DNA from: Xanthomonas sp. F10
Lineage (GTDB): Bacteria > Pseudomonadota > Gammaproteobacteria > Xanthomonadales > Xanthomonadaceae
Assembly (NCBI RefSeq): GCF_014206815.1
Contig: NZ_JACHNP010000001.1
Span: forward strand, 1,578,456 to 1,642,455
Direction of reading: 5' to 3'
Length of the DNA stretch: 64,000 nt
Both the position numbers and the translations under genes were made by a program. Numbering within the stretch: the first letter of the stretch is position 1; each line of letters starts with the position of its first letter. Positions 1-64,000 of this stretch are shown piece by piece. The notes beneath the pieces are model-generated. The model was not told the origin of the DNA and did not search any database. It saw only the letters and a list, made by a program, of their open reading frames with translations.

Positions 1-2
1 AC

Positions 3-578
3 ACCGCCCTGTCGCGGGCGGCGGCGGAGGCGAATCCGCACGACCTGGACACGCTGTTCGTGCACGCCAGCGCGCTCGGCGAGGCGCGCGAATATCCGGC
101 CGCGGTCGACGCCTACACCACGCTGATCGCCCAGGCCGCACAGCAGCAGGACGCGCAGGCGCTCAAGCGCGCGCGGCACGGGCGCGGCTACCTGCTGCTG
201 TACTATCTGCCGGACGCCAAGGCCGCGCTGCAGGACTTCCTCGCCGTGCAGCGCGACGGCACGGACGACTTCTACACGCACTATTACCAGGCCAACTGCC
301 ATTACGTGCTCAAGGACTACCGCAGCGCATTGCCGGCCTGCGACGCGGCACGCGCCCTGCTCGACGACGCGATGTTGCAGGCGGACCCCGGCTCGGCGGC
401 GCAGCTGTACATGATGGAGGCCAATTGCCACATGAACCTCGGCGCCTACCCCGCATCGCTCGCCGCCTTCGAGCGCTCGCTGGCATTGCACGAGCGTGCG
501 GACGTGCGCGAGAGCTACGAGCTGGCCCGGCAACTGGCGGCCAAGCCGAAGAAGCGCCTGTTCGGGCTGTTCTCATGA
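3..578 (+). CDS. TPR-like protein, 5' end outside the window
   Basis: The reading frame is open from the first complete codon at position 3 and has no convincing start, so the gene begins upstream. The visible 191 residues are alpha-helical with tetratricopeptide-like spacing (repeated Ala/Leu/Tyr helix pairs, for example around YLLLYYLPDAKAALQDF and YYQANCHYVLKDY). It ends in a basic KPKKRLFGLFS tail. TPR proteins are protein-protein interaction scaffolds; the partner is not evident. A GTG at 60 could start a shorter form, but the protein continues naturally upstream of it. It is followed at about 100 bp by a DUF3142 lipoprotein gene in the same direction, so the two may be co-transcribed. 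Confidence 0.7.
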   Translation, partial: TALSRAAAEANPHDLDTLFVHASALGEAREYPAAVDAYTTLIAQAAQQQDAQALKRARHGRGYLLLYYLPDAKAALQDFLAVQRDGTDDFYTHYYQANCHYVLKDYRSALPACDAARALLDDAMLQADPGSAAQLYMMEANCHMNLGAYPASLAAFERSLALHERADVRESYELARQLAAKPKKRLFGLFS

Positions 579-676
579 TGGCCAGCGCATGAGCCGCGCT
601 GCGCACATTGCCTGCCCGACGGTGCCGTTGCCGCACCGCGGCCGCGTGCGGCCGTGCGTGGCCTGACCCGGCCGTC

Positions 677-1873
677 GTGTCGCTGTGCCGCGCGCTCCTC
701 GGGCTGAGTCTGCTGCTTGGCGGCTGCGCGGCATCGGCACCGGCGCCACTGGAACAACAGGTCTACGTCTGGCAACGGCAATGGAGCGGCGCGCATGCGA
801 TGGCGCTGGCCCAGACCCGCGCGGACTTCGCGGCGCTGCGCGTGCTGGCGTTGCAGGCGCATCCGCGCGCCGGCTGGGGCCGCGCCGCGGTGGATCTGCG
901 GCAGCTCGCCGCCGATGGCCGCCCGGTGATCGCCGTGGTGCGGCTGGACGGGCAGTTGCCGGCACTGGACGCGACGCGCATCGACACCGAGATACTGCAG
1001 GTGGTGCGCCGCTGGCGCACCGCCGGCGTGGCGCTGCGCGGGGTGGAGATCGACCACGATTGCGCCACCGCACGCCTGCCCGCCTATGCGGCACTGCTGC
1101 GGCAACTGCGCGGCGCGTTGCCGGCCGAGCTGACGCTGAGCATCACCGCCCTGCCCGCCTGGCTGGAGAGCCCGGCGCTGACGCCGCTGCTGCGCACGGT
1201 CGACAGTTCGGTGCTGCAGGTGCATGCGGTCAATGCGCCCGCCACCGGCCTGTTCGATCCGGTGCAGGCGCGGCGCTGGGCCGACCGCTACGCCCAGCGC
1301 AGCGCCACGCCATTCTGGCTGGCCCTGCCGGCCTACGGCGTGGCGCTGGTCGACAGCGCCGATGCCAACGTTGCCCCGCTGGTCGAGAGTGAAGCGCCGC
1401 TGGCGGCACGCGGCACACGCCACGAACTGCGGGTGTCGCCGCAGCAGCTCGTCGCGTTCGTCGCTGCGCTGCGCGACCGCCGTCCGCCGCACCTGGCCGG
1501 GCTGGTCTGGTTCCGCCTGCCGCTGCCGGGCGACCGCCGCGCCTGGCCGCTGGCGACGCTGCAGGCCGTGGTGCACGGGCGCCCCTTGCAAGCGGCGGTG
1601 CAGGTCCAGGCCAGCGGCACCGGCCCGGTCTACGATCTGACCTTGACCAACCATGGCAACACCGTGGCCGCGCCGCCGCAGCACGTGGTCCTGCACGGCA
1701 GCGCCTGCGAAGCCGGCGACGCGCTCGGCGATTACCGCCTGCAATTGCCGGCACAGGCGCCCCGTTTCGACCGCACCACCACATCCCCGCCCCTGGCCGC
1801 CGGAGAACGCCGCGCGCTCGGCTGGGTCCGCTGCCGCACCCTGCACCCAGGTGCCATCGATGTCCTGCCGTGA
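677..1873 (+). CDS. DUF3142-like putative lipoprotein
   Basis: The GTG at 677 is chosen as start because it gives a proper lipoprotein signal: a short charged start, a Leu-rich core and the lipobox LLGGC (Cys about residue 18). The longer ORF from 608 has a low-complexity Arg/Pro leader with no signal character. The mature 380 residues resemble DUF3142 proteins, which are predicted TIM-barrel-like. The motif GVEIDHDCAT, with its acidic pair, is the most family-like segment, and ITALPAW and LAGLVWFRLP follow. Function is unknown in the family; a glycan-related role is often guessed from the fold. The stop overlaps the start of the next gene by 14 nt, which implies coupled translation. Confidence 0.7.
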   Translation: MSLCRALLGLSLLLGGCAASAPAPLEQQVYVWQRQWSGAHAMALAQTRADFAALRVLALQAHPRAGWGRAAVDLRQLAADGRPVIAVVRLDGQLPALDATRIDTEILQVVRRWRTAGVALRGVEIDHDCATARLPAYAALLRQLRGALPAELTLSITALPAWLESPALTPLLRTVDSSVLQVHAVNAPATGLFDPVQARRWADRYAQRSATPFWLALPAYGVALVDSADANVAPLVESEAPLAARGTRHELRVSPQQLVAFVAALRDRRPPHLAGLVWFRLPLPGDRRAWPLATLQAVVHGRPLQAAVQVQASGTGPVYDLTLTNHGNTVAAPPQHVVLHGSACEAGDALGDYRLQLPAQAPRFDRTTTSPPLAAGERRALGWVRCRTLHPGAIDVLP

Positions 1874-4073
1874 TTCCCGACCCGCGGCCGCGCTCGCCGC
1901 CGCGCTGACGCTATCCCTGCTGCCGCTGGGCGGCGCCCGCGCCTGCGGCCCGGATTTCCCGTACCGCCTGCTCGACGACCGCGCCGGCGCCCTGGCGCAG
2001 TTGCCGGACGGCAGCTTCGCCCGCGAGGTGCAGCGCCTGGGTGCGCCGATCGACGGCCTCGGACGCGCCAGCGCAGCGACCTTGCCGCGCTACTGGGACG
2101 CCGGCGCGCAATTCCCGCAGCAGCGCAGCGACGTCGAACGCACGCAACTGAGCGCTGCGCAGTTCGCCCGGATCGAACAGCTCCGCGCGCTGGACGATGC
2201 GCGCCGAGTGGAGCGCGAAGGTGCCGACCTGCCGCCGGAACTGCGCCTGTACACCGCCGGCGCGGTGGCGTTCGCGCAGGGCCAGTATCCTTCGGCGGCG
2301 GACTACTTCCGCCAGGTGCTGGCGCTGCCCGAAGCGCAGCGCCGCGCGCGCAGCACCTGGGCCGCCTACTCGCTGGGGCGCAGCCTGGCGCTGGGCGCCG
2401 AGCGCGCGCTGCCTGGCGATGCCGCCGCGCAGCGGCAGGCGGACCGAGAGCAGGCGCAGCAGGCCTTCCAGCAGACTCGGACGTTGCGCCTGGCCGGGTT
2501 CGACGATCCGCTGGAGCTGGGCATCGCCAGCCTCGGCGAGGAGGCGCGCCTGCTGCTGGCCGCCGGCGACTGGAACGGCGCGATCGGCCTGTATGCAGTG
2601 CAGGCCGCGCAGGGCTCGGCCACCGGCATGAGCTCGCTGCAGCAGGTGGCCGCCGATCTCGCCCGCCGCAGCGATGCGGCACTGGCACCGCTGCTGCGAC
2701 AGCAGGCGGTGCGCCGGCTGCTGATCGCCAAGCTGCTCAGCGACACCACCGCCTTCGATCCCGAGACCGGCAGCGCGCTGTCCTCGGCACGCTTCCTGCG
2801 CCTGCTGCAGGACGTGCAACGCGATCCGGTGGAAGACGCCGACCGGCTGGCGGCACTGGCCTACCGCCAGGGCGATTATCCCGGCACCGCGCGCCTGCTC
2901 GCGCATGCCGGCGACAGTGGCCTGGCGTGGTGGCTGCGCGCCAAGATGGCGCTGCGCGACGGCGACGCCGCGCGCGCGGCACAGGCCTACGCGCAAGCAT
3001 CGCGGCGCTTCCCGCCGAACGAGGACTGGGGCACACGCCGTGCCGCCGGCTGGAGCAACGAGACGGTCAAACCGCAGTGCCGCATCGACGGCGAAGCGGC
3101 GATCCTGGCATTGCAACGCGGCAGCTACGTGGAGGCGTTCGCGCAGCTGTACCGCAGCGGCGACCTCTACTGGGAAGACGCCGCCGCGGTCGCCGAGCGC
3201 GTGCTCACCGTGCAGGAACTGCAGGATTACGTGGATCGCCACGTCCCCGCCGCACCGCCGGCCGCCGCGGACGCGACAACGAATGACTGGGAACGGACGC
3301 CGCCGCTGAAACTGCGCGAACTGCTGGCGCGCCGGCTGATGCGCACGGGCCATTACGACGACGCGCTGCCCTATTTCGCCCAGCCCGAGTTGCGCGAGGC
3401 GGCACGCCGCTATCGCGATGCGCGGCGGCAGGCGGCCTCGGCCTGGACCGGCATCGGCCGCGCCGAGGGCCACTACCAGGCCGCGCTGATCGCACGCCGC
3501 CACGGCATGGAATTGCTGGGCTACGAGCTGGGGCCGGACAACCGGGTCTATGCCGGCAACTATGCCGACACCACACCGCACGCGCGGTTGCGCCCCGGCG
3601 GCCTGGTCGCCGCCGCCGAAGCGCAGCGCTGGGACGCCACCGCCGCGCAACCCTACCGCCGTTACCACTACCGCTGGATCGCCGCCGCCCTGGCCGATCG
3701 CGCCGCGGACGACCTGCCGGCACGCAGCCAGGCCTACGCCGCGGTGCTGTGCCAGGCCACCGACTGGCTGATCACCCTTGACCCGGCACAGGCACGCCGT
3801 TCCTACCAGCGCTACGTCGCGCACGGCGCACTCAATCCGGTGCCCGGCAAGGCCTATGTGTTCGGCGTGGGCGCCTGCGAGACACCGGATTTCGACGGCG
3901 CGCGGCGGCGCCTGTGGAGCGATCGCGGCCAGGCCTTGCGCCAGTTCGTGCACGCGCACCGACTCGCCCTGGGCGCGACCGGGCTGGCGCTGCTGACCGC
4001 GGCGGGCTGGCTGCTGCGCCGGCGCATGCGACGCAAGGCGCGCACCGCCACAGCGTCGCCACCGCAGGACTGA
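1860..4073 (+). CDS. Large exported TPR-like protein of unknown function
   Basis: The ATG at 1860 is preferred over the upstream in-frame start at 1653. It gives a signal peptide (AAALAAALTLSLLPLGGARA) followed by the conserved-looking mature start CGPDFPYRLLDDR. The 737-residue product is mostly alpha-helical with TPR-type repeats (for example YTAGAVAFAQGQYPSAADYF and ALAYRQGDYPGTARLL). It ends in one transmembrane helix (about residues 700-722) and a basic cytoplasmic tail, suggesting a periplasmic repeat domain held in the inner membrane by its C terminus. The start overlaps the DUF3142 lipoprotein gene by 14 nt, so the two probably act together. I recognise no enzyme motif. Confidence 0.7.
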   Translation: MSCRDSRPAAALAAALTLSLLPLGGARACGPDFPYRLLDDRAGALAQLPDGSFAREVQRLGAPIDGLGRASAATLPRYWDAGAQFPQQRSDVERTQLSAAQFARIEQLRALDDARRVEREGADLPPELRLYTAGAVAFAQGQYPSAADYFRQVLALPEAQRRARSTWAAYSLGRSLALGAERALPGDAAAQRQADREQAQQAFQQTRTLRLAGFDDPLELGIASLGEEARLLLAAGDWNGAIGLYAVQAAQGSATGMSSLQQVAADLARRSDAALAPLLRQQAVRRLLIAKLLSDTTAFDPETGSALSSARFLRLLQDVQRDPVEDADRLAALAYRQGDYPGTARLLAHAGDSGLAWWLRAKMALRDGDAARAAQAYAQASRRFPPNEDWGTRRAAGWSNETVKPQCRIDGEAAILALQRGSYVEAFAQLYRSGDLYWEDAAAVAERVLTVQELQDYVDRHVPAAPPAAADATTNDWERTPPLKLRELLARRLMRTGHYDDALPYFAQPELREAARRYRDARRQAASAWTGIGRAEGHYQAALIARRHGMELLGYELGPDNRVYAGNYADTTPHARLRPGGLVAAAEAQRWDATAAQPYRRYHYRWIAAALADRAADDLPARSQAYAAVLCQATDWLITLDPAQARRSYQRYVAHGALNPVPGKAYVFGVGACETPDFDGARRRLWSDRGQALRQFVHAHRLALGATGLALLTAAGWLLRRRMRRKARTATASPPQD

Positions 4074-4163
4074 TCCATGGCGCGGGGCCGGACGCGGTCC
4101 GGCACGTGACCGCCCTCGCCTGCATCAACCGCGAAACCGTCAGGCGCGCTGCGCCGCTCTGAC

Positions 4164-4195
4164 CAATCCCCAATCCCGACTCCCCAATCCCCAAG
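4164..4195. repeat. Degenerate AATCCCC/AATCCCG intergenic repeat
   Basis: Four near-copies of (C)CAATCCCC or CAATCCCG/GACTCCCC lie in a row. The same kind of short degenerate repeat recurs near 43360, 46236-46322 and 50111, with a GGGACCC variant near 54811, 57556 and 57705. This one lies in the 345-bp space 4074-4418 between two genes that converge. I see nothing else in that space: no tRNA, no U-tract terminator and no convincing ORF. Confidence 0.6.
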
Positions 4196-4418
4196 GTAGG
4201 GATCGCCGCCGCTCGCTCGTCTCTTCAACAGGACTTTCCTCTTTCGGGCTGGAATCGCGTCGGCATACGCGGCACCGCCCGCTCCGCCGTCCTGGACGAC
4301 CGTTCTCCCGATGCAGCACCGCACCACGCGCGACAAGGACGTCACCGCCCGCGGCATGCGCCGCGCGGTGCGCGTGTGCCTGCGTGCATCGTGTGCGCAC
4401 GCGGGGTGGAGACTGCGC

Positions 4419-4727
4419 TCAGTTCCAGCAAGACCAGGCCAGGCAGACCAACGCCATCGCGCCCAGGCAGCACCCACGCACCCAACGGCGACGGCTGAGC
4501 AACGCGTGCACGCCCTGCAGCAGCACCAGCGCGACCAGCACGCACAGGCCGACCAGGCGCCCATTGCCGCTGTCCTGGAAACCGGCCGAGGACAGCGACG
4601 GATCGCTGCCGTCCACCCACGCGTACGGGCTGCCGGAGACGGCGTACAGCAGCAACATGCCCAGCACGTAGACGCTCCAGGACAGCACCTGCGCGGCGAT
4701 CGCCACGGCCTTGCGCGGGCGTGCCAT
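4419..4727 (-). CDS. Small three-helix membrane protein
   Basis: 102 residues with three hydrophobic segments, about residues 8-30 (IAAQVLSWSVYVLGMLLLYA), 58-76 (LVGLCVLVALVLLQGVHALL) and 84-100. The N terminus is basic (MARPRKA). It starts 9 bp after the stop of the secreted-protein gene 4737-5204, so the two are very probably one transcript. I do not recognise the family. Basic residues flanking the helices support insertion in the inner membrane. Confidence 0.6.
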   Translation of the reverse strand: MARPRKAVAIAAQVLSWSVYVLGMLLLYAVSGSPYAWVDGSDPSLSSAGFQDSGNGRLVGLCVLVALVLLQGVHALLSRRRWVRGCCLGAMALVCLAWSCWN

Positions 4728-4736
4728 CGAGCGGCC

Positions 4737-5204
4737 TCACTCGCACACGAACAGGATGCCGGCGGTCGCATCGGCGCTGCTCGGGCGCACCGGCGTCGCC
4801 TCGCAGCGCGCGACATCGCCGACACGCCGGGAGACCTGCACCCGGCCGTCCGGCCCGTATCCGCACACCAGATAGAGGCCATGCGGATCGGGCGCATCGA
4901 AGCGCCAGATCGACACGCCCGCATCGCCGGGTCGGCGGGTGTCCTCGTTGCTCGGCACCAGCGCGGCCATCTCGCGCGGCGGCCCGGAATAGACGCCGCT
5001 GGAGAACAGCCGCAGCGGCGGCGCGGCGGCGAGATCGACGCGGGCCCCCGCCGGCAGGTCCGGGCTCTGCAACGGCGCATCGGCGACGCGCAGGCGCGCG
5101 GGGCAATGCAGCGTCTCCCTGGCCGCGGCAGGCGCCACGAACAGGGTGGCGATGAGCAGCGGCAGCGCGCGGCGCGCCGTGGCGGACATTTCCTGCAACT
5201 CCAT
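4737..5204 (-). CDS. Small secreted protein, unknown function
   Basis: The ATG at 5204 is chosen because an AAGGAG ribosome-binding site lies 6 bp upstream and the product then opens with a signal peptide (ARRALPLLIATLFVAPAAARE). The longer frame to 5450 has no such features. The mature protein of about 125 residues has three Cys-containing segments (ETLHCPARL, LVCGYGPDG, VARCEATP) and a final Cys in FVCE, giving four cysteines that could form two disulfides in the periplasm. No family is recognised. It is probably operonic with the membrane protein 9 bp downstream. Confidence 0.6.
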   Translation of the reverse strand: MELQEMSATARRALPLLIATLFVAPAAARETLHCPARLRVADAPLQSPDLPAGARVDLAAAPPLRLFSSGVYSGPPREMAALVPSNEDTRRPGDAGVSIWRFDAPDPHGLYLVCGYGPDGRVQVSRRVGDVARCEATPVRPSSADATAGILFVCE

Positions 5205-5436
5205 CGCGTGCTCCTTGTCGACTGCCGCATCGAGACCGGCCGACACCGCGTCCCGGCCTTCCACTCCCGGGGGCGTCCCTCGCAAACACCGCAGGCCGCC
5301 TCGCCGGAACGCGCCTACGGTGCCCGCGCCGCCGACAAAGGTCAACGCGGCACCGCCGCACACGGCCGGCGCCCTGGCGCGCACTAGCGCGCGATCACCC
5401 ATCCCCCGCCCCATCCACCTGCAGAAGAGAACCACG

Positions 5437-5832
5437 ATGCACAGCACCACCCACGATTACAGCCAGTACAGCCCCAAATGGCAGTTCCGCTTCCACTTCT
5501 ACGACACCTACGGCGAGCCCAAGTCGGCGCGCTTCAAGGACGCGATGAAAGCGCTACCGTTCAAGGAGAAGCTGCGCCTCAACATGAACTGGTTCGCCTT
5601 CTTCTTCGGCTTCATCTACCTGTTCGTCATCGGGCTGTGGCGCAAGGCGCTGATGCTGCTCGCCATCTCGCTGTGCTGCGGGATCGCGTTGACCTTCCTT
5701 CCGGACGCGGCCAGCCGGGCCTTCGGCATCGCCTATTCGATCCTGGTCGGCATGACCGCCAACTACGCCTACTATCTGGACAAGGTGAAGGGCAGCACCA
5801 GCTGGAACCCGTTCGAAGGCATCCGCTGGTAA
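5437..5832 (+). CDS. DUF2628-type membrane protein
   Basis: The ATG at 5437 follows GAAGAGA at a normal distance. The 131-residue product begins with a polar, aromatic N-terminal half (QYSPKWQFRFHFYDTYG) and continues into the NMNWFAFFFGFIYLFVIGLWRK segment characteristic of DUF2628 proteins, followed by two further hydrophobic helices. The family is a small inner-membrane group of unknown function. It is read divergently from the 5204-4419 pair. The 232 bp between them holds no recognisable operator. Confidence 0.75.
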   Translation: MHSTTHDYSQYSPKWQFRFHFYDTYGEPKSARFKDAMKALPFKEKLRLNMNWFAFFFGFIYLFVIGLWRKALMLLAISLCCGIALTFLPDAASRAFGIAYSILVGMTANYAYYLDKVKGSTSWNPFEGIRW

Positions 5833-5866
5833 CCGCTCCCTCGCGCAACGCCTTGCATGCGCACCG

Positions 5867-5891
5867 GTCCGCCGCCGCAGTGGCGGCGGAC
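5867..5891. other. Strong hairpin after the DUF2628 gene
   Basis: GTCCGCCGCC and its exact complement GGCGGCGGAC are separated by GCAGT, a perfect 10-bp stem. No T-run follows on either strand, so this is not a classical intrinsic terminator. It may stop or stabilise the upstream mRNA between the DUF2628 gene and the TonB-dependent receptor. Confidence 0.45.
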
Positions 5892-5990
5892 AACCCCATC
5901 CCCTCGCCACCCAGGCCCGCGCCCAGGCAGCCCTTCCCTCCGCCTGTGCGCCTCGTTGGTCGCGCGCAGGCTCCGCAAAGGAGTCGCCTG

Positions 5991-8156
5991 ATGTCGCCCA
6001 CTTTCTACCGCCCGGCGTTCGCGCGCCGCACCCGCCGCGTCGCACCGCTGGCCGCCGCCATCGCCGTCCTCGCCACGGCCGGCTCACCCGCTGCCGGCGC
6101 GCAAACCGACGCCACCACCCTGCCCGCGGTGCGGGTCAGCGAGCGCAGCGATCCCGGCAAGCGCAGCCGCGCCGCCACCAAGACCGACACCAGCCTGCTG
6201 GAAACGCCGCAGTCGCTGTCGGTGATCGACGATGCGCGCATGCAGGCCCAGGGCGCGCAGACCCTCAAGGACGCGCTGAGCTACACGCCCGGGGTGATCC
6301 CCACCCGCTACGGCACCGACTCGCGCTACGACTGGATCTCGCTGCGCGGCTTCGACGCCTATGCGCCCGGCTTCTACCTGGACGGCATGCCGCTGCGCAA
6401 TAACGGCAACTGGGGCATCTGGCCGATCGAGCGCTACGGCGCCGAACGCATCGAGGTGCTGCGCGGCCCGGCCTCGGTGCTGTACGGGCAGAGTGGCCCG
6501 GGCGGGCTGGTCAACGCGGTCAGCAAGCGCCCCACCGCCGAGCCGCTGCACGAACTGCAAGTGCAGCTCGGCGATCATCGGCGCCGGCAACTTGCGGGCG
6601 ACCTGTCCGGGCCGCTAAGCGAGGACGGCACCGTCCTGTACCGCCTCACCGCCTTGGCGCGCGAGGCCGAGCTGCCGGCCGGCGGCATGCGCGACGACCG
6701 CCGCTTCCTGGCCCCGGCGCTGACCTGGGCGCCCAGCGAGACCACCCGCCTCACCCTGCTCTCGCAACTCGGCCGCACCCGCGCCGGCGTCTACCTGCGC
6801 ATGCGGCCGGCGGTGGGATCGCTGGTGCCGACGGCGATCGGCACCTATCTGCCCAGCCGCCTGTTCGAAAGCGACCCGGCCTACAACCGTTTCGACCTGG
6901 ACACGGCGATGTTCGCCACGCTGTTCGAACACCGCATCAACGAGGTGCTGCGCCTGCGCCAGAACGCGCGCTACGGCCGCCTGAAGGTGGACTACCGCAG
7001 CGTGCAGGGACGCGGCTTCGTCATCGACGACCCCGCCGATCCGCTGGACCCGGCCAACTTCGCCCGGCTGCGCCGCACCGCCTCGGACAGCAAGGAAACG
7101 GTGCACGCGCTGAACCTGGACAACCAGCTCGAGCTGCGCCTGCACGCTGGCGCCGTGCAGCACACGCTGCTGTTCGGCCTGGACTATCAACGCACGCGCA
7201 TCGACCAGGTCAGCCACAGCGGCGGCACCACCACGCCGCTGGACATCCGCCATCCGGTCTACGGCGATCCGGTGCAACTGCCCGCCCCCTGGTACGACGG
7301 CATCGCCACGGTGAGCCAGACCGGCCTGTACGTGCAGGACCAGGTGCGCTGGCGCGAGCGCTGGCTGCTCACCATCGGCGCCCGCTACGACCGGGCCGAC
7401 AGCACGCTGGACAGCCGCCTGGACGGCAGCCGCAGCGACATCGTCGAACGCAAGGCCAGCAAGCGCGCCGGCCTGACCTACGTGGCCACGAACGGCTGGG
7501 CGCCGTACCTGAGCTACAGCGAGTCCTTCGTGCCGACCGCCACGCGCGACCCGCTGAGCGGCCGCGCGTTCCGCCCGGAAAGCGGGCGCCAGTACGAAGC
7601 CGGCCTGCGTTTCCAGCCCGATGGCGGCACGCAGACGTACAGCGCCGCCGTGTTCGACCTGCGCCGGCGCAACTACCTGACCTACGACCCGGATTTCCTC
7701 CCGCGCCAGACCGGCGAGACACTGGTGCGCGGCCTGGAACTGGAGGCGGCGCTGCGGCCGCTGCCGCGGTTGCAGTTGATCGGCTCTTACAGCTACACGC
7801 CGACGGTGCACGTCACCGCCAGCAGCAACCCGCGCGAACTGGGCAAGCCACTGTCGGCGGTCTCGCGCCATGCCGCCGCACTGTGGGGCGACTACCGCTT
7901 CGACAACGGCATCCGGCTCGGCCTGGGCGCCCGCTACACCGGCGCCAACCGCGGCGACCTGGATGCCGCCCGCGCCGAGGTACCGGCATTCACCCTGTTC
8001 GACGCGCTGCTCGGCTACGACCGTGACCGCTGGAGCCTGGCCGTGAACGTGCGCAATCTTGCCGACAAGACCTACCTCAGCAATTGCGACGCCTACGACA
8101 ACTGTTATTACGGTGAGCAGCGTCGGGTGACGGCCACGGCCACGTATCGCTGGTGA
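5991..8156 (+). CDS. TonB-dependent siderophore receptor (FhuA-like class)
   Basis: An outer-membrane beta-barrel importer energised by TonB-ExbBD. The ATG at 5991 follows AAAGGAG by 7 bp and starts a 721-residue precursor with a signal peptide ending near AAGAQ. A TonB-box-like stretch (TTLPAVRVSER) follows. The plug domain carries LLETPQSLSVIDDARM, LRGFDAYAPGFYLDGMPLR and IEVLRGPASVLYGQSGPGG. The barrel ends in an aromatic residue after a NLADKTYLSNCDAYDNCYYGE segment, typical of ferrichrome/hydroxamate receptors. The ligand cannot be assigned from sequence. Unlike the receptor at 31611, no Fur-box-like site is visible in the 158 bp upstream. Confidence 0.9.
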   Translation: MSPTFYRPAFARRTRRVAPLAAAIAVLATAGSPAAGAQTDATTLPAVRVSERSDPGKRSRAATKTDTSLLETPQSLSVIDDARMQAQGAQTLKDALSYTPGVIPTRYGTDSRYDWISLRGFDAYAPGFYLDGMPLRNNGNWGIWPIERYGAERIEVLRGPASVLYGQSGPGGLVNAVSKRPTAEPLHELQVQLGDHRRRQLAGDLSGPLSEDGTVLYRLTALAREAELPAGGMRDDRRFLAPALTWAPSETTRLTLLSQLGRTRAGVYLRMRPAVGSLVPTAIGTYLPSRLFESDPAYNRFDLDTAMFATLFEHRINEVLRLRQNARYGRLKVDYRSVQGRGFVIDDPADPLDPANFARLRRTASDSKETVHALNLDNQLELRLHAGAVQHTLLFGLDYQRTRIDQVSHSGGTTTPLDIRHPVYGDPVQLPAPWYDGIATVSQTGLYVQDQVRWRERWLLTIGARYDRADSTLDSRLDGSRSDIVERKASKRAGLTYVATNGWAPYLSYSESFVPTATRDPLSGRAFRPESGRQYEAGLRFQPDGGTQTYSAAVFDLRRRNYLTYDPDFLPRQTGETLVRGLELEAALRPLPRLQLIGSYSYTPTVHVTASSNPRELGKPLSAVSRHAAALWGDYRFDNGIRLGLGARYTGANRGDLDAARAEVPAFTLFDALLGYDRDRWSLAVNVRNLADKTYLSNCDAYDNCYYGEQRRVTATATYRW

Positions 8157-8251
8157 GGGTGCGGGTGCGATGGCGACACATGCCTATCGCGCCCGCGCCC
8201 TCAGCAAGGCGATGCGCAGGCTGCATCTCGACGAGATGCGGCGGGGGACGC

Positions 8252-9436
8252 TCACTCACCCGCTTTGGTTGCCTTGAAGCCGGCATGCCCACAGGCAGCG
8301 TCGTAGGCGTAGTCGCCGGCGGCGAGCAGGTGGCGCCCGCTGTTGATGTGCGCCGGCGGCGTCTTCAGCGGTCCGCGCCACTGCACGCTGTCCGGCGTCG
8401 CCGCCTTGCCGTCGCCGACCGCGAAGCCGTAGCCGAACACCGGCTGCCCCTTGGCGTCGACGACGTCGAGCCGCAGTTGGGTAGCATCCGGCACCACCCG
8501 CGTGGGGTGGCCGGCGATCTCCACGGTCTGTTGCAGGCTGCTGGGCGTGGCGGGCGGTACCATCGGGTTGAGCATCATGTAGGACACGCCGGTGTCGGGC
8601 AGCAGCTTGCCGCAGACGCGGTAGTCGCTGCCGCTACCGGGGAAGCTGGCGCAGGCGGTGGGCGCCTGCCAGTCGCTCGGTGCGGTGGCGGTGGCCGCAC
8701 CGCGCTGCAGCGGCACCAGAGCGAAACCGCTCAGCGCCTGCTTGCTGACGCCCAGGGTGATGCCCTTGGCGCTGACGATGTAACCGGGGCTCATGCGCTG
8801 CGCACGCATCTGCACCAGATTGAGAAACGGATTGCGCGCGGCATCCACGCCGCGGTCGTAGCCCACGCCCATCATGCCGAAGTGCGGGGAGATGGTGCTG
8901 CAGTTGCGCAGCACCTGGGTGCTGCTGCTCAGCGCGGGGCTGCCGTCATAGCCGGCGCAGGTGGCCGGCACCTGCGCCAGCGGCTTGGGTCGCTGGGCCA
9001 CGCTGGCGACATCGCAGGTGCACTGCGCGGCGAGCACGGTGATGCGGTCCACGCGCGCGGCGGCGGTCTTGCCGTCGGCGGAAACGCCGAGTTGCATCGG
9101 GACGTCCACGTACTTGCCGGGGTGATACTTGCTGTCGCTCGAATAGAAGATGTAGCCAGGCGTCTTGGAGGCGTCCCAGGCGCTGCGCAGCGCGTCGCTC
9201 AACGGCACCACCACGCCGGTGGAGCCGGTATCCACCTCCAGCACCTGGCTGCCGCTGCTGCGGCCATCGGCATCGCTGCCGAGTTGCACCCGCACCTGGT
9301 AAGCGAACGTCGGCGTGGCCTTGGAGGCCAGCGGCAGGTTCACGGTCTGCGTCTGCAGCGCGCAGGTCTGCGCGGCGGCGGTGGCGCTCGCGGCCAGGCA
9401 CAGTGCGGCCCCGCTCCAGCGTGTCCATCGGTTCAT
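8252..9436 (-). CDS. Secreted pepsin-like aspartic peptidase candidate
   Basis: 394 residues with a clear signal peptide (residues 1-22, ending ATAAAQ). Two Asp-Thr-Gly motifs are present, VLEVDTGSTG (D69) and LLPDTGVSY (D281), spaced as in two-lobed A1-family (pepsin-type) peptidases. Between them FGMMGVGYDR resembles the hydrophobic-hydrophobic-Gly segment of pepsin. Six or more Cys residues suggest disulfides in an exported protein. What is known: A1 peptidases are common in eukaryotes and sparse in bacteria. What is inferred: catalytic activity. It could be a DUF-type protein that only resembles pepsin. It is monocistronic; the next gene on this strand is far away. Confidence 0.6.
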   Translation of the reverse strand: MNRWTRWSGAALCLAASATAAAQTCALQTQTVNLPLASKATPTFAYQVRVQLGSDADGRSSGSQVLEVDTGSTGVVVPLSDALRSAWDASKTPGYIFYSSDSKYHPGKYVDVPMQLGVSADGKTAAARVDRITVLAAQCTCDVASVAQRPKPLAQVPATCAGYDGSPALSSSTQVLRNCSTISPHFGMMGVGYDRGVDAARNPFLNLVQMRAQRMSPGYIVSAKGITLGVSKQALSGFALVPLQRGAATATAPSDWQAPTACASFPGSGSDYRVCGKLLPDTGVSYMMLNPMVPPATPSSLQQTVEIAGHPTRVVPDATQLRLDVVDAKGQPVFGYGFAVGDGKAATPDSVQWRGPLKTPPAHINSGRHLLAAGDYAYDAACGHAGFKATKAGE

Positions 9437-9685
9437 GGCGATGTCTCGTTTGGGTGTGGCGCCATGCTAGAGCGCGGCAGCACACCGATCGTGCGCGGCG
9501 ACGCGCCTCGTAGCGCTTGTCTACCGCCGCCGGCATGGCGCTGTGGTCGGCATTCCAGTCGGGCGGCGACGCCATGCGCATGTGGTGGTGTCCTCGGCGC
9601 GGTCTCGGTCACCCCTGCGCACGCGCAGCGCAGGGTTGCCAAGCCGGGGAGCTTGGTACACAATGCAGTCCGTTGTGCGCCGGGA

Positions 9686-9710
9686 TGATTCAAAAACATC
9701 TTTTGAATCA
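9686..9710. promoter_or_regulatory. Perfect AT-rich inverted repeat
   Basis: TGATTCAAAA and TTTTGAATCA are exact inverted copies (10 bp) around ACATC. An AT-rich perfect dyad stands out in this GC-rich DNA. It lies about 250 bp upstream of the pepsin-like gene and 114 bp upstream of tRNA-Cys. It could be a regulator binding site, or the 5' hairpin of a short RNA ending at the terminator 9759-9785. Confidence 0.45.
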
Positions 9711-9758
9711 ATGCGTTGAACGAGAGCCGCAAGGCATCGTCCAGTTCCCGCCGCAAGG

Positions 9759-9785
9759 GCCCCGGCAGCGGGGCTTTGTTTTTGT
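9759..9785 (+). terminator. Intrinsic terminator upstream of tRNA-Cys
   Basis: The stem GCCCCG/CGGGGC (9759-9764 with 9769-9774) has a GCAG loop and is followed by TTTGTTTTT on the + strand. No protein gene on the + strand ends nearby, so a small untranslated RNA may end here. Confidence 0.65.
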
Positions 9786-9823
9786 CGGACGCCACTGGCG
9801 TTGCGGCAAGACGTCAGTCCACC

Positions 9824-9897
9824 GGCCTGGTGGCAGAGTGGTTATGCAGCGGACTGCAAATCCGCGTACGCCGGTTCAATTCCGACCCAGGCCTCCA
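9824..9897 (+). tRNA. tRNA-Cys (GCA)
   Basis: A complete 74-nt cloverleaf. The acceptor arms GGCCTGG and CCAGGCC pair, the discriminator base is T and CCA is encoded (9895-9897). The anticodon stem is GCGGA/TCCGC with loop CTGCAAA, giving anticodon GCA at 9856-9858. The T-arm carries GGTTCAATTCC. An intrinsic terminator follows 18 nt later. Confidence 0.97.
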
Positions 9898-9914
9898 TCT
9901 TGTTTCAACGCGTT

Positions 9915-9937
9915 GGGCCGCTTGTTGCGGCCCTTTT
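9915..9937 (+). terminator. Terminator of tRNA-Cys
   Basis: The stem GGGCCGC/GCGGCCC with a TTGTT loop is followed by TTTT on the + strand, directly downstream of the tRNA. Confidence 0.85.
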
Positions 9938-10090
9938 GCATGATGCACCGTGCTGCCAGCGCCGAACTCGCGCTGGCTCCATGATCGCGGCGCGGTGCTG
10001 CATGCTTTCACTTCGCGTGCGCAGCAACGCCCACACGGCATTTAGGTCGGTCTACGTAGCGTCGCGGCATCACCCGAGCTGCCGATCGCG

Positions 10091-11380
10091 ATGACGCCAC
10101 CCGCTGCGCCTGCCGAATCCGCGCCTGCACCGCGGCGCAATCTGTTCCGTCTGCTCGGGTCCGGCGTGGTCACCGGCGCGGCCGACGACGATCCCTCCGC
10201 CATCGGCACCTACGCCAGCGCCGGCGCGCGCTATGGCTTCGCGTTCCTGTGGATCGCGCCGGTGCTGCTGCCGATGATGTACCTGGTGGTGTATCTGTCG
10301 GCCAAGCTCGGGCGCGTGTCCGGCAAGGGCCTGTTCGCGATCATCCGCGACCGCTACCCGCGCTGGGTGCTGTACCCGGCGGTGGCCGGCGCCTTCGTCG
10401 GCAATGTGATCGAGGCGGCCGCCAATCTCGGCGGCATCGGCGCCGCGCTGAACCTGCTTATCCCGCTGCCGGTGCCGGCGATCGTGGTGATTGCAGCGGT
10501 GACGATCTTCGCCCTGCAAGTCTTCGGCTCCTACCGCCTGCTGAAACGGATCTTCCGCTGGCTGGCGCTGGCGCTGTTCGCCTACGTCGCCGCCGCCCTG
10601 ATGGCCCGACCCGACCTGCGCCAGGTGCTGCGCGGCACCTTCGTGCCGCATGCCGAGTTCAGCCGCGAGTACCTGTCGATGATCGTCGCCTGCATCGGCA
10701 CCTCGTTGTCGGCCTATATCTTCACCTGGCAGTCCAATCAGGAGGTGGAAGAGCAGATCGCCAAGGGCCACCGCAGCCTTGCCGCACGCCAGGGCGCCAG
10801 CCGCGGCGAACTGCGTCATACCCGCCGCGACGTCATGGTCGGCATGCTGTTCTCCAACATCATCCTCTACTTCATCATCCTCTCCACCGCCGCCACCCTG
10901 CACCGCTCCGGCCAGACCGAGATCGCGACGGCGGCGCAGGCGGCCGCCGCGTTGGAACCGCTGGCAGGCCCCGCCGCCAAGTGGCTGTTCGCGCTGGGCG
11001 TGGTCGGCGTGGGCTTCCTGGCGGTGCCGGTGATGACCACGGGCGCGGCCTACGACCTGGTGCAGGGCATCGGCCGCGAGGGCAGCCTGCACGCGCGGCC
11101 GCGCGAGGCCAAGCTGTTCTACGCCACCATCGCGCTGGTCACGGCCATCGCCGTGGGGCTGAACTTCCTTGGCGTCAATCCGATGAAGGCGCTGGTGCTG
11201 TCGGGCATCGTGCAGGGCATGTCGGTGCCGCCGTTGCTGTTGTTGATGATGCTGATGAGCAACGACCGCACGCTGATGCGCGGCCGCGTCAACAGCCGCA
11301 TCACCAACGCGCTCGGCTGGATCACGGTGGTGGTGACCTTTGCCGCCAGCGGCTGCCTGCTGGTCACGCTGTTGCTGTAG
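10091..11380 (+). CDS. NRAMP-family metal transporter, divergent clade
   Basis: 429 residues with about 11 hydrophobic helices. The first carries GSGVVTGAADDDPSAIGTYA, which sits where the family has its metal-binding DPGN motif; here it reads DDPSAI. In helix 6 the usual MPH-type motif is not visible; the segment reads SNIILYFIILSTAATLH. NRAMP proteins move Mn2+ or Fe2+ with protons across the inner membrane. With both metal-ligand motifs changed, the substrate is uncertain and the mntH label should not be copied over. The ATG at 10091 gives an Ala/Pro-rich cytoplasmic tail before helix 1. No Mn riboswitch or Fur/MntR-like box was seen in the 150 bp upstream. Confidence 0.85.
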   Translation: MTPPAAPAESAPAPRRNLFRLLGSGVVTGAADDDPSAIGTYASAGARYGFAFLWIAPVLLPMMYLVVYLSAKLGRVSGKGLFAIIRDRYPRWVLYPAVAGAFVGNVIEAAANLGGIGAALNLLIPLPVPAIVVIAAVTIFALQVFGSYRLLKRIFRWLALALFAYVAAALMARPDLRQVLRGTFVPHAEFSREYLSMIVACIGTSLSAYIFTWQSNQEVEEQIAKGHRSLAARQGASRGELRHTRRDVMVGMLFSNIILYFIILSTAATLHRSGQTEIATAAQAAAALEPLAGPAAKWLFALGVVGVGFLAVPVMTTGAAYDLVQGIGREGSLHARPREAKLFYATIALVTAIAVGLNFLGVNPMKALVLSGIVQGMSVPPLLLLMMLMSNDRTLMRGRVNSRITNALGWITVVVTFAASGCLLVTLLL

Positions 11381-11526
11381 GCACGCAAAAGCTGCGCGAC
11401 TGAAAAACTTTCGCCAGCGCGCTACGCGTGTCGCGCCGCGCCGGTGCACCACAGCGCACCGGGGGAAGAAGAAGATGCTGGCACGCATTCTGCGTTCCAA
11501 AGGCATCCGCTTTCGACGCCTCGCCG

Positions 11527-12111
11527 ATGATCCTCAGCTTTCTGCAACACCGCCTGCCCGCCTGGCCGCTGCAAGATCCGGTCACCGCCGGACGCACCAG
11601 CGAGATCACGGCAGGCCAGCAGGCGCAGATCCTGGTGCTGTGGGGCGGCGAAGTGCGCAACGAGCGGGCGCTGTTCGGCCGCCGCGATGCGCCGGACGGG
11701 CCATTGATCACCAGCGAACGGCGCGACCGCACCTGGCCCGCCGCGCAGGCCGCGGTCTGGGAAACACAGCGCTGCCTGGTGCCGATCGCCGGCTTCAGTG
11801 TCGCAGGCGACGCCGCGCATGGCGCATGGATCTGCGACACGTCCGGTGCCCTGTTCGCGGCCGGCCTGCGCAGCAGCATGCAGACCCGGGACGGCTTCCA
11901 TCTGTCGTGCTTTTCGCTGCTCACCGAGGTGCCAGCGACGCCGGAACTGCCGAACGAAATGCCATTGTTGATCGGTGCCGACGACGTGATCGAGTGGCTG
12001 TACCTCGACGGCGCCGAGGCCCTGCGGCGCCTGCAGCACGTGCCGGCGCAACGCTTCGTCTCCGTCGCTGCGCTGTTACGCGGCCCGCTACCGCACGAGC
12101 GCCCGCACTGA
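11527..12111 (+). CDS. Degenerate SRAP (YedK/HMCES-like) protein
   Basis: The start at 11527 gives 194 residues. The fold signature of SOS-response-associated peptidase (SRAP) proteins is recognisable: TSERRDRTW before QRCLVPIAGF (82-90), then GALFAAGL, CFSLLTE (128-134) and LPNEMPLLIGADDVIEWL. In active YedK/HMCES the residues Cys2, an Asn in NARAE, a Glu in GFYEW and a His in HDRMP crosslink to abasic sites in single-stranded DNA. Here the N terminus is MILSF, the Asn position is in TSERR, GFYEW is GFSVA, and HDRMP is PNEMP, so all four appear lost. It could be a regulatory or binding-only paralogue. It lies between the NRAMP gene and the sigma-54 activator gene, same strand as both. Confidence 0.6.
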   Translation: MILSFLQHRLPAWPLQDPVTAGRTSEITAGQQAQILVLWGGEVRNERALFGRRDAPDGPLITSERRDRTWPAAQAAVWETQRCLVPIAGFSVAGDAAHGAWICDTSGALFAAGLRSSMQTRDGFHLSCFSLLTEVPATPELPNEMPLLIGADDVIEWLYLDGAEALRRLQHVPAQRFVSVAALLRGPLPHERPH

Positions 12112-12223
12112 GTGCCACCACCGCACCGGCGCGGTGCAATGTGCCAAAGAACGCGAGTCGAACGCGGCATGCCGCACACATTGCACGCGCAAGCGCGCGG
12201 GACGCCGCGGCGCTTGACGACAT

Positions 12224-12252
12224 TGCTGAAGCACCCTGGATCTGCTTCAGCA
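12224..12252. promoter_or_regulatory. Perfect dyad upstream of the sigma-54 activator gene
   Basis: TGCTGAAGCA and TGCTTCAGCA are exact inverted copies around a 9-bp spacer, ending 88 bp before the activator start codon. No T-run follows, so a terminator is unlikely. A 10-9-10 dyad fits a dimeric DNA-binding protein, possibly the Fis-type HTH of the activator itself (autoregulation). Confidence 0.5.
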
Positions 12253-12340
12253 TGATGAGGACACTTCTTAGCCTGTTTTCGCCTTGCGCTCACACACGCA
12301 GAGGACGATGGAATGACCTGATCCGCAGAGTGCAATCCGC

Positions 12341-13675
12341 ATGACAAAACCCCTGCTGGCGATCGTGGAGGGCAATACCGCGTTGTCGGACCACGTGTCC
12401 ACCTTCTCCCTGCGCCGCGGCCTGGCGTTGACCCGACTGCCCTCGATCGCGCACGCCCGGCATTGGTTGCAACAACAACGCATCGATCTACTGCTGCTCG
12501 ATGGCGATGCCGAGCGCGTGGCGGCAATGGAGCTGATCAACAGCATGGCCGGCCGCGCCGATGCGCGCATCGTGCTGCTGGCCACCGAGGCGCAGATGCC
12601 GAAGTGGCGCGGCTTGGCCGGCGACAGCGTCGAATTGCTGCAGGCCTCCCTGCCGTGGCCGCAGATCGATGCCGAACTTGAGCAGGTCCTGCACCGGCTG
12701 CCACCACGGCGCGGCAAGGCCCGCTTCGGCCTGGTCGGCGAGTGCGCGGCGATCGCGCGCGTGCAGTCCGACATCGCCCGCGTCGCACCGCTGGACATCT
12801 CGGTGTTGATTGCCGGCGAAACCGGCACCGGCAAGGAACTGCTGGCCAAGGCGATCCACGATGCCAGCGGCCGCAGCGGGCGCCTGGTGGCGGTGAATTG
12901 CGGCGCGATTCCGCCGGAACTGCTCGCCAGCCAGCTGTTCGGTCACGAGCGCGGCAGCTTCACCGGCGCCAACCAGCGCCATGCCGGCTATTTCGAACAG
13001 GCGCAGGGCGGCACCCTGTTCCTGGACGAGATCGGCGAGATGGCGCCGGAACTGCAGGTGTACCTGCTGCGCTGTCTGGAAACCGGTGCGATCACCCGGG
13101 TCGGCAGCGATGCGGAGGTCAAGCTGGACGTGCGCATCGTCGCCGCCACCCACCGCGACCTGCTCGGCAGCGCCAGCACCCTGCGCCGCGACCTGTACTA
13201 CCGGCTGTCGCACTACGTCATCGAACTGCCGCCGCTGCGCGAGCGCGGCGACGACGTGCACCTGATCGCCGATGCGTTGCTCGACACGCTCAACCGGCGT
13301 TACGGCACGCGCAAGCAGTTCGACGCCTTCTCGCGCACGGTGCTGGCCCAGCATCGTTGGCCGGGCAATGTGCGCGAACTGTCCAGTGCGGTGGCACGCA
13401 GCTACTACCGTGCCGATGGCGATGCGGTGACGGTCGAGCCCCTGCTGCAGGGCGAGGCGGCGTCGCCGGCGCGCGAGACGCATGGCCAGTACGCAACGAC
13501 GGGCGACGAGGTAACCTTCCGCGTGGGCACGCCGCTGAAGCAGATCGAGCAGGAGATGTTGGCGCGCACCCTGCACGTCAACGGCGGCGACAAGTCCGCG
13601 GCCGCGCGCAGCCTGGGCATCAGCGTGCGCATGATCTACAACCTGATGTCGCGCAGCGATCGCGATTTCCGCTGA
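12341..13675 (+). CDS. Sigma-54-dependent activator (bEBP) with degenerate receiver
   Basis: 444 residues. Residues 1-120 look like a response-regulator receiver with a kept Asp (LLLLDGD, D54). The acidic pair is E-G (AIVEG) and the Lys position is not Lys (LLQASLPW), so classical phosphorylation is doubtful. Residues 130-360 are an AAA+ domain: Walker A GETGTGKE (159-166), sigma-54 loop GSFTGA (205-210, Ser instead of the usual Ala), Walker B TLFLDEIG, arginine-finger region RRDLYYRL and sensor II WPGNVREL. Residues 400-436 form a Fis-type helix-turn-helix (KSAAARSLGISVRMIYNLM). It converges with the eleven-gene glycan cluster, whose promoter is of -24/-12 type, so it is the natural activator of that cluster. 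Confidence 0.9.
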   Translation: MTKPLLAIVEGNTALSDHVSTFSLRRGLALTRLPSIAHARHWLQQQRIDLLLLDGDAERVAAMELINSMAGRADARIVLLATEAQMPKWRGLAGDSVELLQASLPWPQIDAELEQVLHRLPPRRGKARFGLVGECAAIARVQSDIARVAPLDISVLIAGETGTGKELLAKAIHDASGRSGRLVAVNCGAIPPELLASQLFGHERGSFTGANQRHAGYFEQAQGGTLFLDEIGEMAPELQVYLLRCLETGAITRVGSDAEVKLDVRIVAATHRDLLGSASTLRRDLYYRLSHYVIELPPLRERGDDVHLIADALLDTLNRRYGTRKQFDAFSRTVLAQHRWPGNVRELSSAVARSYYRADGDAVTVEPLLQGEAASPARETHGQYATTGDEVTFRVGTPLKQIEQEMLARTLHVNGGDKSAAARSLGISVRMIYNLMSRSDRDFR

Positions 13676-13723
13676 ATCGCCGGCGCACCGCGGCAAGGCG
13701 GCCGCATCCAGAACGCCAGCGCC

Positions 13724-13745
13724 TCGCGGCTGAAGCCGCCCCTAC
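13724..13745. repeat. REP element, single variant copy
   Basis: A 22-bp copy of the REP family seen at 34019, 42036 and 42292 (reverse-orientation core CGGCTGAAGCCGC followed by CCTAC). It has one base change in the GCTCC part. It lies in the 101-bp space where the activator gene and the glycan cluster converge, where it can fold into a short hairpin. Confidence 0.7.
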
Positions 13746-13776
13746 AGCACGCTGCCCGACGTCAACCCGGCAGGCA

Positions 13777-14562
13777 CTACGGAAGACCGCAGGCCGCGCG
13801 CAACTCGTCCTCGATCGGCGCCACCTGCCCCGGCGGCCGCGATTGCGGCCGGCACAGGTAGGTTTCCTCGGCGATGCGCGCGTCCACCGCAAATCCGGCA
13901 CTGCGCAGCATGGCCTCCACGCCGGCGTGGTTCGGTGCCCACCAGTTGGTCGGGTCGTCCGCCAGGCGGTGCTCGATGAAGGCCATCTTCGGCCAGCCCG
14001 GTTCGCACATGAGGCCGCGATCGAGCAAGCCGATGTCGCGCGGTGCCGGATACACCGCCTCGCCCGGCATGGTCATGGTCTGCAGCACCAGGACGCGGCG
14101 GCACAGGCGCCGCACGATGTCCAGCGCCAACAGCGGATGCCGCAGGTGGTACAGCACACCCATCAGCCACACCAGGTCGTACTGCTCGGCTTCGCGCGCC
14201 AGATCGTACAGCTGCATCTGCCGGAACCGCACGCGCCGCTCCAGACCGAACTGTTGCGCCGCCCAACGCGCCTGCCGCAGGTAGTGCGGATTCATGTCGA
14301 TCGCCACCACCTCGGCGCCGCGCCTGGCCAGCTCGAAGCTGTAGAAGCCGGCGTTGCAGCCGATGTCCAGCACCCGCCAGCCCTGCAGATCGGCCGGGAT
14401 ATGTGCGGCCATCTGCCGCCACTTGCAGGCCGGGAAGTCGCCGTACGGATGCGCCGGCAAGGTCTGGCGGCCATCTGGCAGGTGCAGGTTGTGGAACCAC
14501 GGCCCCAGCGCCTGGATCGGGTCGGCGGGATCGGCGGACGGAACGGCGGAGTGCATGGACAA
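13777..14562 (-). CDS. SAM-dependent methyltransferase (CmoB-like, TIGR04290-type)
   Basis: 261 residues, last gene of the glycan cluster. The SAM-binding motif VLDIGCNAGFYSFELARRGA is followed by VVAIDMNPHYLRQARWA, and YDLVWLMGVLYHLRHP is typical of the class I fold. Overall it resembles tRNA (mo5U34)-methyltransferase relatives that occur in glycan clusters (I believe TIGR04290, Rta_06860 family). TMTMPGEAVYPAP and GWPKMAFIEHRLADDPTNWW look like substrate-pocket segments specific to that subgroup. A sugar or glycan hydroxyl is the likely acceptor; this is inference from context. It is separated by 30 bp from the upstream small-protein gene. Confidence 0.8.
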   Translation of the reverse strand: MSMHSAVPSADPADPIQALGPWFHNLHLPDGRQTLPAHPYGDFPACKWRQMAAHIPADLQGWRVLDIGCNAGFYSFELARRGAEVVAIDMNPHYLRQARWAAQQFGLERRVRFRQMQLYDLAREAEQYDLVWLMGVLYHLRHPLLALDIVRRLCRRVLVLQTMTMPGEAVYPAPRDIGLLDRGLMCEPGWPKMAFIEHRLADDPTNWWAPNHAGVEAMLRSAGFAVDARIAEETYLCRPQSRPPGQVAPIEDELRAACGLP

Positions 14563-14592
14563 ACCCTCCCGGGAAACGTGGCGTCCCGCGCT

Positions 14593-14865
14593 TCAGCGGT
14601 TGACCAACTTGAAGAAGCGGCTCTGGCTGCCATCGCTGGTCTTCTCCTGGTACAGGAAGGCCAGTTCCTCTTCTTCGAACTTGTCGAAGAAGTCGTCCCA
14701 GCTGATCTCCTCCAGCGCCGCATCGTCGCGGAACAGGATGCGCAGCACGCCGGCGTCCTCATCGGCTTCGGTGCCGCGCACGCTGGCCGGGCGGCCGCCG
14801 CGGGCCTCGGCCCAGCGGCGGATTTCATCGTGATCGGTGGTGGTCCTGGCGTCATGCGAGGGCAT
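14593..14865 (-). CDS. Small acidic protein of the glycan cluster
   Basis: 90 residues from the ATG at 14865, which has AGGAG 8 bp upstream. The longer frame to 14925 adds only a Pro-rich leader lying inside the upstream gene. The sequence has an N-terminal DHDEIRRWAEARGGRPA segment, a central GVLRILF, and a C-terminal EISWDDFFDKFEEEELAFLYQ ending in RFFKLVNR. Proteins of this shape are often labelled 1,4-alpha-glucan branching enzyme in databases, a label that does not fit their size. They are a small soluble family of unknown role. The start overlaps the upstream glycosyltransferase by 14 nt, so it is translationally coupled to the cluster. Confidence 0.75.
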   Translation of the reverse strand: MPSHDARTTTDHDEIRRWAEARGGRPASVRGTEADEDAGVLRILFRDDAALEEISWDDFFDKFEEEELAFLYQEKTSDGSQSRFFKLVNR

Positions 14866-15970
14866 GGGGAGCGCTCCTGGCGGGGGTGGACGTGGTGGCC
14901 GCATCGGCGACGCGGTCGAGGGCATCGTGCAGGGTCTGCGCGCGATGCGCGGCGGTGTGTTCGGCGAGCACGCGGCGGCGCCCTGCCTCGCCGATCGCCA
15001 GGCGCTGCGCCTCGGGCAGGTCGCGGATCCAGCCCAGCACCTCGGACGTGCGCCGCGCGATCAGGATGTCCTTGCCGGGCGCGAACAGCGTCTCCAGCCC
15101 GTCCCATGCATCGGAAATGATCGGGGTGGCGCAGGCCGCCGCTTCGAACAGGCGCACGCTCGGCGACCAGCCCGCCAGCACCATGTCGGCGCGGGTCAGA
15201 TTGAGGGTGAAGCGCTGTTGGTTGTAGAAGGCGCCGTGCTGCGCCGGCGGCAGGTGCTCGCAGCGTTGCACGTTGTCCGGCCAGACCAGATGCGGCGGAT
15301 ACAGGGGGCCGGCGACCACGAAACGGCCCTGCGGCCAAGCCATCGCCGGCTGCAGCAACAGCCGCTCCAGCGGCGGCTGTCGGTCGTCGCTGTAGGTGCC
15401 CATGTAGCCCAGGTCGTAGCGGTGCGCCTGCGGCTGCGGTCGGTATTGCTCCGGGTCGAACGCGCAGTACAGCGGCACGGCGCGCGGCGCGCCGTAGACG
15501 CGTTCCAACCGTTGCAGGGTCGGGCCGCCGGTGAAGGACAGATACAGGTCGTAGTGCGGAATCAGCGCCGGCGACAGATAGGCGCAGTCGCCGCGCTGCA
15601 GCGCCGCCAGGGTCACCGGCGTGTCGATGTCGTAGAAGCCGACCACGCCGCGCGCGGTCTGCTGTACCCACGCGCCCACCGCGATGCCGTCGGGCACGTA
15701 GGAGCCCACGATCACCAAATCCGCCGCGGCGATCGCCGCGGCGTGCCGATCCTGCAGTTCCTCGAGGCTGGCATACAGCACCGGCGCGCACGGCAACTGC
15801 GCCGGCGGATCCTGGTGCTCGGCGTACCACGGCACGTCGCGCTCCAGGAACACCACGCGGTCGCCACGCGCCTGCAGCGCGGCGATCAGTCCGCGGTAGG
15901 TGGTGGCGTGGCCGTTGCCCCACGACGAGCGCAGGCTCAGGCCGAGGATGACGATGTCGCGCGCGGCCAT
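14852..15970 (-). CDS. CgeB-type glycosyltransferase 3
   Basis: 372 residues. The N-terminal half has LGLSLRSSWGNGHATTYRGL, and the C-terminal half the CgeB/DUF3880-type signature LNLTRADMVLAGWSPSVRLFEAAACATPIISDAWDG. This is the donor-binding Rossmann domain in this GT-B-like family. It is the third of three tandem relatives (also 15970-17061 and 17054-18187), each opening with a SxxxxWxNGxAxxxRG pattern. CgeB-family proteins are thought to glycosylate surface structures. The ATG at 15970 overlaps the upstream stop by one base (TGATG); a GTG three bases earlier is the alternative. The sugar added is unknown. Confidence 0.75.
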   Translation of the reverse strand: MAARDIVILGLSLRSSWGNGHATTYRGLIAALQARGDRVVFLERDVPWYAEHQDPPAQLPCAPVLYASLEELQDRHAAAIAAADLVIVGSYVPDGIAVGAWVQQTARGVVGFYDIDTPVTLAALQRGDCAYLSPALIPHYDLYLSFTGGPTLQRLERVYGAPRAVPLYCAFDPEQYRPQPQAHRYDLGYMGTYSDDRQPPLERLLLQPAMAWPQGRFVVAGPLYPPHLVWPDNVQRCEHLPPAQHGAFYNQQRFTLNLTRADMVLAGWSPSVRLFEAAACATPIISDAWDGLETLFAPGKDILIARRTSEVLGWIRDLPEAQRLAIGEAGRRRVLAEHTAAHRAQTLHDALDRVADAATTSTPARSAPHALA

Positions 15971-17061
15971 CACGCCGCCTCCCGCTGGCGCGCATCCAGC
16001 AGGGCTTCCACCTCGCGCGCGCGGTGCGTGTAGGTGTGATCGCGCAGCAGGCGCTGCCGCGCCCGCGCGCCGATCGCCTGCGCCTGCGCGGCATCGATGC
16101 GTTGCAGGTAGTGCGCCACCTGCTCGCTGTCGTGCGCGACCAGCACCTCGCGCTGCGGTTCGAGGAACGCCTCGATGCCTTCCCAGGCATCGACGATCAG
16201 GCAGGCGCCGGCGCCGGCCGCCTCGAACACCCGGGTCGGCGGCGACCAGCCGAAGCGCGCCATGCTGTCGCGGTTGACGTTGAGCACCATCCGCACGCTG
16301 CAGTTGAAGGCATTGTGGTCGCGCGTGGACACGTGGCCAAGCGTGCGCACGTTGTCCGGCAGCGTATCGTCCCAGCCGCTACCGCCGAGCAGGAAGCGCG
16401 CCTGCGGCAGGCGCCGCGCCGGCTCGAGGAAGAACTGCCGCACCCGTGCTTCGCGGTCCGGCAGCCGATTGCCGAGAAAGCCCAGATCGGCGGCGAACCC
16501 CGCCTGCGCCGGCGCCGGGTGGTGGCTCAGCGGATCCAGCGCGTTGTAGATCGGCACGCACTCGGCTGCGCCCAATGCACGATACGCCGCCACCACGCGC
16601 GGCCCGCCGCCGTAGGTCAGCACCAGGTCGTAGCGCGGGATCTGCGCGCGGAACGGATCCTCGGCATCGGCCTGCACGCGCTCCAGCGTGGCCGGTGCGT
16701 CCACGTCCCAGAACAGCACCTGGGTGCGCGAGGAGCGCAGTCCCAACACCTCGCGCTCCAGGAATGCATCGAACACGCCGACGCCGCTGGCCTTGACCAC
16801 CACGTCGGCGGCGCGTGCCTGCTCCAGTGCGCGCGCCGCGTCGGCTTCGGCCGCCCCGGGATAGACGGTGACCTGGGCCCAGTCCGGATCGTCGATGTCG
16901 CGGTGCTGCTGGCGCCCGAACGCATCGGGTTCGAAGAAGTGGATGCGGTGGCCACGCTGCGCCAGCGCGTGCAGCAGGCCGCGGTAGTAGGTGGCGGCGC
17001 CGTTCCAGTACGAGGACACCAGGCTGGAACCGAAGAAGGCGATGTGCAACGGGCTAGGCAT
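15970..17061 (-). CDS. CgeB-type glycosyltransferase 2
   Basis: 363 residues from the ATG at 17061 (MPSPLHIAFFGSSLV); the longer frame to 17394 reads through the upstream gene in a wrong frame. It carries SYWNGAATYYRGLLHALAQRGH and the C-terminal signature LNVNRDSMARFGWSPPTRVFEAAGAGACLIVDAWEG, parallel to its two neighbours. The middle section YDLVLTYGGGPRVVAAYRALGA matches the equivalent part of the third copy, so the tandem set most likely arose by duplication. The predicted role is one transfer step in the glycan made by the cluster. The start overlaps the upstream gene by 8 nt and the stop overlaps the downstream start. Confidence 0.75.
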   Translation of the reverse strand: MPSPLHIAFFGSSLVSSYWNGAATYYRGLLHALAQRGHRIHFFEPDAFGRQQHRDIDDPDWAQVTVYPGAAEADAARALEQARAADVVVKASGVGVFDAFLEREVLGLRSSRTQVLFWDVDAPATLERVQADAEDPFRAQIPRYDLVLTYGGGPRVVAAYRALGAAECVPIYNALDPLSHHPAPAQAGFAADLGFLGNRLPDREARVRQFFLEPARRLPQARFLLGGSGWDDTLPDNVRTLGHVSTRDHNAFNCSVRMVLNVNRDSMARFGWSPPTRVFEAAGAGACLIVDAWEGIEAFLEPQREVLVAHDSEQVAHYLQRIDAAQAQAIGARARQRLLRDHTYTHRAREVEALLDARQREAA

Positions 17062-18187
17062 GACGGAGGCTCCGTTCGTCGGGAAGCGTGGCGCGCGGGC
17101 TGGGCGCGTCGAGTTCGGCGAGCACCGCCAGCAGTTCGTCGACGCGGTGCGCACAGCTGTGGCGGGTGCGGATGGTATGCAGGCCATGCATGCGCAGCGC
17201 CGCAGCCAGTTCGGCGTCGTGCAGCACGTCGTGCAGGTGGCGCTGCATCTGCGCGCCGTCGCGCGCCACCAGGTAATCGCGCCCGGGCGTAAACAACTGC
17301 TCGACGTCGTCCCACGGCGCACACACCAGCGGGATGCCACAGGCCAGCGCCTCGAACACGCGGATCGTGGGGATGCCGGGCAGCGCGCGCACATACGGCC
17401 GTCGCGGCACGTGCACGGTGACCCGGAAATGCGCGAACGCCTGCGGCGCGCGATGGTTGGGCAGCCAGCCGGCGTAGTCGATGCCGGCCTCGGCCAGCGC
17501 CTGCAAGGCCTGTGGCGGATAGCGCACGCCGTGGATGCGGGCGCGCAGGCGCAGCCGCCGTACCGGCTGGATCAGGAACGCGTCCAGTTCCTGCGCGCGC
17601 TCGTCGTCGCCCCAGTTGCCGATCCATAGCAGGTCGCCCTGCTGCGCCTGCCCGAGCTGCGGCTGGAACACGCGCAGATCCGCCGCCTCGTGCCAGGTCC
17701 ACACGCGCCGGCTCCAGCCATGGCGCAGATACTGCTGGCGCACCGCTTCGCCGAAGGCGAGCACGCCGTCGTAGTCGGACAGATCGAACCGCGCCATCTC
17801 GTCGGGGGCGCTGACCGAACGGTGGTGGGTGTCGTGGAACAGCACGCGGCACCCGGCAGGCGCCTCGCGGCCGATCCGCGCGATCAGCGCGGGCGCGTTC
17901 CATTCGTGCACCAGCACCACGTCGGCGCCGTCCAGCACCTGCGCCAGATCCAGCGTGGCCAGGTCGTAGCGCGTGCTGCGCAGCTGCGGAAAGGCATCGG
18001 CGAAGGCCTGCAACGGCGCCTCGCCCTCCTCCGCCTGCAGTTGCGCACGGCTCCAGCTGTCGTGCGGCTCGTACACCGCCAGCGCATGCCCGCGCGCCTG
18101 CAGTTCGGCGACGATGCCACGCAGGAAATGCGCGTTGCCGTGGTTCCAGTCCGACACCAGCGAGTGATAGAACAGCACGAATTTCAT
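17054..18187 (-). CDS. CgeB-type glycosyltransferase 1
   Basis: 377 residues from the ATG at 18187 (MKFVLFYHSLVSDWNHGNAHF). It carries HNDTHHR-like FHDTHHRSVS and FGEAVRQQYLRHG in the middle, and PTIRVFEALACGIPLVCAPWDDVEQLF at the C terminus, the donor-side signature of this family. It is the most divergent of the three tandem CgeB-type genes. The in-frame extension to 19291 is antisense-like translation of the upstream GT4 gene. The start overlaps the GT4 stop by 4 nt (ATGA), so translation is coupled. Confidence 0.75.
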   Translation of the reverse strand: MKFVLFYHSLVSDWNHGNAHFLRGIVAELQARGHALAVYEPHDSWSRAQLQAEEGEAPLQAFADAFPQLRSTRYDLATLDLAQVLDGADVVLVHEWNAPALIARIGREAPAGCRVLFHDTHHRSVSAPDEMARFDLSDYDGVLAFGEAVRQQYLRHGWSRRVWTWHEAADLRVFQPQLGQAQQGDLLWIGNWGDDERAQELDAFLIQPVRRLRLRARIHGVRYPPQALQALAEAGIDYAGWLPNHRAPQAFAHFRVTVHVPRRPYVRALPGIPTIRVFEALACGIPLVCAPWDDVEQLFTPGRDYLVARDGAQMQRHLHDVLHDAELAAALRMHGLHTIRTRHSCAHRVDELLAVLAELDAPSPRATLPDERSLRHA

Positions 18188-19347
18188 GCACCGACTCCGA
18201 TCGAGGAAAGCATGGGGACCGGCGGGCCGGCCCGTCCGGCCGCGCGGGGCGTGCCGCGATGCGCGATCAGCGCCCGATAACGCTGGCGGTAGGCCGCGGC
18301 CATGGCGGTGGCGGTGTAGCGCCGCGCCTGCGCAACCGCGCGCCGGGCCATGCGCTGCCGCAGCAGCGGATCGCCGATCAGGCGCTGCAACTGCGCCGTC
18401 AGCGCCCGTGCGTCGTCCGGCGCGACGTACAGCGCCGCATCGCCCCAGACCTCGCGCAGGCTGGGGATGTCGCCCAGCACCAGGGCGCAGCCGGCCTGCG
18501 CCGCTTCCAGCGCCGACAGCCCGAACGGCTCGTAGCGCGCCGGCAGCGCATACACGCTGGCGCGGGCCATCCAGCGGCGCAGACGCGACGGCGGCAGCTG
18601 GCCCAGCAGCAACGCCGGCGCGATCGGCGCGGTGCCGCCGTCCGGATGCGCCGCTTGCCCGGCGATGCGCAGCGCCCAGGGCAGCTGCGGCGCCACCGCG
18701 GCCAGCGTGCGCAGATTCTTCGCCTCGTCCCACAGCCGCCCTGCCGCCAGCACCAGGGGCCGCTTGGCGCTGGCCGGCACCGGCCGCGACAGCGGCGCGG
18801 CGCCATTGGCGATCACGCTGCACGGCACGTCCAGCGGATACTGCGCGCGCAACGCCGCCAGCATCGCCTGGGTCGGCGCGACCACGTGATCGGCCGCCGC
18901 CAGACCCGCGGCGACCGTGGCGCGGTAGTGATCCCACTCGGGCGGCAGCGCCTCGCCGCGCACCGCCTGCCACCAGGAGCCGACGCAGGAATGCGCGGTC
19001 ATCAGCACCGGCGCAGGCCACGCCAGGGCGCCGTGCGCATAGTCGTTCAGATGCACCACATCCGGGCGCACCTGCGCCGCCAGCGCCTGCAGCCAGCGCC
19101 CGGCCGAGGACACATCGGCCCAGGGATCGTCCATCCACAGCAGCCGGTAGCCGCTGGCATGCAGGCGCAGCCCCTGGATCGCCGCGGCCTCGCGCCACTG
19201 CGCCGGCGTCGGGGTCGCGCCCATCGTCGCCAGTTCCACGCGGTCGCCCTGCGCGGTCAGCACGCGGCACAGGCTCAGCGCGTACTGCCACACGCCGCCG
19301 ACGGTGTCGGCGGTCATCAGGATCCGCAGCGGACGCTCAGCGTCCAT
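18184..19347 (-). CDS. GT4-family glycosyltransferase
   Basis: 387 residues. The N-terminal acceptor domain starts ILMTADTVGGVWQYALSL, the glycine-rich opening usual in GT4 enzymes. The C-terminal domain has PLVLAAGRLWDEAKNLRTL and the retaining-GT4 E-x7-E motif in YEPFGLSALEAAQAG. These enzymes transfer a sugar from a nucleotide donor with retention of configuration. The ATG at 19347 is used; an ATG at 19356 is equally in frame and adds three residues. It overlaps the upstream oxidoreductase gene by 11 nt. Confidence 0.85.
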   Translation of the reverse strand: MDAERPLRILMTADTVGGVWQYALSLCRVLTAQGDRVELATMGATPTPAQWREAAAIQGLRLHASGYRLLWMDDPWADVSSAGRWLQALAAQVRPDVVHLNDYAHGALAWPAPVLMTAHSCVGSWWQAVRGEALPPEWDHYRATVAAGLAAADHVVAPTQAMLAALRAQYPLDVPCSVIANGAAPLSRPVPASAKRPLVLAAGRLWDEAKNLRTLAAVAPQLPWALRIAGQAAHPDGGTAPIAPALLLGQLPPSRLRRWMARASVYALPARYEPFGLSALEAAQAGCALVLGDIPSLREVWGDAALYVAPDDARALTAQLQRLIGDPLLRQRMARRAVAQARRYTATAMAAAYRQRYRALIAHRGTPRAAGRAGPPVPMLSSIGVGA

Positions 19348-20350
19348 AGAGCGCATCCACCGTGCGAGCGACCTCGAGCAGGTGCAGCGCCGCCGGGTCG
19401 AAGCCGGGGTCGGCGCCCAGGCGCTCGGCCCAGTCCAGCAAGGCGCGGCCGCCCCAGGCGTCCGGTGGCGAGGCCAGGCGCTCGCAGCGTGTGCCGTCGA
19501 AGCGGTCCACGGTGAAGTCGAAGAACGAGCCGTCGACATTGCGCAGCGCCGCGCCGCCACCGGTGCCGTACACATGCGCCTGGATCACCGCATCGCAGCC
19601 GGCCGGCAGGCGCCAGGAACAGGCCATGCGCACGCTGGCGCCGTTGTCCATGCGCCACTGCGCGCTGGCGTAGTCCTCCACCTGCTGCACCGGCCGGGTC
19701 AGTTGCCGGCCTTGCGCGTACAGCGCCGCCTGCAGCTCGTGATGGCCGCCGCTGCCGGTCAGCCACATCGCCAGATCCAGCAGATGGATGCCCAGGTCCA
19801 TCACGCAACCGCCGCCGGAACGGGCGATGTCGTAGAACCAGTCCTTGTCCGGGCCGTAGGCGTTGTGGAACAGCAGGTCGATCGCGAACACCTCGCCCAG
19901 TGCGCCCTGCGCGATCTGCTCGCGCAGCGTCGCCATGCCCTTGGCGAAGCGGTAGCTGAAATCCACCGCGAGCAGGCGGTCGTGGCGTTGCGCCAGCGCC
20001 AGCACCTGCTCGGCTTCGGCGGCGGTGCGGGTCAGCGGCTTCTGGCAGAACACCGCCAGGCCGCGCTGCAGGGCCGCGGCGGCCTGCGCGGCGTGCGCGC
20101 CACTGGGCGTGGCGATGACCACGCCGTCCAGGTCCTCGCGCGCCAGCAGCGCCTCCAGGTCAGGCAGCAGGTCGGCGGCCGGTGCGTCCTGGCGTGCGTC
20201 GAGCAGTGCCGTCGCGCTGGCATCGGCGATCGCCACCACCTGGCCCAGTCCGCTGTCGGCCAGGGCGCGCATGCGCGCACGGCCGATCCAGCCGACGCCG
20301 AGGAACCCCAGCCGCGGCGCACGCCAACGCGATTGCGCCCACGCGTTCAT
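19337..20350 (-). CDS. Gfo/Idh/MocA-type sugar oxidoreductase
   Basis: 337 residues. The N-terminal NAD(P)-binding site is LGFLGVGWIGRARMRAL. The motif FCQKPLTRTAAEAEQVL corresponds to the EKP motif (here QKP), and GGGCVMDLGIHLLDLAMWL supplies the conserved His-containing catalytic segment. The family oxidises or reduces sugar hydroxyls and nucleotide-sugar keto groups. With the neighbouring dehydrogenase and two epimerases it probably tailors a sugar donor. The glutamate of the usual EKP is replaced by Gln, which may alter substrate range. It overlaps the dehydrogenase gene by 4 nt. Confidence 0.85.
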   Translation of the reverse strand: MNAWAQSRWRAPRLGFLGVGWIGRARMRALADSGLGQVVAIADASATALLDARQDAPAADLLPDLEALLAREDLDGVVIATPSGAHAAQAAAALQRGLAVFCQKPLTRTAAEAEQVLALAQRHDRLLAVDFSYRFAKGMATLREQIAQGALGEVFAIDLLFHNAYGPDKDWFYDIARSGGGCVMDLGIHLLDLAMWLTGSGGHHELQAALYAQGRQLTRPVQQVEDYASAQWRMDNGASVRMACSWRLPAGCDAVIQAHVYGTGGGAALRNVDGSFFDFTVDRFDGTRCERLASPPDAWGGRALLDWAERLGADPGFDPAALHLLEVARTVDALYGR

Positions 20351-21309
20351 GCCAGCACCACGCCTTTGAGGAAGCCCTCGGGGCGCGCCTCCATGTCCGC
20401 GAACGCCTGCGGCAGCCGATCCAGCGGATAGCGGTGGGTCAACAGCGGAAACGGATCCAGGCGCCCGTCGGCGACCGCGTCCACCGCCTCCTGCAGACCA
20501 CGTCGCGCCACCCGCGGATCGCGCTCGTGCGCGTTGACCACGTCCAGGCCGCGCCAGTTCCACTGCTGCATGTCGACCTGGCGCGGGCCGTCCTGGTGGT
20601 AGCCGGCGATGACCAGGCGCCCGCCTTCACTGCACAGCGCGCTGGCGATGTCGAGGGTGACCTGCTCGCCTGCGGCCTCGATCACCCGCAGGCAGCCGCT
20701 GCCGCCGGTGAGTTCGTGCACCGCGCCGATCGCCGCGTACCGATCCTCGGTGGCCAGCGTGGCGCTGGCGCCGCACTGGCGCGCGATCTGCAGCGCGTAC
20801 TCACGCCGCGACAGCGCGATCACCTGCGCGCCGAGCCCGGTGGCCAACTGGATCAGCAACGCACCGATGAAGCCGACGCCGACCACTGCGACGGTATGGC
20901 CCGGCTGGATGTCGCTGCGGCGCAGGATGTTCATCGCGCAGGCCAGCGGCTCGCCGGGCAGATCGCGGCCGGACAGCGACGGCGGCAAGCGCACCAGCGC
21001 GTCGGGTTCGGCCAGGTCGTACTCGGCATAGGCGCGGCCGGACAGCAGCACGACGCGGTCGCCCGGCGCCCATTCGCGGACGTCGGCGCCGACCGCGTCG
21101 ACCTCGCCCCAGCCTTCGTGGCCCGGCGCACCGGGCTCGAACGGATAGGCGAACCATGGCCGGCCGGCCCATACCGGCAGATTGGACGCACACACGCCGC
21201 AGCCATGCAGGCGCACCCGCACCTGCTGCGGCGCGGGTTCGGGGCGTGGCTGGCGCTGGGCGACGATGCGGCCCGGGCCTTCGAAGACGGCGGCATGCAT
21301 GCTGTTCAT
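20347..21309 (-). CDS. Zinc-type medium-chain alcohol/sugar dehydrogenase
   Basis: 320 residues from the ATG at 21309. Catalytic-zinc residues are seen in GCGVCASNLP (Cys) and PGHEGWGEVDAVG (the GHE motif). The cofactor-binding motif is VAVVGVGFIGALLIQLA. There is no four-Cys structural-zinc lobe, which gives it a short length for the family. It could be a sorbitol/threonine-dehydrogenase-like enzyme acting on a sugar or a nucleotide sugar. It overlaps the fusion gene by 4 nt upstream and the Gfo gene by 4 nt downstream. Confidence 0.8.
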   Translation of the reverse strand: MNSMHAAVFEGPGRIVAQRQPRPEPAPQQVRVRLHGCGVCASNLPVWAGRPWFAYPFEPGAPGHEGWGEVDAVGADVREWAPGDRVVLLSGRAYAEYDLAEPDALVRLPPSLSGRDLPGEPLACAMNILRRSDIQPGHTVAVVGVGFIGALLIQLATGLGAQVIALSRREYALQIARQCGASATLATEDRYAAIGAVHELTGGSGCLRVIEAAGEQVTLDIASALCSEGGRLVIAGYHQDGPRQVDMQQWNWRGLDVVNAHERDPRVARRGLQEAVDAVADGRLDPFPLLTHRYPLDRLPQAFADMEARPEGFLKGVVLA

Positions 21310-23426
21310 GCGGCGTGGATCCTCCGTTGCGGTGGGGAAACAGGTGCGGCGCGCTCGGCCTGCGTGTGCAGCCAGCGGTGCAGCCGCGTGATGCCGGCAT
21401 CGGCGCCGACGCGAGGCGACCAGCCGGTGGCCGCGGCGAAGGCGCGGGTGTCGGAGACGTAGTAGCGCTGGTCGCCGACCCGCGGCGCGGCATGCGCCAG
21501 TTCCAGGCGATGGCCGACCAGGACCTCGATCCGCCGCAGCACCTCGCGCAGGCTGGCGGCATTGGCCGGCCCGCCGCCCATGTTGAACGCCCGCCCGGAC
21601 AGCCGCGGCATCTGCGCCTGGCACTGCAGGAACGCCTCCACCAGGTCGTCGACGAACAGCAGGTCGCGGACCTGGCGGCCATCGCCGTACACGGTGATCG
21701 GCTGCTGCTGCAACGCGCGGATCAGGAAGTGCGCGACCCAGCCCTGGTCCTCGTTGCCGCACTGGTGCGGGCCATAGATGCAGCTCATCCGCAGCACCAC
21801 CGCCTGCAGGCCGAAGCTGCGCGCATAATCCAGCACATACTGGTCGGCACCGCCCTTGGAGCAGCCGTAGGGGCTGTGGAAATCCAGCGCGCGGCGCTCG
21901 TCGATGCCGCGCGCGCGCAGCAGCGGATCGCTGGGCTGGTAGCGCTGCGCGTCGGCTTCCAGCGGCACGTCGTCGAGCGCGCCATACACCTTGTTGGTGG
22001 AAGTGAACAGCAGCGGCGGCGGCCGCCGCGCGCAGCGGATCGCATCGAGCACGTTGAAGGTGCCGCGCAGGTTGACCTCGAAGTCGTGCGACGGATCCTC
22101 CAGGCTGGAGGTCACCGCCACCTGCGCGGCCAGGTGGAACACCTGCGCCGCCTGCGCCACCGCATCGCCGAGCAGGTGCCGGTCGCGCACGTCGCCCACC
22201 TCCACGTGCAGGCGTTCGGCGGGATAGTGGCGACGCAGCCATTGCAGGTTGTGCTCCACGCCGGGCCGCGACAGGTTGTCGTAGACGATGACGCGGCGCC
22301 CGCTGTCGAGCAGGCGCGCGGCCAGGTTGGTGCCGATAAAACCGGCGCCACCGGTGATCAGCACTGCATCGGCGCGCGGACGCGACAGCGCACGCACCGG
22401 CGCGCGGCTAGTTGCGCTGGGCGCTGTGGCGAGCGGCTCCTGGGCGACCTCCGGGCGCGGCGCGCGCGACAGGTTGGCGCCGTGCTCGTGGTGCAGCGAC
22501 GCCAATGCCTCGATACCGTCGTAGCCCTGCTCGGCCCACAGCCGGTACAGCAGTTTGGCGCGGCCGCGCTCGTCGCGCAGGCCGAAGTGATAATGGCGCT
22601 CGTCCTCGTGGAAACCGTCCTGGTGGCTGATGCTGCCGTGCAGGTCGCGCGCGGCGTACCAGTACAGCCGCTCCACCGGCGCATCCAGCGTCTCGCGCAA
22701 CTGCCGCACCTGCTCGATCTCGTCGTGGCGCCAGGTCGAGTAACCGGTCTCGCTGAGCCAGACCTGCGGCTGCAACCCGTGCGCGGCGAGCACCGCGCGC
22801 ACCTCGCCGAGGACGTCCGCCCAGGGCCGGCGACGGAAATCCCAGGTGCCGGGGAACCCATGCACGCCGATCGCATCGATATGCGCCAGCGCGCCGCGCC
22901 GCGCCATCAGCGCCAGCCAGTTGGGATCGGTCGGGCACATGCCGCCCAGCAGGGTCTTCTTGCCCAACCGGTGCGCCCAGTGCGCGGCCTGGCCGATCAT
23001 CTCGGCGAAGCGCTGCCAGTCGTGGTCCAGGTGCCAGTCCCAGTCGTTGAGGTTGTTCGGCTCGTTCCACAGCTCGATCCACTCGAAGCCGTCGCCGAAG
23101 CGCCCCACCACCTGGTCGATGAAATCGGCGAAGGCCTTGCTGTCGCGCGGCGGCGACGCGGTGCGCGGCTCCAGCCCCAGCGATGGCGGGGTGTAGCAGA
23201 AGCACGGCAGCACCTCGCAGTGCGCGCTGAGCAGCGGCATCAGCCAGGCATACCAGCGCTCGCCCTCGGCGGTGTGCCAGTCGGCCCAGGAAAACTGGGT
23301 GCGCAGCCGGCGCACGCCGAGCTCGCGCATGTCCCGCAACAGCGCATGCACGGCGTCCTCGTCGCCGATCCGCAACCATTCGATCAGGCCGATCTCGGCC
23401 AGCCGTTCGCGTGCCTGCGCGCTCAT
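21306..23426 (-). CDS. Fused glycoside hydrolase and NAD-dependent sugar epimerase
   Basis: 706 residues from the ATG at 23426. Residues 1-320 resemble clan-A (GH39/GH5-like) glycosidases: acid/base motif WIELWNEPNN (E122) and nucleophile motif WLSETGYS (E226). An Ala/Pro-rich linker covers 320-352. Residues 353-700 are an extended short-chain epimerase: ITGGAGFIGTNLAARLL, DNLSRPGVEHNLQWL, and the catalytic SPYGCSKGG (Y520, K524). This is closest in feel to CDP-paratose-2-epimerase-like enzymes. No signal peptide is present, so the glycosidase half would act in the cytoplasm. No frame break is present at the joint. The gene overlaps its neighbours by 4 nt on both sides. Confidence 0.85.
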   Translation of the reverse strand: MSAQARERLAEIGLIEWLRIGDEDAVHALLRDMRELGVRRLRTQFSWADWHTAEGERWYAWLMPLLSAHCEVLPCFCYTPPSLGLEPRTASPPRDSKAFADFIDQVVGRFGDGFEWIELWNEPNNLNDWDWHLDHDWQRFAEMIGQAAHWAHRLGKKTLLGGMCPTDPNWLALMARRGALAHIDAIGVHGFPGTWDFRRRPWADVLGEVRAVLAAHGLQPQVWLSETGYSTWRHDEIEQVRQLRETLDAPVERLYWYAARDLHGSISHQDGFHEDERHYHFGLRDERGRAKLLYRLWAEQGYDGIEALASLHHEHGANLSRAPRPEVAQEPLATAPSATSRAPVRALSRPRADAVLITGGAGFIGTNLAARLLDSGRRVIVYDNLSRPGVEHNLQWLRRHYPAERLHVEVGDVRDRHLLGDAVAQAAQVFHLAAQVAVTSSLEDPSHDFEVNLRGTFNVLDAIRCARRPPPLLFTSTNKVYGALDDVPLEADAQRYQPSDPLLRARGIDERRALDFHSPYGCSKGGADQYVLDYARSFGLQAVVLRMSCIYGPHQCGNEDQGWVAHFLIRALQQQPITVYGDGRQVRDLLFVDDLVEAFLQCQAQMPRLSGRAFNMGGGPANAASLREVLRRIEVLVGHRLELAHAAPRVGDQRYYVSDTRAFAAATGWSPRVGADAGITRLHRWLHTQAERAAPVSPPQRRIHAA

Positions 23427-24580
23427 CCCTGCAACCCCCGCCGTGCCAGCTCGGCATTGGCCGCTTCGATGCCGTCGGCGGCGGTCTGCTCGCGCAGCCA
23501 CGTCACCAGCTCGCCCAGCCCCTGCTGCAACTCCACCTGCGGCGTATAGCCGATGCGGTCGCGGGCCAGGGAGATGTCGGCGAAGCAGTGCCGGATGTCG
23601 CCCACCCGGTAGTTGCCGGACACCTGCGGCGGCAGGTCGTCGATGCCCATGGCCGCGGCGATGCGCTGCGCCACCTCGTTGATGCTGATCGCCTGGCCGC
23701 TACCGATGTTCAACGCCAGGCCCGCGGCGGAGTCGCTTTCGTAGGCCAGGCGGCAGGCACGGGCGACGTCGCTGACATGCACGAAATCGCGGCGTTGCGC
23801 GCCGTCCTCGAAGATCACCGGCGGTTTGCGGTTGAGCAGCCGCGCCGCGAAGATCGCCAGCACCCCGGTGTAGGGATTGGACAGCGCCTGGCGCGTGCCG
23901 TAGATGTTGAAGAAGCGCAACGCGGTGGTCGGGATCGCATAGGCCTGGCCGACGATCAGGCACAGGCGCTCCTGGTCCAGCTTGGACAGCGCGTATACCG
24001 ACGAGGGTTCCGCCGGCTTGCCCTCGTCGGTCGGCACCGGCTGCAGCGGGCGCCCGTCCACGCTCGGCTCCCACTGCGCACGGCGCAGCTGCGCCAGCGG
24101 CCGTTCGCGCACCGGCACGCGTGTGCCGTCGGCATCGACGTAGGCGCCTTCGCCGTACACGCTCATGCTCGACGCCACCACCAGCCGCTGCACCGGCCGC
24201 TCCACCAAGGCTTCCAGCAGCACCGCGGTGCCGAGGTTGTTGGTGTGGGTGTAGTGGGCGATCTGGTACATGCTCTGGCCCACGCCGACCGCGGCGGCGA
24301 GATGGAACACGCCGTCCACGTCCTGCAGCGCATCGCGCACCGTCGCCGGATCGCAGACGTCGCCGACGATCAGCTCCACCTGCGCGGACAGGTAATCGGG
24401 CCGCGTGGGATTGGCGCCGTGCACCTGCGCGCACAGGTTGTCGAGCACCCGCACCCGGTAGCCCTGCGCCAGCAACTCGTCGGCCAGGTGCGAGCCGACG
24501 AAGCCGGCGCCGCCGGTGATCAGCACGCGCTTGCCGGCGTGCGGACGGCCCGTGCCGCCCCTGAGTTCATGCACAGTCAC
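23423..24580 (-). CDS. dTDP-L-rhamnose 4-epimerase-like SDR enzyme
   Basis: 385 residues. The GTG at 24580 is the preferred start because GGAGGT lies 5 bp upstream. The cofactor motif is VLITGGAGFVGSHLADELL. Family-typical segments are RVLDNLCAQVHG, LAAAVGVGQSMYQIAHY and VVASSMSVYGEG, and the catalytic pair is in SVYALSK (Y196, K200). These match dTDP-L-rhamnose 4-epimerase-type enzymes (giving dTDP-6-deoxy-talose) better than GalE. No rhamnose-synthesis genes lie in this window, so the substrate would have to come from elsewhere on the chromosome. It overlaps the UXS gene by 14 nt. Confidence 0.8.
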   Translation of the reverse strand: MTVHELRGGTGRPHAGKRVLITGGAGFVGSHLADELLAQGYRVRVLDNLCAQVHGANPTRPDYLSAQVELIVGDVCDPATVRDALQDVDGVFHLAAAVGVGQSMYQIAHYTHTNNLGTAVLLEALVERPVQRLVVASSMSVYGEGAYVDADGTRVPVRERPLAQLRRAQWEPSVDGRPLQPVPTDEGKPAEPSSVYALSKLDQERLCLIVGQAYAIPTTALRFFNIYGTRQALSNPYTGVLAIFAARLLNRKPPVIFEDGAQRRDFVHVSDVARACRLAYESDSAAGLALNIGSGQAISINEVAQRIAAAMGIDDLPPQVSGNYRVGDIRHCFADISLARDRIGYTPQVELQQGLGELVTWLREQTAADGIEAANAELARRGLQG

Positions 24581-25574
24581 GTTGCACCTCCAGTTCCGGG
24601 ATGTCGTGCAGATGCGCCTGGAACCAGGCGATGGTGCGGCGCAGGCCGTCGTCCAGCGCCACCCGTGGCTCCCAGCCGAGTTCGCGCCGCGCCAGGCCGA
24701 TGTCCGGGCAGCGCCGGGTCGGGTCGTCCTTGGGCATCGGCCGGCGCACGATGCGCGAGGACGAGCCGGTCAGCGCCAGGATCCGCTGCGCCAGCTCGGC
24801 CACGGTGATCTCGTGCGGATTGCCGAGGTTGACCGGGCCGGTGAAGCCACGCGGGCCGCGCATCAATTGCACGATGCCCTCGACCAGATCGGAGACGTAG
24901 CAGAACGACCGGGTCTGGCTGCCGTCGCCGTACAAGGTCAGCGGCTGCTCGCGCAACGCCTGCACGATCAGGTTGGAGACCACCCGTCCGTCGTCGTTGC
25001 GCATGCGCGGGCCGTAGGTATTGAAGATGCGGCCGACCTTGATGTCGGTGGCGTACAGCCGGTGGTAATCGAAGAACGCCGCTTCGGCGCAGCGCTTGCC
25101 CTCGTCGTAACAGGCGCGCGGCCCGATCGGGCTGACCGCACCGCGATAGTCCTCGCGTTGCGGATGCACCTCCGGCTCGCCGTAGACCTCGCTGGTGGAG
25201 GCCTGGAAGATGGTCGCGCCGTTGCTGCGCGCCACCTCCAACAGGTTGATCGCGCCTTCCAGGCAGGTCTGCAAGGTATGCAGCGGACGCGCCTGGTAAT
25301 GCACCGGCGAAGCGCAGCAGGCCAGGTTGAACACCCAGTCGACCTTGGCTTGGTACGGCTGCACCACGTCGTGGGCCACGAAACGGAAGCGCGGCTGTCC
25401 CAGCAGATGCGCGAGATTGTCCAGCGAGCCGGTCAGCAGGTTGTCCAGCACGGTGACGTCGTAGCCGTCCTCGAGCAGGCGCTCGCACAGATGCGCACCA
25501 ACGAAGCCGGCGCCGCCGGCGACCAGCGCGCGCGGTGGCGCTTGGGTGGTAGGGGAAGCAATTGCGCCATCCAT
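24567..25574 (-). CDS. UDP-glucuronate decarboxylase (UDP-xylose synthase)
   Basis: 335 residues, first gene of the glycan cluster. The cofactor motif is GGAGFVG (20-26). Family-specific segments are VFNLACCASPVHYQ, STSEVYGEPEVHPQ, GPRACYDEGKR (Y156, K160) and GRIFNTYGPRM, all typical of UXS enzymes. These convert UDP-glucuronic acid to UDP-xylose through a 4-keto intermediate in the cytoplasm. Two ATGs are adjacent (25577 and 25574); the second has better spacing from the GAGGAG ribosome-binding site. Transcription from the -24/-12 promoter would leave a leader of about 40 nt. Confidence 0.9.
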   Translation of the reverse strand: MDGAIASPTTQAPPRALVAGGAGFVGAHLCERLLEDGYDVTVLDNLLTGSLDNLAHLLGQPRFRFVAHDVVQPYQAKVDWVFNLACCASPVHYQARPLHTLQTCLEGAINLLEVARSNGATIFQASTSEVYGEPEVHPQREDYRGAVSPIGPRACYDEGKRCAEAAFFDYHRLYATDIKVGRIFNTYGPRMRNDDGRVVSNLIVQALREQPLTLYGDGSQTRSFCYVSDLVEGIVQLMRGPRGFTGPVNLGNPHEITVAELAQRILALTGSSSRIVRRPMPKDDPTRRCPDIGLARRELGWEPRVALDDGLRRTIAWFQAHLHDIPELEVQRDCA

Positions 25575-25627
25575 CATCGACTCCTCGCAGAGGCCGGGCG
25601 TCATCGCCTGGCGTGGGAGAGGTCAGC

Positions 25628-25642
25628 GCAAATGGCGTGCCA
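25628..25642 (-). promoter_or_regulatory. Sigma-54 (-24/-12) promoter of the glycan cluster
   Basis: Read on the minus strand the sequence is TGGCACG-CCAT-TTGC, an exact match to TGGCACG-N4-TTGC with the required GG-N10-GC spacing. The GC lies at 25629-25628, so transcription would start near 25616, about 40 nt before the UXS start codon. Confidence 0.9.
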
Positions 25643-25644
25643 AG

Positions 25645-25668
25645 TGCGCGCGGTACGGGCCGCGCGCA
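25645..25668. promoter_or_regulatory. Dyad abutting the sigma-54 promoter
   Basis: TGCGCGCGG and CCGCGCGCA are exact inverted copies around TACGGG, two bases upstream of the -24 element. The position (about -29 to -52) is too close for a normal enhancer site. A repressor or local DNA-bending site is possible. GC-only dyads arise easily by chance here. Confidence 0.3.
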
Positions 25669-25749
25669 TGCCGATGCGGCGTCCTGTCAGGGTTTGGGCG
25701 CGAATCGTGTCTGCCGCGGCGCACGCACCTTGGCTGCACTCGTGTGGAG

Positions 25750-25761
25750 GGCGTGCACGCC
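25750..25761. promoter_or_regulatory. Candidate enhancer palindrome
   Basis: GGCGTGCACGCC is a perfect 12-bp palindrome about 134-145 bp upstream of the predicted start, inside the usual range for bEBP binding sites. GTCGGCGCCGAC (25876-25887) and ACGCGATCGCGT (25981-25992) are further palindromes. None matches the 12224-12252 dyad. Confidence 0.25.
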
Positions 25762-26038
25762 GCCGTCAGCGGCCCGTGAAACGACGACGCCGCGTTGCAG
25801 CGACCGAGGAAAAATTTGCCAATGCCGCGACGCCGCGCCAGACAACGCGCAAACATGCGAGCCAACGGCGCGACCGTCGGCGCCGACATCGCGCCGCATC
25901 GCCGACGCGTCAGCGCTCGCTGCGCCATGCGCCGTTGGGTGCACGAGCGCCGCGCGGCACGCCATCGGTCATCGTCGGGAACGCGATCGCGTGCGCGGAT
26001 CGCAGGCCTCGGCGTCGCGGCGCCCGAACGCCGGGCAC

Positions 26039-26061
26039 AAAAAAAGAGGCTTGCGCCTCTT
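26039..26061 (-). terminator. Terminator of tRNA-Gly
   Basis: On the minus strand AAGAGGC and GCCTCTT pair around GCAA, followed by a run of T. It is placed 40 nt after the tRNA 3' end. Confidence 0.85.
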
Positions 26062-26100
26062 GGTTTGATCGGCCCTGCCGCGACGGCAGCACCGAGACTC

Positions 26101-26176
<76 letters not shown>

Positions 26177-26212
26177 TTGAGGCCGCGAATTCTACCGGGA
26201 CCACGCAGGCTG

Positions 26213-26848
26213 TCAACCATTGCCTTCGATTTTTTTCGCGTTCTTTTCCGCCATGGCCGCGCGCTCGTCGTCGCGCAGGCTCGGCCAGGCCGCATGCAGG
26301 TACTGGATGCCCGACCACAGCGTCAGGATCGCCGCGATCGCCAGGGTCCAGTCGCCCACGTGGAAGATGAACAGGCCCATCCACACGCTCTCCGGCGGCG
26401 AGCCGTCGGGCATCACCGAATACAGCAGGCACAGCAGCGCCACCATCTGCGCGGTGGTCTTGATCTTGCCGATCATCGCCACACGCACCTTGGCGCGCTG
26501 GCCGATCTCGGCCATCCATTCGCGCAGCGCCGACACGGCGATCTCGCGGCCGACGATCACCGCCGCCCAGAACGCCATCCACGGCGTCGGATGGCCCTGC
26601 ACGATCAGGAACAGCGCCACCGCCACCATCAGCTTGTCGGCCACCGGATCCAGGAACGCGCCGAATGCGGAGTACTGGTGGTAGCGCCGCGCCACCCAAC
26701 CGTCCAGCCAGTCGGTGAACGCGGCCAGGCCGAAGATCGCCGCCGAGGCGAAGTTGGTCCAGGTGTACGGCAGATAGAACACCAGGACCAGCACGGGGAT
26801 CATCACGATCCGCAGCAGCGTGAGCCAGGTGGGGATGGTCAACTTCAT
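26213..26848 (-). CDS. pgsA: CDP-diacylglycerol-glycerol-3-phosphate 3-phosphatidyltransferase
   Basis: Makes phosphatidylglycerol-phosphate from CDP-diacylglycerol in the inner membrane, the committed step to phosphatidylglycerol and cardiolipin. It is 211 residues long. The CDP-alcohol phosphotransferase motif is complete in the segment starting DWLDGWVARR and running through FGAFLDPVADK, giving the pattern DxxDGxxAR-x8-GxxxDxxxD. Four hydrophobic helices surround it. The C terminus is charged (EKNAKKIEGNG). It starts 9 bp after the uvrC stop and ends just upstream of tRNA-Gly, so all may be read from one promoter. Confidence 0.96.
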   Translation of the reverse strand: MKLTIPTWLTLLRIVMIPVLVLVFYLPYTWTNFASAAIFGLAAFTDWLDGWVARRYHQYSAFGAFLDPVADKLMVAVALFLIVQGHPTPWMAFWAAVIVGREIAVSALREWMAEIGQRAKVRVAMIGKIKTTAQMVALLCLLYSVMPDGSPPESVWMGLFIFHVGDWTLAIAAILTLWSGIQYLHAAWPSLRDDERAAMAEKNAKKIEGNG

Positions 26849-26857
26849 TGCGCTGCT

Positions 26858-28717
26858 CTACTCGCCTGCCGGATCGGGTACCGGCAGCCCGTGCAGGTTA
26901 GCGTAGATTCGTGCGGCCAGTGCGTCATTGATCCCTTCCACCCGCGCGATCTCGGCCTCGCCGGCGGCCTTGAGCCCGGCCAGTCCGCCGAAATGCTTGA
27001 GCAGGCTGGCGCGGCGCCGCGGGCCGATGCCGGGGATGTCCTCCAGCTTGCTGGTCATGCGCGCCTTCTGGCGGCGCCCGCGGTGGCCGGTGATGGCGAA
27101 ACGGTGCGCCTCGTCGCGCACCTGCTGGATGAACTGCAGTGCCGGCGACGCCGCGCCCGGCCGCAGTTCGCGCCCGTCCGGCATCACCAGGGTCTCGTGG
27201 CCGGCGCGGCGCTCGGCGCCCTTGGCCACGCCGATCAGCAGCACCCCGTCCACGCCCAGGTCGGCGAGCGCACCCGTGGCCTGCGCCAACTGGCCGGCGC
27301 CACCGTCGATCAGCAGCACGTCCGGCAGCACCACGTCGCCCTTGCCCTCGCCTTCGGCGGCGCGACGGAAGCGGCGCTCGATCGCCTGGCGCATCGCCGC
27401 GTAATCGTCGCCCGGTTCGATGCCGCTGATGTTGTAGCGCCGGTACTGGCTGCGCACCGGGCCGCTGGCGTCGAACACCACGCACGAGGCCACCGTGGCC
27501 TCGCCCATGGTGTGGCTGATGTCGAAGCATTCCACCCGCTTGACCGGCTCGGCCAGGCCGAGCATCTCGCGCAGCGCCTCGCTGCGCGCATGCTGGGCGT
27601 TGCGGCTGGTCAGTTCGGTGACCAGGGTGGCCTGGGCGTTGCGGCTGGCCAGCTCCAGGTAGCCGGCGCGCTCGCCGCGCACGTTCCACTTCAACTGCAC
27701 CTTGCGCTCGGCGGCCGAACTCAGCGCCGCCTCGATCAGCTCGGCGTCGGGGATCTCGCGGTCCAGCAGCACCTCGCGCGGCGGTGCGTGCTCGACGTAG
27801 TACTGCGACACGAACGCGCCCAGCACTTCGGCGGCGCTGTCCTCGCCGTTGGTCTTCGGGAAGAACGCGCGGGTACCGAGGTTGCGGCCGTCGCGGAACG
27901 CCAGCAGCAGCACGCAGGCATTGGCGCCCTGGGTGGCGCAGGCCAGTACGTCCAGGTCGGCGGCGCGGCCGTCCACGTATTGCCGGCTCTGCATGCTGCG
28001 CAGCGAGCCGAGCAGGTCGCGCAGGCGCGCGGCGCGCTCGAACTCCAGGCGTTCGCTGGCGGCCTGCATGGCCTGCACCAGTTCCTCGCCGAGCTGATCG
28101 CTGCGCCCTTCCAGGAACAGCGTGGAGCGGCGCACCGCCTCGGCGTACTCGTCGGCCGCCACCAGCGCCACGCACGGCGCGCTGCAGCGGCCGATCTGGT
28201 ACTGCAGGCACGGCCGCGAACGGTTGCGGAACACGCTGTCCTCGCAGCTGCGCAGCTTGAACAGCTTGTGCATCAGGTTCAGCGTCTCGCGCACCGCGGT
28301 GACACCGGGATACGGGCCGAAGTAGCGCCCGGGCACCGCACGCGGGCCGCGATGCAGGGTGATCCGCGGCCATTCCTCGCGGGTCAGCAGCACGTACGGA
28401 TAGCTCTTGTCGTCGCGCAACGACACGTTGTAGCGCGGCGACAGCGACTTGATCAGCTGGTTTTCCAGCAGCAGCGCCTCGCCCTCGCTGCGGGTGACGG
28501 TGACGTCCATGCGCGCCACCTGCGCCAGCATGGCCATGGTCCGCGCGTTCTTCGGCGAACCGCTGAAGTAGCTGGAGACGCGCTTGCGCAGCGCGCCGGC
28601 CTTGCCGACGTAGAGCAAGGTGTCGTCCGCGGCGTACATGCGGTAGACGCCGGGCGCGGTACTGAGATTGGCGGCAAAGGCCTTGCCGTCGAACGGCGGC
28701 GCTGCAGGAGTACTCAT
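26858..28717 (-). CDS. uvrC: Excinuclease ABC subunit C
   Basis: Makes both incisions in UvrABC nucleotide-excision repair. It is 619 residues from the ATG at 28717 (MSTPAAPPFDGKAFAANL). The N-terminal GIY-YIG nuclease domain has APGVYRMYAADDTLLYVGKA. A Cys cluster lies in SRPCLQYQIGRCSAPC and the UVR motif around SERLEFERAARLRDLL. The RNase-H-like domain has VECFDISHTMGE and LLIDGGAGQL. A tandem helix-hairpin-helix at the C terminus includes IPGIGPRRRASLLKHFGG. The 29131 extension of this frame lies inside the upstream gene. The start overlaps the NHL-protein stop by 4 nt. Confidence 0.97.
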   Translation of the reverse strand: MSTPAAPPFDGKAFAANLSTAPGVYRMYAADDTLLYVGKAGALRKRVSSYFSGSPKNARTMAMLAQVARMDVTVTRSEGEALLLENQLIKSLSPRYNVSLRDDKSYPYVLLTREEWPRITLHRGPRAVPGRYFGPYPGVTAVRETLNLMHKLFKLRSCEDSVFRNRSRPCLQYQIGRCSAPCVALVAADEYAEAVRRSTLFLEGRSDQLGEELVQAMQAASERLEFERAARLRDLLGSLRSMQSRQYVDGRAADLDVLACATQGANACVLLLAFRDGRNLGTRAFFPKTNGEDSAAEVLGAFVSQYYVEHAPPREVLLDREIPDAELIEAALSSAAERKVQLKWNVRGERAGYLELASRNAQATLVTELTSRNAQHARSEALREMLGLAEPVKRVECFDISHTMGEATVASCVVFDASGPVRSQYRRYNISGIEPGDDYAAMRQAIERRFRRAAEGEGKGDVVLPDVLLIDGGAGQLAQATGALADLGVDGVLLIGVAKGAERRAGHETLVMPDGRELRPGAASPALQFIQQVRDEAHRFAITGHRGRRQKARMTSKLEDIPGIGPRRRASLLKHFGGLAGLKAAGEAEIARVEGINDALAARIYANLHGLPVPDPAGE

Positions 28718-30135
28718 TCGCCGATCGCGACGTCGCGCAGTTCGCCGCTGGCGATGTCGTAGCGCAGCACCGCATGCGCGTCGGTCTCGGCGATCCACAC
28801 CGTGCCGGCGCCCACCGCCAGCCCACCCGGGCCGTGCAGGCGCCGCGGCAAGGCCGCGGTGGACAGTTCGCCGCCGCCCAGGCGCAGGCTGCGCAGGCTG
28901 CCGTTGCCGCTGTCGGCGATCCACAGCAGCGGCGCGTCCGGGCTCAGCGCGATCGCCTGCGGGAACTGCAGGCGGGCGCGGCTGCGCGGCCCGTCCTCGT
29001 CGCCGAAATCCCACGGCCCCTGGCCGCCGAGCAGGGTCTGCACCAGGTCGCCGCGCAACTGCATCGAGCGCACCGCCGAGCCCAGCGCATCGCACACGTA
29101 CAGCACCTGCTGCACCGCGGCCAGGCTGCACGGCTGCGCGAAGGCGGCCAGGTGGCCGCTGCCGTCGCGCAACTCCAGCGCGCCTGCGCCGGCCCGCCAG
29201 CGCAGGCTGCGGCTGCCCAGGTCGTAGCTCCAGATGCGGTTGTCACCGGCCATCGCCAGGTGCACCTGGTTGTCGGCGATCACCACGTCCTGCGGGTGGT
29301 TCAACGGCGCCAGCAGCGGTTGTTCCACCGGTCCTTCCACCGGCTCGCCGGCGCGGCCGTTGCCGCACAGGGTGTCGACCTGGCCAGTGAGCAGGTTGAT
29401 TCGGCGCAGCGCATGGTTGCCGGTGTCGGCCACGTACAGCACGCCGCGCTCCAGGGCCAGCCCGCGCGGGCGGTGGAACGCCGCCTCGCCGATCGCGCCA
29501 TCGATGAAGTCGGCGGTGCCGATGCCGAACTGGCGCAGCACGCGTCCGCTGGTGCTGCACTCGAGGATGCGGTGGTGGCCGCTGTCGGCGACGTACAGGC
29601 GGTCCTCGGCCAGCGCCAGGCCGGTCGGGAAGCGCAGCGGCAGGCGCGGCTCCGGGCGGGTCTCGCGGGCGTCGCGCAGGTCCTCGTCCAGCGGCAACGG
29701 CTGCCCGGCGCACAGCGCGTGCAGCGCCTTGTCCAGTTCCGCGCCGCCGATCCCGACCAGGCGCTCGCGCTCGACACCGCCGGCGTCGATCAGCACCAGG
29801 GTCGGCCAGGCCTGGATGCCGAAGCGCTGCCAGGCGGCCCAATCGGCATCGAGCAGGATCGGCGCGGACACGCCCTGGCTGCGCAGCAGCTTCAGCGCGC
29901 GCTGCGGCTCGCGCTCGCTGTCGAAGCGCGGCACCTGCACCACGATCACCTGCAGCCGTCCGGGATTGCGCGCCTGCCACTGGCCGAGTTCGGCCAAGCG
30001 CTGCGCGCACCACACCGAGGCGGCATTGACGAAGGCCAGCACCAGCGCCCTGCCCTGCAGATCGCGCAGGCGGATCGGCTCGGCGTTGAGCCAGGCGCCG
30101 GACGCGGGAAGTTCCAGGGCGGCGATGGAATTCAT
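28714..30135 (-). CDS. Thioredoxin-fold/NHL-repeat protein
   Basis: 473 residues, organised like NHLRC2-type proteins. Residues 1-150 form a TlpA/thioredoxin-like domain (ALVLAFVNAASVWCAQRLAEL, ILLDADWAAWQRFGIQAWPTLVLIDAGG). Residues 165-470 form an NHL beta-propeller with repeats such as PTGLALAEDRLYVADSGHHRI, PRGLALERGVLYVADTGNHAL and IALSPDAPLLWIADSGNG. The thioredoxin active site normally reads CxxC; here it is WCAQR, with a single Cys and no resolving Cys, so classical disulfide exchange is unlikely. No signal peptide is seen. It is operonic with uvrC and the phosphatase gene (4-nt overlaps). Confidence 0.8.
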   Translation of the reverse strand: MNSIAALELPASGAWLNAEPIRLRDLQGRALVLAFVNAASVWCAQRLAELGQWQARNPGRLQVIVVQVPRFDSEREPQRALKLLRSQGVSAPILLDADWAAWQRFGIQAWPTLVLIDAGGVERERLVGIGGAELDKALHALCAGQPLPLDEDLRDARETRPEPRLPLRFPTGLALAEDRLYVADSGHHRILECSTSGRVLRQFGIGTADFIDGAIGEAAFHRPRGLALERGVLYVADTGNHALRRINLLTGQVDTLCGNGRAGEPVEGPVEQPLLAPLNHPQDVVIADNQVHLAMAGDNRIWSYDLGSRSLRWRAGAGALELRDGSGHLAAFAQPCSLAAVQQVLYVCDALGSAVRSMQLRGDLVQTLLGGQGPWDFGDEDGPRSRARLQFPQAIALSPDAPLLWIADSGNGSLRSLRLGGGELSTAALPRRLHGPGGLAVGAGTVWIAETDAHAVLRYDIASGELRDVAIGE

Positions 30136-30620
30136 CGGCCGATTATGCCGGAGCCGAGGTCGACGGACAGTCGTGCCACGCTGCCGGCGGCCGCTTCGTC
30201 TACCAGTTGCCAGACCTGCTCGAACTGCGCGCTGCCGCCGGTGTACGGATCCGGGATCTCGCTCCGGCCTTGCACGCCGGCCCACGGCAGCCACAGCGCC
30301 ACGCGCTCGCGCGCCGACGCCGGTGCGCGCTGCAGCACGTCGCGCAGGTTGGCCGCATCGGCGCACAGCAGCCAGTCGAATTCGGCAAAGTCGCGGTCGC
30401 GCAGTTGCCGCGCGCGCAGGCCGGCGATGTCCACGTCGTGGGCGGCGGCGCAGGCCACCGCGCGCCGGTCCGGCGGCTCGCCGCGATGCCAGTCGCCGGT
30501 GCCCGCCGAGTCGACCTGGACCAGCCCGGCCAGCGGCGAGCGCTGCAGGTGGTGGCGCAGCGCGCCCTCGGCCATCGGCGACCGGCAGATGTTGCCCAGG
30601 CACACCAGCAGCAGCTTCAT
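30132..30620 (-). CDS. Low-molecular-weight protein-tyrosine phosphatase
   Basis: 162 residues from the ATG at 30620. The P-loop CLGNICRSP (C-x5-R) lies at the N terminus and the general-acid loop IPDPYTGG near the C terminus, both complete, so an active cytoplasmic phosphotyrosine phosphatase is expected. Relatives (Wzb, Etp) control polysaccharide-assembly tyrosine kinases. No such kinase is encoded in this window. It overlaps kdsB by 4 nt and the NHL gene by 4 nt. Confidence 0.9.
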
Positions 30621-31399
30621 GCCTGGCCGCCCTGCAGATAGGCCTCGGCGCGCGCCAGGTCCTCGGGCGTGTCCACGCCCGGCGGGAACGGCGCCGGCGA
30701 CAGCGCCACCGCGATACGGAAGCCGGCTTCCAGCACCCGCAACTGTTCCAGCGACTCGATCCGCTCCAACTGCCCCGGCGGCATCGCCGCAAACCGGCGC
30801 AGGAAGCCGGCGCGATAGGCATAGATGCCGATATGCCGCAGCCACGGGCCGGGCAGCGGCAGCTGCGCCTGCGAGGCGGCGAAGGCGTCGCGGTGCCAGG
30901 GGATCGGCGCGCGGCTGAAGTACAGCGCATCGCCGTCGGCGCGGCGCACCAGCTTGACCACGTTGGGATCGAACAGGTGATCGGCCGCGTCCACCGGCGT
31001 GCCCAGGGTCGCCATCTCGGCGCCGCTGTCGGCCAGGGTCCGGGCCACCGCCACGATACCGGCGACCGGCGCGAACGGCTCGTCGCCCTGCAGGTTGACC
31101 ACCAGGGTCGCGTCGTCCCAGCCGGCGATGTCGGCGCATTCGGCCAGGCGATCGGTGCCGGACGCGTGGTCGGTGGAGGTATGGGCCACGTGCACGCCGC
31201 CCAGGTCGGCCACCGCGGCGGCGATGCGCGCATCGTCGGCGGCCACCCACACCTGCTTGGCACCGGCGGCGAGCGCACGCCGGGCCACGTGGCGGATCAG
31301 CGGCTCGCCGCCGAGCGCACGCAAGGGCTTGCCCGGCAGCCGCGAGGCGGCATAACGGGCCGGGATGGCGACGACGAAGGACGGGACGGCGGCACTCAT
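30617..31399 (-). CDS. kdsB: 3-deoxy-manno-octulosonate cytidylyltransferase
   Basis: Activates Kdo with CTP to CMP-Kdo for the lipopolysaccharide inner core. It is 260 residues from the ATG at 31399, which overlaps the stop of a 25-codon ORF (ATGA). It has the nucleotide-binding opening [15 protein letters not shown], then [21 protein letters not shown] and [12 protein letters not shown], all typical of KdsB. It is followed by the phosphatase gene with a 4-nt overlap. Its natural partners lpxK and msbA lie at 34140-36943 on the same strand beyond an oppositely oriented receptor gene. Confidence 0.95.
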
Positions 31400-31473
31400 G
31401 CCGCCACCGCGCCGGCGGCGGGAACGTCGATGGCGGCGGCAGGCAGGTGCGGGAGCGGGGCGAATCCGGCCAT
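31396..31473 (-). CDS. Possible 25-residue leader ORF coupled to kdsB
   Basis: ATG at 31473 with GGAG 12 bp upstream. The predicted product [20 protein letters not shown] plus five residues ends in a TGA that overlaps the kdsB ATG as ATGA, the spacing used throughout this region for coupled translation. The product has no family features. It may be a translational leader, a remnant of a gene disturbed when the neighbouring receptor was inserted, or chance. Confidence 0.35.
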
Positions 31474-31496
31474 GAATTGATCTTTCTCCGTCAATT

Positions 31497-31515
31497 ATTG
31501 AGAATAGTTCGCATT
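31497..31515 (+). promoter_or_regulatory. Fur-box-like operator
   Basis: A 19-bp AT-rich imperfect dyad containing TTGAGAATAGTTCGCATT; 12 of its 18 non-central positions are symmetric. The TGAGAAT half matches Fur sites known from proteobacteria. It lies about 96 bp upstream of the siderophore receptor start and 24 bp upstream of the kdsB leader ATG, in a short AT-rich stretch unlike its surroundings. Confidence 0.65.
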
Positions 31516-31610
31516 CGCCATTTGACGACCGAACTGCCCCGGCACATGTGCCGCTGCGACAGCCTCTTGCGCGACGGCGTTGCCTCCCGCCCATTCTATA
31601 GACCCCACCG

Positions 31611-33812
31611 ATGAACCTCCCTGCCCCCTCCTTCCGATCCGCTGCGCAGCTCCCTTCCGCCATCACGCGCCGCGCACTATGCCTGGCCATCGCCGCACTG
31701 CTTCTGCCAGCCGCGGCCAGCGCCGCCGAGGCCAGCATTGGCGCGGCCGATGCCCTGGCGACCGGCGACCGGCAACCCACCGAGTTGGAGAAACTGGATG
31801 TGGTCGCGCAGCGCAGCGACGGCTATACCCCGCCATCCAGCGCCACCGGCACCGGCCTGGTATTGAGCCCCCTGCAGACGCCGCAGTCAGTGAGCACGAT
31901 CAGCCGCGAGCAGATGGACGATTTCGGCCTGGACAACGCCAACGCGGTACTGGCCCTGGCCACCGGCGTCAACGTGGAGAAGATCGAGACCGACCGCACC
32001 TACTACACCGCGCGCGGCTTCGACATCATCAATTTCCAGGTCGATGGACTGGGCCTGCCGTTCACCAACGGCGGCGCCGAGGGCGACCTGGACACGGCGA
32101 TGTACGAGCGCGTGGAGGTGCTGCGCGGGGCCAACGGCCTGCTGTCCTCGACCGGCAACCCGTCGGCGACGATCAACTTCGTGCGCAAGCGCCCGACCCA
32201 GGACATGCAGGGAAGCGTCGGCGTCACCGCCGGCAGTTGGGACATGCGGCGGGTGGACGCAGACCTGTCGGGCAAGCTCAACCACAGCGGCAGCGTGCGC
32301 GGGCGCATCGTTGCCGCCGGCCAGGACGGCGACAGCTACCTGGACCGCTACTCGCTGAAGAAGCGCAGCGTCTACGGCATCGTCGAGGCCGACCTGAGCG
32401 ACAGCACCCTGCTCAGCGTGGGCGCCAGCTACCAGAAGAACGAACCCCACGGCGGCATGTGGGGCGCCCTGCCCCTGTACTACAGCGACGGCAGCGCCAC
32501 CCACTATGCACGCTCGACCAGCACCTCGGCCGATTGGTCGTACTGGAACAGCACCGACAAGCGCGCATTCGTGGAACTGCAGCAGGCGCTGGGTGGCGGC
32601 TGGCAGCTCAAGGCCGCGCTGAACTACCGCAAGCTGGAGTCGGCCGGCAACCTGTTCTACGCCTACGGCACGCCCGAGCGCGCCACCGGGCTGGGGCTGT
32701 ACTCCTATCCTTCGCGCTACGTCAGCCACGAAACCCAGAAGTACGCCGACCTCTACGCCACTGGCCCGTTCGTGCTGGGTGGACGCGAGCACGAACTGGT
32801 GGCCGGGGTGAAGTGGGCCGGCATCGACGTCTCGCAGGTCTCCACCTACCCCGATTCCAGCGACACCAGCGCCTGGTTCGCCCTGCCCAGCCTGGAGAAC
32901 TGGAGCGGCGACATCGCCCTGCCGGCGTTCACCACCGCGCCGACCGGCGCCGCGTTCGACATGATCCGCCGCAGCGCCTACGCCACTGCGCGCTGGAACC
33001 TGAGCGATGCGCTGAAGCTGATCACCGGCGTCAACCACACCCGGATCGAGAGCAGCGGCCAGAACTACGGCGTGCAGCACGTCTACGACGCCAGCAAGAC
33101 CACCCCGTTCGTCGGCGCGGTGTACACCTTCGATCCGAACTACGCGCTGTACGCCAGCTATGCGGAGATCTTCAATCCGCAGACCGAACTGGACCGCAAC
33201 CTGCGGGTGCTGGACCCGATCACCGGCAGCAACGCCGAACTCGGCATCAAGGGCCAGTGGCTGCAGCAGCGGGTCAATGCCTCGTTCGCCATTTTCCGCG
33301 CCAAGCAGGACAACACCGCCGAAGCCGATGCCTACGTCGGCACGCTGCAGACCTACAAGCCGGTGGACGCCACCTCCACCGGCTACGAGTTCGACATCGC
33401 CGGCCGGCTCGGCGAACACTGGCAACTCAATGCCGGCTACACCCAGCTGAGCCTCAAGGACGACGCCGGCAACAATGTGCGCACCTACGTGCCGCGCCGC
33501 ACCTTCAAGCTCGCCAGCACCTATACCGTGCCGCAGTGGGAAGCGCTGAAGCTGGGCGCGACGCTGACCTGGCAAAGCGACATCTCCCGCGACCAGCAGG
33601 CCGTGGACACCAGCGGCAATGAAATTTTCACCCGACAGGACAGCTACGCGCTGCTCGGGCTGATGGCGCACTACGACTTCACCCCGCAGTTCAGCGCCAC
33701 GCTCAACGTCTACAACGTCACCGACCGCAAGTACATCAACAGCCTGTACTGGGCGCAGGGCTACTACGGCGCCCCGCGCAACACCGCGCTGTCGCTGACC
33801 TACCGGTTCTAG
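31611..33812 (+). CDS. TonB-dependent siderophore receptor (FhuE/FpvA-like)
   Basis: 733 residues. The signal peptide ends near AAASAAEA. The TonB-box-like [13 protein letters not shown] is followed by a plug domain ([58 protein letters not shown]). The barrel includes [17 protein letters not shown] and [24 protein letters not shown], and closes with NALSLTYRF-like ALSLTYRF. The RGFDIxxFQVDG and [21 protein letters not shown] segments are typical of hydroxamate/pyoverdine-class receptors. Expected control is iron repression by Fur through the box at 31497. It sits opposite in strand within the kdsB/lpxK-msbA-exbDB LPS region, which suggests insertion. Confidence 0.92.
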
Positions 33813-34018
33813 CGCAGGCCGCTGGCGGAACGCGTCGCGCCGGGCCCCTGACGCGACGCGTGGTGCCGTCGCTGGTAATTGCGAAACGTGCGACGGCCGC
33901 TGGCGGAAGCGCGGTACGCGCGGACATCGGAACGCGCCGTCGGCGCGGCGCGACAGGTCGCGCGCCGCGCGCCGCTGCGTGCCGCGAGGACGCCGCTCAT
34001 CACGGCGGAGAGTGTCTC

Positions 34019-34085
34019 GTAGGAGCGGCTTCAGCCGCGACGGGCCTTACCGGTAACGCCCCATCGCGGCTGAAGCCGCTCCTAC
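34019..34085. repeat. Inverted pair of REP elements
   Basis: GTAGGAGCGGCTTCAGCCGC followed by GA (34019-34040) and its reverse complement (34064-34085) flank a 23-bp spacer. The pair can fold into a long hairpin. It lies in the 327-bp space 33813-34139 where the receptor gene and lpxK converge; nothing else is seen in that space. Pairs of this type are the usual form of Xanthomonadaceae GTAG-type REPs. Confidence 0.85.
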
Positions 34086-34139
34086 GGCAGACGCTGGATC
34101 CGGCGCGACTGCGGCGGAAACAGCCGATGCGCGGCGCCG

Positions 34140-35174
34140 CTAGTCGCCCGACTCGTCCGCGCGGCCGCGCAGCTTGTCCAGCCGGTCCAGCAGGCCGATC
34201 CAGAACGCCGCCGGCAGTTCGGCGACCAGCGGCACGCTGAAGCACCAATCGTTGACGAAGGCGGCGCATTTGACCGCGTCCTTCTCGGTCATCAGCACCG
34301 GCAACTCGCTGCCGAAGGCCAAGTCCGCGGCGCGGTACTGGTGGTGGTCGGGAAAGGCGTGCGGGACCACGCCGATGCCGTGCGCTCGCAGCATGTCGAA
34401 GAAGCGCTGCGGGTGGGCGATGCCGGCGACGGCATGCACGCGCTGGCCGGCGAAGCTGCGCAGCGGCCGCGCACGGCCGCCGCGCAACGGCTGCGCGCTG
34501 TCGATGCGCAGGCGCATCGCCCATTCGCCGAAGCCGGCGTCGAGCGCGCCGCTGTCGCTGGCCTGGCCCAGGTTGATGACCCGGAAATCGCATTCGTTGC
34601 CGCGCGCCACCGGCTCGCGCAGCGGCCCGGCCGGCAGCAGGCGGCCGTTGCCGTAGCGGCGCTGGCCGTCCACCACCTCGATCTCGATGTCGCGCTGCAG
34701 ACGGTAGTGCTGCAGGCCATCGTCGCAGACCACGATGTCGCAGCCGGCCTGCAGCAGCGCGCGCGCCGCGGCCACGCGGTCGCGGTCCACCCGCACCGGC
34801 ACGCCGGTCTTGCGCGCGATCAGCACCGGCTCGTCGCCGCCCTGCTCGGCCGACGTGCCCGGCTCGATCCAGCGCGGTTCCTGCGGCTGGCTGCGGCCGT
34901 AGCCGCGGCTGGCCACGCCCGGGCTCCAGCCGGCGTCGCGCAGGCGCTGCACCAGGGCGATGGTCAGCGGCGTCTTGCCGGTGCCGCCCGCGGTGAGATT
35001 GCCCACCACCACCACCGGCGCGGCGATGCTGTGGCGCTTGCGCCAGCCGCGCCGGTACAGCGCACGGCGCAGCGCGATCGCCGCTGCGTACAGCGGGGTC
35101 AGCACGCGCGCGTGCAGCGGCGGCGCGCCCGTGCCGTACCAGTAGGCGGGGGTGTGTGGCCCGCGCTCGCTCAT
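34140..35174 (-). CDS. lpxK: Tetraacyldisaccharide 4'-kinase
   Basis: Phosphorylates the lipid A disaccharide at the 4' position at the inner membrane, sixth step of lipid A synthesis. It is 344 residues from the ATG at 35174; the frame extension to 36737 lies inside msbA. The ATP site is [20 protein letters not shown] (about residues 54-73), and the LpxK-typical [17 protein letters not shown] and [20 protein letters not shown] follow. An amphipathic N-terminal helix ([15 protein letters not shown]) should anchor it in the membrane. It overlaps msbA by 4 nt, a conserved coupling for flipping the finished lipid. Confidence 0.96.
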
Positions 35175-36943
35175 CCGAACTGCCTTTCGCGGAACTGCAT
35201 GCTGTGCAGGTGCGCATACACCCCGCCCAGCGCCAGCAGCTCGTGGTGGGTGCCGCGCTCGACGATGCGGCCATGGTCCATCACCAGCACCTGGTCGGCG
35301 TGTTCGATGGTCGACAGGCGGTGGGCGATGACCAGCGTGGTGCGGTCGGGCATCAGCCGGTGCAGGGCGTCCTGCACCAGCCGTTCGGATTCGTTGTCCA
35401 ACGCCGCGGTGGCCTCGTCGAGGATCAGGATCGGCGCGTCCTTGAGCATCGCGCGGGCGATCGCCAGGCGCTGGCGCTGACCGCCGGACAGGCGCCCGCC
35501 CTTGGCCCCGACCTGCGCCTGCACGCCCTCGGGCAGGTGCTCGACGAACTCCATCGCGTTGGCGTCGGCGATCGCCTGCTGCAGTTGCGCCGGGCCCGCC
35601 TCGCGCATCTCGCCATAGGCGACGTTCTCGGCGATGCTGCCGTCGAACAGCATCACCTGCTGGCCGACCAGGGCGATCTGCCGGCGCAGATCCTCCAGGC
35701 GGTACTCCTGCAGCGGATGGCCATCGAGCAGGATCAGCCCGGATTGCGGATCGTAGAAACGCGGGATCAGCTTGACCAGGCTGGACTTGCCGCTGCCGGA
35801 GCGGCCGACGATGGCGGTGACGGTGCCGGGTTCGGCGACGAAACTGACCTCGGCCAGCGCCGGCCGCGCCTGCCCCGGATAGGCGGCGGTGACCTCGCGG
35901 AACTCGATCCGGCCCTGCGCGCGCTCGATGCGGCGGCTGCCGCTGTCCTGTTCCTCCGGCGCGTCCAGCACCACGAACAGCCGCTGCGCCGAGGCGACGC
36001 CCCGCTGCAGCATGTTCTGCACGTTGGTGAGGTTCTTCAGCGCCGGGATGATCGCCATCATCGCGGTCATCAGCGAGACGAACTCGCCGGCGGTCAGGCG
36101 CCCGGCCAGGGCCTCGTGGCCGGCGATCAGCAGCAGTGCGGCCAGGCCGATCGCGCCCAGCAACTGCACCGCGGCCGAGGAGATGCCGCGGGTGGATTCG
36201 ACCTTCATCGCCAGATGCAGGTTGGTGTCGGCCAGGTGCTGGTAGCGCTCCATCTCGCTGGCGCGCGCGCCGTAGACCTTGACCTCCTGGTTGCCGGACA
36301 GCGCCTGCTCGGCGGCCTGCATCAGTTCGGCGTTGCTCTCCTGGATGCGGTGGCTGACCCGGCGGTAGCGCTTGGCCACGCGGTCCATCACCCAGGCCAG
36401 CGGCGGCGCCACCAGCAGGATGGTGACGGTCACGGTCCAGCTGTACCACAGCATCACCGCCAGCGCGCCGACGATCTGCAGGGTCTGCTGCACCATCACC
36501 TTCATCGCGTCGACCGCGGCCTGCGCCACCTGCTCGCTGTCCGAGCCCAGCCGCACCAGCATCGAGGCCACCGGCTCGGCGTCGAAGCGGCTGCCCGGCA
36601 GGCGCAGGTACTTGTCCAGCACGTTGACCCGGAAATCGCGGGAGATGCTCCGCGCCGCGCGCCCCATCGACATGTCGGTGACGTAGCCGGCGATGCCGCG
36701 CAGCACGAACAGGCCGACGATCTGCAACGGCAGCCACATCGCCACCTCGCGATTGCGCGCGATGAAGGTCTCGTCGGTGATGGGCTTCATCAGCGCCAGG
36801 AAGCCGGAGCCGGCCAGCGCCTCCAGCAGCGCGCCGACCGCGGCGATCAGCAGCAGTCCGCGATAGCCGCCGGCATAGGACAACAGGCGGCGATAGGTCC
36901 GCCAGGGGGAATCCTGGACGGGCACGTCGGTAGGTACATTCAC
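35171..36943 (-). CDS. msbA: Lipid A export ATP-binding/permease protein
   Basis: A homodimeric ABC half-transporter that flips core-lipid A across the inner membrane. It is 590 residues. The N-terminal half has six membrane helices ([23 protein letters not shown] onward). The nucleotide-binding domain has Walker [10 protein letters not shown], signature LSGGQRQR, Walker [13 protein letters not shown] and the switch His in [14 protein letters not shown]. The gene overlaps exbD by 4 nt and lpxK by 4 nt, so LPS export and the Ton-type motor are probably co-expressed. Confidence 0.96.
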
Positions 36944-37377
36944 TTGGAGCTTCCGTCCCTGTTGACTTCGGGAGCAGTGGCGATGGCGATGCGGCGGAAC
37001 CCGAGCTGGCCCAGCGCGTCCTGGGCGGTGACCACCGCCTGGTACGGCGTGCGCGCGTCGGCGCGCAGCAGTACCGGCTGCTCGCGGTCGTCGCCGGCGA
37101 CCTGGGCGATGCTGCGCTTGACCGACTCCACGTCGGTGCGCAGCACTTCCTGGTCGTTGATGAAGTAATGCCCGTCGGCGTTGATCAGCACGCTCAGCGC
37201 ACGCGCCGGCGGCGGCGCGTTGCGGTCGCTGGCATTGGGCAGCTGCAGTTGCAGCGTGGAACGGGCATCGAAGGTGGTGGTCACGACGAAGAAGATGATC
37301 AGCACCAGGATGACGTCGATCAAGGGCACCAGGTCGATATGCGGCTCGTCCTGGCCACGGTCGTCGCGGATCCGCAC
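36940..37377 (-). CDS. exbD: ExbD/TolR-family biopolymer transport protein
   Basis: 145 residues. The GTG at 37377 (5 bp after the exbB stop) is used because the product then begins [20 protein letters not shown], typical of ExbD. The frame to 37446 adds only an Arg-rich leader that lies inside exbB. One N-terminal membrane helix carries the proton-path Asp ([13 protein letters not shown]), and the rest is periplasmic ([32 protein letters not shown]). With ExbB it uses proton motive force to energise TonB or TolA. It overlaps msbA by 4 nt. Confidence 0.93.
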
Positions 37378-37381
37378 CGGC

Positions 37382-38050
37382 TCAGCCCTTGGCCGCCGCG
37401 GCGTTCGGCGCGGCGCCACGCGCCGGCGCGACCGGCGCCGCGGCACGGCCGTGGCCGTCCAGCGCGTCGGTCAGTGCGGTGGCTTCCTGCTCCATCTCGA
37501 TCACGTAGCCGGCGATGCGGCCCTTGAAATGGCGATGGAAGATCAGCGCCGGTACCGCGATGATCATGCCGGTGGCGGTGCACACCAGCGCCTTGCCGAT
37601 GCCGCCGGCGAGCTGGTTCACATCGCCCAGGCCATGGTCGAGGATGCCGAGGAACATCTGGATCATGCCGACCACGGTGCCGAGCAGGCCCAGCAGCGGC
37701 CCGGCCGAGGCGATCGTGCCCAACGCATTCAGGTAACGCTCCATGCGATGCACGACGTGCCGGCCGGTGTCCTCGATGCGCTCGCGCACGATCTCGCGCG
37801 GGCGGTTGCGCACGTCCAGGCCGGCGGCCAGCAGCGCGCCCAGCGGCGAATTGCGCCGCAGCGATTCGATGTGGGTGGGATCGAGCTTGCCGCGCGTGGC
37901 CCAGTTGCGCACTTCCTGGCCCAGTCCCGGCGGCAAGACCTCGCTACGGCGCAGGCTCCAGAACCGCTCCAGGACGATCGCCAGCGCGACCACGCCCAAC
38001 AGCAGCAACGGCACCATCGGCCAGCCACCGGCCTTGACCAGTTCCCACAC
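37382..38050 (-). CDS. exbB: ExbB/TolQ-family proton channel protein
   Basis: 222 residues from a GTG at 38050 that has GGAGG 8 bp upstream and gives MWELVKAGGWPMVPLLLLGV. A GTG at 38086 is the alternative. Three membrane helices are present, with the conserved TIASAGPLLGLLGTVVGMIQMF and GDVNQLAGGIGKALVCTATG segments of the MotA/TolQ/ExbB family. The C-terminal tail is Ala/Pro-rich (GHGRAAAPVAPARGAAP). The first about 107 nt are read in a second frame as the end of comEC, an unusually long overlap. Confidence 0.93.
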   Translation of the reverse strand: MWELVKAGGWPMVPLLLLGVVALAIVLERFWSLRRSEVLPPGLGQEVRNWATRGKLDPTHIESLRRNSPLGALLAAGLDVRNRPREIVRERIEDTGRHVVHRMERYLNALGTIASAGPLLGLLGTVVGMIQMFLGILDHGLGDVNQLAGGIGKALVCTATGMIIAVPALIFHRHFKGRIAGYVIEMEQEATALTDALDGHGRAAAPVAPARGAAPNAAAAKG

Positions 38051-40508
38051 GTCGCAATCCTCCGGCACGCTCGGCCGTTCGTTCACTGGCCGATAGGATA
38101 GCAGCCGCCCGCGCCCGCTCCGCCGCATCCCACAGCCGCGCCCGCCAGGGCCGTCGCTCGCGCAGTTGCAGGCCGGCGCGCCCCAGCCACACGCGCAGCG
38201 CCCCGCCCTGCGGGGTACCGACGACTTCGGCCCCCGCCGCCTGCCAACGCGCCACCACGCCCGGATGCGGATGGCCGAAGCGATTGCCGTAGGCCGCCGA
38301 GACCAGCACCAGCCGCGCGCCGGTGGCGGCGACGAAGGCCGGCTGCGAGGAATGCGCGCTGCCATGATGCGGCGCCACCACCACGTCGGCGCGCAGCGCC
38401 TGCGGCGCCTCGCGCAGCAGCTTGCGCTCGACCACGTCGCCGATGTCGCCGGCCAGCAACAGCGCACCGTGCGCGGTCTCCACGCGCAGGACGCAACTGG
38501 ACTCGTTGCGCAGATAGGGAAAGTGCGGCGTCGGATGCAGGAACCGGAAACGCACTCCATCCCACTCCCAGGCCTCGCCGGCCACGCAGGCCCGGCCCAC
38601 CGGCAACGGCGCGCCGGCCGGCGCCTGGACCAGGCCGATCGGCAACGCCGCGCGCACCGCGGCCAGGCCGCCGGCGTGGTCGTTGTCGCCATGACTGATC
38701 ACCGCGCGATCCAGCCGCGCCACGCCGAGCGCGTGCAGCGCCGGCACCACCACGCGCTCGCCGGCGTCATAGCCGTCCTCGACCGCCGGCCCAGTGTCGT
38801 ACAGCACCTGGTGATGCGCGGTGCGCACCAGCAAGGACAGCCCCTGCCCCACGTCGAACATCACCAGATCGACCTCGCCCTGTCGCGGCCGCTCCAGCGG
38901 CGGCCACAGCAACGGCAGCCACAACAGCGCCGCCAGCGGCTTGCCCGGCACGGCGCGCGGCAGCAGCAGCCAGAACGCGCCCAGCAGGGCCAGCGGCAGC
39001 GCCCAGCCGCGCGCCTCCGGCAGCCAGTGCAACGCGAAGCGGCTTTCGCCCAGGGCGACGAACCACGGCCAGATCAGGTCGAAACAGGCGGCGGCCAGCC
39101 GCCACAGCCAGATGCCCGCGCCGGCATGCAGTGCCTCCAGCGCGGTGCCGAGCAGGGCCAGCGGCACCACCACCAGGCTCCACCACGGGATCGCCAGCAG
39201 ATTGGCCAGCGGCCCGACCAGCGACGCCTGCCCGAACAGCATCGTGCTCACCGGCAGCAGGCCGACCGTGGCCACGCCCTGCGCGGTCAGGAAGCTGCGC
39301 AGCGTCTCGCGCCAGCCGCGACCGGCCTCGGGCATGCACCAGGCCAGCCAGGCGACACCGAGGAAGCTCAGCCAGAAGCCGGCCGAGAGCACCGCCAGCG
39401 GGTCGCAGAGCAGCATGGCGATCGCCGCCAGCGCCAACGCGTCGACCACCCGCACCGGCCGCCGCCACAGCCGCGCCGCGACCACCACCGCGATCATCAG
39501 GGCGGTGCGCACGGTCGGCAGGGCCATGCCCGACACCAGGGTGTAGCCGCCGGCGCCAAGCAGCGCCAGCGCGGCCGCGGCCTGGCGGCGCGGCCAATGG
39601 CGGCCCAGTTGCGGCCACAGCCGCCACAGGCCGCCGCCGAGCAAGGCGAAGGCGCCGGCCACCAGCCCGACGTGAAATCCGGAAATGGCGATGAGATGGG
39701 TCAGGCCGGCGGCACGCAGGATGCGCCAGTCGCGATCGTCCAGTCGCCGCGTATCGCCCAGCGCCAGTGCCTGCACGAAGCGCGCCGAGGCCTGCGGCAC
39801 GGCCACGGCGATGCGCGCAGACATGTCCGCACGCCAGGCGTCAATGCCCTGCCCCGGCGCCAGTGGCGCTGCCGCATGCGGCGCCACCACGTAGCCGCTG
39901 GCGCTGATCCGCTGCGCCAGCGCATAGGCTTCGGCGTCGAAGCCGCCGGGATTGCTCAAGCCGCGCGGCGCGCGCAGGCGCACCTGCAGCTGCCAGCGCG
40001 CGCCGGCGCGCAGGGCGCTGCGCGGTCCGGCCTGATGCGTGCCGAAGTCGTCGTACCACGCCAGTTGCAGCAAACGCCCGCGCAACGGCACCGGCTGCGC
40101 CGCATCGGTATCCACGCGGAACAGGAAGCGGGTGCGCCGGGTCTCCGCCTGCGGCAGTTCCACCACCTGGCCACGGACGGTGACCACGCGCTTTTCCCAG
40201 TCAGCCGGCAACTGCCGCGCCAGCACCACGCCGGCGACCAGCGCCAGCCAGCCGGCGCCGATCGCGAACGCCCCCAGCCAGCGCCAGCGCGGCGCCGCCA
40301 CGTACAGCGCCGCGCCGGCGAGCAGGATCGCCAGGGCCAGCGGCCAGGGCGGCAGGCGCGGCAACCACAGCGCGGCCAGCACGCCGGCGGCGAGGCTGGC
40401 GGCGACCGCAGCACCCAACGGCGCCAAGGCCGGCCAGATCGAGGCGCCAGCGCCAGTGTCAACGTCACCGGCGTCTCGGCGCGGCACGGCCTCTGCAGAT
40501 CGGTGCAT
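37944..40508 (-). CDS. comEC: ComEC/Rec2-family DNA internalisation protein
   Basis: 854 residues, inner-membrane channel for taking single-stranded DNA into the cytoplasm. There are about ten hydrophobic helices. The competence signature is LGDTRRLDDRDWRILRAAGL followed by THLIAISGFHVGLVAG. The C-terminal metallo-beta-lactamase-like domain starts at VDLVMFDVGQGLSLLV and carries ISHGDNDHAGGL and VVVAPHHGSAHSSQ. The last about 35 codons (after RARLWDAAERARAAA) overlap exbB in another frame and are Arg/Gly-rich, so the true family end may be earlier and the tail an extension. Confidence 0.93.
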   Translation of the reverse strand: MHRSAEAVPRRDAGDVDTGAGASIWPALAPLGAAVAASLAAGVLAALWLPRLPPWPLALAILLAGAALYVAAPRWRWLGAFAIGAGWLALVAGVVLARQLPADWEKRVVTVRGQVVELPQAETRRTRFLFRVDTDAAQPVPLRGRLLQLAWYDDFGTHQAGPRSALRAGARWQLQVRLRAPRGLSNPGGFDAEAYALAQRISASGYVVAPHAAAPLAPGQGIDAWRADMSARIAVAVPQASARFVQALALGDTRRLDDRDWRILRAAGLTHLIAISGFHVGLVAGAFALLGGGLWRLWPQLGRHWPRRQAAAALALLGAGGYTLVSGMALPTVRTALMIAVVVAARLWRRPVRVVDALALAAIAMLLCDPLAVLSAGFWLSFLGVAWLAWCMPEAGRGWRETLRSFLTAQGVATVGLLPVSTMLFGQASLVGPLANLLAIPWWSLVVVPLALLGTALEALHAGAGIWLWRLAAACFDLIWPWFVALGESRFALHWLPEARGWALPLALLGAFWLLLPRAVPGKPLAALLWLPLLWPPLERPRQGEVDLVMFDVGQGLSLLVRTAHHQVLYDTGPAVEDGYDAGERVVVPALHALGVARLDRAVISHGDNDHAGGLAAVRAALPIGLVQAPAGAPLPVGRACVAGEAWEWDGVRFRFLHPTPHFPYLRNESSCVLRVETAHGALLLAGDIGDVVERKLLREAPQALRADVVVAPHHGSAHSSQPAFVAATGARLVLVSAAYGNRFGHPHPGVVARWQAAGAEVVGTPQGGALRVWLGRAGLQLRERRPWRARLWDAAERARAAAILSASERTAERAGGLRRVGTGQGRWLADGAVAAVGRGRAGDRPGAVLEPAP

Positions 40509-40764
40509 CTACTTGCCCTCCTTGGCATCGGCGAATTGCAACAGCAACACACGTCCGCGCCGACATACGCATCGCACTGCCATCGCGTTCGCCACGTCAG
40601 CGTCGCATCGCGGCTCGACGCGGGCCATCGGTCTACGCCGGGCGACTGCGTCAGAATTTGCCTAAGGCCCGGGCGCGCGCCGCGTCACAGTCCCGGCGAA
40701 GTTCGCCGCAGCTTCATCGGCGGGCGCCTATGGTGCGGTGCCCAACGTCGTAAGGAGCGCGCGC

Positions 40765-41829
40765 ATGCGCAAGGGCATCGCACTGATCGTCGGAGTCACC
40801 GGCATCTCCGGCTACAACCTCGCCAACGTGCTGGTCGCCGACGGCTGGACGGTCTACGGGCTGGCACGCCGCCCGGTGCCGCAGGAAGGCGTGATCCCGG
40901 TGGCGGCCGATCTGCTCGACCGCGAGGCCACCGTGGCCGCACTGCGCGGGCTGCCGATCACCCACGTGTTCTTCTGCACCTGGACCCGACGCGACACCGA
41001 GAAGGAGAACGTCGCCGCCAACGGCGCGATGTTGCGGCATCTGTGCGAAGGCCTGGACGGTGCAGCGCTGCAGCACATGGCGCTGGTCACCGGCACCAAG
41101 CATTACCTCGGCTCGTTCGAGCACTACGGCAGCGGCAAGGCGGAGACGCCGTTCCGCGAGAGCGAGCCGCGGCAACCGGGCGAGAATTTCTACTACACGC
41201 TGGAAGACCTGCTGTTCGACGCCGCCGCGCGCCACGGCTTCGGCTGGAGCGTGCATCGCTCGCACACCATGATCGGCCAGGCCAACGGCAGCAACGCGAT
41301 GAACATGGGCGTGACCCTGGCGGTGTATGCGACGCTGTGCAAGCACACCGGGCAGCCGTTCGTGTTCCCCGGTTCGCGCGCGCAGTGGGACAGCCTCACC
41401 GACCTCACCGACGCCGGCCTGCTCGGCCGCCAGCTGGCCTGGGCCGCGACCAATCCGGCCGCGCGCAACCAGGCCTTCAACACGGTCAACGGCGACGTGT
41501 TCCGCTGGCGCTGGATGTGGGGCGAGATCGCCGCGTTCTTCGGCCTGCCGCCGGCGCCCTATCCGGAGGCGCCGATGCCGCTGCAAGCGCGTCTGCAGGA
41601 CACCGCGCCGGCCCTGTGGCGCGAGATCGCCGAGCGCAATGGGCTGGTACAGGCGGACGTGAACCAGCTCGCGTCATGGTGGCACACCGATGCCGACCTC
41701 GGCCGCGAGATCGAATGCGTCAACGACATGACCAAGAGCCGCGACCTGGGCTTCCTCGGCTACTACGACAGCCGCGCCTCGTTCCTGGAACTGTTCACGC
41801 GGCTGCGCGCGCAGCGGGTGATTCCCTGA
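40765..41829 (+). CDS. PRISE-type short-chain dehydrogenase/reductase
   Basis: 354 residues from the ATG at 40765, which follows AAGGAG by 7 bp; the ATG-less extension to 40738 is not needed. The cofactor motif is IVGVTGISGYNLANVL. The family-typical GLARRPVPQEGV, FFCTWTRRDTEKENVAANGAM and ALVTGTKHYLGSFE, and the catalytic NFYYTLED, place it with the PRISE reductases. These are progesterone-5-beta-reductase/iridoid-synthase-like and reduce enones with NADPH. The natural substrate in bacteria is unknown. The gene stands alone, divergent from comEC across 256 bp in which I see no clear operator. Confidence 0.85.
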   Translation: MRKGIALIVGVTGISGYNLANVLVADGWTVYGLARRPVPQEGVIPVAADLLDREATVAALRGLPITHVFFCTWTRRDTEKENVAANGAMLRHLCEGLDGAALQHMALVTGTKHYLGSFEHYGSGKAETPFRESEPRQPGENFYYTLEDLLFDAAARHGFGWSVHRSHTMIGQANGSNAMNMGVTLAVYATLCKHTGQPFVFPGSRAQWDSLTDLTDAGLLGRQLAWAATNPAARNQAFNTVNGDVFRWRWMWGEIAAFFGLPPAPYPEAPMPLQARLQDTAPALWREIAERNGLVQADVNQLASWWHTDADLGREIECVNDMTKSRDLGFLGYYDSRASFLELFTRLRAQRVIP

Positions 41830-42035
41830 GGCGCGCGGCTGGCTGAGGAGTCACCTCGGCAGCGGGAACGCGGCAATCCGAAGGGTTGCCGCCCTACGGC
41901 GCATGCGATGCGCTGCAGGACGGCCGCCGCTACAGGGACATCCGCGGCATTGCTGCGGCGACGTGTTTGCAGGGCTGCTGTGCGAGGGTTTCGGTGCCGA
42001 CAGCAACGAGGGCCGGCGACGTGCCGACTCCGTTC

Positions 42036-42094
42036 GTCGCGGCTGAAGCCGCTCCTACGTGGGATGCACGTGTAGGAGCGGCTTCAGCCGCGAC
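42036..42094. repeat. Inverted pair of REP elements
   Basis: Two 23-bp arms (42036-42058 and 42072-42094) are exact inverted copies around a 13-bp spacer; the right arm starts GTAGGAGCGGCTTCAGCC. They can form a long stable hairpin. Confidence 0.9.
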
Positions 42095-42291
42095 AGGCTC
42101 TACCGATGACGCACCGTCGCGACCGCAGCCGCTCCTATGAGGCAATGGTGTGTCTCGCCACATGGGGCGAAAGAAAGCGGTTAGATGTGCCTCGGAGTCA
42201 CGCCCAGAAACGTACCGCAACGGCCAGGTTCGCGGCAGGGAGAGGTGGTTGCGGATCGCGCACTGAAGCGTCGCGTTCTCCGACTTGGCTC

Positions 42292-42314
42292 GTCGCGGCT
42301 GAAGCCGCTCCTAC
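42292..42314. repeat. Single REP element
   Basis: A 23-bp exact copy, in the same orientation as 42036-42058 (core CGGCTGAAGCCGCTCCTAC). It is internally palindromic around CTGAAG/CTTCAG. Confidence 0.9.
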
Positions 42315-42651
42315 GGGGCGCTTGCGACCGAGGTGCTTCCGCCTGTCCGAGGCTCTTCGGCGTCGGCAGATGCAGTGAAGCCACTGCGGCTCGCTGCCTC
42401 GTTCGTCGCCCTGGCGTCGCTCCACCGCGCGGCGAAGCGGCGATGTGCACTGTGGGAGCGACCTCAGTCCCGACGCGCACTGCATCGGGTCGCAGGACAC
42501 CGCTCTTGTCGTGACCGAGGGCGCCGTACAGCAAGCCAGGCTGTCACGCCCGGCCCCGCATGCAACAGGCTTCAGCGGCTCGCGACCTCAGGCCGCGAAC
42601 CTGCCCGAGAACGTGCAAGGCGGCGGCACATGCGGCCGCCACCGCGCTCGC

Positions 42652-43359
42652 TCAAACGTCCGCAGGCGCCAGTTCGCGCAGCTTGCCCTGGTGCAGTTCC
42701 AGCACGCGGTCCAGCTTGCGCGCCAGGCTGCGGTCGTGGGTGACCAGGACCAGGCTGGTGCCCTGCGCGCGGTTGAGTTCGAGCATCAGCGCGAACACGT
42801 TGGCCGCGGTCTTGTCGTCGAGGTTGCCGGTCGGCTCGTCGCCGAGCACGCAGGCGGGGCGATTGACCAGGGCACGCGCCACCGCGGCACGCTGGCGTTC
42901 GCCGCCGGACAGTTCGCCCGGCTTGTGCTCCAGGCGATGGCCCAGCCCCACCGATTCCAGCAGCGCGCGTGCGCGCGCGTCGGCATCGGGCATCGCCGCG
43001 CCGCCCAGCAGCACCGGCATCATCACGTTTTCCAGCGCGGTGAACTCGGGCAGCAGGTGATGGAACTGGTACACGAAGCCCAGCGAGCGGTTGCGCAACT
43101 GTCCGCGCGCCGCGTCGGTCAGCGCCGACATGCGCTGCCCCGCCACGTAGACCTCGCCGGAGGTCGGCACGTCGAGGCCGCCGAGCAGGTGCAGCAAGGT
43201 GCTCTTGCCGGCACCGGACGCGCCGACGATGGCCACGGTCTCGCCGGCGGCCACGCTCAGCTCCAGCCCATCGAACACCGGCGTGCGCATCTTGCCTTCG
43301 GCGTAGGTCTTGGCCAGGCCTTCGGCGCGGATCGCCGCGTCCGCTTGTGGCTTCTGCAT
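42652..43359 (-). CDS. lolD: Lipoprotein-releasing ABC ATPase
   Basis: Powers LolCE-type extraction of lipoproteins from the inner membrane to LolA. It is 235 residues from the ATG at 43359. The extended frame to 43404 would translate the intergenic repeat into [15 protein letters not shown] and is rejected. It has Walker [10 protein letters not shown], a LolD-typical Q-loop [21 protein letters not shown], signature LSGGERQR, Walker [13 protein letters not shown] and a switch His in LVTHD. It is the partner of lolC immediately upstream; they are separated by 37 bp made entirely of repeat. Confidence 0.95.
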
Positions 43360-43396
43360 TCCCGACTCCCGATTCCCCATTCCCGATTCCCGGCCC
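43360..43396. repeat. GGGAATC-type repeat between lolC and lolD
   Basis: The whole 37-bp spacer is near-copies of GGGAATC/GGGAGTC (minus-strand reading), the same repeat type as at 4164, 46236 and 50111. Confidence 0.7.
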
Positions 43397-44641
43397 TCAT
43401 TCATAGCGCAGCGCCTCCGCCGGCTGCGTGCGCGCCGCGCGCCAGGCCGGGTACAGCGTGGCCAGGAAGCTCATCAGCAGCGCCACGATGGTGATCACCA
43501 TGACGTCGTGCGGCTGCATGTCGGTGGGCAGGCCGGTGATGTAGTAGACGTCCTCGGGCAGCAGCTTGATGTTGAACACCGCCTCGATGGCGGCCAAGAT
43601 CCGCTCCAGGTTGAGCGTCAGCACGATGCCGCCGATCACGCCGGCGACGGTGCCGATCACGCCGATCAGCGTGCCCTGCACCATGAACACCTGCATCACC
43701 CCGCCCGGGCTCAGCCCAAGGGTGCGCAGGATGGCGATGTCGGCCTGCTTGTCGGTCACCAGCATCACCTGCGAGGACACCAGGTTGAACGCGCCCATCG
43801 CGATGATCAGGGACAGCAGGATGCCCATCACCGTCTTTTCCATCTTCAGCGACTGGTACAGGTTGGCGTTCTCGCGGGTCCAGTCGCTGACCATGTACGG
43901 GCCGTGCAGGTTCAGCGCCAGGTCGCGCGCCACGTTCCAGGCCTGGTCCATGTCGTATAGCTTCAGGCGCACGCCGGTGACGCCGTCGCCCATGCGCAGC
44001 ACCCGCTGCAGGTCCGGCATGCTGGTCACCGCCAGGCCGCGGTCGATCTCGTTGTAGCCGGCCTCGAAGATGCCGCTGACGGTGAAGCGCTTGTAGCGCG
44101 GCACCATGCCCATCGGGCTGGCCTGCGGCTCGCCGAGCATCACCACGACCTTGTCGCCGACGCCCACGCCCAGCCACAGCGCCAGTTCCTGGCCGAGCAG
44201 GATGTTGTACGAACCCGGGGTCAGGCTGTCGACCGAGCCCTGCTTCATCTTCTGCGCCAGCACCGAGACCTTGGCCTCTTCCTTGGGCAGGATGCCGCGG
44301 ACGATCGCCGGCTGGTTGCGCTGGCCGGTCAGCAGCGCCTCTTCCTCGACGTAGGGCGCGGCGCCGGCGACGCGCTTGTCGCGCATGGCCACGTCCACCG
44401 CGTGCTGCCAGTCCTCCATCGGCGCGCCCTGCGCGCTGACCGTGGCGTGCGCCGCCATCTGCAGCAGGCGGTCGCGGATCTCCTTCTGGAAGCCGCTCAT
44501 CACCGCCAGGGTGGTGATCAGCACGGTCACGCCCAGGGCGATGCCGAGGATCGAGGCCATGGAGATGAAGGAGATGAAATTATTGCGGCGCTTGGCGCGC
44601 AGATAGCGCAGGCCGATGGCCACGGGTAAGGGTTTGAACAT
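43397..44641 (-). CDS. lolC: Lipoprotein-releasing ABC permease
   Basis: 414 residues. The N-terminal helix ([23 protein letters not shown]) is followed by a large periplasmic domain. Three C-terminal helices contain [44 protein letters not shown] and [29 protein letters not shown], the typical ending of LolC/LolE and MacB-like permeases. Only one permease gene is present beside lolD, as in species with a LolF-like homodimer; lolC versus lolE cannot be told apart by eye. Confidence 0.92.
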
Positions 44642-44664
44642 GCGCAGCCACCATCCAGGGAGCG

Positions 44665-45117
44665 CTATGGTGCCATTTGCGGCGGCGCAGACGAAGCGGC
44701 ATGGGCGGCAGCGGCCAGACGCAGTTCACGTCGTGCCGCCGGTGGCAGCGTGTCCGGCCACCACGCCAGGCGCTGGGTGCGCCCCTGCGCATCGCGCCAG
44801 CGCACGAACGCCAGCGGCCCGCGCCAGGCAACCTGCAGGTCGTTCACCGCCGCGCCGTCGACGCTGGGCGCACCGGCGCCGGCAGGAAGCACCAACGTGC
44901 GCGGCGCCCGCCCGGCCTCGCGGCGCAGCAGCCACGCCGCGTACAGCAGCGCCAGCAAGGCGGCCGGCCAGGCCAGGTGTGGCGGCAGGTCGGAACCGAG
45001 CAGCGACAGCGGCGCCAGCGCGCCGAGCAGGGTCAGCGCGGCCAGCAGCCAGCGCGAGGGGCGCCAGTCAAGCCGGCATGGCGCGGATGGAGGCGATGAG
45101 ATCGGCGGCGCGTGCAT
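44665..45117 (-). CDS. YgfX/CptA-like small membrane protein
   Basis: 150 residues with two membrane helices ([20 protein letters not shown] and [20 protein letters not shown]) and a soluble C-terminal domain with [23 protein letters not shown]. Location next to sdhE and the size fit the YgfX (CptA) partner of SdhE known in gammaproteobacteria, described there both as a toxin-like protein and as a prodigiosin-related factor. It overlaps sdhE by 50 nt in another frame. Sequence identity to YgfX is low by eye, so position is the main evidence. Confidence 0.65.
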
Positions 45118-45316
45118 CGGGACAGGCCTCGTAGCCCATGAACCAGCGCCACAACTTATCGTCCTCGCAATCGAGCAGGTATAGGAAAACCCCGCGCTCG
45201 TCTTCGGAAGCCTGCGCCCAGCGCCGGTCCAGGTAGCGGCCGAACAGCTGGTCCAGTTCGCGCATGCCGCGCCGGCAGCGCCAGCGCAGCTTCTTCAGTT
45301 CGGTGGTCTCGTCCAT
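45068..45316 (-). CDS. sdhE: FAD assembly factor SdhE
   Basis: 82 residues from the ATG at 45316; the frame to 45376 adds a basic leader lacking signal or family features. The conserved [11 protein letters not shown] (RGxxE motif) and [24 protein letters not shown] are diagnostic for SdhE/Sdh5, which promotes covalent FAD attachment to SdhA. It lies downstream of sdhB in the sdh block, matching its job. Confidence 0.93.
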
Positions 45317-45443
45317 CGCATGCGCCCTTGCCTGGGGGCGGCGCCGCACGGCAGCCGCCGAAAACGAACGCGGCACCGAACCCGAAAGCCGGTGCCGCGC
45401 GGTCGGCGGGCAGGCCCGCCGCTTGGAACGTGCGCCGCTGCGA

Positions 45444-46226
45444 TCAGGCGCGGCGCGCCATCATCAGCTTCTTGATCTCGGCGATGGCCAGCGCCGGGTT
45501 CAGCCCCTTCGGGCAGGTCCGCGCGCAGTTCATGATGGTGTGGCAGCGGTACAGCTTGAACGGATCTTCCAGATCATCCAGACGCGCACCGGTGTCCTCG
45601 TCGCGCGAGTCGATGATCCAGCGGTAGGCCTGCAGCAGGATCGCCGGACCCAGGTAACGCTCGCCGTTCCACCAGTAGCTCGGGCAGCTGGTCGAACAGC
45701 ATGCGCACAGGATGCATTCGTACAGGCCATCGAGCTTCTTGCGGTCTTCCGGCGACTGCAGCCGCTCGCGATCCGGCGGCGGCGGGGTCTGGGTGCGGAT
45801 CCACGGCTTGATCGAGGCGTACTGCGCGTAGAAATGGGTCAGGTCCGGCACCAGATCCTTGACCACACTCATGTGCGGCAGCGGGTAGATCGGCACTTCC
45901 TTCTTGCCGCAGTCGGCGATCGCCTTGGTGCAGGCCAGCGTATTGGTGCCGTCGATGTTCATCGCGCACGACCCGCAGATGCCCTCGCGGCACGAGCGGC
46001 GGAAGGTCAGGGTCGGGTCGATCTCGTTCTTGATCTTGATCAGCGCGTCCAACACCATCGGGCCGCACGCGTCCAGATCCACCTCGTAGGTGTCGGTCCG
46101 CGGGTTGCTGTCGTCGTCCGGATTCCACCGGTAGACCTTGAAGGTCCGCACATTCTTCGCGCCCTTGGCGGGAAAGTGCTTGCCCTTGCCGATCTTGGAA
46201 TTCTTGGGGAGGGTGAACTCTGCCAT
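45444..46226 (-). CDS. sdhB: Succinate dehydrogenase iron-sulfur subunit
   Basis: 260 residues. It carries the [2Fe-2S] ligands [12 protein letters not shown] with an upstream Cys-region [16 protein letters not shown], and the [4Fe-4S]/[3Fe-4S] ligands [16 protein letters not shown] and [13 protein letters not shown]. It passes electrons from SdhA flavin to ubiquinone at SdhCD. The 103-bp gap to sdhA carries degenerate repeats. The 127-bp gap to sdhE shows no terminator. Confidence 0.97.
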
Positions 46227-46235
46227 GGCTTTAAA

Positions 46236-46322
46236 ATCCGGGAATGGGGATTAGGGAGTGGGGAGGCGTTGAGAGCAGGAAGCGACGTGTTTCGAATCCC
46301 GAATCACCAATCCCCAATCCCG
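46236..46322. repeat. GGGAATC/AATCCCC repeats between sdhA and sdhB
   Basis: Two clusters in opposite orientation (46236-46266 with GGGAATGGGGATTAGGGAG, 46294-46322 with AATCCCGAATCACCAATCCC) can pair as a loose stem. They occupy most of the sdhA-sdhB spacer. Confidence 0.6.
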
Positions 46323-46329
46323 GCTTTGG

Positions 46330-48120
46330 TCAGTAAACGCGCGGCTTCGGCGGCACCACGTCCACGTCCTTGCTGAGCGTGTACATGTGCACCGGGCGGT
46401 AGTCGAAGCTGCACTGGCCCTTGTCGTCGACGGTGACCAGCGTGTGCTTCTGCCAGTTGACGTCGTCGCGGTCGGGGAAATCCTCGTGGGCGTGCGCGCC
46501 GCGGCTTTCCTTGCGCTGTTCGGCCGAGTTGATCGTCGCCACTGCGTTGAGCAGCAGGTTGTTCAGCTCGTAGGTCTCGATCAGGTCGGAATTCCACACC
46601 AGCGAGCGGTCGGAGACCTTGACGTCCTCGAAGCTGGCGAAGATGTCGGCCATCTTGTCCACGCCTTCCTTCAGCGTCTTGCTGGTGCGGAACACCGCCG
46701 CGTCGGACTGCATGGTGCGCTGCATCTTGTCGCGAATCACCGAGGTCGGGGTGCTGCCGTTGGCGTTGCGCAGCTTGTCCAGCAGGCCCAGCGCCTTGTC
46801 GCAGGCGTCGCCCGGCAGGCCCTTGTGCGGCGCGCCGGTCTTGATCGTCTCGGCGCAGCGGTTGGCCACCGCACGGCCGAACACCACCAGGTCGAGCAGC
46901 GAGTTGGAGCCCAGGCGGTTGGCGCCGTGCACCGACACGCAGGCGGCCTCGCCGATGGCGTACAGGCCCGGCACCACCGCATCGGGGTTGTCGCCGTCCT
47001 TGCGCACCACTTCGCCGTGGTAGTTGGTGGGGATGCCGCCCATGTTGTAGTGCACGGTCGGGATCACCGGGATCGGCTGCTTGTGCACGTCGACGCCGGC
47101 GAAGATGCGCGCGCTCTCGGCGATGCCGGGCAGCTTGTCGTCGATCACGCCCGGGCCGAGGTGGGTCAGGTCGAGCAGGATGTGGTCCTTGTGCTCGCCG
47201 ACGCCGCGGCCTTCGCGGATCTCGATGGTCATCGAACGGGACACCACGTCGCGCGAGGCCAGATCCTTGTAGTGCGGGGCGTAGCGCTCCATGAAGCGCT
47301 CGCCGCTGCTGTTGCGCAGGATGCCGCCTTCGCCGCGCACGCCTTCGGTGATCAGGCAGCCGGCGCCGTAGATGCCGGTCGGGTGGAACTGCACGAACTC
47401 CATGTCCTGCATCGGCAGGCCGGCGCGCATCACCAGGCCGCCGCCGTCGCCGGTGCAGGTGTGCGCCGAGGTGGCGCTGAAGTAGGCGCGGCCGTAGCCG
47501 CCGGTGGCCAGCACCACGCCGTGGGCGCGGAACAGGTGCAGCGAGCCTTCGGCCATGTCCAGGGCGAGCACGCCGCGGCAGGCGCCTTCCTCGTCGAAGA
47601 TCAGGTCGAGCGCGAAATACTCGATCATGAAGCGCGCGTTGTGCGCCAGCGACTGCTGGTACAGCGTGTGCAGCATGGCGTGGCCGGTGCGGTCGGCGGC
47701 GGCGCAGGTGCGCTGCGCCGACGGGCCTTCGCCGTACTTGGTGGTCATGCCGCCGAACGGACGCTGGTAGATCTTGCCGTCCTCGGTGCGGCTGAACGGC
47801 ACGCCGTAGTGCTCCAGCTCGATGATCGCCGGGATCGCCTCGCGGCACATGTACTCGATGGCGTCCTGGTCGCCCAGCCAGTCCGACCCCTTGATGGTGT
47901 CGTAGAAGTGGTAGCGCCAGTCGTCCTCGCCCATGTTGCCGAGCGCGGCGGAGATGCCGCCCTGCGCGGCCACGGTGTGCGAACGGGTCGGGAAGACCTT
48001 GGTCAGGCAGACCGTCTGCAGGCCCTTCTGGGCCAGGCCGAAGGTCGCGCGCAGGCCGGCGCCGCCGGCGCCGACCACGACCATGTCGTACTTGTGTTCG
48101 GTGATCTTGTAAGCGGACAT
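46330..48120 (-). CDS. sdhA: Succinate dehydrogenase flavoprotein subunit
   Basis: 596 residues. The N-terminal FAD-binding site is [18 protein letters not shown]. The flavin-linkage His is in [18 protein letters not shown]. Substrate-site segments include [28 protein letters not shown] and [19 protein letters not shown]. It oxidises succinate to fumarate in the TCA cycle and is part of complex II at the inner membrane. sdhD ends 34 bp upstream. Confidence 0.97.
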
Positions 48121-48153
48121 CGAAATGTGGTTCCTAGAGGGGGCGCCGATGGA

Positions 48154-48540
48154 TCAGGCGATGCCCAGCGCGATGCGCGCCACGGCGAAGATGCTGACGA
48201 TGGCGCCGAGCACGGCGACGAAGCGCACGATGGTCTGCGCGGCCAGGGCCAGCAGCGAGGTGTGCACGTAGTCTTCCAGCACCACCTGCATGCCGAGCTG
48301 GGCATGCCAGAACGCGGCGATCAGGAAGCCGACCAGCAGGATCGCGTTCCACGGCTTGGCCACGGCCTCGGTGGCGGCGACATAGTCCGAGCCGAGCAGG
48401 CTCAGCACGAAGATCAGGAACCAGATCGACAGCGGCACCAGCGCGGTGGCGGTCAGGCGCTGCACCACGAAATGCTCGGTGCCGGTCTTGGCCGCGCCCA
48501 GGCCGCGGACGTTCTTCAACGGAGTGCGATAGCGGCTCAT
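48154..48540 (-). CDS. sdhD: Succinate dehydrogenase membrane anchor subunit
   Basis: 128 residues from the ATG at 48540. Three membrane helices are present, with the haem/quinone-site segment AFWHAQLGMQVVLEDYVH (a His-containing helix 2 typical of SdhD). The N terminus starts MSRYRTPLKNVRGLGAAKTG. It overlaps sdhC by 4 nt. Confidence 0.93.
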   Translation of the reverse strand: MSRYRTPLKNVRGLGAAKTGTEHFVVQRLTATALVPLSIWFLIFVLSLLGSDYVAATEAVAKPWNAILLVGFLIAAFWHAQLGMQVVLEDYVHTSLLALAAQTIVRFVAVLGAIVSIFAVARIALGIA

Positions 48541-48929
48541 GCGGTGGCTCCCAGCAGCACGTAGGCCCACACGGCGGCGGTCAGCACGAAGCTGAGCACG
48601 ACCGACAGCCAGCCGATGGTGACGAAGGCGCGGACGGCGTAGCCCTGGCCGAAATCCTGCAGGATGTGGCGCAGGCCGCCGAACAGATGGAAGGCGAAGC
48701 ACCAGGTCCAGCCGAACAGGAACACCTGGCCATACCAGGCGCCGGCGATGTCGCGGAAGAGATTCCAGGAGGCGGGGCCGAGCATCAGGGCCAACAGGCC
48801 GGCGGCGATGATCAGGGCACCGATCGACAGCACGATGCCGGTGGCCCGATTCAGGATCGAGGTCACCATCTGGATCTGCCAGCGATAGACCTGCAGATGC
48901 GGGGAAAGAGGACGTTCGCGCGTAGCCAT
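48537..48929 (-). CDS. sdhC: Succinate dehydrogenase cytochrome b556 subunit
   Basis: 130 residues from the ATG at 48929 (RERPLSPHLQVYRWQIQMV). The conserved RPLSPHLQVYRW and SILNRATGIVLSIG, and the haem-ligand region CFAFHLFGGLRHILQDFG, identify SdhC. The frame extension to 48983 is rejected because it adds only basic low-complexity residues. Confidence 0.95.
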   Translation of the reverse strand: MATRERPLSPHLQVYRWQIQMVTSILNRATGIVLSIGALIIAAGLLALMLGPASWNLFRDIAGAWYGQVFLFGWTWCFAFHLFGGLRHILQDFGQGYAVRAFVTIGWLSVVLSFVLTAAVWAYVLLGATA

Positions 48930-48989
48930 TCGCTGGGCTCGTTGTCTCGGCTGGGCGGCGTGCTTAAGGCCGCGTTGGCTCAAAGCTGC

Positions 48990-49160
48990 TCAAAAATCGA
49001 TGCAGCGTCCGTTTTTCTCCCAGTCGCCGTAGCGCGTCGGCTCGAGGCCGCCGCGCCCGCCGATCTCCCGCGGCGCAGGCTCGGTCTGCGGAGGGGTCTC
49101 CTCGGCGGGCCGCTGCGTTTCGGGATCGGACTCGGGTGTGGGGGTTGGTTGGCCTATCAT
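48990..49160 (-). CDS. DUF1674 / SdhAF4-like SDH assembly protein
   Basis: 56 residues from the ATG at 49160. It has a Pro/Glu/Thr-rich flexible N terminus and the diagnostic C-terminal block GGRGGLEPTRYGDWEKNGR ending in CIDF, the hallmark of the DUF1674/SDHAF4 family, which in eukaryotes binds SdhA before complex assembly. Its position 60 bp upstream of sdhC in the same direction supports the same job here. Only 39 bp separate its start from the divergent ygfZ start. The window thus pairs two SDH maturation factors (this and SdhE) with the structural genes. Confidence 0.85.
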   Translation of the reverse strand: MIGQPTPTPESDPETQRPAEETPPQTEPAPREIGGRGGLEPTRYGDWEKNGRCIDF

Positions 49161-49199
49161 GCGGGTCTCACAACTCGTCAATTTTAGTCCTCCCCTCTC

Positions 49200-50072
49200 G
49201 TGCCTGACAACCTGAATCTCGATTCCGGCGGTTTTTCCGCTTTGCCACACCTGCAATACGTCGCCTTGCGCGGTCCGGATGCAGTGGCCTTCGCCCATGC
49301 GCAGTTCGCCAACGACGTGCAGGCGCTGGCCGCGGGCCAATGGCAGTGGAACGCCTGGCTCACCGCCAAGGGCCGGGTGATCGCGGTGTTCGCACTGCTG
49401 CGCCAGGCCGACGACGCCTTGCTGATGCTGCTGCCCGACGGCGGCGCCGAGGACGTGGCGGCAGCACTGGGCCGCTTCGTGTTCCGGCGCAAGCTGCGCA
49501 TCACCGTCGAGGACACGCTGTTAGCTTTGGGTCGCCTGAGCCTACCGGAGCAGGCCCGGGGCGCGACGTCGGCGCGCGATGAGGCCGGCGTGATCGAACT
49601 GGACATGGGCGGCGACGGCCTGCCGCGTACGCTGCACTTGGTGCCCGCGCCAGCGTCGGATATGCCGGCCGCCGACCCGGCAGTGGTGGAGGCCTGGCGC
49701 GCGGCCGACCTGCGCCTGGGCCTGGTGCGGCTGGCGCCGAGCCAGCGCGAACAGTGGACGCCGCAGCAACTGGGCCTGGACCGGCTGCATGCCTTCAGCG
49801 TCAAGAAAGGCTGCTACCCCGGCCAGGAAATCGTCGCCCGCACCCACTTCCTGGGCAAGGCCAAGCGCGCCGTGCAGTTGCTGGAAACAGAGGCCGCGGT
49901 CGCGATCGACGCGGCGGTGCTGCGCGACGGCCAGCCGTTCGGCAGCGTGGTCAGCGTCGCCGGCACCCTGGCACTGGCGGTGCTGCCGCTGGACGAGACG
50001 CCACCGGCGGGACTGGACGTCGACGGCCATCCCGCACGTTGGCAGCCCCTGATCGACGGCCTGGCGCGCTGA
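49200..50072 (+). CDS. ygfZ: YgfZ/GcvT-fold folate-dependent Fe-S protein
   Basis: 290 residues from a GTG at 49200. The family signature KGCYPGQEIVARTHF is complete with its Cys. The N-terminal part carries LRGPDAVAFAHAQFANDVQAL and AWLTAKGRVIAVF, as in GcvT-fold relatives. YgfZ helps maintain or repair iron-sulfur enzymes using tetrahydrofolate. It is divergent from the SdhAF4/sdh block, a link between Fe-S care and an Fe-S enzyme. Confidence 0.92.
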   Translation: MPDNLNLDSGGFSALPHLQYVALRGPDAVAFAHAQFANDVQALAAGQWQWNAWLTAKGRVIAVFALLRQADDALLMLLPDGGAEDVAAALGRFVFRRKLRITVEDTLLALGRLSLPEQARGATSARDEAGVIELDMGGDGLPRTLHLVPAPASDMPAADPAVVEAWRAADLRLGLVRLAPSQREQWTPQQLGLDRLHAFSVKKGCYPGQEIVARTHFLGKAKRAVQLLETEAAVAIDAAVLRDGQPFGSVVSVAGTLALAVLPLDETPPAGLDVDGHPARWQPLIDGLAR

Positions 50073-50097
50073 GCGCGCGCCGTAACGCAGCTTTTGC

Positions 50098-51222
50098 TTA
50101 CGGCTGTTGCGAATCCCCAATCCCCAATCCCGGATCCCGCGCCTCCAGGCGCACCCCACTCTCGGCATCGAAGAAGTGCAGCGCGTCGCCGCGCACCGCC
50201 ACCCGCAGGCGCTCGCCCAGGCCCGGCAGCGCGCGCGGCGCCACCCGCATCACCAGCGGCTGCGCGCCGTGGCTGAGATTGACGAAGATTTCGTTGCCGA
50301 CCGGCTCGATCACCTCGATGGTCGCCTCGAAGCCGCCCTGCGCGTCGTCGCTGGGCTGCAGGTGTTCCGGCCGCACGCCGACCGCCAGTTCGCGGCCCAG
50401 CCACTGCGGCGCCAGCTGCGCGCCCGGCAGCGGCACCCGGCCGCCGTCCTGCAATTGCAACTGCAAGCCGCCCTCGTCGACCAGCCGCCCGCGCAGCACG
50501 TTCATCGCCGGGCTGCCGAGGAAGCCGGCCACGAACAGGTTGGCCGGGCGGTCGTACAGCGCCATCGGCGTGTCGATCTGCTGGATCACCCCGTCCTTGA
50601 GCACGACGATGCGCTGGCCCAGGGTCATCGCCTCGACCTGGTCGTGGGTGACGTAGATCATGGTGGTGCCGAGCTTGCGGTGCAGCTGCGCGATCTCGGT
50701 GCGCACCGAATGGCGCAGCTTGGCGTCCAGGTTGGACAGCGGCTCGTCGAGCAGGAACACCGCCGGCTCGCGCACCAGCGCGCGGCCCAGCGCCACGCGC
50801 TGGCGTTGGCCGCCGGACATGGCGCGCGGCAGCTTGTCCAGCATCGGGGTCAGGCCCAGGGTGTCGGCGGCGGCGGCCACGCGCTGGCGGATGACCTCCT
50901 TGCTCTCGCCGCGCAGCTTGAGTCCGAACGCCAGGTTCTCGGCCACGGTCATGTGCGGGTACAGCGCATAGCTCTGGAACACCATGGCGATGTCGCGGTC
51001 CTTCGGCGCGACCTCGTTGACCACACGCTCGCCGATGCGCAGCTCGCCGCCGCTGATCTCCTCCAGGCCGGCGATCATCCGCAGCAGCGTGGACTTGCCG
51101 CAGCCCGAAGGCCCGACCAGCACCATCAGTTCGCCGTCGGCCACTTCGAAGCTGGCCCCGTGCACGGCGACCTGGCCGTTGTCGTAGACCTTGCGGATGT
51201 TGTCCAGTTGTACTTTCGCCAT
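50098..51222 (-). CDS. Sugar ABC transporter ATPase (MalK/UgpC type)
   Basis: 374 residues from the ATG at 51222; the frame to 51321 has no better start. It has Walker A GPSGCGKST, signature MSGGQRQR, Walker B VFLLDEPLSNLD, switch VTHDQVEAMT, and a C-terminal OB-like regulatory domain (AVGVRPEHLQP, GNEIFVNLSHG) as in MalK/UgpC. No permease is adjacent. It could serve the sugar permeases at 61289-63003, which lack an ATPase gene. Its last dozen residues (DPGLGIGDSQQP) are encoded by an intergenic-type repeat. It is divergent from zwf. Confidence 0.9.
   Translation of the reverse strand: MAKVQLDNIRKVYDNGQVAVHGASFEVADGELMVLVGPSGCGKSTLLRMIAGLEEISGGELRIGERVVNEVAPKDRDIAMVFQSYALYPHMTVAENLAFGLKLRGESKEVIRQRVAAAADTLGLTPMLDKLPRAMSGGQRQRVALGRALVREPAVFLLDEPLSNLDAKLRHSVRTEIAQLHRKLGTTMIYVTHDQVEAMTLGQRIVVLKDGVIQQIDTPMALYDRPANLFVAGFLGSPAMNVLRGRLVDEGGLQLQLQDGGRVPLPGAQLAPQWLGRELAVGVRPEHLQPSDDAQGGFEATIEVIEPVGNEIFVNLSHGAQPLVMRVAPRALPGLGERLRVAVRGDALHFFDAESGVRLEARDPGLGIGDSQQP
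50111..50139. repeat. AATCCCC repeat inside the end of the ABC ATPase gene
   Basis: GAATCCCCAATCCCCAATCC followed by CGGATCCCG. The copies encode the C-terminal residues of the ATPase on the minus strand. Confidence 0.6.
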
Positions 51223-51624
51223 GTATCCGGTTTCCGGCAGTGAGGAACGGGCTGCCGCCGGTCCCTCCCGAAGGCAGTGCATACGAATGCGGGTCGCATC
51301 GTGCCAGCGCGCAGGCAACAATGGATCGCGATGCGGTATTCTGCCATGTAACCGTTTTCACGGGGCAACATCGAGCCTGGGAGGGCACGCAATGCGATCC
51401 GCCGCCAGCCGCCGATCCGGCGCGCCGTCGTTATCCGGCCTGCAGCATGAGGCATTGGAGAGGTATGCTCAGAGGTCTGGCAGTCGTATTCATCTCCTGG
51501 ATCGTGCGTCCCCGCCTGGCGGCCATCCCGCGTCACGCCTTCGCCCGAACCGGCCGGATACAGGCCGTTCCCGCCGTTCGCTTTCCCACGCCACGTCACT
51601 TCTAGCCCCCAGGTGATCGACACC
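51223..51624. other. Divergent control region, ABC ATPase / zwf operon
   Basis: 402 bp between start codons read outward. It contains a LacI-type operator candidate at 51347-51360. Apart from this I see no recognised site and no believable ORF. Confidence 0.5.
51347..51360. promoter_or_regulatory. LacI-family operator candidate
   Basis: TGTAACC-GTTTTCA is an imperfect dyad (five of seven paired positions match) with a central CG, the usual layout of LacI/GalR-family sites. It sits where one repressor could control both the ATPase and the glucose-catabolic operon. Confidence 0.45.
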
Positions 51625-53088
51625 ATGTCACCCGAAACCGAAACCCGGTCGATGCACGATACCTTCCTGTTGTTCGGCGCCACCGGCGATCTGGCCCAGC
51701 GCTACCTGTTCCCCTCGCTGCTGCGCATGCTCGACGACGGCTTCCTGCCGGAAGACTTCCGCATCCGCGCGCTGGCGCTGTCGCCGCACGATACCGCCAA
51801 GTTCCACGAACTCCTCAAGCCGCGCCTGCAGGCGGCGATGCCGCAGATCGGCGAATCGATCGTGCAGGCGCTGCTGGCGCGCATCGACTACCGCTCGGTG
51901 GACCTGCGCGACGCCGAATCGGTGGCCGCGGCGGTGCGCGACCTGACCGCGCGCCGCTGCGTGAGCTACCTGGCGATCCCGCCGGGGCTGTACATCAGCA
52001 CCTGCCAAGGCCTGGCCCTGGGCGGGGCGCTGGCCGCGCCGCACCGGCTGATGCTGGAGAAGCCGATCGGCCACGATTCGGACAGCGCCCGCGAGATCGT
52101 GCAGGCGATCGGCGCGCTGATCGACGAGGACCGCGTGTTCCGCCTGGACCACTACCTGGGCAAGGCCGCGGTGCAGAACCTGATCGCGCTGCGCTTCGGC
52201 AACACGTTGCTGGAGGCGGTGTGGAACCGCAACTACATCGAGTCGGTGGACATCCTGGTCGCCGAGAGCGAGGGCGTGGACGGCCGCGATGCCTACTACG
52301 CGCGTTCCGGCGCGCTGCGCGACATGGTGCAGAGCCATATCCTGCAGCTGCTGTGCCTGGTGGCGATGGAGCCGCCGGCGTCGCTGGAAGCCGACCGCAT
52401 CCGCGACGAGAAGGTCAAGGTGCTGCGCGCGCTGCGGCCGCTGAGCGCGGAGCATGCCGCCCGCGACAGCGTGCGCGGGCGCTACACCGCCGGCACCATC
52501 AACGGCCAGCCGGCGCAGGCCTACCAGCCGCCGGAAGGCAGCGACGTGGAAACCTTCGCCGCGGTCACCGCCTACATCGACAACTGGCGCTGGGCCGGGG
52601 TGCCGTTCCGGCTGTGCACCGGCAAGCGCCTGGCCGAGCGCTCCACCCGCGTGGTGGTCACGCTCAAGCCGGTCACCCACTGGCTGTTCGAGCGCCCGGC
52701 CGCGCAGCAGGTGGCGCCGAACCGGCTGACCTTCCAGCTGCAGCCGCAGGAGAACATCGAACTGGGGCTGATGAGCAGCCTGGCCGGCCCGGAATGGGGC
52801 GCGCTGGAACTGCAGCCGCTGGAACTGGAACTGTCGGTGCCCACCGGCCTGCACCGGCGCATCGCCTACGAGCGGCTGATGCTCGACGCGCTCAACGGCA
52901 ACCACGCGCTGTTCGTGCGCGACGACGAGGTGCGCGCCGCCTGGGCCTGGATCGACAGCGTCAGCGCCGCCTGGGCGCAGGCGCAACTGCCGCTGCTGCC
53001 CTACCCGGCCGGTAGCTGGGGGCCGGAGGAAGCGCAGGCCTACGTGTCCTGCGACCAGTCCGGCGCCGCGCCGCGGGTCGCTTCGTGA
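51625..53088 (+). CDS. zwf: Glucose-6-phosphate 1-dehydrogenase
   Basis: 487 residues from the ATG at 51625 (GTG 51613 and ATG 51652 are alternatives). The coenzyme motif is LLFGATGDLAQRYLFPSL. The active-site segment is RLDHYLGKAAVQNL with the conserved His and Lys. EKPIGHDSDSAREI and FGNTLLEAVWNRNYIESV are also typical. It oxidises glucose-6-phosphate to 6-phosphogluconolactone and heads the operon zwf-glk-pgl-edd-eda feeding the Entner-Doudoroff path. The stop overlaps the glk GTG. Confidence 0.96.
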   Translation: MSPETETRSMHDTFLLFGATGDLAQRYLFPSLLRMLDDGFLPEDFRIRALALSPHDTAKFHELLKPRLQAAMPQIGESIVQALLARIDYRSVDLRDAESVAAAVRDLTARRCVSYLAIPPGLYISTCQGLALGGALAAPHRLMLEKPIGHDSDSAREIVQAIGALIDEDRVFRLDHYLGKAAVQNLIALRFGNTLLEAVWNRNYIESVDILVAESEGVDGRDAYYARSGALRDMVQSHILQLLCLVAMEPPASLEADRIRDEKVKVLRALRPLSAEHAARDSVRGRYTAGTINGQPAQAYQPPEGSDVETFAAVTAYIDNWRWAGVPFRLCTGKRLAERSTRVVVTLKPVTHWLFERPAAQQVAPNRLTFQLQPQENIELGLMSSLAGPEWGALELQPLELELSVPTGLHRRIAYERLMLDALNGNHALFVRDDEVRAAWAWIDSVSAAWAQAQLPLLPYPAGSWGPEEAQAYVSCDQSGAAPRVAS

Positions 53089-54092
53089 GCGCGCCGCAGC
53101 GCCCGGTGCTGGTGGCCGACATCGGCGGCACCAATGCCCGTTTCGCCCTCGCCGATCTCGACGCCTCGGTGCCGCTGCTCGACGACAGCACCCAGACCTA
53201 CTCGGTGGTGGAGTTCCCGTCGCTGGGCGACGCCGCCCGGCATTACCTGGAACAGACCGGGGTGGACGCGCGCAGCGGCACCTTCGCGGTCGCCGGCCGC
53301 GTCGACGGCGACGAGGCGCGCATCACCAACCATCCGTGGGTGATCTCGCGGGCGCGCACCCGCGCCATGCTCGGCTTCGACGAACTGCACCTGATCAACG
53401 ACTTCGCCGCGCAGGCGATGGCGATCAGCCTGCTGCGGCCGCAGGACGTGGTCCAGGTCGGCGGCGCCAGCTGGACGCCGGCGCCGGTCGAAGTGCCGCG
53501 CAACTACGGCGTGATCGGCCCCGGCACCGGCCTGGGCGTGGGCGGCCTGCTGATGCGCGGCGGGCGCTGCTTTCCGCTGGAGACCGAGGGCGGCCACGTC
53601 AGCTTCCCGCCGGGCACGCCGGAGGAGATCCGCATCCTGGAATTGCTGTCGCAGCAGTTCGGCCGCGTCTCCAACGAGCGCCTGATCTGCGGCCCGGGCC
53701 TGGTCAATATCCACCGCGCGCTCAGCGAGATCGCCGGCGACGATCCGGGCCCGCTGCAGCCGGAAGACATCACCGCGCGCGCCGCGCAGGGCGATTACCG
53801 GGCGATGCGCACGGTGGACGTGTTCTGCGCCGTGTTCGGTGCCATCGCCGGCGACCTGGTGCTGATGCAGGGCGCCTGGGACGGCGTGTTCCTGACCGGC
53901 GGGCTGGTGCCGAAGATGCTCGACGCGATCCAGCATTCCGGGTTCCGCCAGCGTTTCGAGCACAAGGGCCGGTTTTCGTCGATCATGGCGCGGGTGCCGT
54001 CGCTGGCGGTGATCCACCCCCGTCCCGGCCTGCTCGGCGCCGCCGCCTACGCGGTGGACACCGCGCGGCAATCCCCAGGAGCCATTGCATGA
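53085..54092 (+). CDS. glk: Glucokinase
   Basis: 335 residues from a GTG at 53085 that overlaps the zwf stop (GTGA). The phosphate-binding motif is VLVADIGGTNARFAL. The sugar-binding region is LHLINDFAAQAMAIS, followed by NYGVIGPGTGLGVGGLL and FPLETEGGHVSFPP. It phosphorylates glucose with ATP, delivering the substrate of Zwf. It overlaps pgl by 4 nt (ATGA). Confidence 0.95.
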   Translation: MSAPQRPVLVADIGGTNARFALADLDASVPLLDDSTQTYSVVEFPSLGDAARHYLEQTGVDARSGTFAVAGRVDGDEARITNHPWVISRARTRAMLGFDELHLINDFAAQAMAISLLRPQDVVQVGGASWTPAPVEVPRNYGVIGPGTGLGVGGLLMRGGRCFPLETEGGHVSFPPGTPEEIRILELLSQQFGRVSNERLICGPGLVNIHRALSEIAGDDPGPLQPEDITARAAQGDYRAMRTVDVFCAVFGAIAGDLVLMQGAWDGVFLTGGLVPKMLDAIQHSGFRQRFEHKGRFSSIMARVPSLAVIHPRPGLLGAAAYAVDTARQSPGAIA

Positions 54093-54808
54093 GCCCCACG
54101 CTGTCCGACCGCATCACGCTGATCCGCTACGACGATCCGGACGAATGGATCGACGCGGCGGCGGCCGAGATCGGCACCGCGCTGCGCGAGGAGATCCAGC
54201 GCCGCGGCGGCGCGCGCCTGCTGCTGTCCGGCGGCACCACCCCGGCGCCGGTGTACCAGGCGCTGGCCGAGCTGCCGCTGGACTGGTCGAAGCTGGAAGT
54301 CGGGCTGGTCGACGAGCGCTGGCTGTCGCCGCAGGACAGCGACAGCAACGCCTACCTGATCCGGCACAGCCTGCTGGACCGCGCCGAGGAGGCGCGCTTC
54401 GAGCCGCTGGTGCGGGTCGGCAAGCCGCTGCAGGACTGCGTGCACGCCGCCAACCTGCATGCGCGGCACGCCCCGGCCGCGTGCATGGCGGTGCTGGGCA
54501 TGGGCGGCGACGGCCACACCGCCTCGCTGTTCCCCGGCGCCACCGACCTGAACAAGGCCCTGGCCAATCCCCTGCCCTACGCCGCGCTCGACGCCACCGG
54601 CTGCCCCGGCGCCAACACCTGGCCGCTGCGCATCACCCTGACCCCGGCCGGCCTGGCGCCGATCGGCCAGCGCATGCTGCTGTTGCGCGGCACGCAGAAG
54701 CTGGAGGTGCTGGAGCGTGCGCTGGCCGGCACCGATCCGCACGAGTATCCGATCCGCGTCGCCTTCGATACGCCGGGTGCGCGCTTGCGCGTGCATTGGT
54801 GCGAGTGA
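54089..54808 (+). CDS. pgl: 6-phosphogluconolactonase
   Basis: 239 residues from the ATG at 54089 after a GGAG site; the long frame to 53336 is a shadow of glk. It has the lactonase fold motifs LLLSGGTTPAPVYQALAE and VGLVDERWLSPQDSDSN, and the catalytic MGGDGHTASLFPG. It hydrolyses 6-phosphogluconolactone between Zwf and Edd. The operon is complete and in pathway order. Confidence 0.95.
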   Translation: MSPTLSDRITLIRYDDPDEWIDAAAAEIGTALREEIQRRGGARLLLSGGTTPAPVYQALAELPLDWSKLEVGLVDERWLSPQDSDSNAYLIRHSLLDRAEEARFEPLVRVGKPLQDCVHAANLHARHAPAACMAVLGMGGDGHTASLFPGATDLNKALANPLPYAALDATGCPGANTWPLRITLTPAGLAPIGQRMLLLRGTQKLEVLERALAGTDPHEYPIRVAFDTPGARLRVHWCE

Positions 54809-54810
54809 GG

Positions 54811-54898
54811 CCGGGACCCGGAACCCGGGACCCGTAACAGCCGCACCGCCGCCTTTGCCTTTCCCGGGTCCCCGGTCCCGAGCCCCGGGTCCCGCCCC
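54811..54898. repeat. GGGACCC-type repeat between pgl and edd
   Basis: Two opposed clusters (54811-54834 with GGGACCCGGAACCCGGGACC, 54861-54898 with CCCGGGTCCCCGGTCCC) can fold into a stem. They fill most of the 114-bp spacer. Confidence 0.65.
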
Positions 54899-54922
54899 CA
54901 CCCTTCATAGCCACTTCCGCCA

Positions 54923-56839
54923 ATGAGCCTGCATCCGACCCTCCACGCGATCACCGAACGCATCCGCCAGCGCAGTGCGCCGTCGCGGCGCGCCTACCTG
55001 GCCGGCATCGACGCCGCGCTGCGCGACGGTCCGTTTCGCAGCCGCCTGAGCTGCGGCAACCTCGCCCACGGCTTCGCCGCCTGCGGCCCCACCGACAAGA
55101 GCCGGCTGGAAGGCGGGATCACCCCCAACCTGGGCATCATCACCGCCTACAACGACATGCTCTCGGCACACCAGCCGTTCGAGCATTACCCTGAAATCAT
55201 CCGCAGCACCGCGCGCGCGCTCGGCGCCACCGCGCAGGTGGCCGGCGGCGTGCCGGCGATGTGCGACGGCGTGACCCAGGGCCGTCCCGGCATGGAGCTG
55301 TCGCTGTTCTCGCGCGACGTGATCGCCCAGGCCACCGCGATCGGCCTCAGCCACGACATGTTCGACACCAGCCTGTACCTGGGCGTGTGCGACAAGATCG
55401 TGCCCGGCCTGCTGATCGGTGCGCTGGCCTTCGGCCACCTGCCGGCGGTGTTCGTGCCGGCCGGGCCGATGACCCCGGGCATCCCCAACAAGCAGAAGGC
55501 CGAGGTGCGCGAGCGCTACGCCGCCGGCCAGGCCAGCCGCGAGGAACTGCTGGCCGCCGAATCGGCGTCCTACCACGCTCCCGGTACCTGCACCTTCTAC
55601 GGCACCGCCAATTCCAACCAAGTGCTGCTGGAAGCGATGGGCGTGCAGTTGCCCGGCGCCTCCTTCGTCAACCCCGGCACCCCGCTGCGCGAGGCGCTGA
55701 CCCAGCAGGCGACCGAGCGCGCGCTGCGCATCACCGCGCTGGGCAGCGACTTCCGCCCGCTGGGCCGGTTGATAGACGAGCGCGCCATCGTCAACGCCGT
55801 GGTCGCGCTGATGGCCACCGGCGGCTCCACCAACCACACCATCCACTGGCTGGCGGTGGCGCGCGCGGCCGGCATCGTGCTGACCTGGGACGACCTGGAC
55901 GCGCTGTCGCAGCTGGTGCCGCTGCTGGCGCGGGTGTATCCGAACGGCGAGGCCGACGTGAACCACTTCGCCGCCGCCGGCGGCATCGGCTTCGTGTTCC
56001 GCGAGCTGATGGACGCCGGGCTGATGCACGACGACCTGGCCACCATCGTGCCCGGCGGCATGCGCGCCTACGGCGACGAGCCGTGCCTGCAGGACGGCAA
56101 GCTGGCCTACGTGCCGAGCCCGGCCAAGAGCGCCGACGAAGCGGTGGTGCGCCCGGCGTCCAACCCGTTCGAGGCACAGGGTGGCCTGCGCCTGCTGCGC
56201 GGCAACCTGGGCCGCTCGCTGATCAAGCTGTCGGCGGTGAAGCCGCAGTTCCGCACCATCGAAGCCCCGGCCGTGGTCATCGACGCGCCGCAGGCGCTGA
56301 ACAAGCTGCACGCCGCCGGCGCACTGCCGCACGACTTCGTGGTGGTGCTGCGCTACCAGGGCCCGCAGGCCAACGGCATGCCGGAACTGCATTCGCTGGC
56401 GCCGTTGCTGGGCCTGCTGCAGAACCAGGGCCGGCGCGTGGCGCTGGTCACCGACGGACGCCTGTCCGGCGCGTCCGGCAAGTTCCCCGCGGCCATCCAC
56501 GTGACCCCGGAAGCGGCGCGCGGCGGCCCCATCGCCCGCGTGCGCGAGGGCGACGTCGTGTGCCTGGACGGCGAGGCCGGCACCCTGGAAGTGCTGGTGG
56601 ACGCCGCCGAGTGGGCGGCGCGGCCGCTGGCGCCGAACACCGCGCCGGCCGCACACGACCTGGGCCGCAACCTGTTCGGGCTCAACCGCCGCATGGTCGG
56701 CCCGGCCGACCAGGGCGCGCTGTCGATCTCCTGCGGCCCGCCGGCCGCCGACGGCGACCTGTGGAACTACGACGCCGAGTACGACCTGGGCCGCGATGCC
56801 GAGGCCGCCGCCGCGCCGCACGAATCCAAGGACGCCTGA
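54923..56839 (+). CDS. edd: 6-phosphogluconate dehydratase
   Basis: 638 residues. The IlvD/Edd family segments are [72 protein letters not shown] and [20 protein letters not shown], with the Cys residues that hold the [4Fe-4S] cluster. [19 protein letters not shown] is conserved near the end. It converts 6-phosphogluconate to KDPG. It is followed by eda after 76 bp. Confidence 0.96.
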
Positions 56840-56915
56840 GCCGCGGCGCCGCCGCCTGCCCCACCCTGCCCTGGCCGGTCGCGGCCAGGGCCTCCCCCTC
56901 GCAACCGAGACCGTC

Positions 56916-57590
56916 ATGACCATCGCCGAACACCAGACCAAGGCCGAGCAGCTGCTGCGCGCGGCCGGCATCCTGCCCGTCGTCACCGTTCACACCCTGG
57001 AGGAGGCGCGCCGCGTCTCGGCCGCGCTGCTCGAAGGCGGCCTGCCGGCGATCGAACTGACCCTGCGCACGCCGGTAGCGATGGAAGCGCTGGCGATGCT
57101 CAAGCGCGAACTGCCGGACATCGTGATCGGCGCCGGCACCGTGCTCAACGCCACCCAGCTGCAGCAGTCGATCGACGCCGGCGCCGACTTCATCGTCACC
57201 CCCGGCACCACCCCGACCCTGGCCGACGCCCTGGCGCAGGCGCCGCTGCCGGTGGTGCCGGGCGCGGCCACCCCGAGCGAGCTGCTGGCGCTGATGGAAC
57301 GCGGCTTCCGCGTGTGCAAGCTGTTCCCCGCCTCCGCCGTCGGCGGCCTGGCGATGCTCAAGGGCCTGGCCGGCCCCCTGGCCGAGCTCAAGCTGTGCCC
57401 CACCGGCGGCATCGGCGAAAGCACTGCCGCCGAGTACCTGGCGCAGCCCAACGTGGTCTGCATCGGCGGCTCGTGGATGGTGCCAAAGGACTGGCTGGCC
57501 GACGGCGCCTGGGACAAGGTGCGGGAGAGCTCGGCGAAGGCGGCCGCGATCGCGGCCGGGACCCGGGGCCCGGGACCCGGGACCCGGTAA
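56916..57590 (+). CDS. eda: 2-keto-3-deoxy-6-phosphogluconate aldolase
   Basis: 224 residues from the ATG at 56916. The catalytic Glu is in LPAIELTLRTPVA and the Schiff-base Lys in RVCKLFPASAVGG. VIGAGTVLNATQLQQ and IVTPGTTPT are also typical. It splits KDPG to pyruvate and glyceraldehyde-3-phosphate. The C-terminal residues RGPGPGTR are encoded by a GGGACCC repeat that has run into the gene end. A strong terminator follows. Confidence 0.96.
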   Translation: MTIAEHQTKAEQLLRAAGILPVVTVHTLEEARRVSAALLEGGLPAIELTLRTPVAMEALAMLKRELPDIVIGAGTVLNATQLQQSIDAGADFIVTPGTTPTLADALAQAPLPVVPGAATPSELLALMERGFRVCKLFPASAVGGLAMLKGLAGPLAELKLCPTGGIGESTAAEYLAQPNVVCIGGSWMVPKDWLADGAWDKVRESSAKAAAIAAGTRGPGPGTR

Positions 57591-57620
57591 AGCTGGAAAG
57601 CCGGGACTCGTGTCCCGGGG
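57556..57620. repeat. GGGACCC-type repeat overlapping the eda stop
   Basis: Tandem near-copies of CCGGGACCCGGG span the last codons, the stop and the 3' flank of eda. An opposed copy lies at 57705-57731 (GGGTCCCCGGTCCCGGGTCC), before the end of the glycosidase gene. Confidence 0.7.
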
Positions 57621-57630
57621 CAGTAAAGCA

Positions 57631-57661
57631 AAAAAAGCGCCGGCATGCCGGCGCTTTTTTT
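57631..57661. terminator. Bidirectional intrinsic terminator
   Basis: AAAAAA-GCGCCGGC-AT-GCCGGCGC-TTTTTT is a perfect palindrome with an A-run and T-run. It terminates the zwf-eda operon on the + strand and the glycosidase/ABC direction on the minus strand. Confidence 0.92.
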
Positions 57662-57737
57662 CAGAGCCAACCAGGCTTCACCGCTTTAGCTCCGCTCTTG
57701 CCCTTCCGGGTCCCCGGTCCCGGGTCCCGGCTTCACC

Positions 57738-60700
57738 TCACCGCACCTCAATCTGCACATCCGCCGGCAACGCGTGAATGCGCAGTTCGCCGTGTTCCCA
57801 CTGCGCCGCTTCGCCGTTGACCAGCGTGCGGCCCGGTTCGCCCGGGTACGGCCACGGCAGCACCAGGCCGCCGCTGGGCATGCGCAGGCCGTCGGGGATG
57901 TTCAGCAACAGCCGGTTCTTCTGTCGCCGCAGCTGGTAGCTCAGCGGTCCCTGCGGGGTGCGCAACTGTTCGATCGCCACGCCCTTGCCGTCGAACCAGT
58001 CGGCCGGGATGCCGGCGGCCAGCACCAGGCTGTCGTCGACGTCGCGGGCGTAGGCGAACATGTCCAGCACCGAGCGCACGAAGTCCGAGGCGACCCAGGC
58101 ATGCGGCAGGTCGCCCAGGAAGAACGGCTTGCGCGGCGTGCGCGAGACCACCTCGGCCCACTGGTTCCAGGGCTGCAGCGCGCGGTCCTTGAAGAAGAAC
58201 GCGGTCGCCTCCCAGGCGCGCTCGCGCCAGCCCAGGCGCACGAACGCGGACACGTTGCGCCACTCGTAGGGGGTGTAGTCCTTCCACTCGCGGGTGCCGT
58301 CGCGGCGGCCGACGAATTCGCTCCAGTAGCGCTCGAAGGTGTTGTCGAGCAGCGCCTGCGGCAGCCGGCCCTGCTCGCCGCCCGGCGCCAGCGCGATGGT
58401 GGTCGAGGTCGGATCGAAGTCGCCCAGCTCCGCCGAACCCGGCAGGAAGTTGATGTGGTGCTGCTGGGTGGCCGCGTCCAGCGAGGCGTACAGGTCCTGG
58501 CGGAACTGGTCGCGCGAGGCGGCGAAACGCGCGGCGTCGTCGATGCGGCCCAGCTCGGCGGCGATGCTCACCGCGTCCTTGTAGCCGCGCAGCGCCCAGA
58601 AGTTGTCCCAGTACGAGTGCATCGGCTTGGCCGAGTAGCCCTCGTGGCTGATCGACACCGGCATCATCCCGTAGAAGGCCGCATTGCGCGCGCGGTTCTC
58701 GTCGGTGCGCTCGCTCAGCCGCAACTGCTCCATGTAGTCGTAGGCGCCGAGCACGTGCGGCCACATCTGCTCGAGGAAGGCGCGGTCGCCGGTGTAGCGG
58801 TAGTAGTCGGCGACGCTGTAGATCAGCTCGCCGTGGCTGTCGTTTTCCGGCACCGGGTCGCTGCCGCGATCGTCCACGCAGCACGGCACCATGCCGTTGG
58901 CGAACTGGTACGGCGCGTACCACGCCACGTACTCGCGGACCACGTCGGCGCGGCCCAGCCGCAGCAGGCCTTCGGAGATCATCGCGCCGTCGCGGATCCA
59001 GCTGCGCGAGTACGAGCGCGTGCCCGGCTGCAGGCGCGGCCCGATGCGCGAGATCAACATGTGCGCCAGCGCGGTGCGCAGCGTATCGGCGACCGCCTTG
59101 CCCTGCGCCGGCACATGCAACTGCACGCGGTCCAGCTTCTCGTGCCACTGCGCGGCGACCTGCTGCTGCGCGCGTGCGGCATCGAAGCCCGCCGGCAGCG
59201 CGGCGTTGCCGGTCTGCGGGATCACCAGCGCAACCTCGCGCACCTCGCCCGGGGCCAGGCGTCCGCGGTACAGCAAGGCGCCGGACGCCAGCCCGTCCGG
59301 ATCCTGCGCCTGCTGCGGCAGGCCGCCGGCATCGGCGCCGAGCCGTTCGATGTCCATGCCGGCGTCGAACGCGCTGGCATAGGCGGCATCGGGCTTCTGC
59401 ACGGCGAACACCCGCGGCTGGCCGTTGACCTGCACCTGCGTGCCGGCGAAGGCGAGCGAGCGGATCGGGCTGACCCCGCCGACGGTGTTGAGGAACTGGC
59501 TGGGCGGATTGACCTGGAACGGGCGCACCGCCAGCGCCAGGGTGTAATCGTGCGGCTGCTTGCTGGGGTTGCTGAGCCGGTAGCGCGCCACCAGTTGCGC
59601 CTGCTCCGGCTCGCCCTGCACGAAGGCGGTGACGCGCAGCGCGGCGTTGTCGTGGGTCCAGTCCACGCTGGGAATCGGCAGATAGTCGTCCTGCAGGCTC
59701 TGCGCGGCCTTGACGTCGGCCCAGCTCAGGCGCTTGCCGTCCAGCAGCAGGAACGGTTCGATGCTGAAGCCGCCCTTGCCCACCTCGATCGCGCCATCCT
59801 CGCCGACCAGGCCCTGTTCGCGGCCGCCGTCCAGGCCGATGATGGTCCAGTACGGTTGCTCGCCGCTGAAGCCGCGCGGGAACCAGCCGCGGGTGGACTG
59901 CGCCGCCACCGACTTGATGAAGTCGTTCTGGGTCGCGGCGAAGGCCAGCGGCTGCAGTGCGATGTCGGCGATGCCGTAGCGGAAGCTGGGGCCATCCTGC
60001 AGGTCGAAGCGCACGTAGCGCGCCTCGGTGTCCGGCAGCGCCAGCCAGTCGGTGCCGCCGTTGCCGGCGGTCACCGCGCGCAGTTCGCGCCAGCTGCGCC
60101 CGTCGGCCGAGCCCTGCACGGTATAACGCGAGGCGTACACGCCCGGCGCCCACTGCACCTTGGCGCCGCCGAACTCGCGCACCTTGCCCAGGTCCAGCAT
60201 GATCGTCTGGGTCTTGGCGTTGCCGCTGTACCAGACCGTGTCCGGCTTGCCGTCGGCAATGCGCTGCTGCAGCGCTGGCGCAGTATCGGCGCTGACCTTG
60301 ACCGTCAGCGGCGAAGTGTCCTGCGGCGGCAACGGGGTCAGGGTCAGTTGGTCGAAGCACACCGTGCCGGCGCCGCCGACCTGGTTGTAGATGGTGAACT
60401 CGATCTGCGCGCTGCGGGTCAGTTCCTTCTCCGGGCTCGGGCCCCAGGCCTTGTCGATCTGCCGCTTCTTGAAGGTGACCGTGCTCCACTGCGTGGTGAA
60501 TGCGTAGCGCGGCCGGTTGACCCACCACACGTTGTCGCCGCTGGCGTCGACCAGCTTGAACTGCAGGTCGTTGCTCGGCGAATCGCCGCGCAGCTGGAAC
60601 GCGAACTCATAGTTGTCCGGATAGTCGATCGGCACGTTGCGGCGGATCCCGGCATAGCCGGAGACGCCGTTGAAGTCGTAGTCCAGGCACAGCGCCTTGG

Positions 60701-60899
60701 CGCGGCCGCCGCTGGGCGCCTGCACCAGCCGGGTCGAGGCGGTGACCTGGTTGGAGACGACGATCTGCCATTTGTCCAGATCGTTGAAGCTGTCCAGCGC
60801 CACCGTGGAGGTCGGCGGCGCGGCGACGGCATGGGCGGCCGCCAGTCCCAGCATCGCCAGCATCGCACGTGCGCACGTCATCGCCATCCCGTCCCTCAT
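57738..60899 (-). CDS. Exported discoidin-domain, six-hairpin-glycosidase-like protein
   Basis: 1053 residues with a signal peptide (residues 1-27, ending AHAVAA). Residues 30-190 form a CBM/CIA30-like beta-sandwich (FNDLDKWQIVVSNQVTAS). Residues 195-320 resemble an F5/8 type C (discoidin) carbohydrate-binding domain (YVRFDLQDGPSFRYGIADI). Residues 320-1050 contain a large (alpha/alpha)6-type catalytic domain: SRSWIRDGAMISEGLLRLGR, PENDSHGELIYSVADYYRYTGDR-like segments with Glu/Asp candidates, and WDNFWALRGYKDA. The fold suggests an alpha- or beta-glucan glycosidase in the periplasm or cell surface. The exact GH family is not recognised. A sugar ABC importer lies upstream on the same strand. 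Confidence 0.75.
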   Translation of the reverse strand: MRDGMAMTCARAMLAMLGLAAAHAVAAPPTSTVALDSFNDLDKWQIVVSNQVTASTRLVQAPSGGRAKALCLDYDFNGVSGYAGIRRNVPIDYPDNYEFAFQLRGDSPSNDLQFKLVDASGDNVWWVNRPRYAFTTQWSTVTFKKRQIDKAWGPSPEKELTRSAQIEFTIYNQVGGAGTVCFDQLTLTPLPPQDTSPLTVKVSADTAPALQQRIADGKPDTVWYSGNAKTQTIMLDLGKVREFGGAKVQWAPGVYASRYTVQGSADGRSWRELRAVTAGNGGTDWLALPDTEARYVRFDLQDGPSFRYGIADIALQPLAFAATQNDFIKSVAAQSTRGWFPRGFSGEQPYWTIIGLDGGREQGLVGEDGAIEVGKGGFSIEPFLLLDGKRLSWADVKAAQSLQDDYLPIPSVDWTHDNAALRVTAFVQGEPEQAQLVARYRLSNPSKQPHDYTLALAVRPFQVNPPSQFLNTVGGVSPIRSLAFAGTQVQVNGQPRVFAVQKPDAAYASAFDAGMDIERLGADAGGLPQQAQDPDGLASGALLYRGRLAPGEVREVALVIPQTGNAALPAGFDAARAQQQVAAQWHEKLDRVQLHVPAQGKAVADTLRTALAHMLISRIGPRLQPGTRSYSRSWIRDGAMISEGLLRLGRADVVREYVAWYAPYQFANGMVPCCVDDRGSDPVPENDSHGELIYSVADYYRYTGDRAFLEQMWPHVLGAYDYMEQLRLSERTDENRARNAAFYGMMPVSISHEGYSAKPMHSYWDNFWALRGYKDAVSIAAELGRIDDAARFAASRDQFRQDLYASLDAATQQHHINFLPGSAELGDFDPTSTTIALAPGGEQGRLPQALLDNTFERYWSEFVGRRDGTREWKDYTPYEWRNVSAFVRLGWRERAWEATAFFFKDRALQPWNQWAEVVSRTPRKPFFLGDLPHAWVASDFVRSVLDMFAYARDVDDSLVLAAGIPADWFDGKGVAIEQLRTPQGPLSYQLRRQKNRLLLNIPDGLRMPSGGLVLPWPYPGEPGRTLVNGEAAQWEHGELRIHALPADVQIEVR

Positions 60900-61288
60900 C
60901 GCCTTCCCCGTTGCTGTCGTCGTGTCTGCTTCTGTCGGAGGGGCATCGGCCCCGATGGAGTATCCGGTCCTGCTGTCGCGGCTGACGCCGCTGCGACAGG
61001 CGCGCGCCCGAGACCGCGCGCGCGGCGTGGTTTGGGCTTACGGCGCCCGATGATACGCATCCATGCTGCCGTCCATGGCGTGACAGTCCCACGCCAGAAC
61101 GTCCGGCCCGGCCATCCATGGCCGGGCGTTCGGCAACGCGCGAGCCAGTGGCTCGCAAGCGCGTCGCCGCACTCGCCTCGTTCCCATGCCATCCCTGGCG
61201 CAACTGATCGGCTCCGGACGACCCGGCCCGGCCATCCGTGGCCGGGCGTTCGGCGCAACGCGCGCCAGTGGCGCGCAAGCGTTGCGCC
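60900..61288. other. Repeat-bearing spacer, glycosidase / permease
   Basis: 389 bp without a gene. It holds two copies of a complex repeat (61103-61170 and 61223-61290, 120 bp apart), and otherwise nothing recognised. Confidence 0.6.
61103..61170. repeat. Complex hairpin repeat, copy A
   Basis: CCGGCCCGGCCATCC start, then GGCCGGGCGTTCGGC, then a second stem GCGCGAGCCAGTGGCTCGC. It contains two adjacent hairpins and is about 85 percent like copy B by eye. Confidence 0.7.
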
Positions 61289-61290
61289 TC
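61223..61290. repeat. Complex hairpin repeat, copy B
   Basis: Same architecture as copy A, with compensated stem changes (GCGCGCCAGTGGCGCGC in place of GAGCCAGTGGCTC). It abuts the stop codon of the permease gene. Confidence 0.7.
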
Positions 61291-62125
61291 ACCCCTTCAC
61301 GCTGCCGAGCAGCAGGCCCTGGATGTAGTAGCGCTGCAGGGCCAGGAACAGGGCCAGCACCGGGATCACCGTGACCACCGCGCCGGCCATCATCATCTCC
61401 ACGTCCATGATGTGCTCGCGCGACAGCGCCGCCAGCGCCACCGGCAGGGTGTAGTGCTCCTGGTCGGTCAGCACGATCAGCGGCCACATGAAGTCGTTCC
61501 ACGCCGCCATGAAGGTGAAGATGGTCAGCGTCACCAGCACCGGCTTGAGCATTGGCAGCACGATCTGGAAGAAGATCCGCAGCTCGCCGGCGCCGTCGAT
61601 GCGGGCGGCCTCCAGCAGCTCGTCCGGGATCGAACGCGCGTACTGGCGCACCAGGAAGATGCCGAACACCGTCGCCAGCGCCGGCACGACTACCCCGCCG
61701 AAGCTGTTGACCAGGTGCAGCTGCTTCATCAGCAGGAACAGCGGCAGCATCGCCACCTGCGCCGGGATCACCAGCGCCGCCAGCAGGATCTGGAAGATCC
61801 GCTCCTTGCCGACGAAGCGCAGCTTGGCGAAGGCATAGCCGGCCATGGTGTTGATCAGCAGCGAGCCGAAGGTGATCGCGCACGACACCAGCAGGCTGTT
61901 GGCGAAATTGCGCGCCATGCCGGTGCGCGAGAACAGCTCGCCGTAGTTGGCCAGGGTGGCGCCGGTGGGCAGCATCGGCGGCGGGAAGCGACTGGCCTGC
62001 CCGGCCGGCATGAACGACACCGACACCATCCACAACAGCGGCGCCAGGCTGATCACGGCGAGCAGCAGCAGCCCGCCGTTGACCAGCAGCGTGTTCCAGC
62101 GCGAGGCGCCGATCTCCCGGCTCAT
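61289..62125 (-). CDS. Sugar ABC transporter permease (MalG type)
   Basis: 278 residues from the ATG at 62125. Six membrane helices are present. The cytoplasmic EAA loop is EAARIDGAGELRIFFQIVLP, which contacts the ATPase. It ends RYYIQGLLLGSVKG, typical of carbohydrate-uptake (CUT1) MalG-type permeases. It overlaps the partner permease by 4 nt. No ATPase gene is present in the block. Confidence 0.93.
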   Translation of the reverse strand: MSREIGASRWNTLLVNGGLLLLAVISLAPLLWMVSVSFMPAGQASRFPPPMLPTGATLANYGELFSRTGMARNFANSLLVSCAITFGSLLINTMAGYAFAKLRFVGKERIFQILLAALVIPAQVAMLPLFLLMKQLHLVNSFGGVVVPALATVFGIFLVRQYARSIPDELLEAARIDGAGELRIFFQIVLPMLKPVLVTLTIFTFMAAWNDFMWPLIVLTDQEHYTLPVALAALSREHIMDVEMMMAGAVVTVIPVLALFLALQRYYIQGLLLGSVKG

Positions 62126-63003
62126 ACCAGGTCCCTCTTGCGGCCGAAGCGCAGCATCACCGTCGTCACTCCCAGGATGATCAGGAACAGCAGGAACGCC
62201 ACCGCCGAGGCGCGGCCGAGGTTCCACCACTTGAAGCCTTCCTCGAACATGTAATACAGCACGCTCACCGTGCTCTGCAGGGGGTCGCCACGGGTCATCA
62301 CGTAGGGTTCGGCGAACAGCTGGAAGTAGCCGGACACGGTAATCACCCCGACCACCAGCAGCACCGGCCCCAGCATCGGCAGGGTGATGTGCAGGAACTG
62401 CCGCCACTTGGAGGCGCCGTCGATGCGCGCGGCCTCGTACAGGTCCTGCGGGATGGCCTGCAGGCCGGCGAGGAAGATCACCATGTTGTAGCCGAAGTTC
62501 TTCCACACCGCGAACAGCATGATGGTCGGCATCGCCCAGTGCGGGTCGCCGAGCCAGTCGATCGGGCCGATGCCCAGGTGCGCCAGGCCGTAGTTGACCA
62601 GGCCGTAGCTGGTGTGGAACAGGTAGCGCCAGATCACCGCCACCGCCACCAGCGTGGTCACCACCGGCGCGAACAGCGCGGTGCGGAACAGCGCCTTGAA
62701 GCGTGCCACCGGTGCGTTCAGCAGCAGCGCCGCGCCCAGCGAGGCGCCGATGGACAGCGGCACGCCGACGATCACGAAATACGTGGTGTTCCACAGCGAC
62801 TTCCAGAACATCGGCGTCTGCAGCAACTCGATGTAGTTGCCGAAGCCGACGAAGCGCAGGTTGTGGCGGTCGGCCAGCGCATACAGGTCGAAGTCGGTGA
62901 CGCTCAGCGCCAGCGCCGACAGCACCGGCAGGCCGAAGAACACGCCGATCACGATCAGCGCCGGGCCGGCGAACAGCCAGCCGATCAGGGAACCGCGCTT
63001 CAT
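62122..63003 (-). CDS. Sugar ABC transporter permease (MalF type)
   Basis: 293 residues. Six helices are present (LIGWLFAGPALIVIGVFFGLPV first). The EAA loop EAARIDGASKWRQFLHITLP identifies the CUT1 MalF-type partner. Start and stop overlap neighbours by 4 nt. Confidence 0.93.
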   Translation of the reverse strand: MKRGSLIGWLFAGPALIVIGVFFGLPVLSALALSVTDFDLYALADRHNLRFVGFGNYIELLQTPMFWKSLWNTTYFVIVGVPLSIGASLGAALLLNAPVARFKALFRTALFAPVVTTLVAVAVIWRYLFHTSYGLVNYGLAHLGIGPIDWLGDPHWAMPTIMLFAVWKNFGYNMVIFLAGLQAIPQDLYEAARIDGASKWRQFLHITLPMLGPVLLVVGVITVSGYFQLFAEPYVMTRGDPLQSTVSVLYYMFEEGFKWWNLGRASAVAFLLFLIILGVTTVMLRFGRKRDLV

Positions 63004-64000
63004 GGCGTGGCTCCCGCGGCCGGCGCCGCCGTGGCCTCGCGGTGCTGCTGATGGATCCAGCGGCGTTTCTCCAGGATCTCGTCGACCCGCTTGTCCAGTT
63101 CCCGCATTGCCTTCTCCTGCGGCTCACCGCCGCGCACCACCCGCTCGGTGGCCAGCCGCATCTCCTGCACGATGCGCTCCCACTCCAACACCTTCGGTGC
63201 CGGCTTGACCCGCTCCAGCTGATCGCGGAACGCATGCGCCAGCGGATCGTCGGCCAGCGACGGATACGCCCAGGTGCTGCGCCGCGGCGGCATGTCGCCG
63301 ATCAGCGCGTGGAAGCGCGCCTGGATCTGCGGCCGCGACAGGAACTCGATCAGCTTCCAGGCCGCGTCCTTGTGCTCGGACTTGCGGAAGATCACCAGGC
63401 TGGTGCCGCCGGCGATGCCGGCGCCGGGGCCGTCCGGACCGGGCAGCGGCATGGTGCCCCACTGGTCCTTCAACGCCGGCGGCTGCACCTTGCGGAACTC
63501 GCGGATGTTCCACGGGCCGGAGATGTAGAAGGCGTAGAAGCCGTTGAAGAACTCGTCCCAGACGTTGGAGATCTGCGTCTCCGACATCTTCGGCGCCCAG
63601 CCCTGGTCGAACATGTTGGCGTAGAACGCCAGCGCCTTGCGGAAACCGGGGCTTTCGAAGTTGCCGTAGTTGTTGTGGTCGCGCAGCAGCGGATCGGGCA
63701 GTTGCAGGCCCAGCGACAGCTGCTGCTCGAACTCGTTGAGCGGCATCAGGATGGCGTAGCGCTTCGGGCCCACGTGCTTCTTCACCGCCGCCATCGCCTG
63801 CTCCCACTCGGCCCAGGTCTGCGGCAGCTTGGTCACCCCGGCGTCGCGCAGCATGTCCTTGCGGTAGAACAGCAGGCGCGTGTCCACGTACCAGGGGATG
63901 CCATAGAGCTGGCCGTCGATGACGCTGGTGTCCCAGATGCCGGGGAAGTAGTCCTTCGGGTCGACCACCTTGGAGCGGTCGACGTAGGGCTGCAGTGGCT
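63000..64000 (-). CDS. Sugar ABC transporter substrate-binding protein, 5' end outside the window
   Basis: At least 332 residues. The frame is open to the window edge (reading LQPYVDRSKVVDPKDYFP at the start seen), so the signal peptide lies beyond. Family-typical segments are GIPWYVDTRLLFYRKDML, NEFEQQLSLGLQL, WDEFFNGFYAFYISGPWNIRE, AGIAGGTSLVIFRKSEHKDAAWKLIEFLSRP and VEWER-like VLEWERIVQEMR. This is the CUT1 solute-binding class. The GTG at 63968 is internal and not the start. The sugar is not predictable. Confidence 0.92.
   Translation of the reverse strand, partial: PLQPYVDRSKVVDPKDYFPGIWDTSVIDGQLYGIPWYVDTRLLFYRKDMLRDAGVTKLPQTWAEWEQAMAAVKKHVGPKRYAILMPLNEFEQQLSLGLQLPDPLLRDHNNYGNFESPGFRKALAFYANMFDQGWAPKMSETQISNVWDEFFNGFYAFYISGPWNIREFRKVQPPALKDQWGTMPLPGPDGPGAGIAGGTSLVIFRKSEHKDAAWKLIEFLSRPQIQARFHALIGDMPPRRSTWAYPSLADDPLAHAFRDQLERVKPAPKVLEWERIVQEMRLATERVVRGGEPQEKAMRELDKRVDEILEKRRWIHQQHREATAAPAAGATP

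What the first reader, a model, noticed from the sequence alone, without database searches (positions are those of the whole stretch)
13777..25642. Eleven-gene glycan cluster under a perfect sigma-54 promoter, with its own enhancer-binding protein at the far end
Seen: eleven minus-strand genes, most overlapping by 1-14 nt (UXS, dTDP-rhamnose-4-epimerase-like, GH-epimerase fusion, zinc dehydrogenase, Gfo/Idh, GT4, three CgeB-type GTs, small acidic protein, methyltransferase). Seen: TGGCACG-CCAT-TTGC with GG-N10-GC spacing at 25628-25642. Seen: a bEBP gene (12341-13675) with GSFTGA loop converging on the cluster end. Known: sigma-54 promoters need an activator, and in several bacteria such activators switch on exopolysaccharide or surface-glycan genes. 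Inferred: an inducible, environmentally controlled glycan (with xylose- and 6-deoxyhexose-type donors) whose product I cannot name. No flippase, polymerase or ligase is seen, so the glycan may be short or protein-linked.
Basis: partly seen in the sequence, partly recalled or inferred. Interest (0 to 1): 0.88.

Follow-up and report, generated by a model that had tools for sequence, protein, structure and literature searches.

The report
Sigma-54-controlled xylose-oligosaccharide operon
A Xanthomonas-type chromosome carries an island in which an activator gene sits beside an eleven-gene operon for an unknown xylose-containing sugar compound; the operon belongs to a widespread, seemingly unstudied pathway that looks switched on through sigma-54 in several unrelated bacteria.

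Summary
Eleven packed minus-strand genes (13777-25577) follow a near-consensus -24/-12 element (25642-25628), and an NtrC-type activator gene (12341-13675) converges on their end. The motif alone is no commoner than chance genome-wide, but it is the best conserved stretch upstream of UXS in three species. The activator was found in 4 of 395 family genomes, which are the 4 of 20 genus members carrying the cluster. Outside this genus strong sigma-54 sites precede cluster units in 12 of 138 windows against 4 of 376 control windows, but in 0 of 37 windows of a later sample: recurrent, not universal. The cluster occurs in many phyla; I found no paper on it. None of its 11 genes resembles a flippase, polymerase, ligase or lipid-carrier transferase. 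Two clues: a dehydrogenase pair and a B12 radical-SAM enzyme exclude each other, and inositol-3-phosphate synthase is linked in 24 of 89 loci, suggesting an inositol-cored soluble oligosaccharide; none was found in this family. The '6-deoxyhexose' and 'dTDP-rhamnose epimerase' labels are unsupported. Product, signal and activator-promoter contact are inferred.

The parts
25627..25642 (-). sigma-54 type -24/-12 promoter element, predicted +1 at 25616
   Evidence: variants at nearly the same distance in G012 (L047:16094) and G008 (L048:17513)
25808..25820 (-). AT-rich block GGCAAATTTTTCC, similar but not identical in G012 and G008, about 170 nt upstream of the promoter; candidate enhancer or bending site (tentative)
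   Evidence: alignment; no convincing repeat found
24567..25577 (-). UXS: UDP-glucuronate decarboxylase (UDP-xylose synthase)
23423..24574 (-). SDR nucleotide-sugar epimerase, GalE / UDP-GlcA 4-epimerase-like
21306..23426 (-). fusion: N-terminal clan-A-type glycosidase-like domain (WNEP and SETG motifs) + C-terminal SDR
   Evidence: motif roles recalled
20347..21309 (-). zinc-type dehydrogenase (best NCBIfam model: scyllo-inosose 3-dehydrogenase, far below cut-off); start 21309 or 21300
19337..20350 (-). Gfo/Idh/MocA oxidoreductase (inositol 2-dehydrogenase-like; several solved relatives)
18184..19317 (-). GT4 glycosyltransferase (nearest solved chains 6kih, 3c4q/3c48, PimA)
17054..18187 (-). 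PF13524 (CgeB-type) glycosyltransferase C
15970..17061 (-). PF13524 (CgeB-type) glycosyltransferase B; marker used for the surveys
14852..15970 (-). PF13524 (CgeB-type) glycosyltransferase A
14593..14904 (-). small acidic protein; start 14904 or 14865
   Evidence: dN/dS 0.06 against G012
13777..14556 (-). TIGR04290-family SAM methyltransferase (329 bits, cut-off 300)
12341..13675 (+). NtrC-family enhancer-binding protein: degenerate receiver-like domain, AAA+ domain with GSFTGA, HTH_8
26044..26061 (-). terminator-like hairpin between tRNA-Gly and the cluster
   Evidence: 9 such sites found in 9700-26200, 5.6 expected from shuffles
26101..26176 (-). tRNA-Gly next to pgsA; one edge of a variable interval
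9824..9897 (+). tRNA-Cys; other edge of the interval

Best explanation
The eleven genes form one transcription unit driven by a sigma-54 promoter at 25642-25628. The neighbouring NtrC-type activator (12341-13675), whose receiver domain looks degenerate so that phosphorylation is probably not the switch, is its dedicated activator and came into this Xanthomonas lineage with it. The products build a xylose-containing, methylated oligosaccharide: UXS makes UDP-xylose, the two SDRs supply further nucleotide sugars, the dehydrogenase pair inverts or oxidises a ring carbon, four soluble GT-B glycosyltransferases assemble the chain, and the TIGR04290 enzyme methylates it. As no lipid-carrier transferase, flippase, polymerase or ligase is among the genes, a short soluble (or later exported) oligosaccharide is more likely than a polymer. 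Inositol is the best guess for the acceptor in lineages that link INO1 to the cluster. Shown: gene content, promoter sequence and its conservation, co-occurrence of activator and cluster. Inferred: single transcript, start site, activator binding, donors other than UDP-xylose, product, acceptor and function.
For: The element is the best conserved stretch upstream of UXS, together with the ribosome-binding region, in window, G012 and G008. Activator (E<=1e-120) in 4 of 395 family genomes, cluster marker (GTB, E<=1e-90) in 13; all 4 are cluster genomes (Fisher 7e-7; within the genus 4 of 4 against 0 of 16, 2e-4; relatives are not independent). Outside the genus 12 of 138 windows upstream of cluster units hold a site scoring >=10.7 of 12, against a mean of 0.195 (maximum 2) in 200 permuted patterns and 1 on the antisense strand, and 4 of 376 windows upstream of other ORFs in the same loci (Fisher 6e-5). 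Three of the 12 (G641, G450, G315) had prompted the test; without the six whole-genome loci it is 9 of 130 (p=0.001), and 8 of 130 (p=0.003) if the L084 site inside an antisense coding region also goes. All 12 genes show dN/dS 0.06-0.22 against G012. Plasmid-borne relatives of the activator at about 45% identity include one in B. multivorans lying among glycosyltransferases and a UXS beside a second sigma-54 regulator. Inositol: in the sample INO1 and a histidine phosphatase each lie by the cluster in 11 of 14 loci (one being the source of the queries); in Roseomonas mucosa they overlap with each other and with glycosyltransferase B.
Against: The motif is not enriched genome-wide (46 against 41 reversed). 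G641 and G450 have the promoter without this activator, so another activator must serve there. Of 13 upstream regions (12 from the family, plus G315) 6 have no strong site; in four of these six (L163=L061, L165=L059, L167=L060, L166) a phosphatase gene precedes UXS, and in the three scanned (L059, L060, L061) no site lies before it. 0 of 37 windows in the later sample reach 10.7, one reaches 10. The threshold was set after sites had been listed, though 10, 11 and 12 also exceed their controls. No enhancer repeat found. No INO1 was found in 395 family genomes (no positive control of its own), so inositol would have to be imported here or another acceptor used.
Confidence: 0.62

Rival explanations
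1. The operon makes a cell-surface decoration (LPS side chain, pilin or flagellin glycan, capsule modification) with export and ligation done by genes elsewhere in the genome, as in other sigma-54 regulated surface glycans.
For: Sigma-54 is generally associated with exterior functions (PMC3162934, passages; BerB/RpoN control of a Burkholderia exopolysaccharide, PMC5552954 abstract). In R. etli an O-antigen ligase and a sugar transferase lie about 8 and 13 kb beyond the cluster. The GH domain's nearest solved relative is PslG, which by recall belongs to an exopolysaccharide locus.
Against: No exporter, flippase or ligase family stood out among the 9 recurrent-neighbour representatives scanned with Pfam, except one ABC transporter set in 5 loci; most neighbour sets were not scanned. 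The annotated Roseomonas cassette shows none.
Confidence: 0.33
2. The sigma-54 element is a chance or decaying site and the convergent activator controls something else (its own neighbours or distant genes).
For: Genome-wide motif count equals its control; the activator also neighbours SRAP and Nramp genes in all four genomes; 9 of 13 family clusters do without it.
Against: Conservation of the element amid diverged sequence, low shuffle frequency, co-occurrence in the genus and enrichment at homologous clusters elsewhere.
Confidence: 0.1
3. The cluster is expressed mainly by read-through from the pgsA/tRNA-Gly unit or from internal promoters, with sigma-54 playing a minor role.
For: Same orientation as pgsA-tRNA-Gly. 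The finding of no sigma-70-like site in 9700-26200 is uninformative (0 found, 0.7 expected from shuffles).
Against: A terminator-like hairpin at 26061-26044 follows the tRNA; in G008 the module lies on another contig than pgsA yet keeps the sigma-54 element.
Confidence: 0.08

Closest known systems
BerB/RpoN control of a biofilm exopolysaccharide in Burkholderia cenocepacia (PMC5552954, abstract and outline seen; PMC9684580, listing and start of abstract seen)
   Same: A sigma-54 activator controls glycan production
   Different: BerB acts through berA and binds c-di-GMP (abstract); here the element lies directly before the biosynthetic operon and the ligand is unknown; BerB was not compared by sequence
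General link of sigma-54 to exterior functions (Francke et al. 2011, PMC3162934, eight passages seen)
   Same: Reports associations of sigma-54 with exopolysaccharide, LPS and flagellar genes
   Different: This gene cluster did not appear in the passages seen; the paper was not read whole
NCBIfam TIGR04290 (methyltransferase) and TIGR04295 (B12_rSAM_oligo)
   Same: Window MT exceeds the TIGR04290 cut-off; the L084 relative carries TIGR04295 at 735 bits
   Different: Both are hypothetical equivalogs without assigned chemistry; the window cluster has a dehydrogenase pair instead of the radical-SAM enzyme
Mycothiol first steps (INO1, MshA, phosphatase; pathway recalled)
   Same: In other lineages a linked INO1 (TIGR03450, 556 bits against cut-off 638), a phosphatase, and a GT4 whose nearest solved chains include 3c48/3c4q (MshA by recall) and PimA
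   Different: Extra glycosyltransferases, UXS and methyltransferase; no INO1 found in this family; the GT4 scores only 42 bits against the MshA cut-off of 462

Membership tests
Sigma-54 dependent promoter | GG-N10-GC core with TGGCAYG/TTGC context upstream of a gene, right strand (consensus recalled) | tested here: met
   (11 of 12)
Sigma-54 dependent promoter | Transcription requires RpoN | not testable with these tools
   two Sigma54_DBD genes are present in the genome; no expression data
NtrC-type enhancer-binding protein | Sigma54_activat AAA+ domain, Walker A (GETGTGKE), GAFTGA-type loop, Fis-type HTH | tested here: met
   the loop reads GSFTGA in all three orthologues aligned; whether S is tolerated was not tested
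NtrC-type enhancer-binding protein | Phosphorylatable receiver domain (Asp, Lys, acidic pair) | tested here: inconclusive
   Response_reg E=0.0026 in the window, 3e-9 in G008; the Asp is kept in all three; a 'KP' is visible in G008 but not in window or G012; residue roles recalled
UDP-xylose synthase | Close homology to UXS over nearly the full length | tested here: met
   E=1.5e-103, residues 15-323 of 336; activity not tested
TIGR04290 methyltransferase | Score over curated cut-off | tested here: met
   329.3 against 300
Wzx/Wzy-, ABC- or synthase-dependent polysaccharide locus | Flippase/ABC exporter, polymerase or ligase, lipid-carrier sugar transferase in the locus | tested here: not met
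   no such match among the 11 genes; none annotated in the X. sacchari R1 and R. mucosa cassettes (PLSDB tables are incomplete)
dTDP-rhamnose / 6-deoxyhexose pathway | Rml-type enzymes over curated cut-offs | tested here: not met
   best SDR scores 167, 154 and 125 bits, each below the model's cut-off; the rest of the genome was not searched
Inositol-based glycoside pathway | Inositol-3-phosphate synthase in the genome or cluster | tested here: not met
   0 of 395 family genomes (no positive control); in other lineages linked in 24 of 89 loci of 13 kb or more

The most novel reading that the evidence does not exclude
A cross-phylum, unnamed pathway makes an inositol-cored, xylose-containing, O-methylated soluble oligosaccharide (a stress protectant or signal). 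One step can be done either by a dehydrogenase/Gfo-Idh pair or by a B12 radical-SAM enzyme, which have swapped repeatedly, and the pathway has come under sigma-54 control in a gammaproteobacterial lineage and elsewhere, with one Xanthomonas lineage pairing it with its own activator on a mobile island.
Probability: 0.25. Interest if true: 0.85.

Novelty: new variant of a known kind. Interest (0 to 1): 0.58.

Why it matters
Learning its product would annotate them, and the activator and promoter give a simple genetic handle: delete the activator and look for the missing compound. The exclusive swap between a two-dehydrogenase module and a B12 radical-SAM enzyme (16 against 66 of 89 loci, none with both) is a ready chemical clue.

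Tried and rejected
Motif-only argument for the promoter: rejected, since the reversed control pattern is as frequent. 'Promoter only where the activator is': suggested by the first loci, rejected after G641 and G450. Inositol as acceptor in this family: weakened. dTDP-rhamnose label: rejected. Enhancer repeats: none convincing. Promoter before the phosphatase gene in Lysobacter-type clusters: no site in the three scanned; L166 was not scanned there. Literature: searches showed no paper on this cluster; the few papers listed by 32, 66 and 86 were judged by title and abstract start only. The S. meliloti locus tags were a guess. The annotation table for S. meliloti 1021 pSymB was empty.

Rows dropped and limits: L161, L163, L165 and L167 were left out because their contig lengths equal those of L058, L061, L059 and L060; 8 of the 86 loci gave no usable window; four thresholds were tried. 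One search set aside 14 of 80 loci as under 13 kb. The clustering includes antisense shadow ORFs (G+C-rich DNA), so its neighbour counts are rough; 9 of its representatives were scanned with Pfam. The control windows rest on the same rough ORF set. The tree is a quick tree with 33 open forks of 86; its 11 (dehydrogenase/radical-SAM), 8 (sigma-54) and 7 (INO1) changes are minimum counts on that tree.
Full report
1. What is there. Eleven genes lie on the minus strand between 25577 and 13777 in the order UXS, GalE-like SDR, glycosidase-SDR fusion, zinc dehydrogenase, Gfo/Idh, GT4, three PF13524 (CgeB-type) glycosyltransferases, a small acidic protein and a TIGR04290 methyltransferase. Eight of ten junctions overlap by 1-14 nt, two are gaps of 19 and 36 nt. 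An NtrC-type activator on the plus strand (12341-13675) converges on the end of the cluster. The same arrangement with the activator is annotated in X. sacchari R1, whose glycosyltransferase B is 96% and activator 86% identical. The genes show dN/dS 0.06-0.22 against G012 and 0.18-0.37 against G008.

2. The promoter. TGGCACGCCATTTGC at 25642-25628 has the GG-N10-GC core and 11 of 12 consensus positions, 51 bases before the ATG at 25577. As a motif it is not remarkable in this genome: 46 one-mismatch matches against 41 for the reversed pattern. Place and conservation make the case. In the 300 bases upstream of UXS 2 of 2000 shuffles do as well. In G012 and G008 the element and the ribosome-binding region stand out while most of the DNA further upstream has diverged. 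A terminator-like hairpin lies between the tRNA-Gly gene and the cluster; the absence of sigma-70-like sites in the scan is uninformative. The genome has two Sigma54_DBD genes.

3. The activator. It has a receiver-like N-terminus (Response_reg E=0.0026 in the window, 3e-9 in G008; the receiver lysine seems lost in window and G012), a full AAA+ domain with GSFTGA and a Fis-type HTH. At E<=1e-120 it was found in 4 of 395 family genomes: own, G456 (same species), G012 and G008. The cluster marker was found in 13 of 395: these four plus nine genomes of other genera. The other 16 of 20 genus members have neither at these thresholds. Apart from X. sacchari R1, its plasmid-borne relatives are under 60% identical, most of them in Burkholderia; one of these, in B. 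multivorans, lies among glycosyltransferases and a UDP-glucuronic acid decarboxylase next to a second sigma-54 regulator.

4. Is sigma-54 control particular to Xanthomonas? No. In 138 windows upstream of cluster transcription units from 78 loci outside the genus, 12 hold a site scoring at least 10.7 of 12; 200 column-permuted patterns give 0.195 on average (maximum 2), the antisense strand 1. At 10 the figures are 13 against 1.71 (maximum 8, antisense 3), at 11 they are 8 against 0.13, at 12 they are 1 against 0. Background in the 80 named loci is 37 sites in 2.88 Mb of both strands, so 0.69 would be expected. Windows upstream of other ORFs in the same loci give 4 of 376 (Fisher 6e-5). Three of the twelve (G641, G450, G315) had been seen and prompted the test; without the six whole-genome loci it is 9 of 130 (p=0.001), and 8 of 130 (p=0.003) without the L084 site, which lies in an antisense coding region. 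The twelve windows come from 11 loci: G641, G450 (same family), G315, Steroidobacter agaridevorans (L128), a gammaproteobacterial MAG (L063), Proteobacteria 005FR1 (L078), two acidobacterial MAGs (L094 before the methyltransferase; L108 before the epimerase, 12 of 12, and before the methyltransferase), a myxococcal MAG (L122, before GT4) and, less convincingly, two cyanobacterial records (L084; L095 before glycosyltransferase A). On a quick tree of 89 marker proteins 8 of 13 carriers, the three Xanthomonas included, fall among 17 rows grouped at support 90, and the trait changes at least 8 times in all. So the promoter may predate the pairing with this activator (inference). It is not universal: 0 of 37 windows in a later sample, and 6 of 13 upstream regions lack it.

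5. Where the island sits. In the window, G012 and X. sacchari R1 the module (Nramp, SRAP, activator, cluster) lies between tRNA-Gly next to pgsA and tRNA-Cys; G456 shows the tRNA-Gly side, its fetched stretch not reaching a tRNA-Cys. In the 16 other genus members the roughly 10 kb beyond pgsA hold no match to the module except a short Nramp match in G005, and the tRNA-Cys distance and orientation vary, with extra tRNA-Gly copies in some. In G008 the same module lies on another contig than pgsA. This looks like an integration hot spot and a module that moves as a unit (inference; no integrase was sought).

6. What the pathway may be. The set recurs in many phyla with much the same order. Three clues bear on chemistry. 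First, the dehydrogenase/Gfo-Idh pair and a TIGR04295 B12 radical-SAM enzyme exclude each other: of 66 loci 8 have the radical-SAM enzyme, 51 the dehydrogenase, none both, 7 neither (Fisher 1.1e-6); in 14 further loci it is 8 against 6, none both; over all 89 loci 16 against 66, none both. In many of them the radical-SAM gene stands just before GT4, where the pair stands elsewhere. On the tree the state changes at least 11 times; two supported sisters, L212 (Roseomonas) and L219, differ. An oxidation-reduction pair replaced by a radical enzyme points to inversion at an unactivated ring carbon (inference). Second, inositol-3-phosphate synthase is linked in 12 of 80 loci and 11 of 14 (one of them the source of the query), over all in 24 of 89, 17 of these also with a histidine phosphatase; in Roseomonas mucosa the two overlap head to tail with glycosyltransferase B. 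Third, the nearest solved chains of the GT4 enzyme include PimA and, by recall, MshA, both acting on inositol acceptors, though the family is broad. Together these suggest an inositol-cored oligosaccharide. Against it, no INO1 was found in 395 family genomes. In S. meliloti the cluster lies within about 10 kb of a 'nutrient deprivation-induced protein' and a BON-domain gene, which would fit a protectant role but does not show it.

7. What is known. Sigma-54 control of glycans and exterior functions is established (PMC3162934 passages; PMC5552954 abstract). NCBIfam has hypothetical models for two of the enzymes. I found no paper on the cluster in searches of an open-access library. I call it a new variant of a known kind: the regulation is of a known kind, the biosynthetic system is undescribed as far as I could see, and the pairing with this activator was seen in one Xanthomonas lineage only.

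Noticed in passing
window 9824-26176; L189-L205: The interval between tRNA-Gly (pgsA side) and tRNA-Cys varies across the genus in length, tRNA orientation and extra tRNA-Gly copies; it looks like an integration hot spot. G005 keeps a short Nramp match there.
   Followed up: partly
window 10091-12111: An Nramp-type metal transporter and an SRAP (SOS-response peptidase) gene accompany the activator and cluster in all four genomes of the genus that have them, and in X. sacchari R1.
   Followed up: partly
L080, L084, L086, L095, L117, L124, L132, L135, L219-L226: A TIGR04295-type B12 radical-SAM enzyme is present where the zinc dehydrogenase and Gfo/Idh pair is missing; never both in one of 89 loci.
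   Followed up: yes
L212:12293-14004; L146:5527-7226; L217-L224, L226: Inositol-3-phosphate synthase and a histidine phosphatase lie by the cluster in many lineages; no such synthase was found in 395 genomes of the window's family.
   Followed up: yes
L211:5234-7993: In Burkholderia multivorans two adjacent sigma-54 regulators lie inside a different glycan region with a UXS; one is about 46% identical to the window's activator over its AAA+ part.
   Followed up: partly
L051 (G315) and L128: Two clusters from different genomes share not only the sigma-54 element but also the bases after it (TTGCTACTTACCTC).
   Followed up: no
window 14593-14904: The small acidic protein is under strong constraint and has relatives near other clusters, sometimes on the opposite strand, yet matches no Pfam or NCBIfam model.
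   Followed up: no
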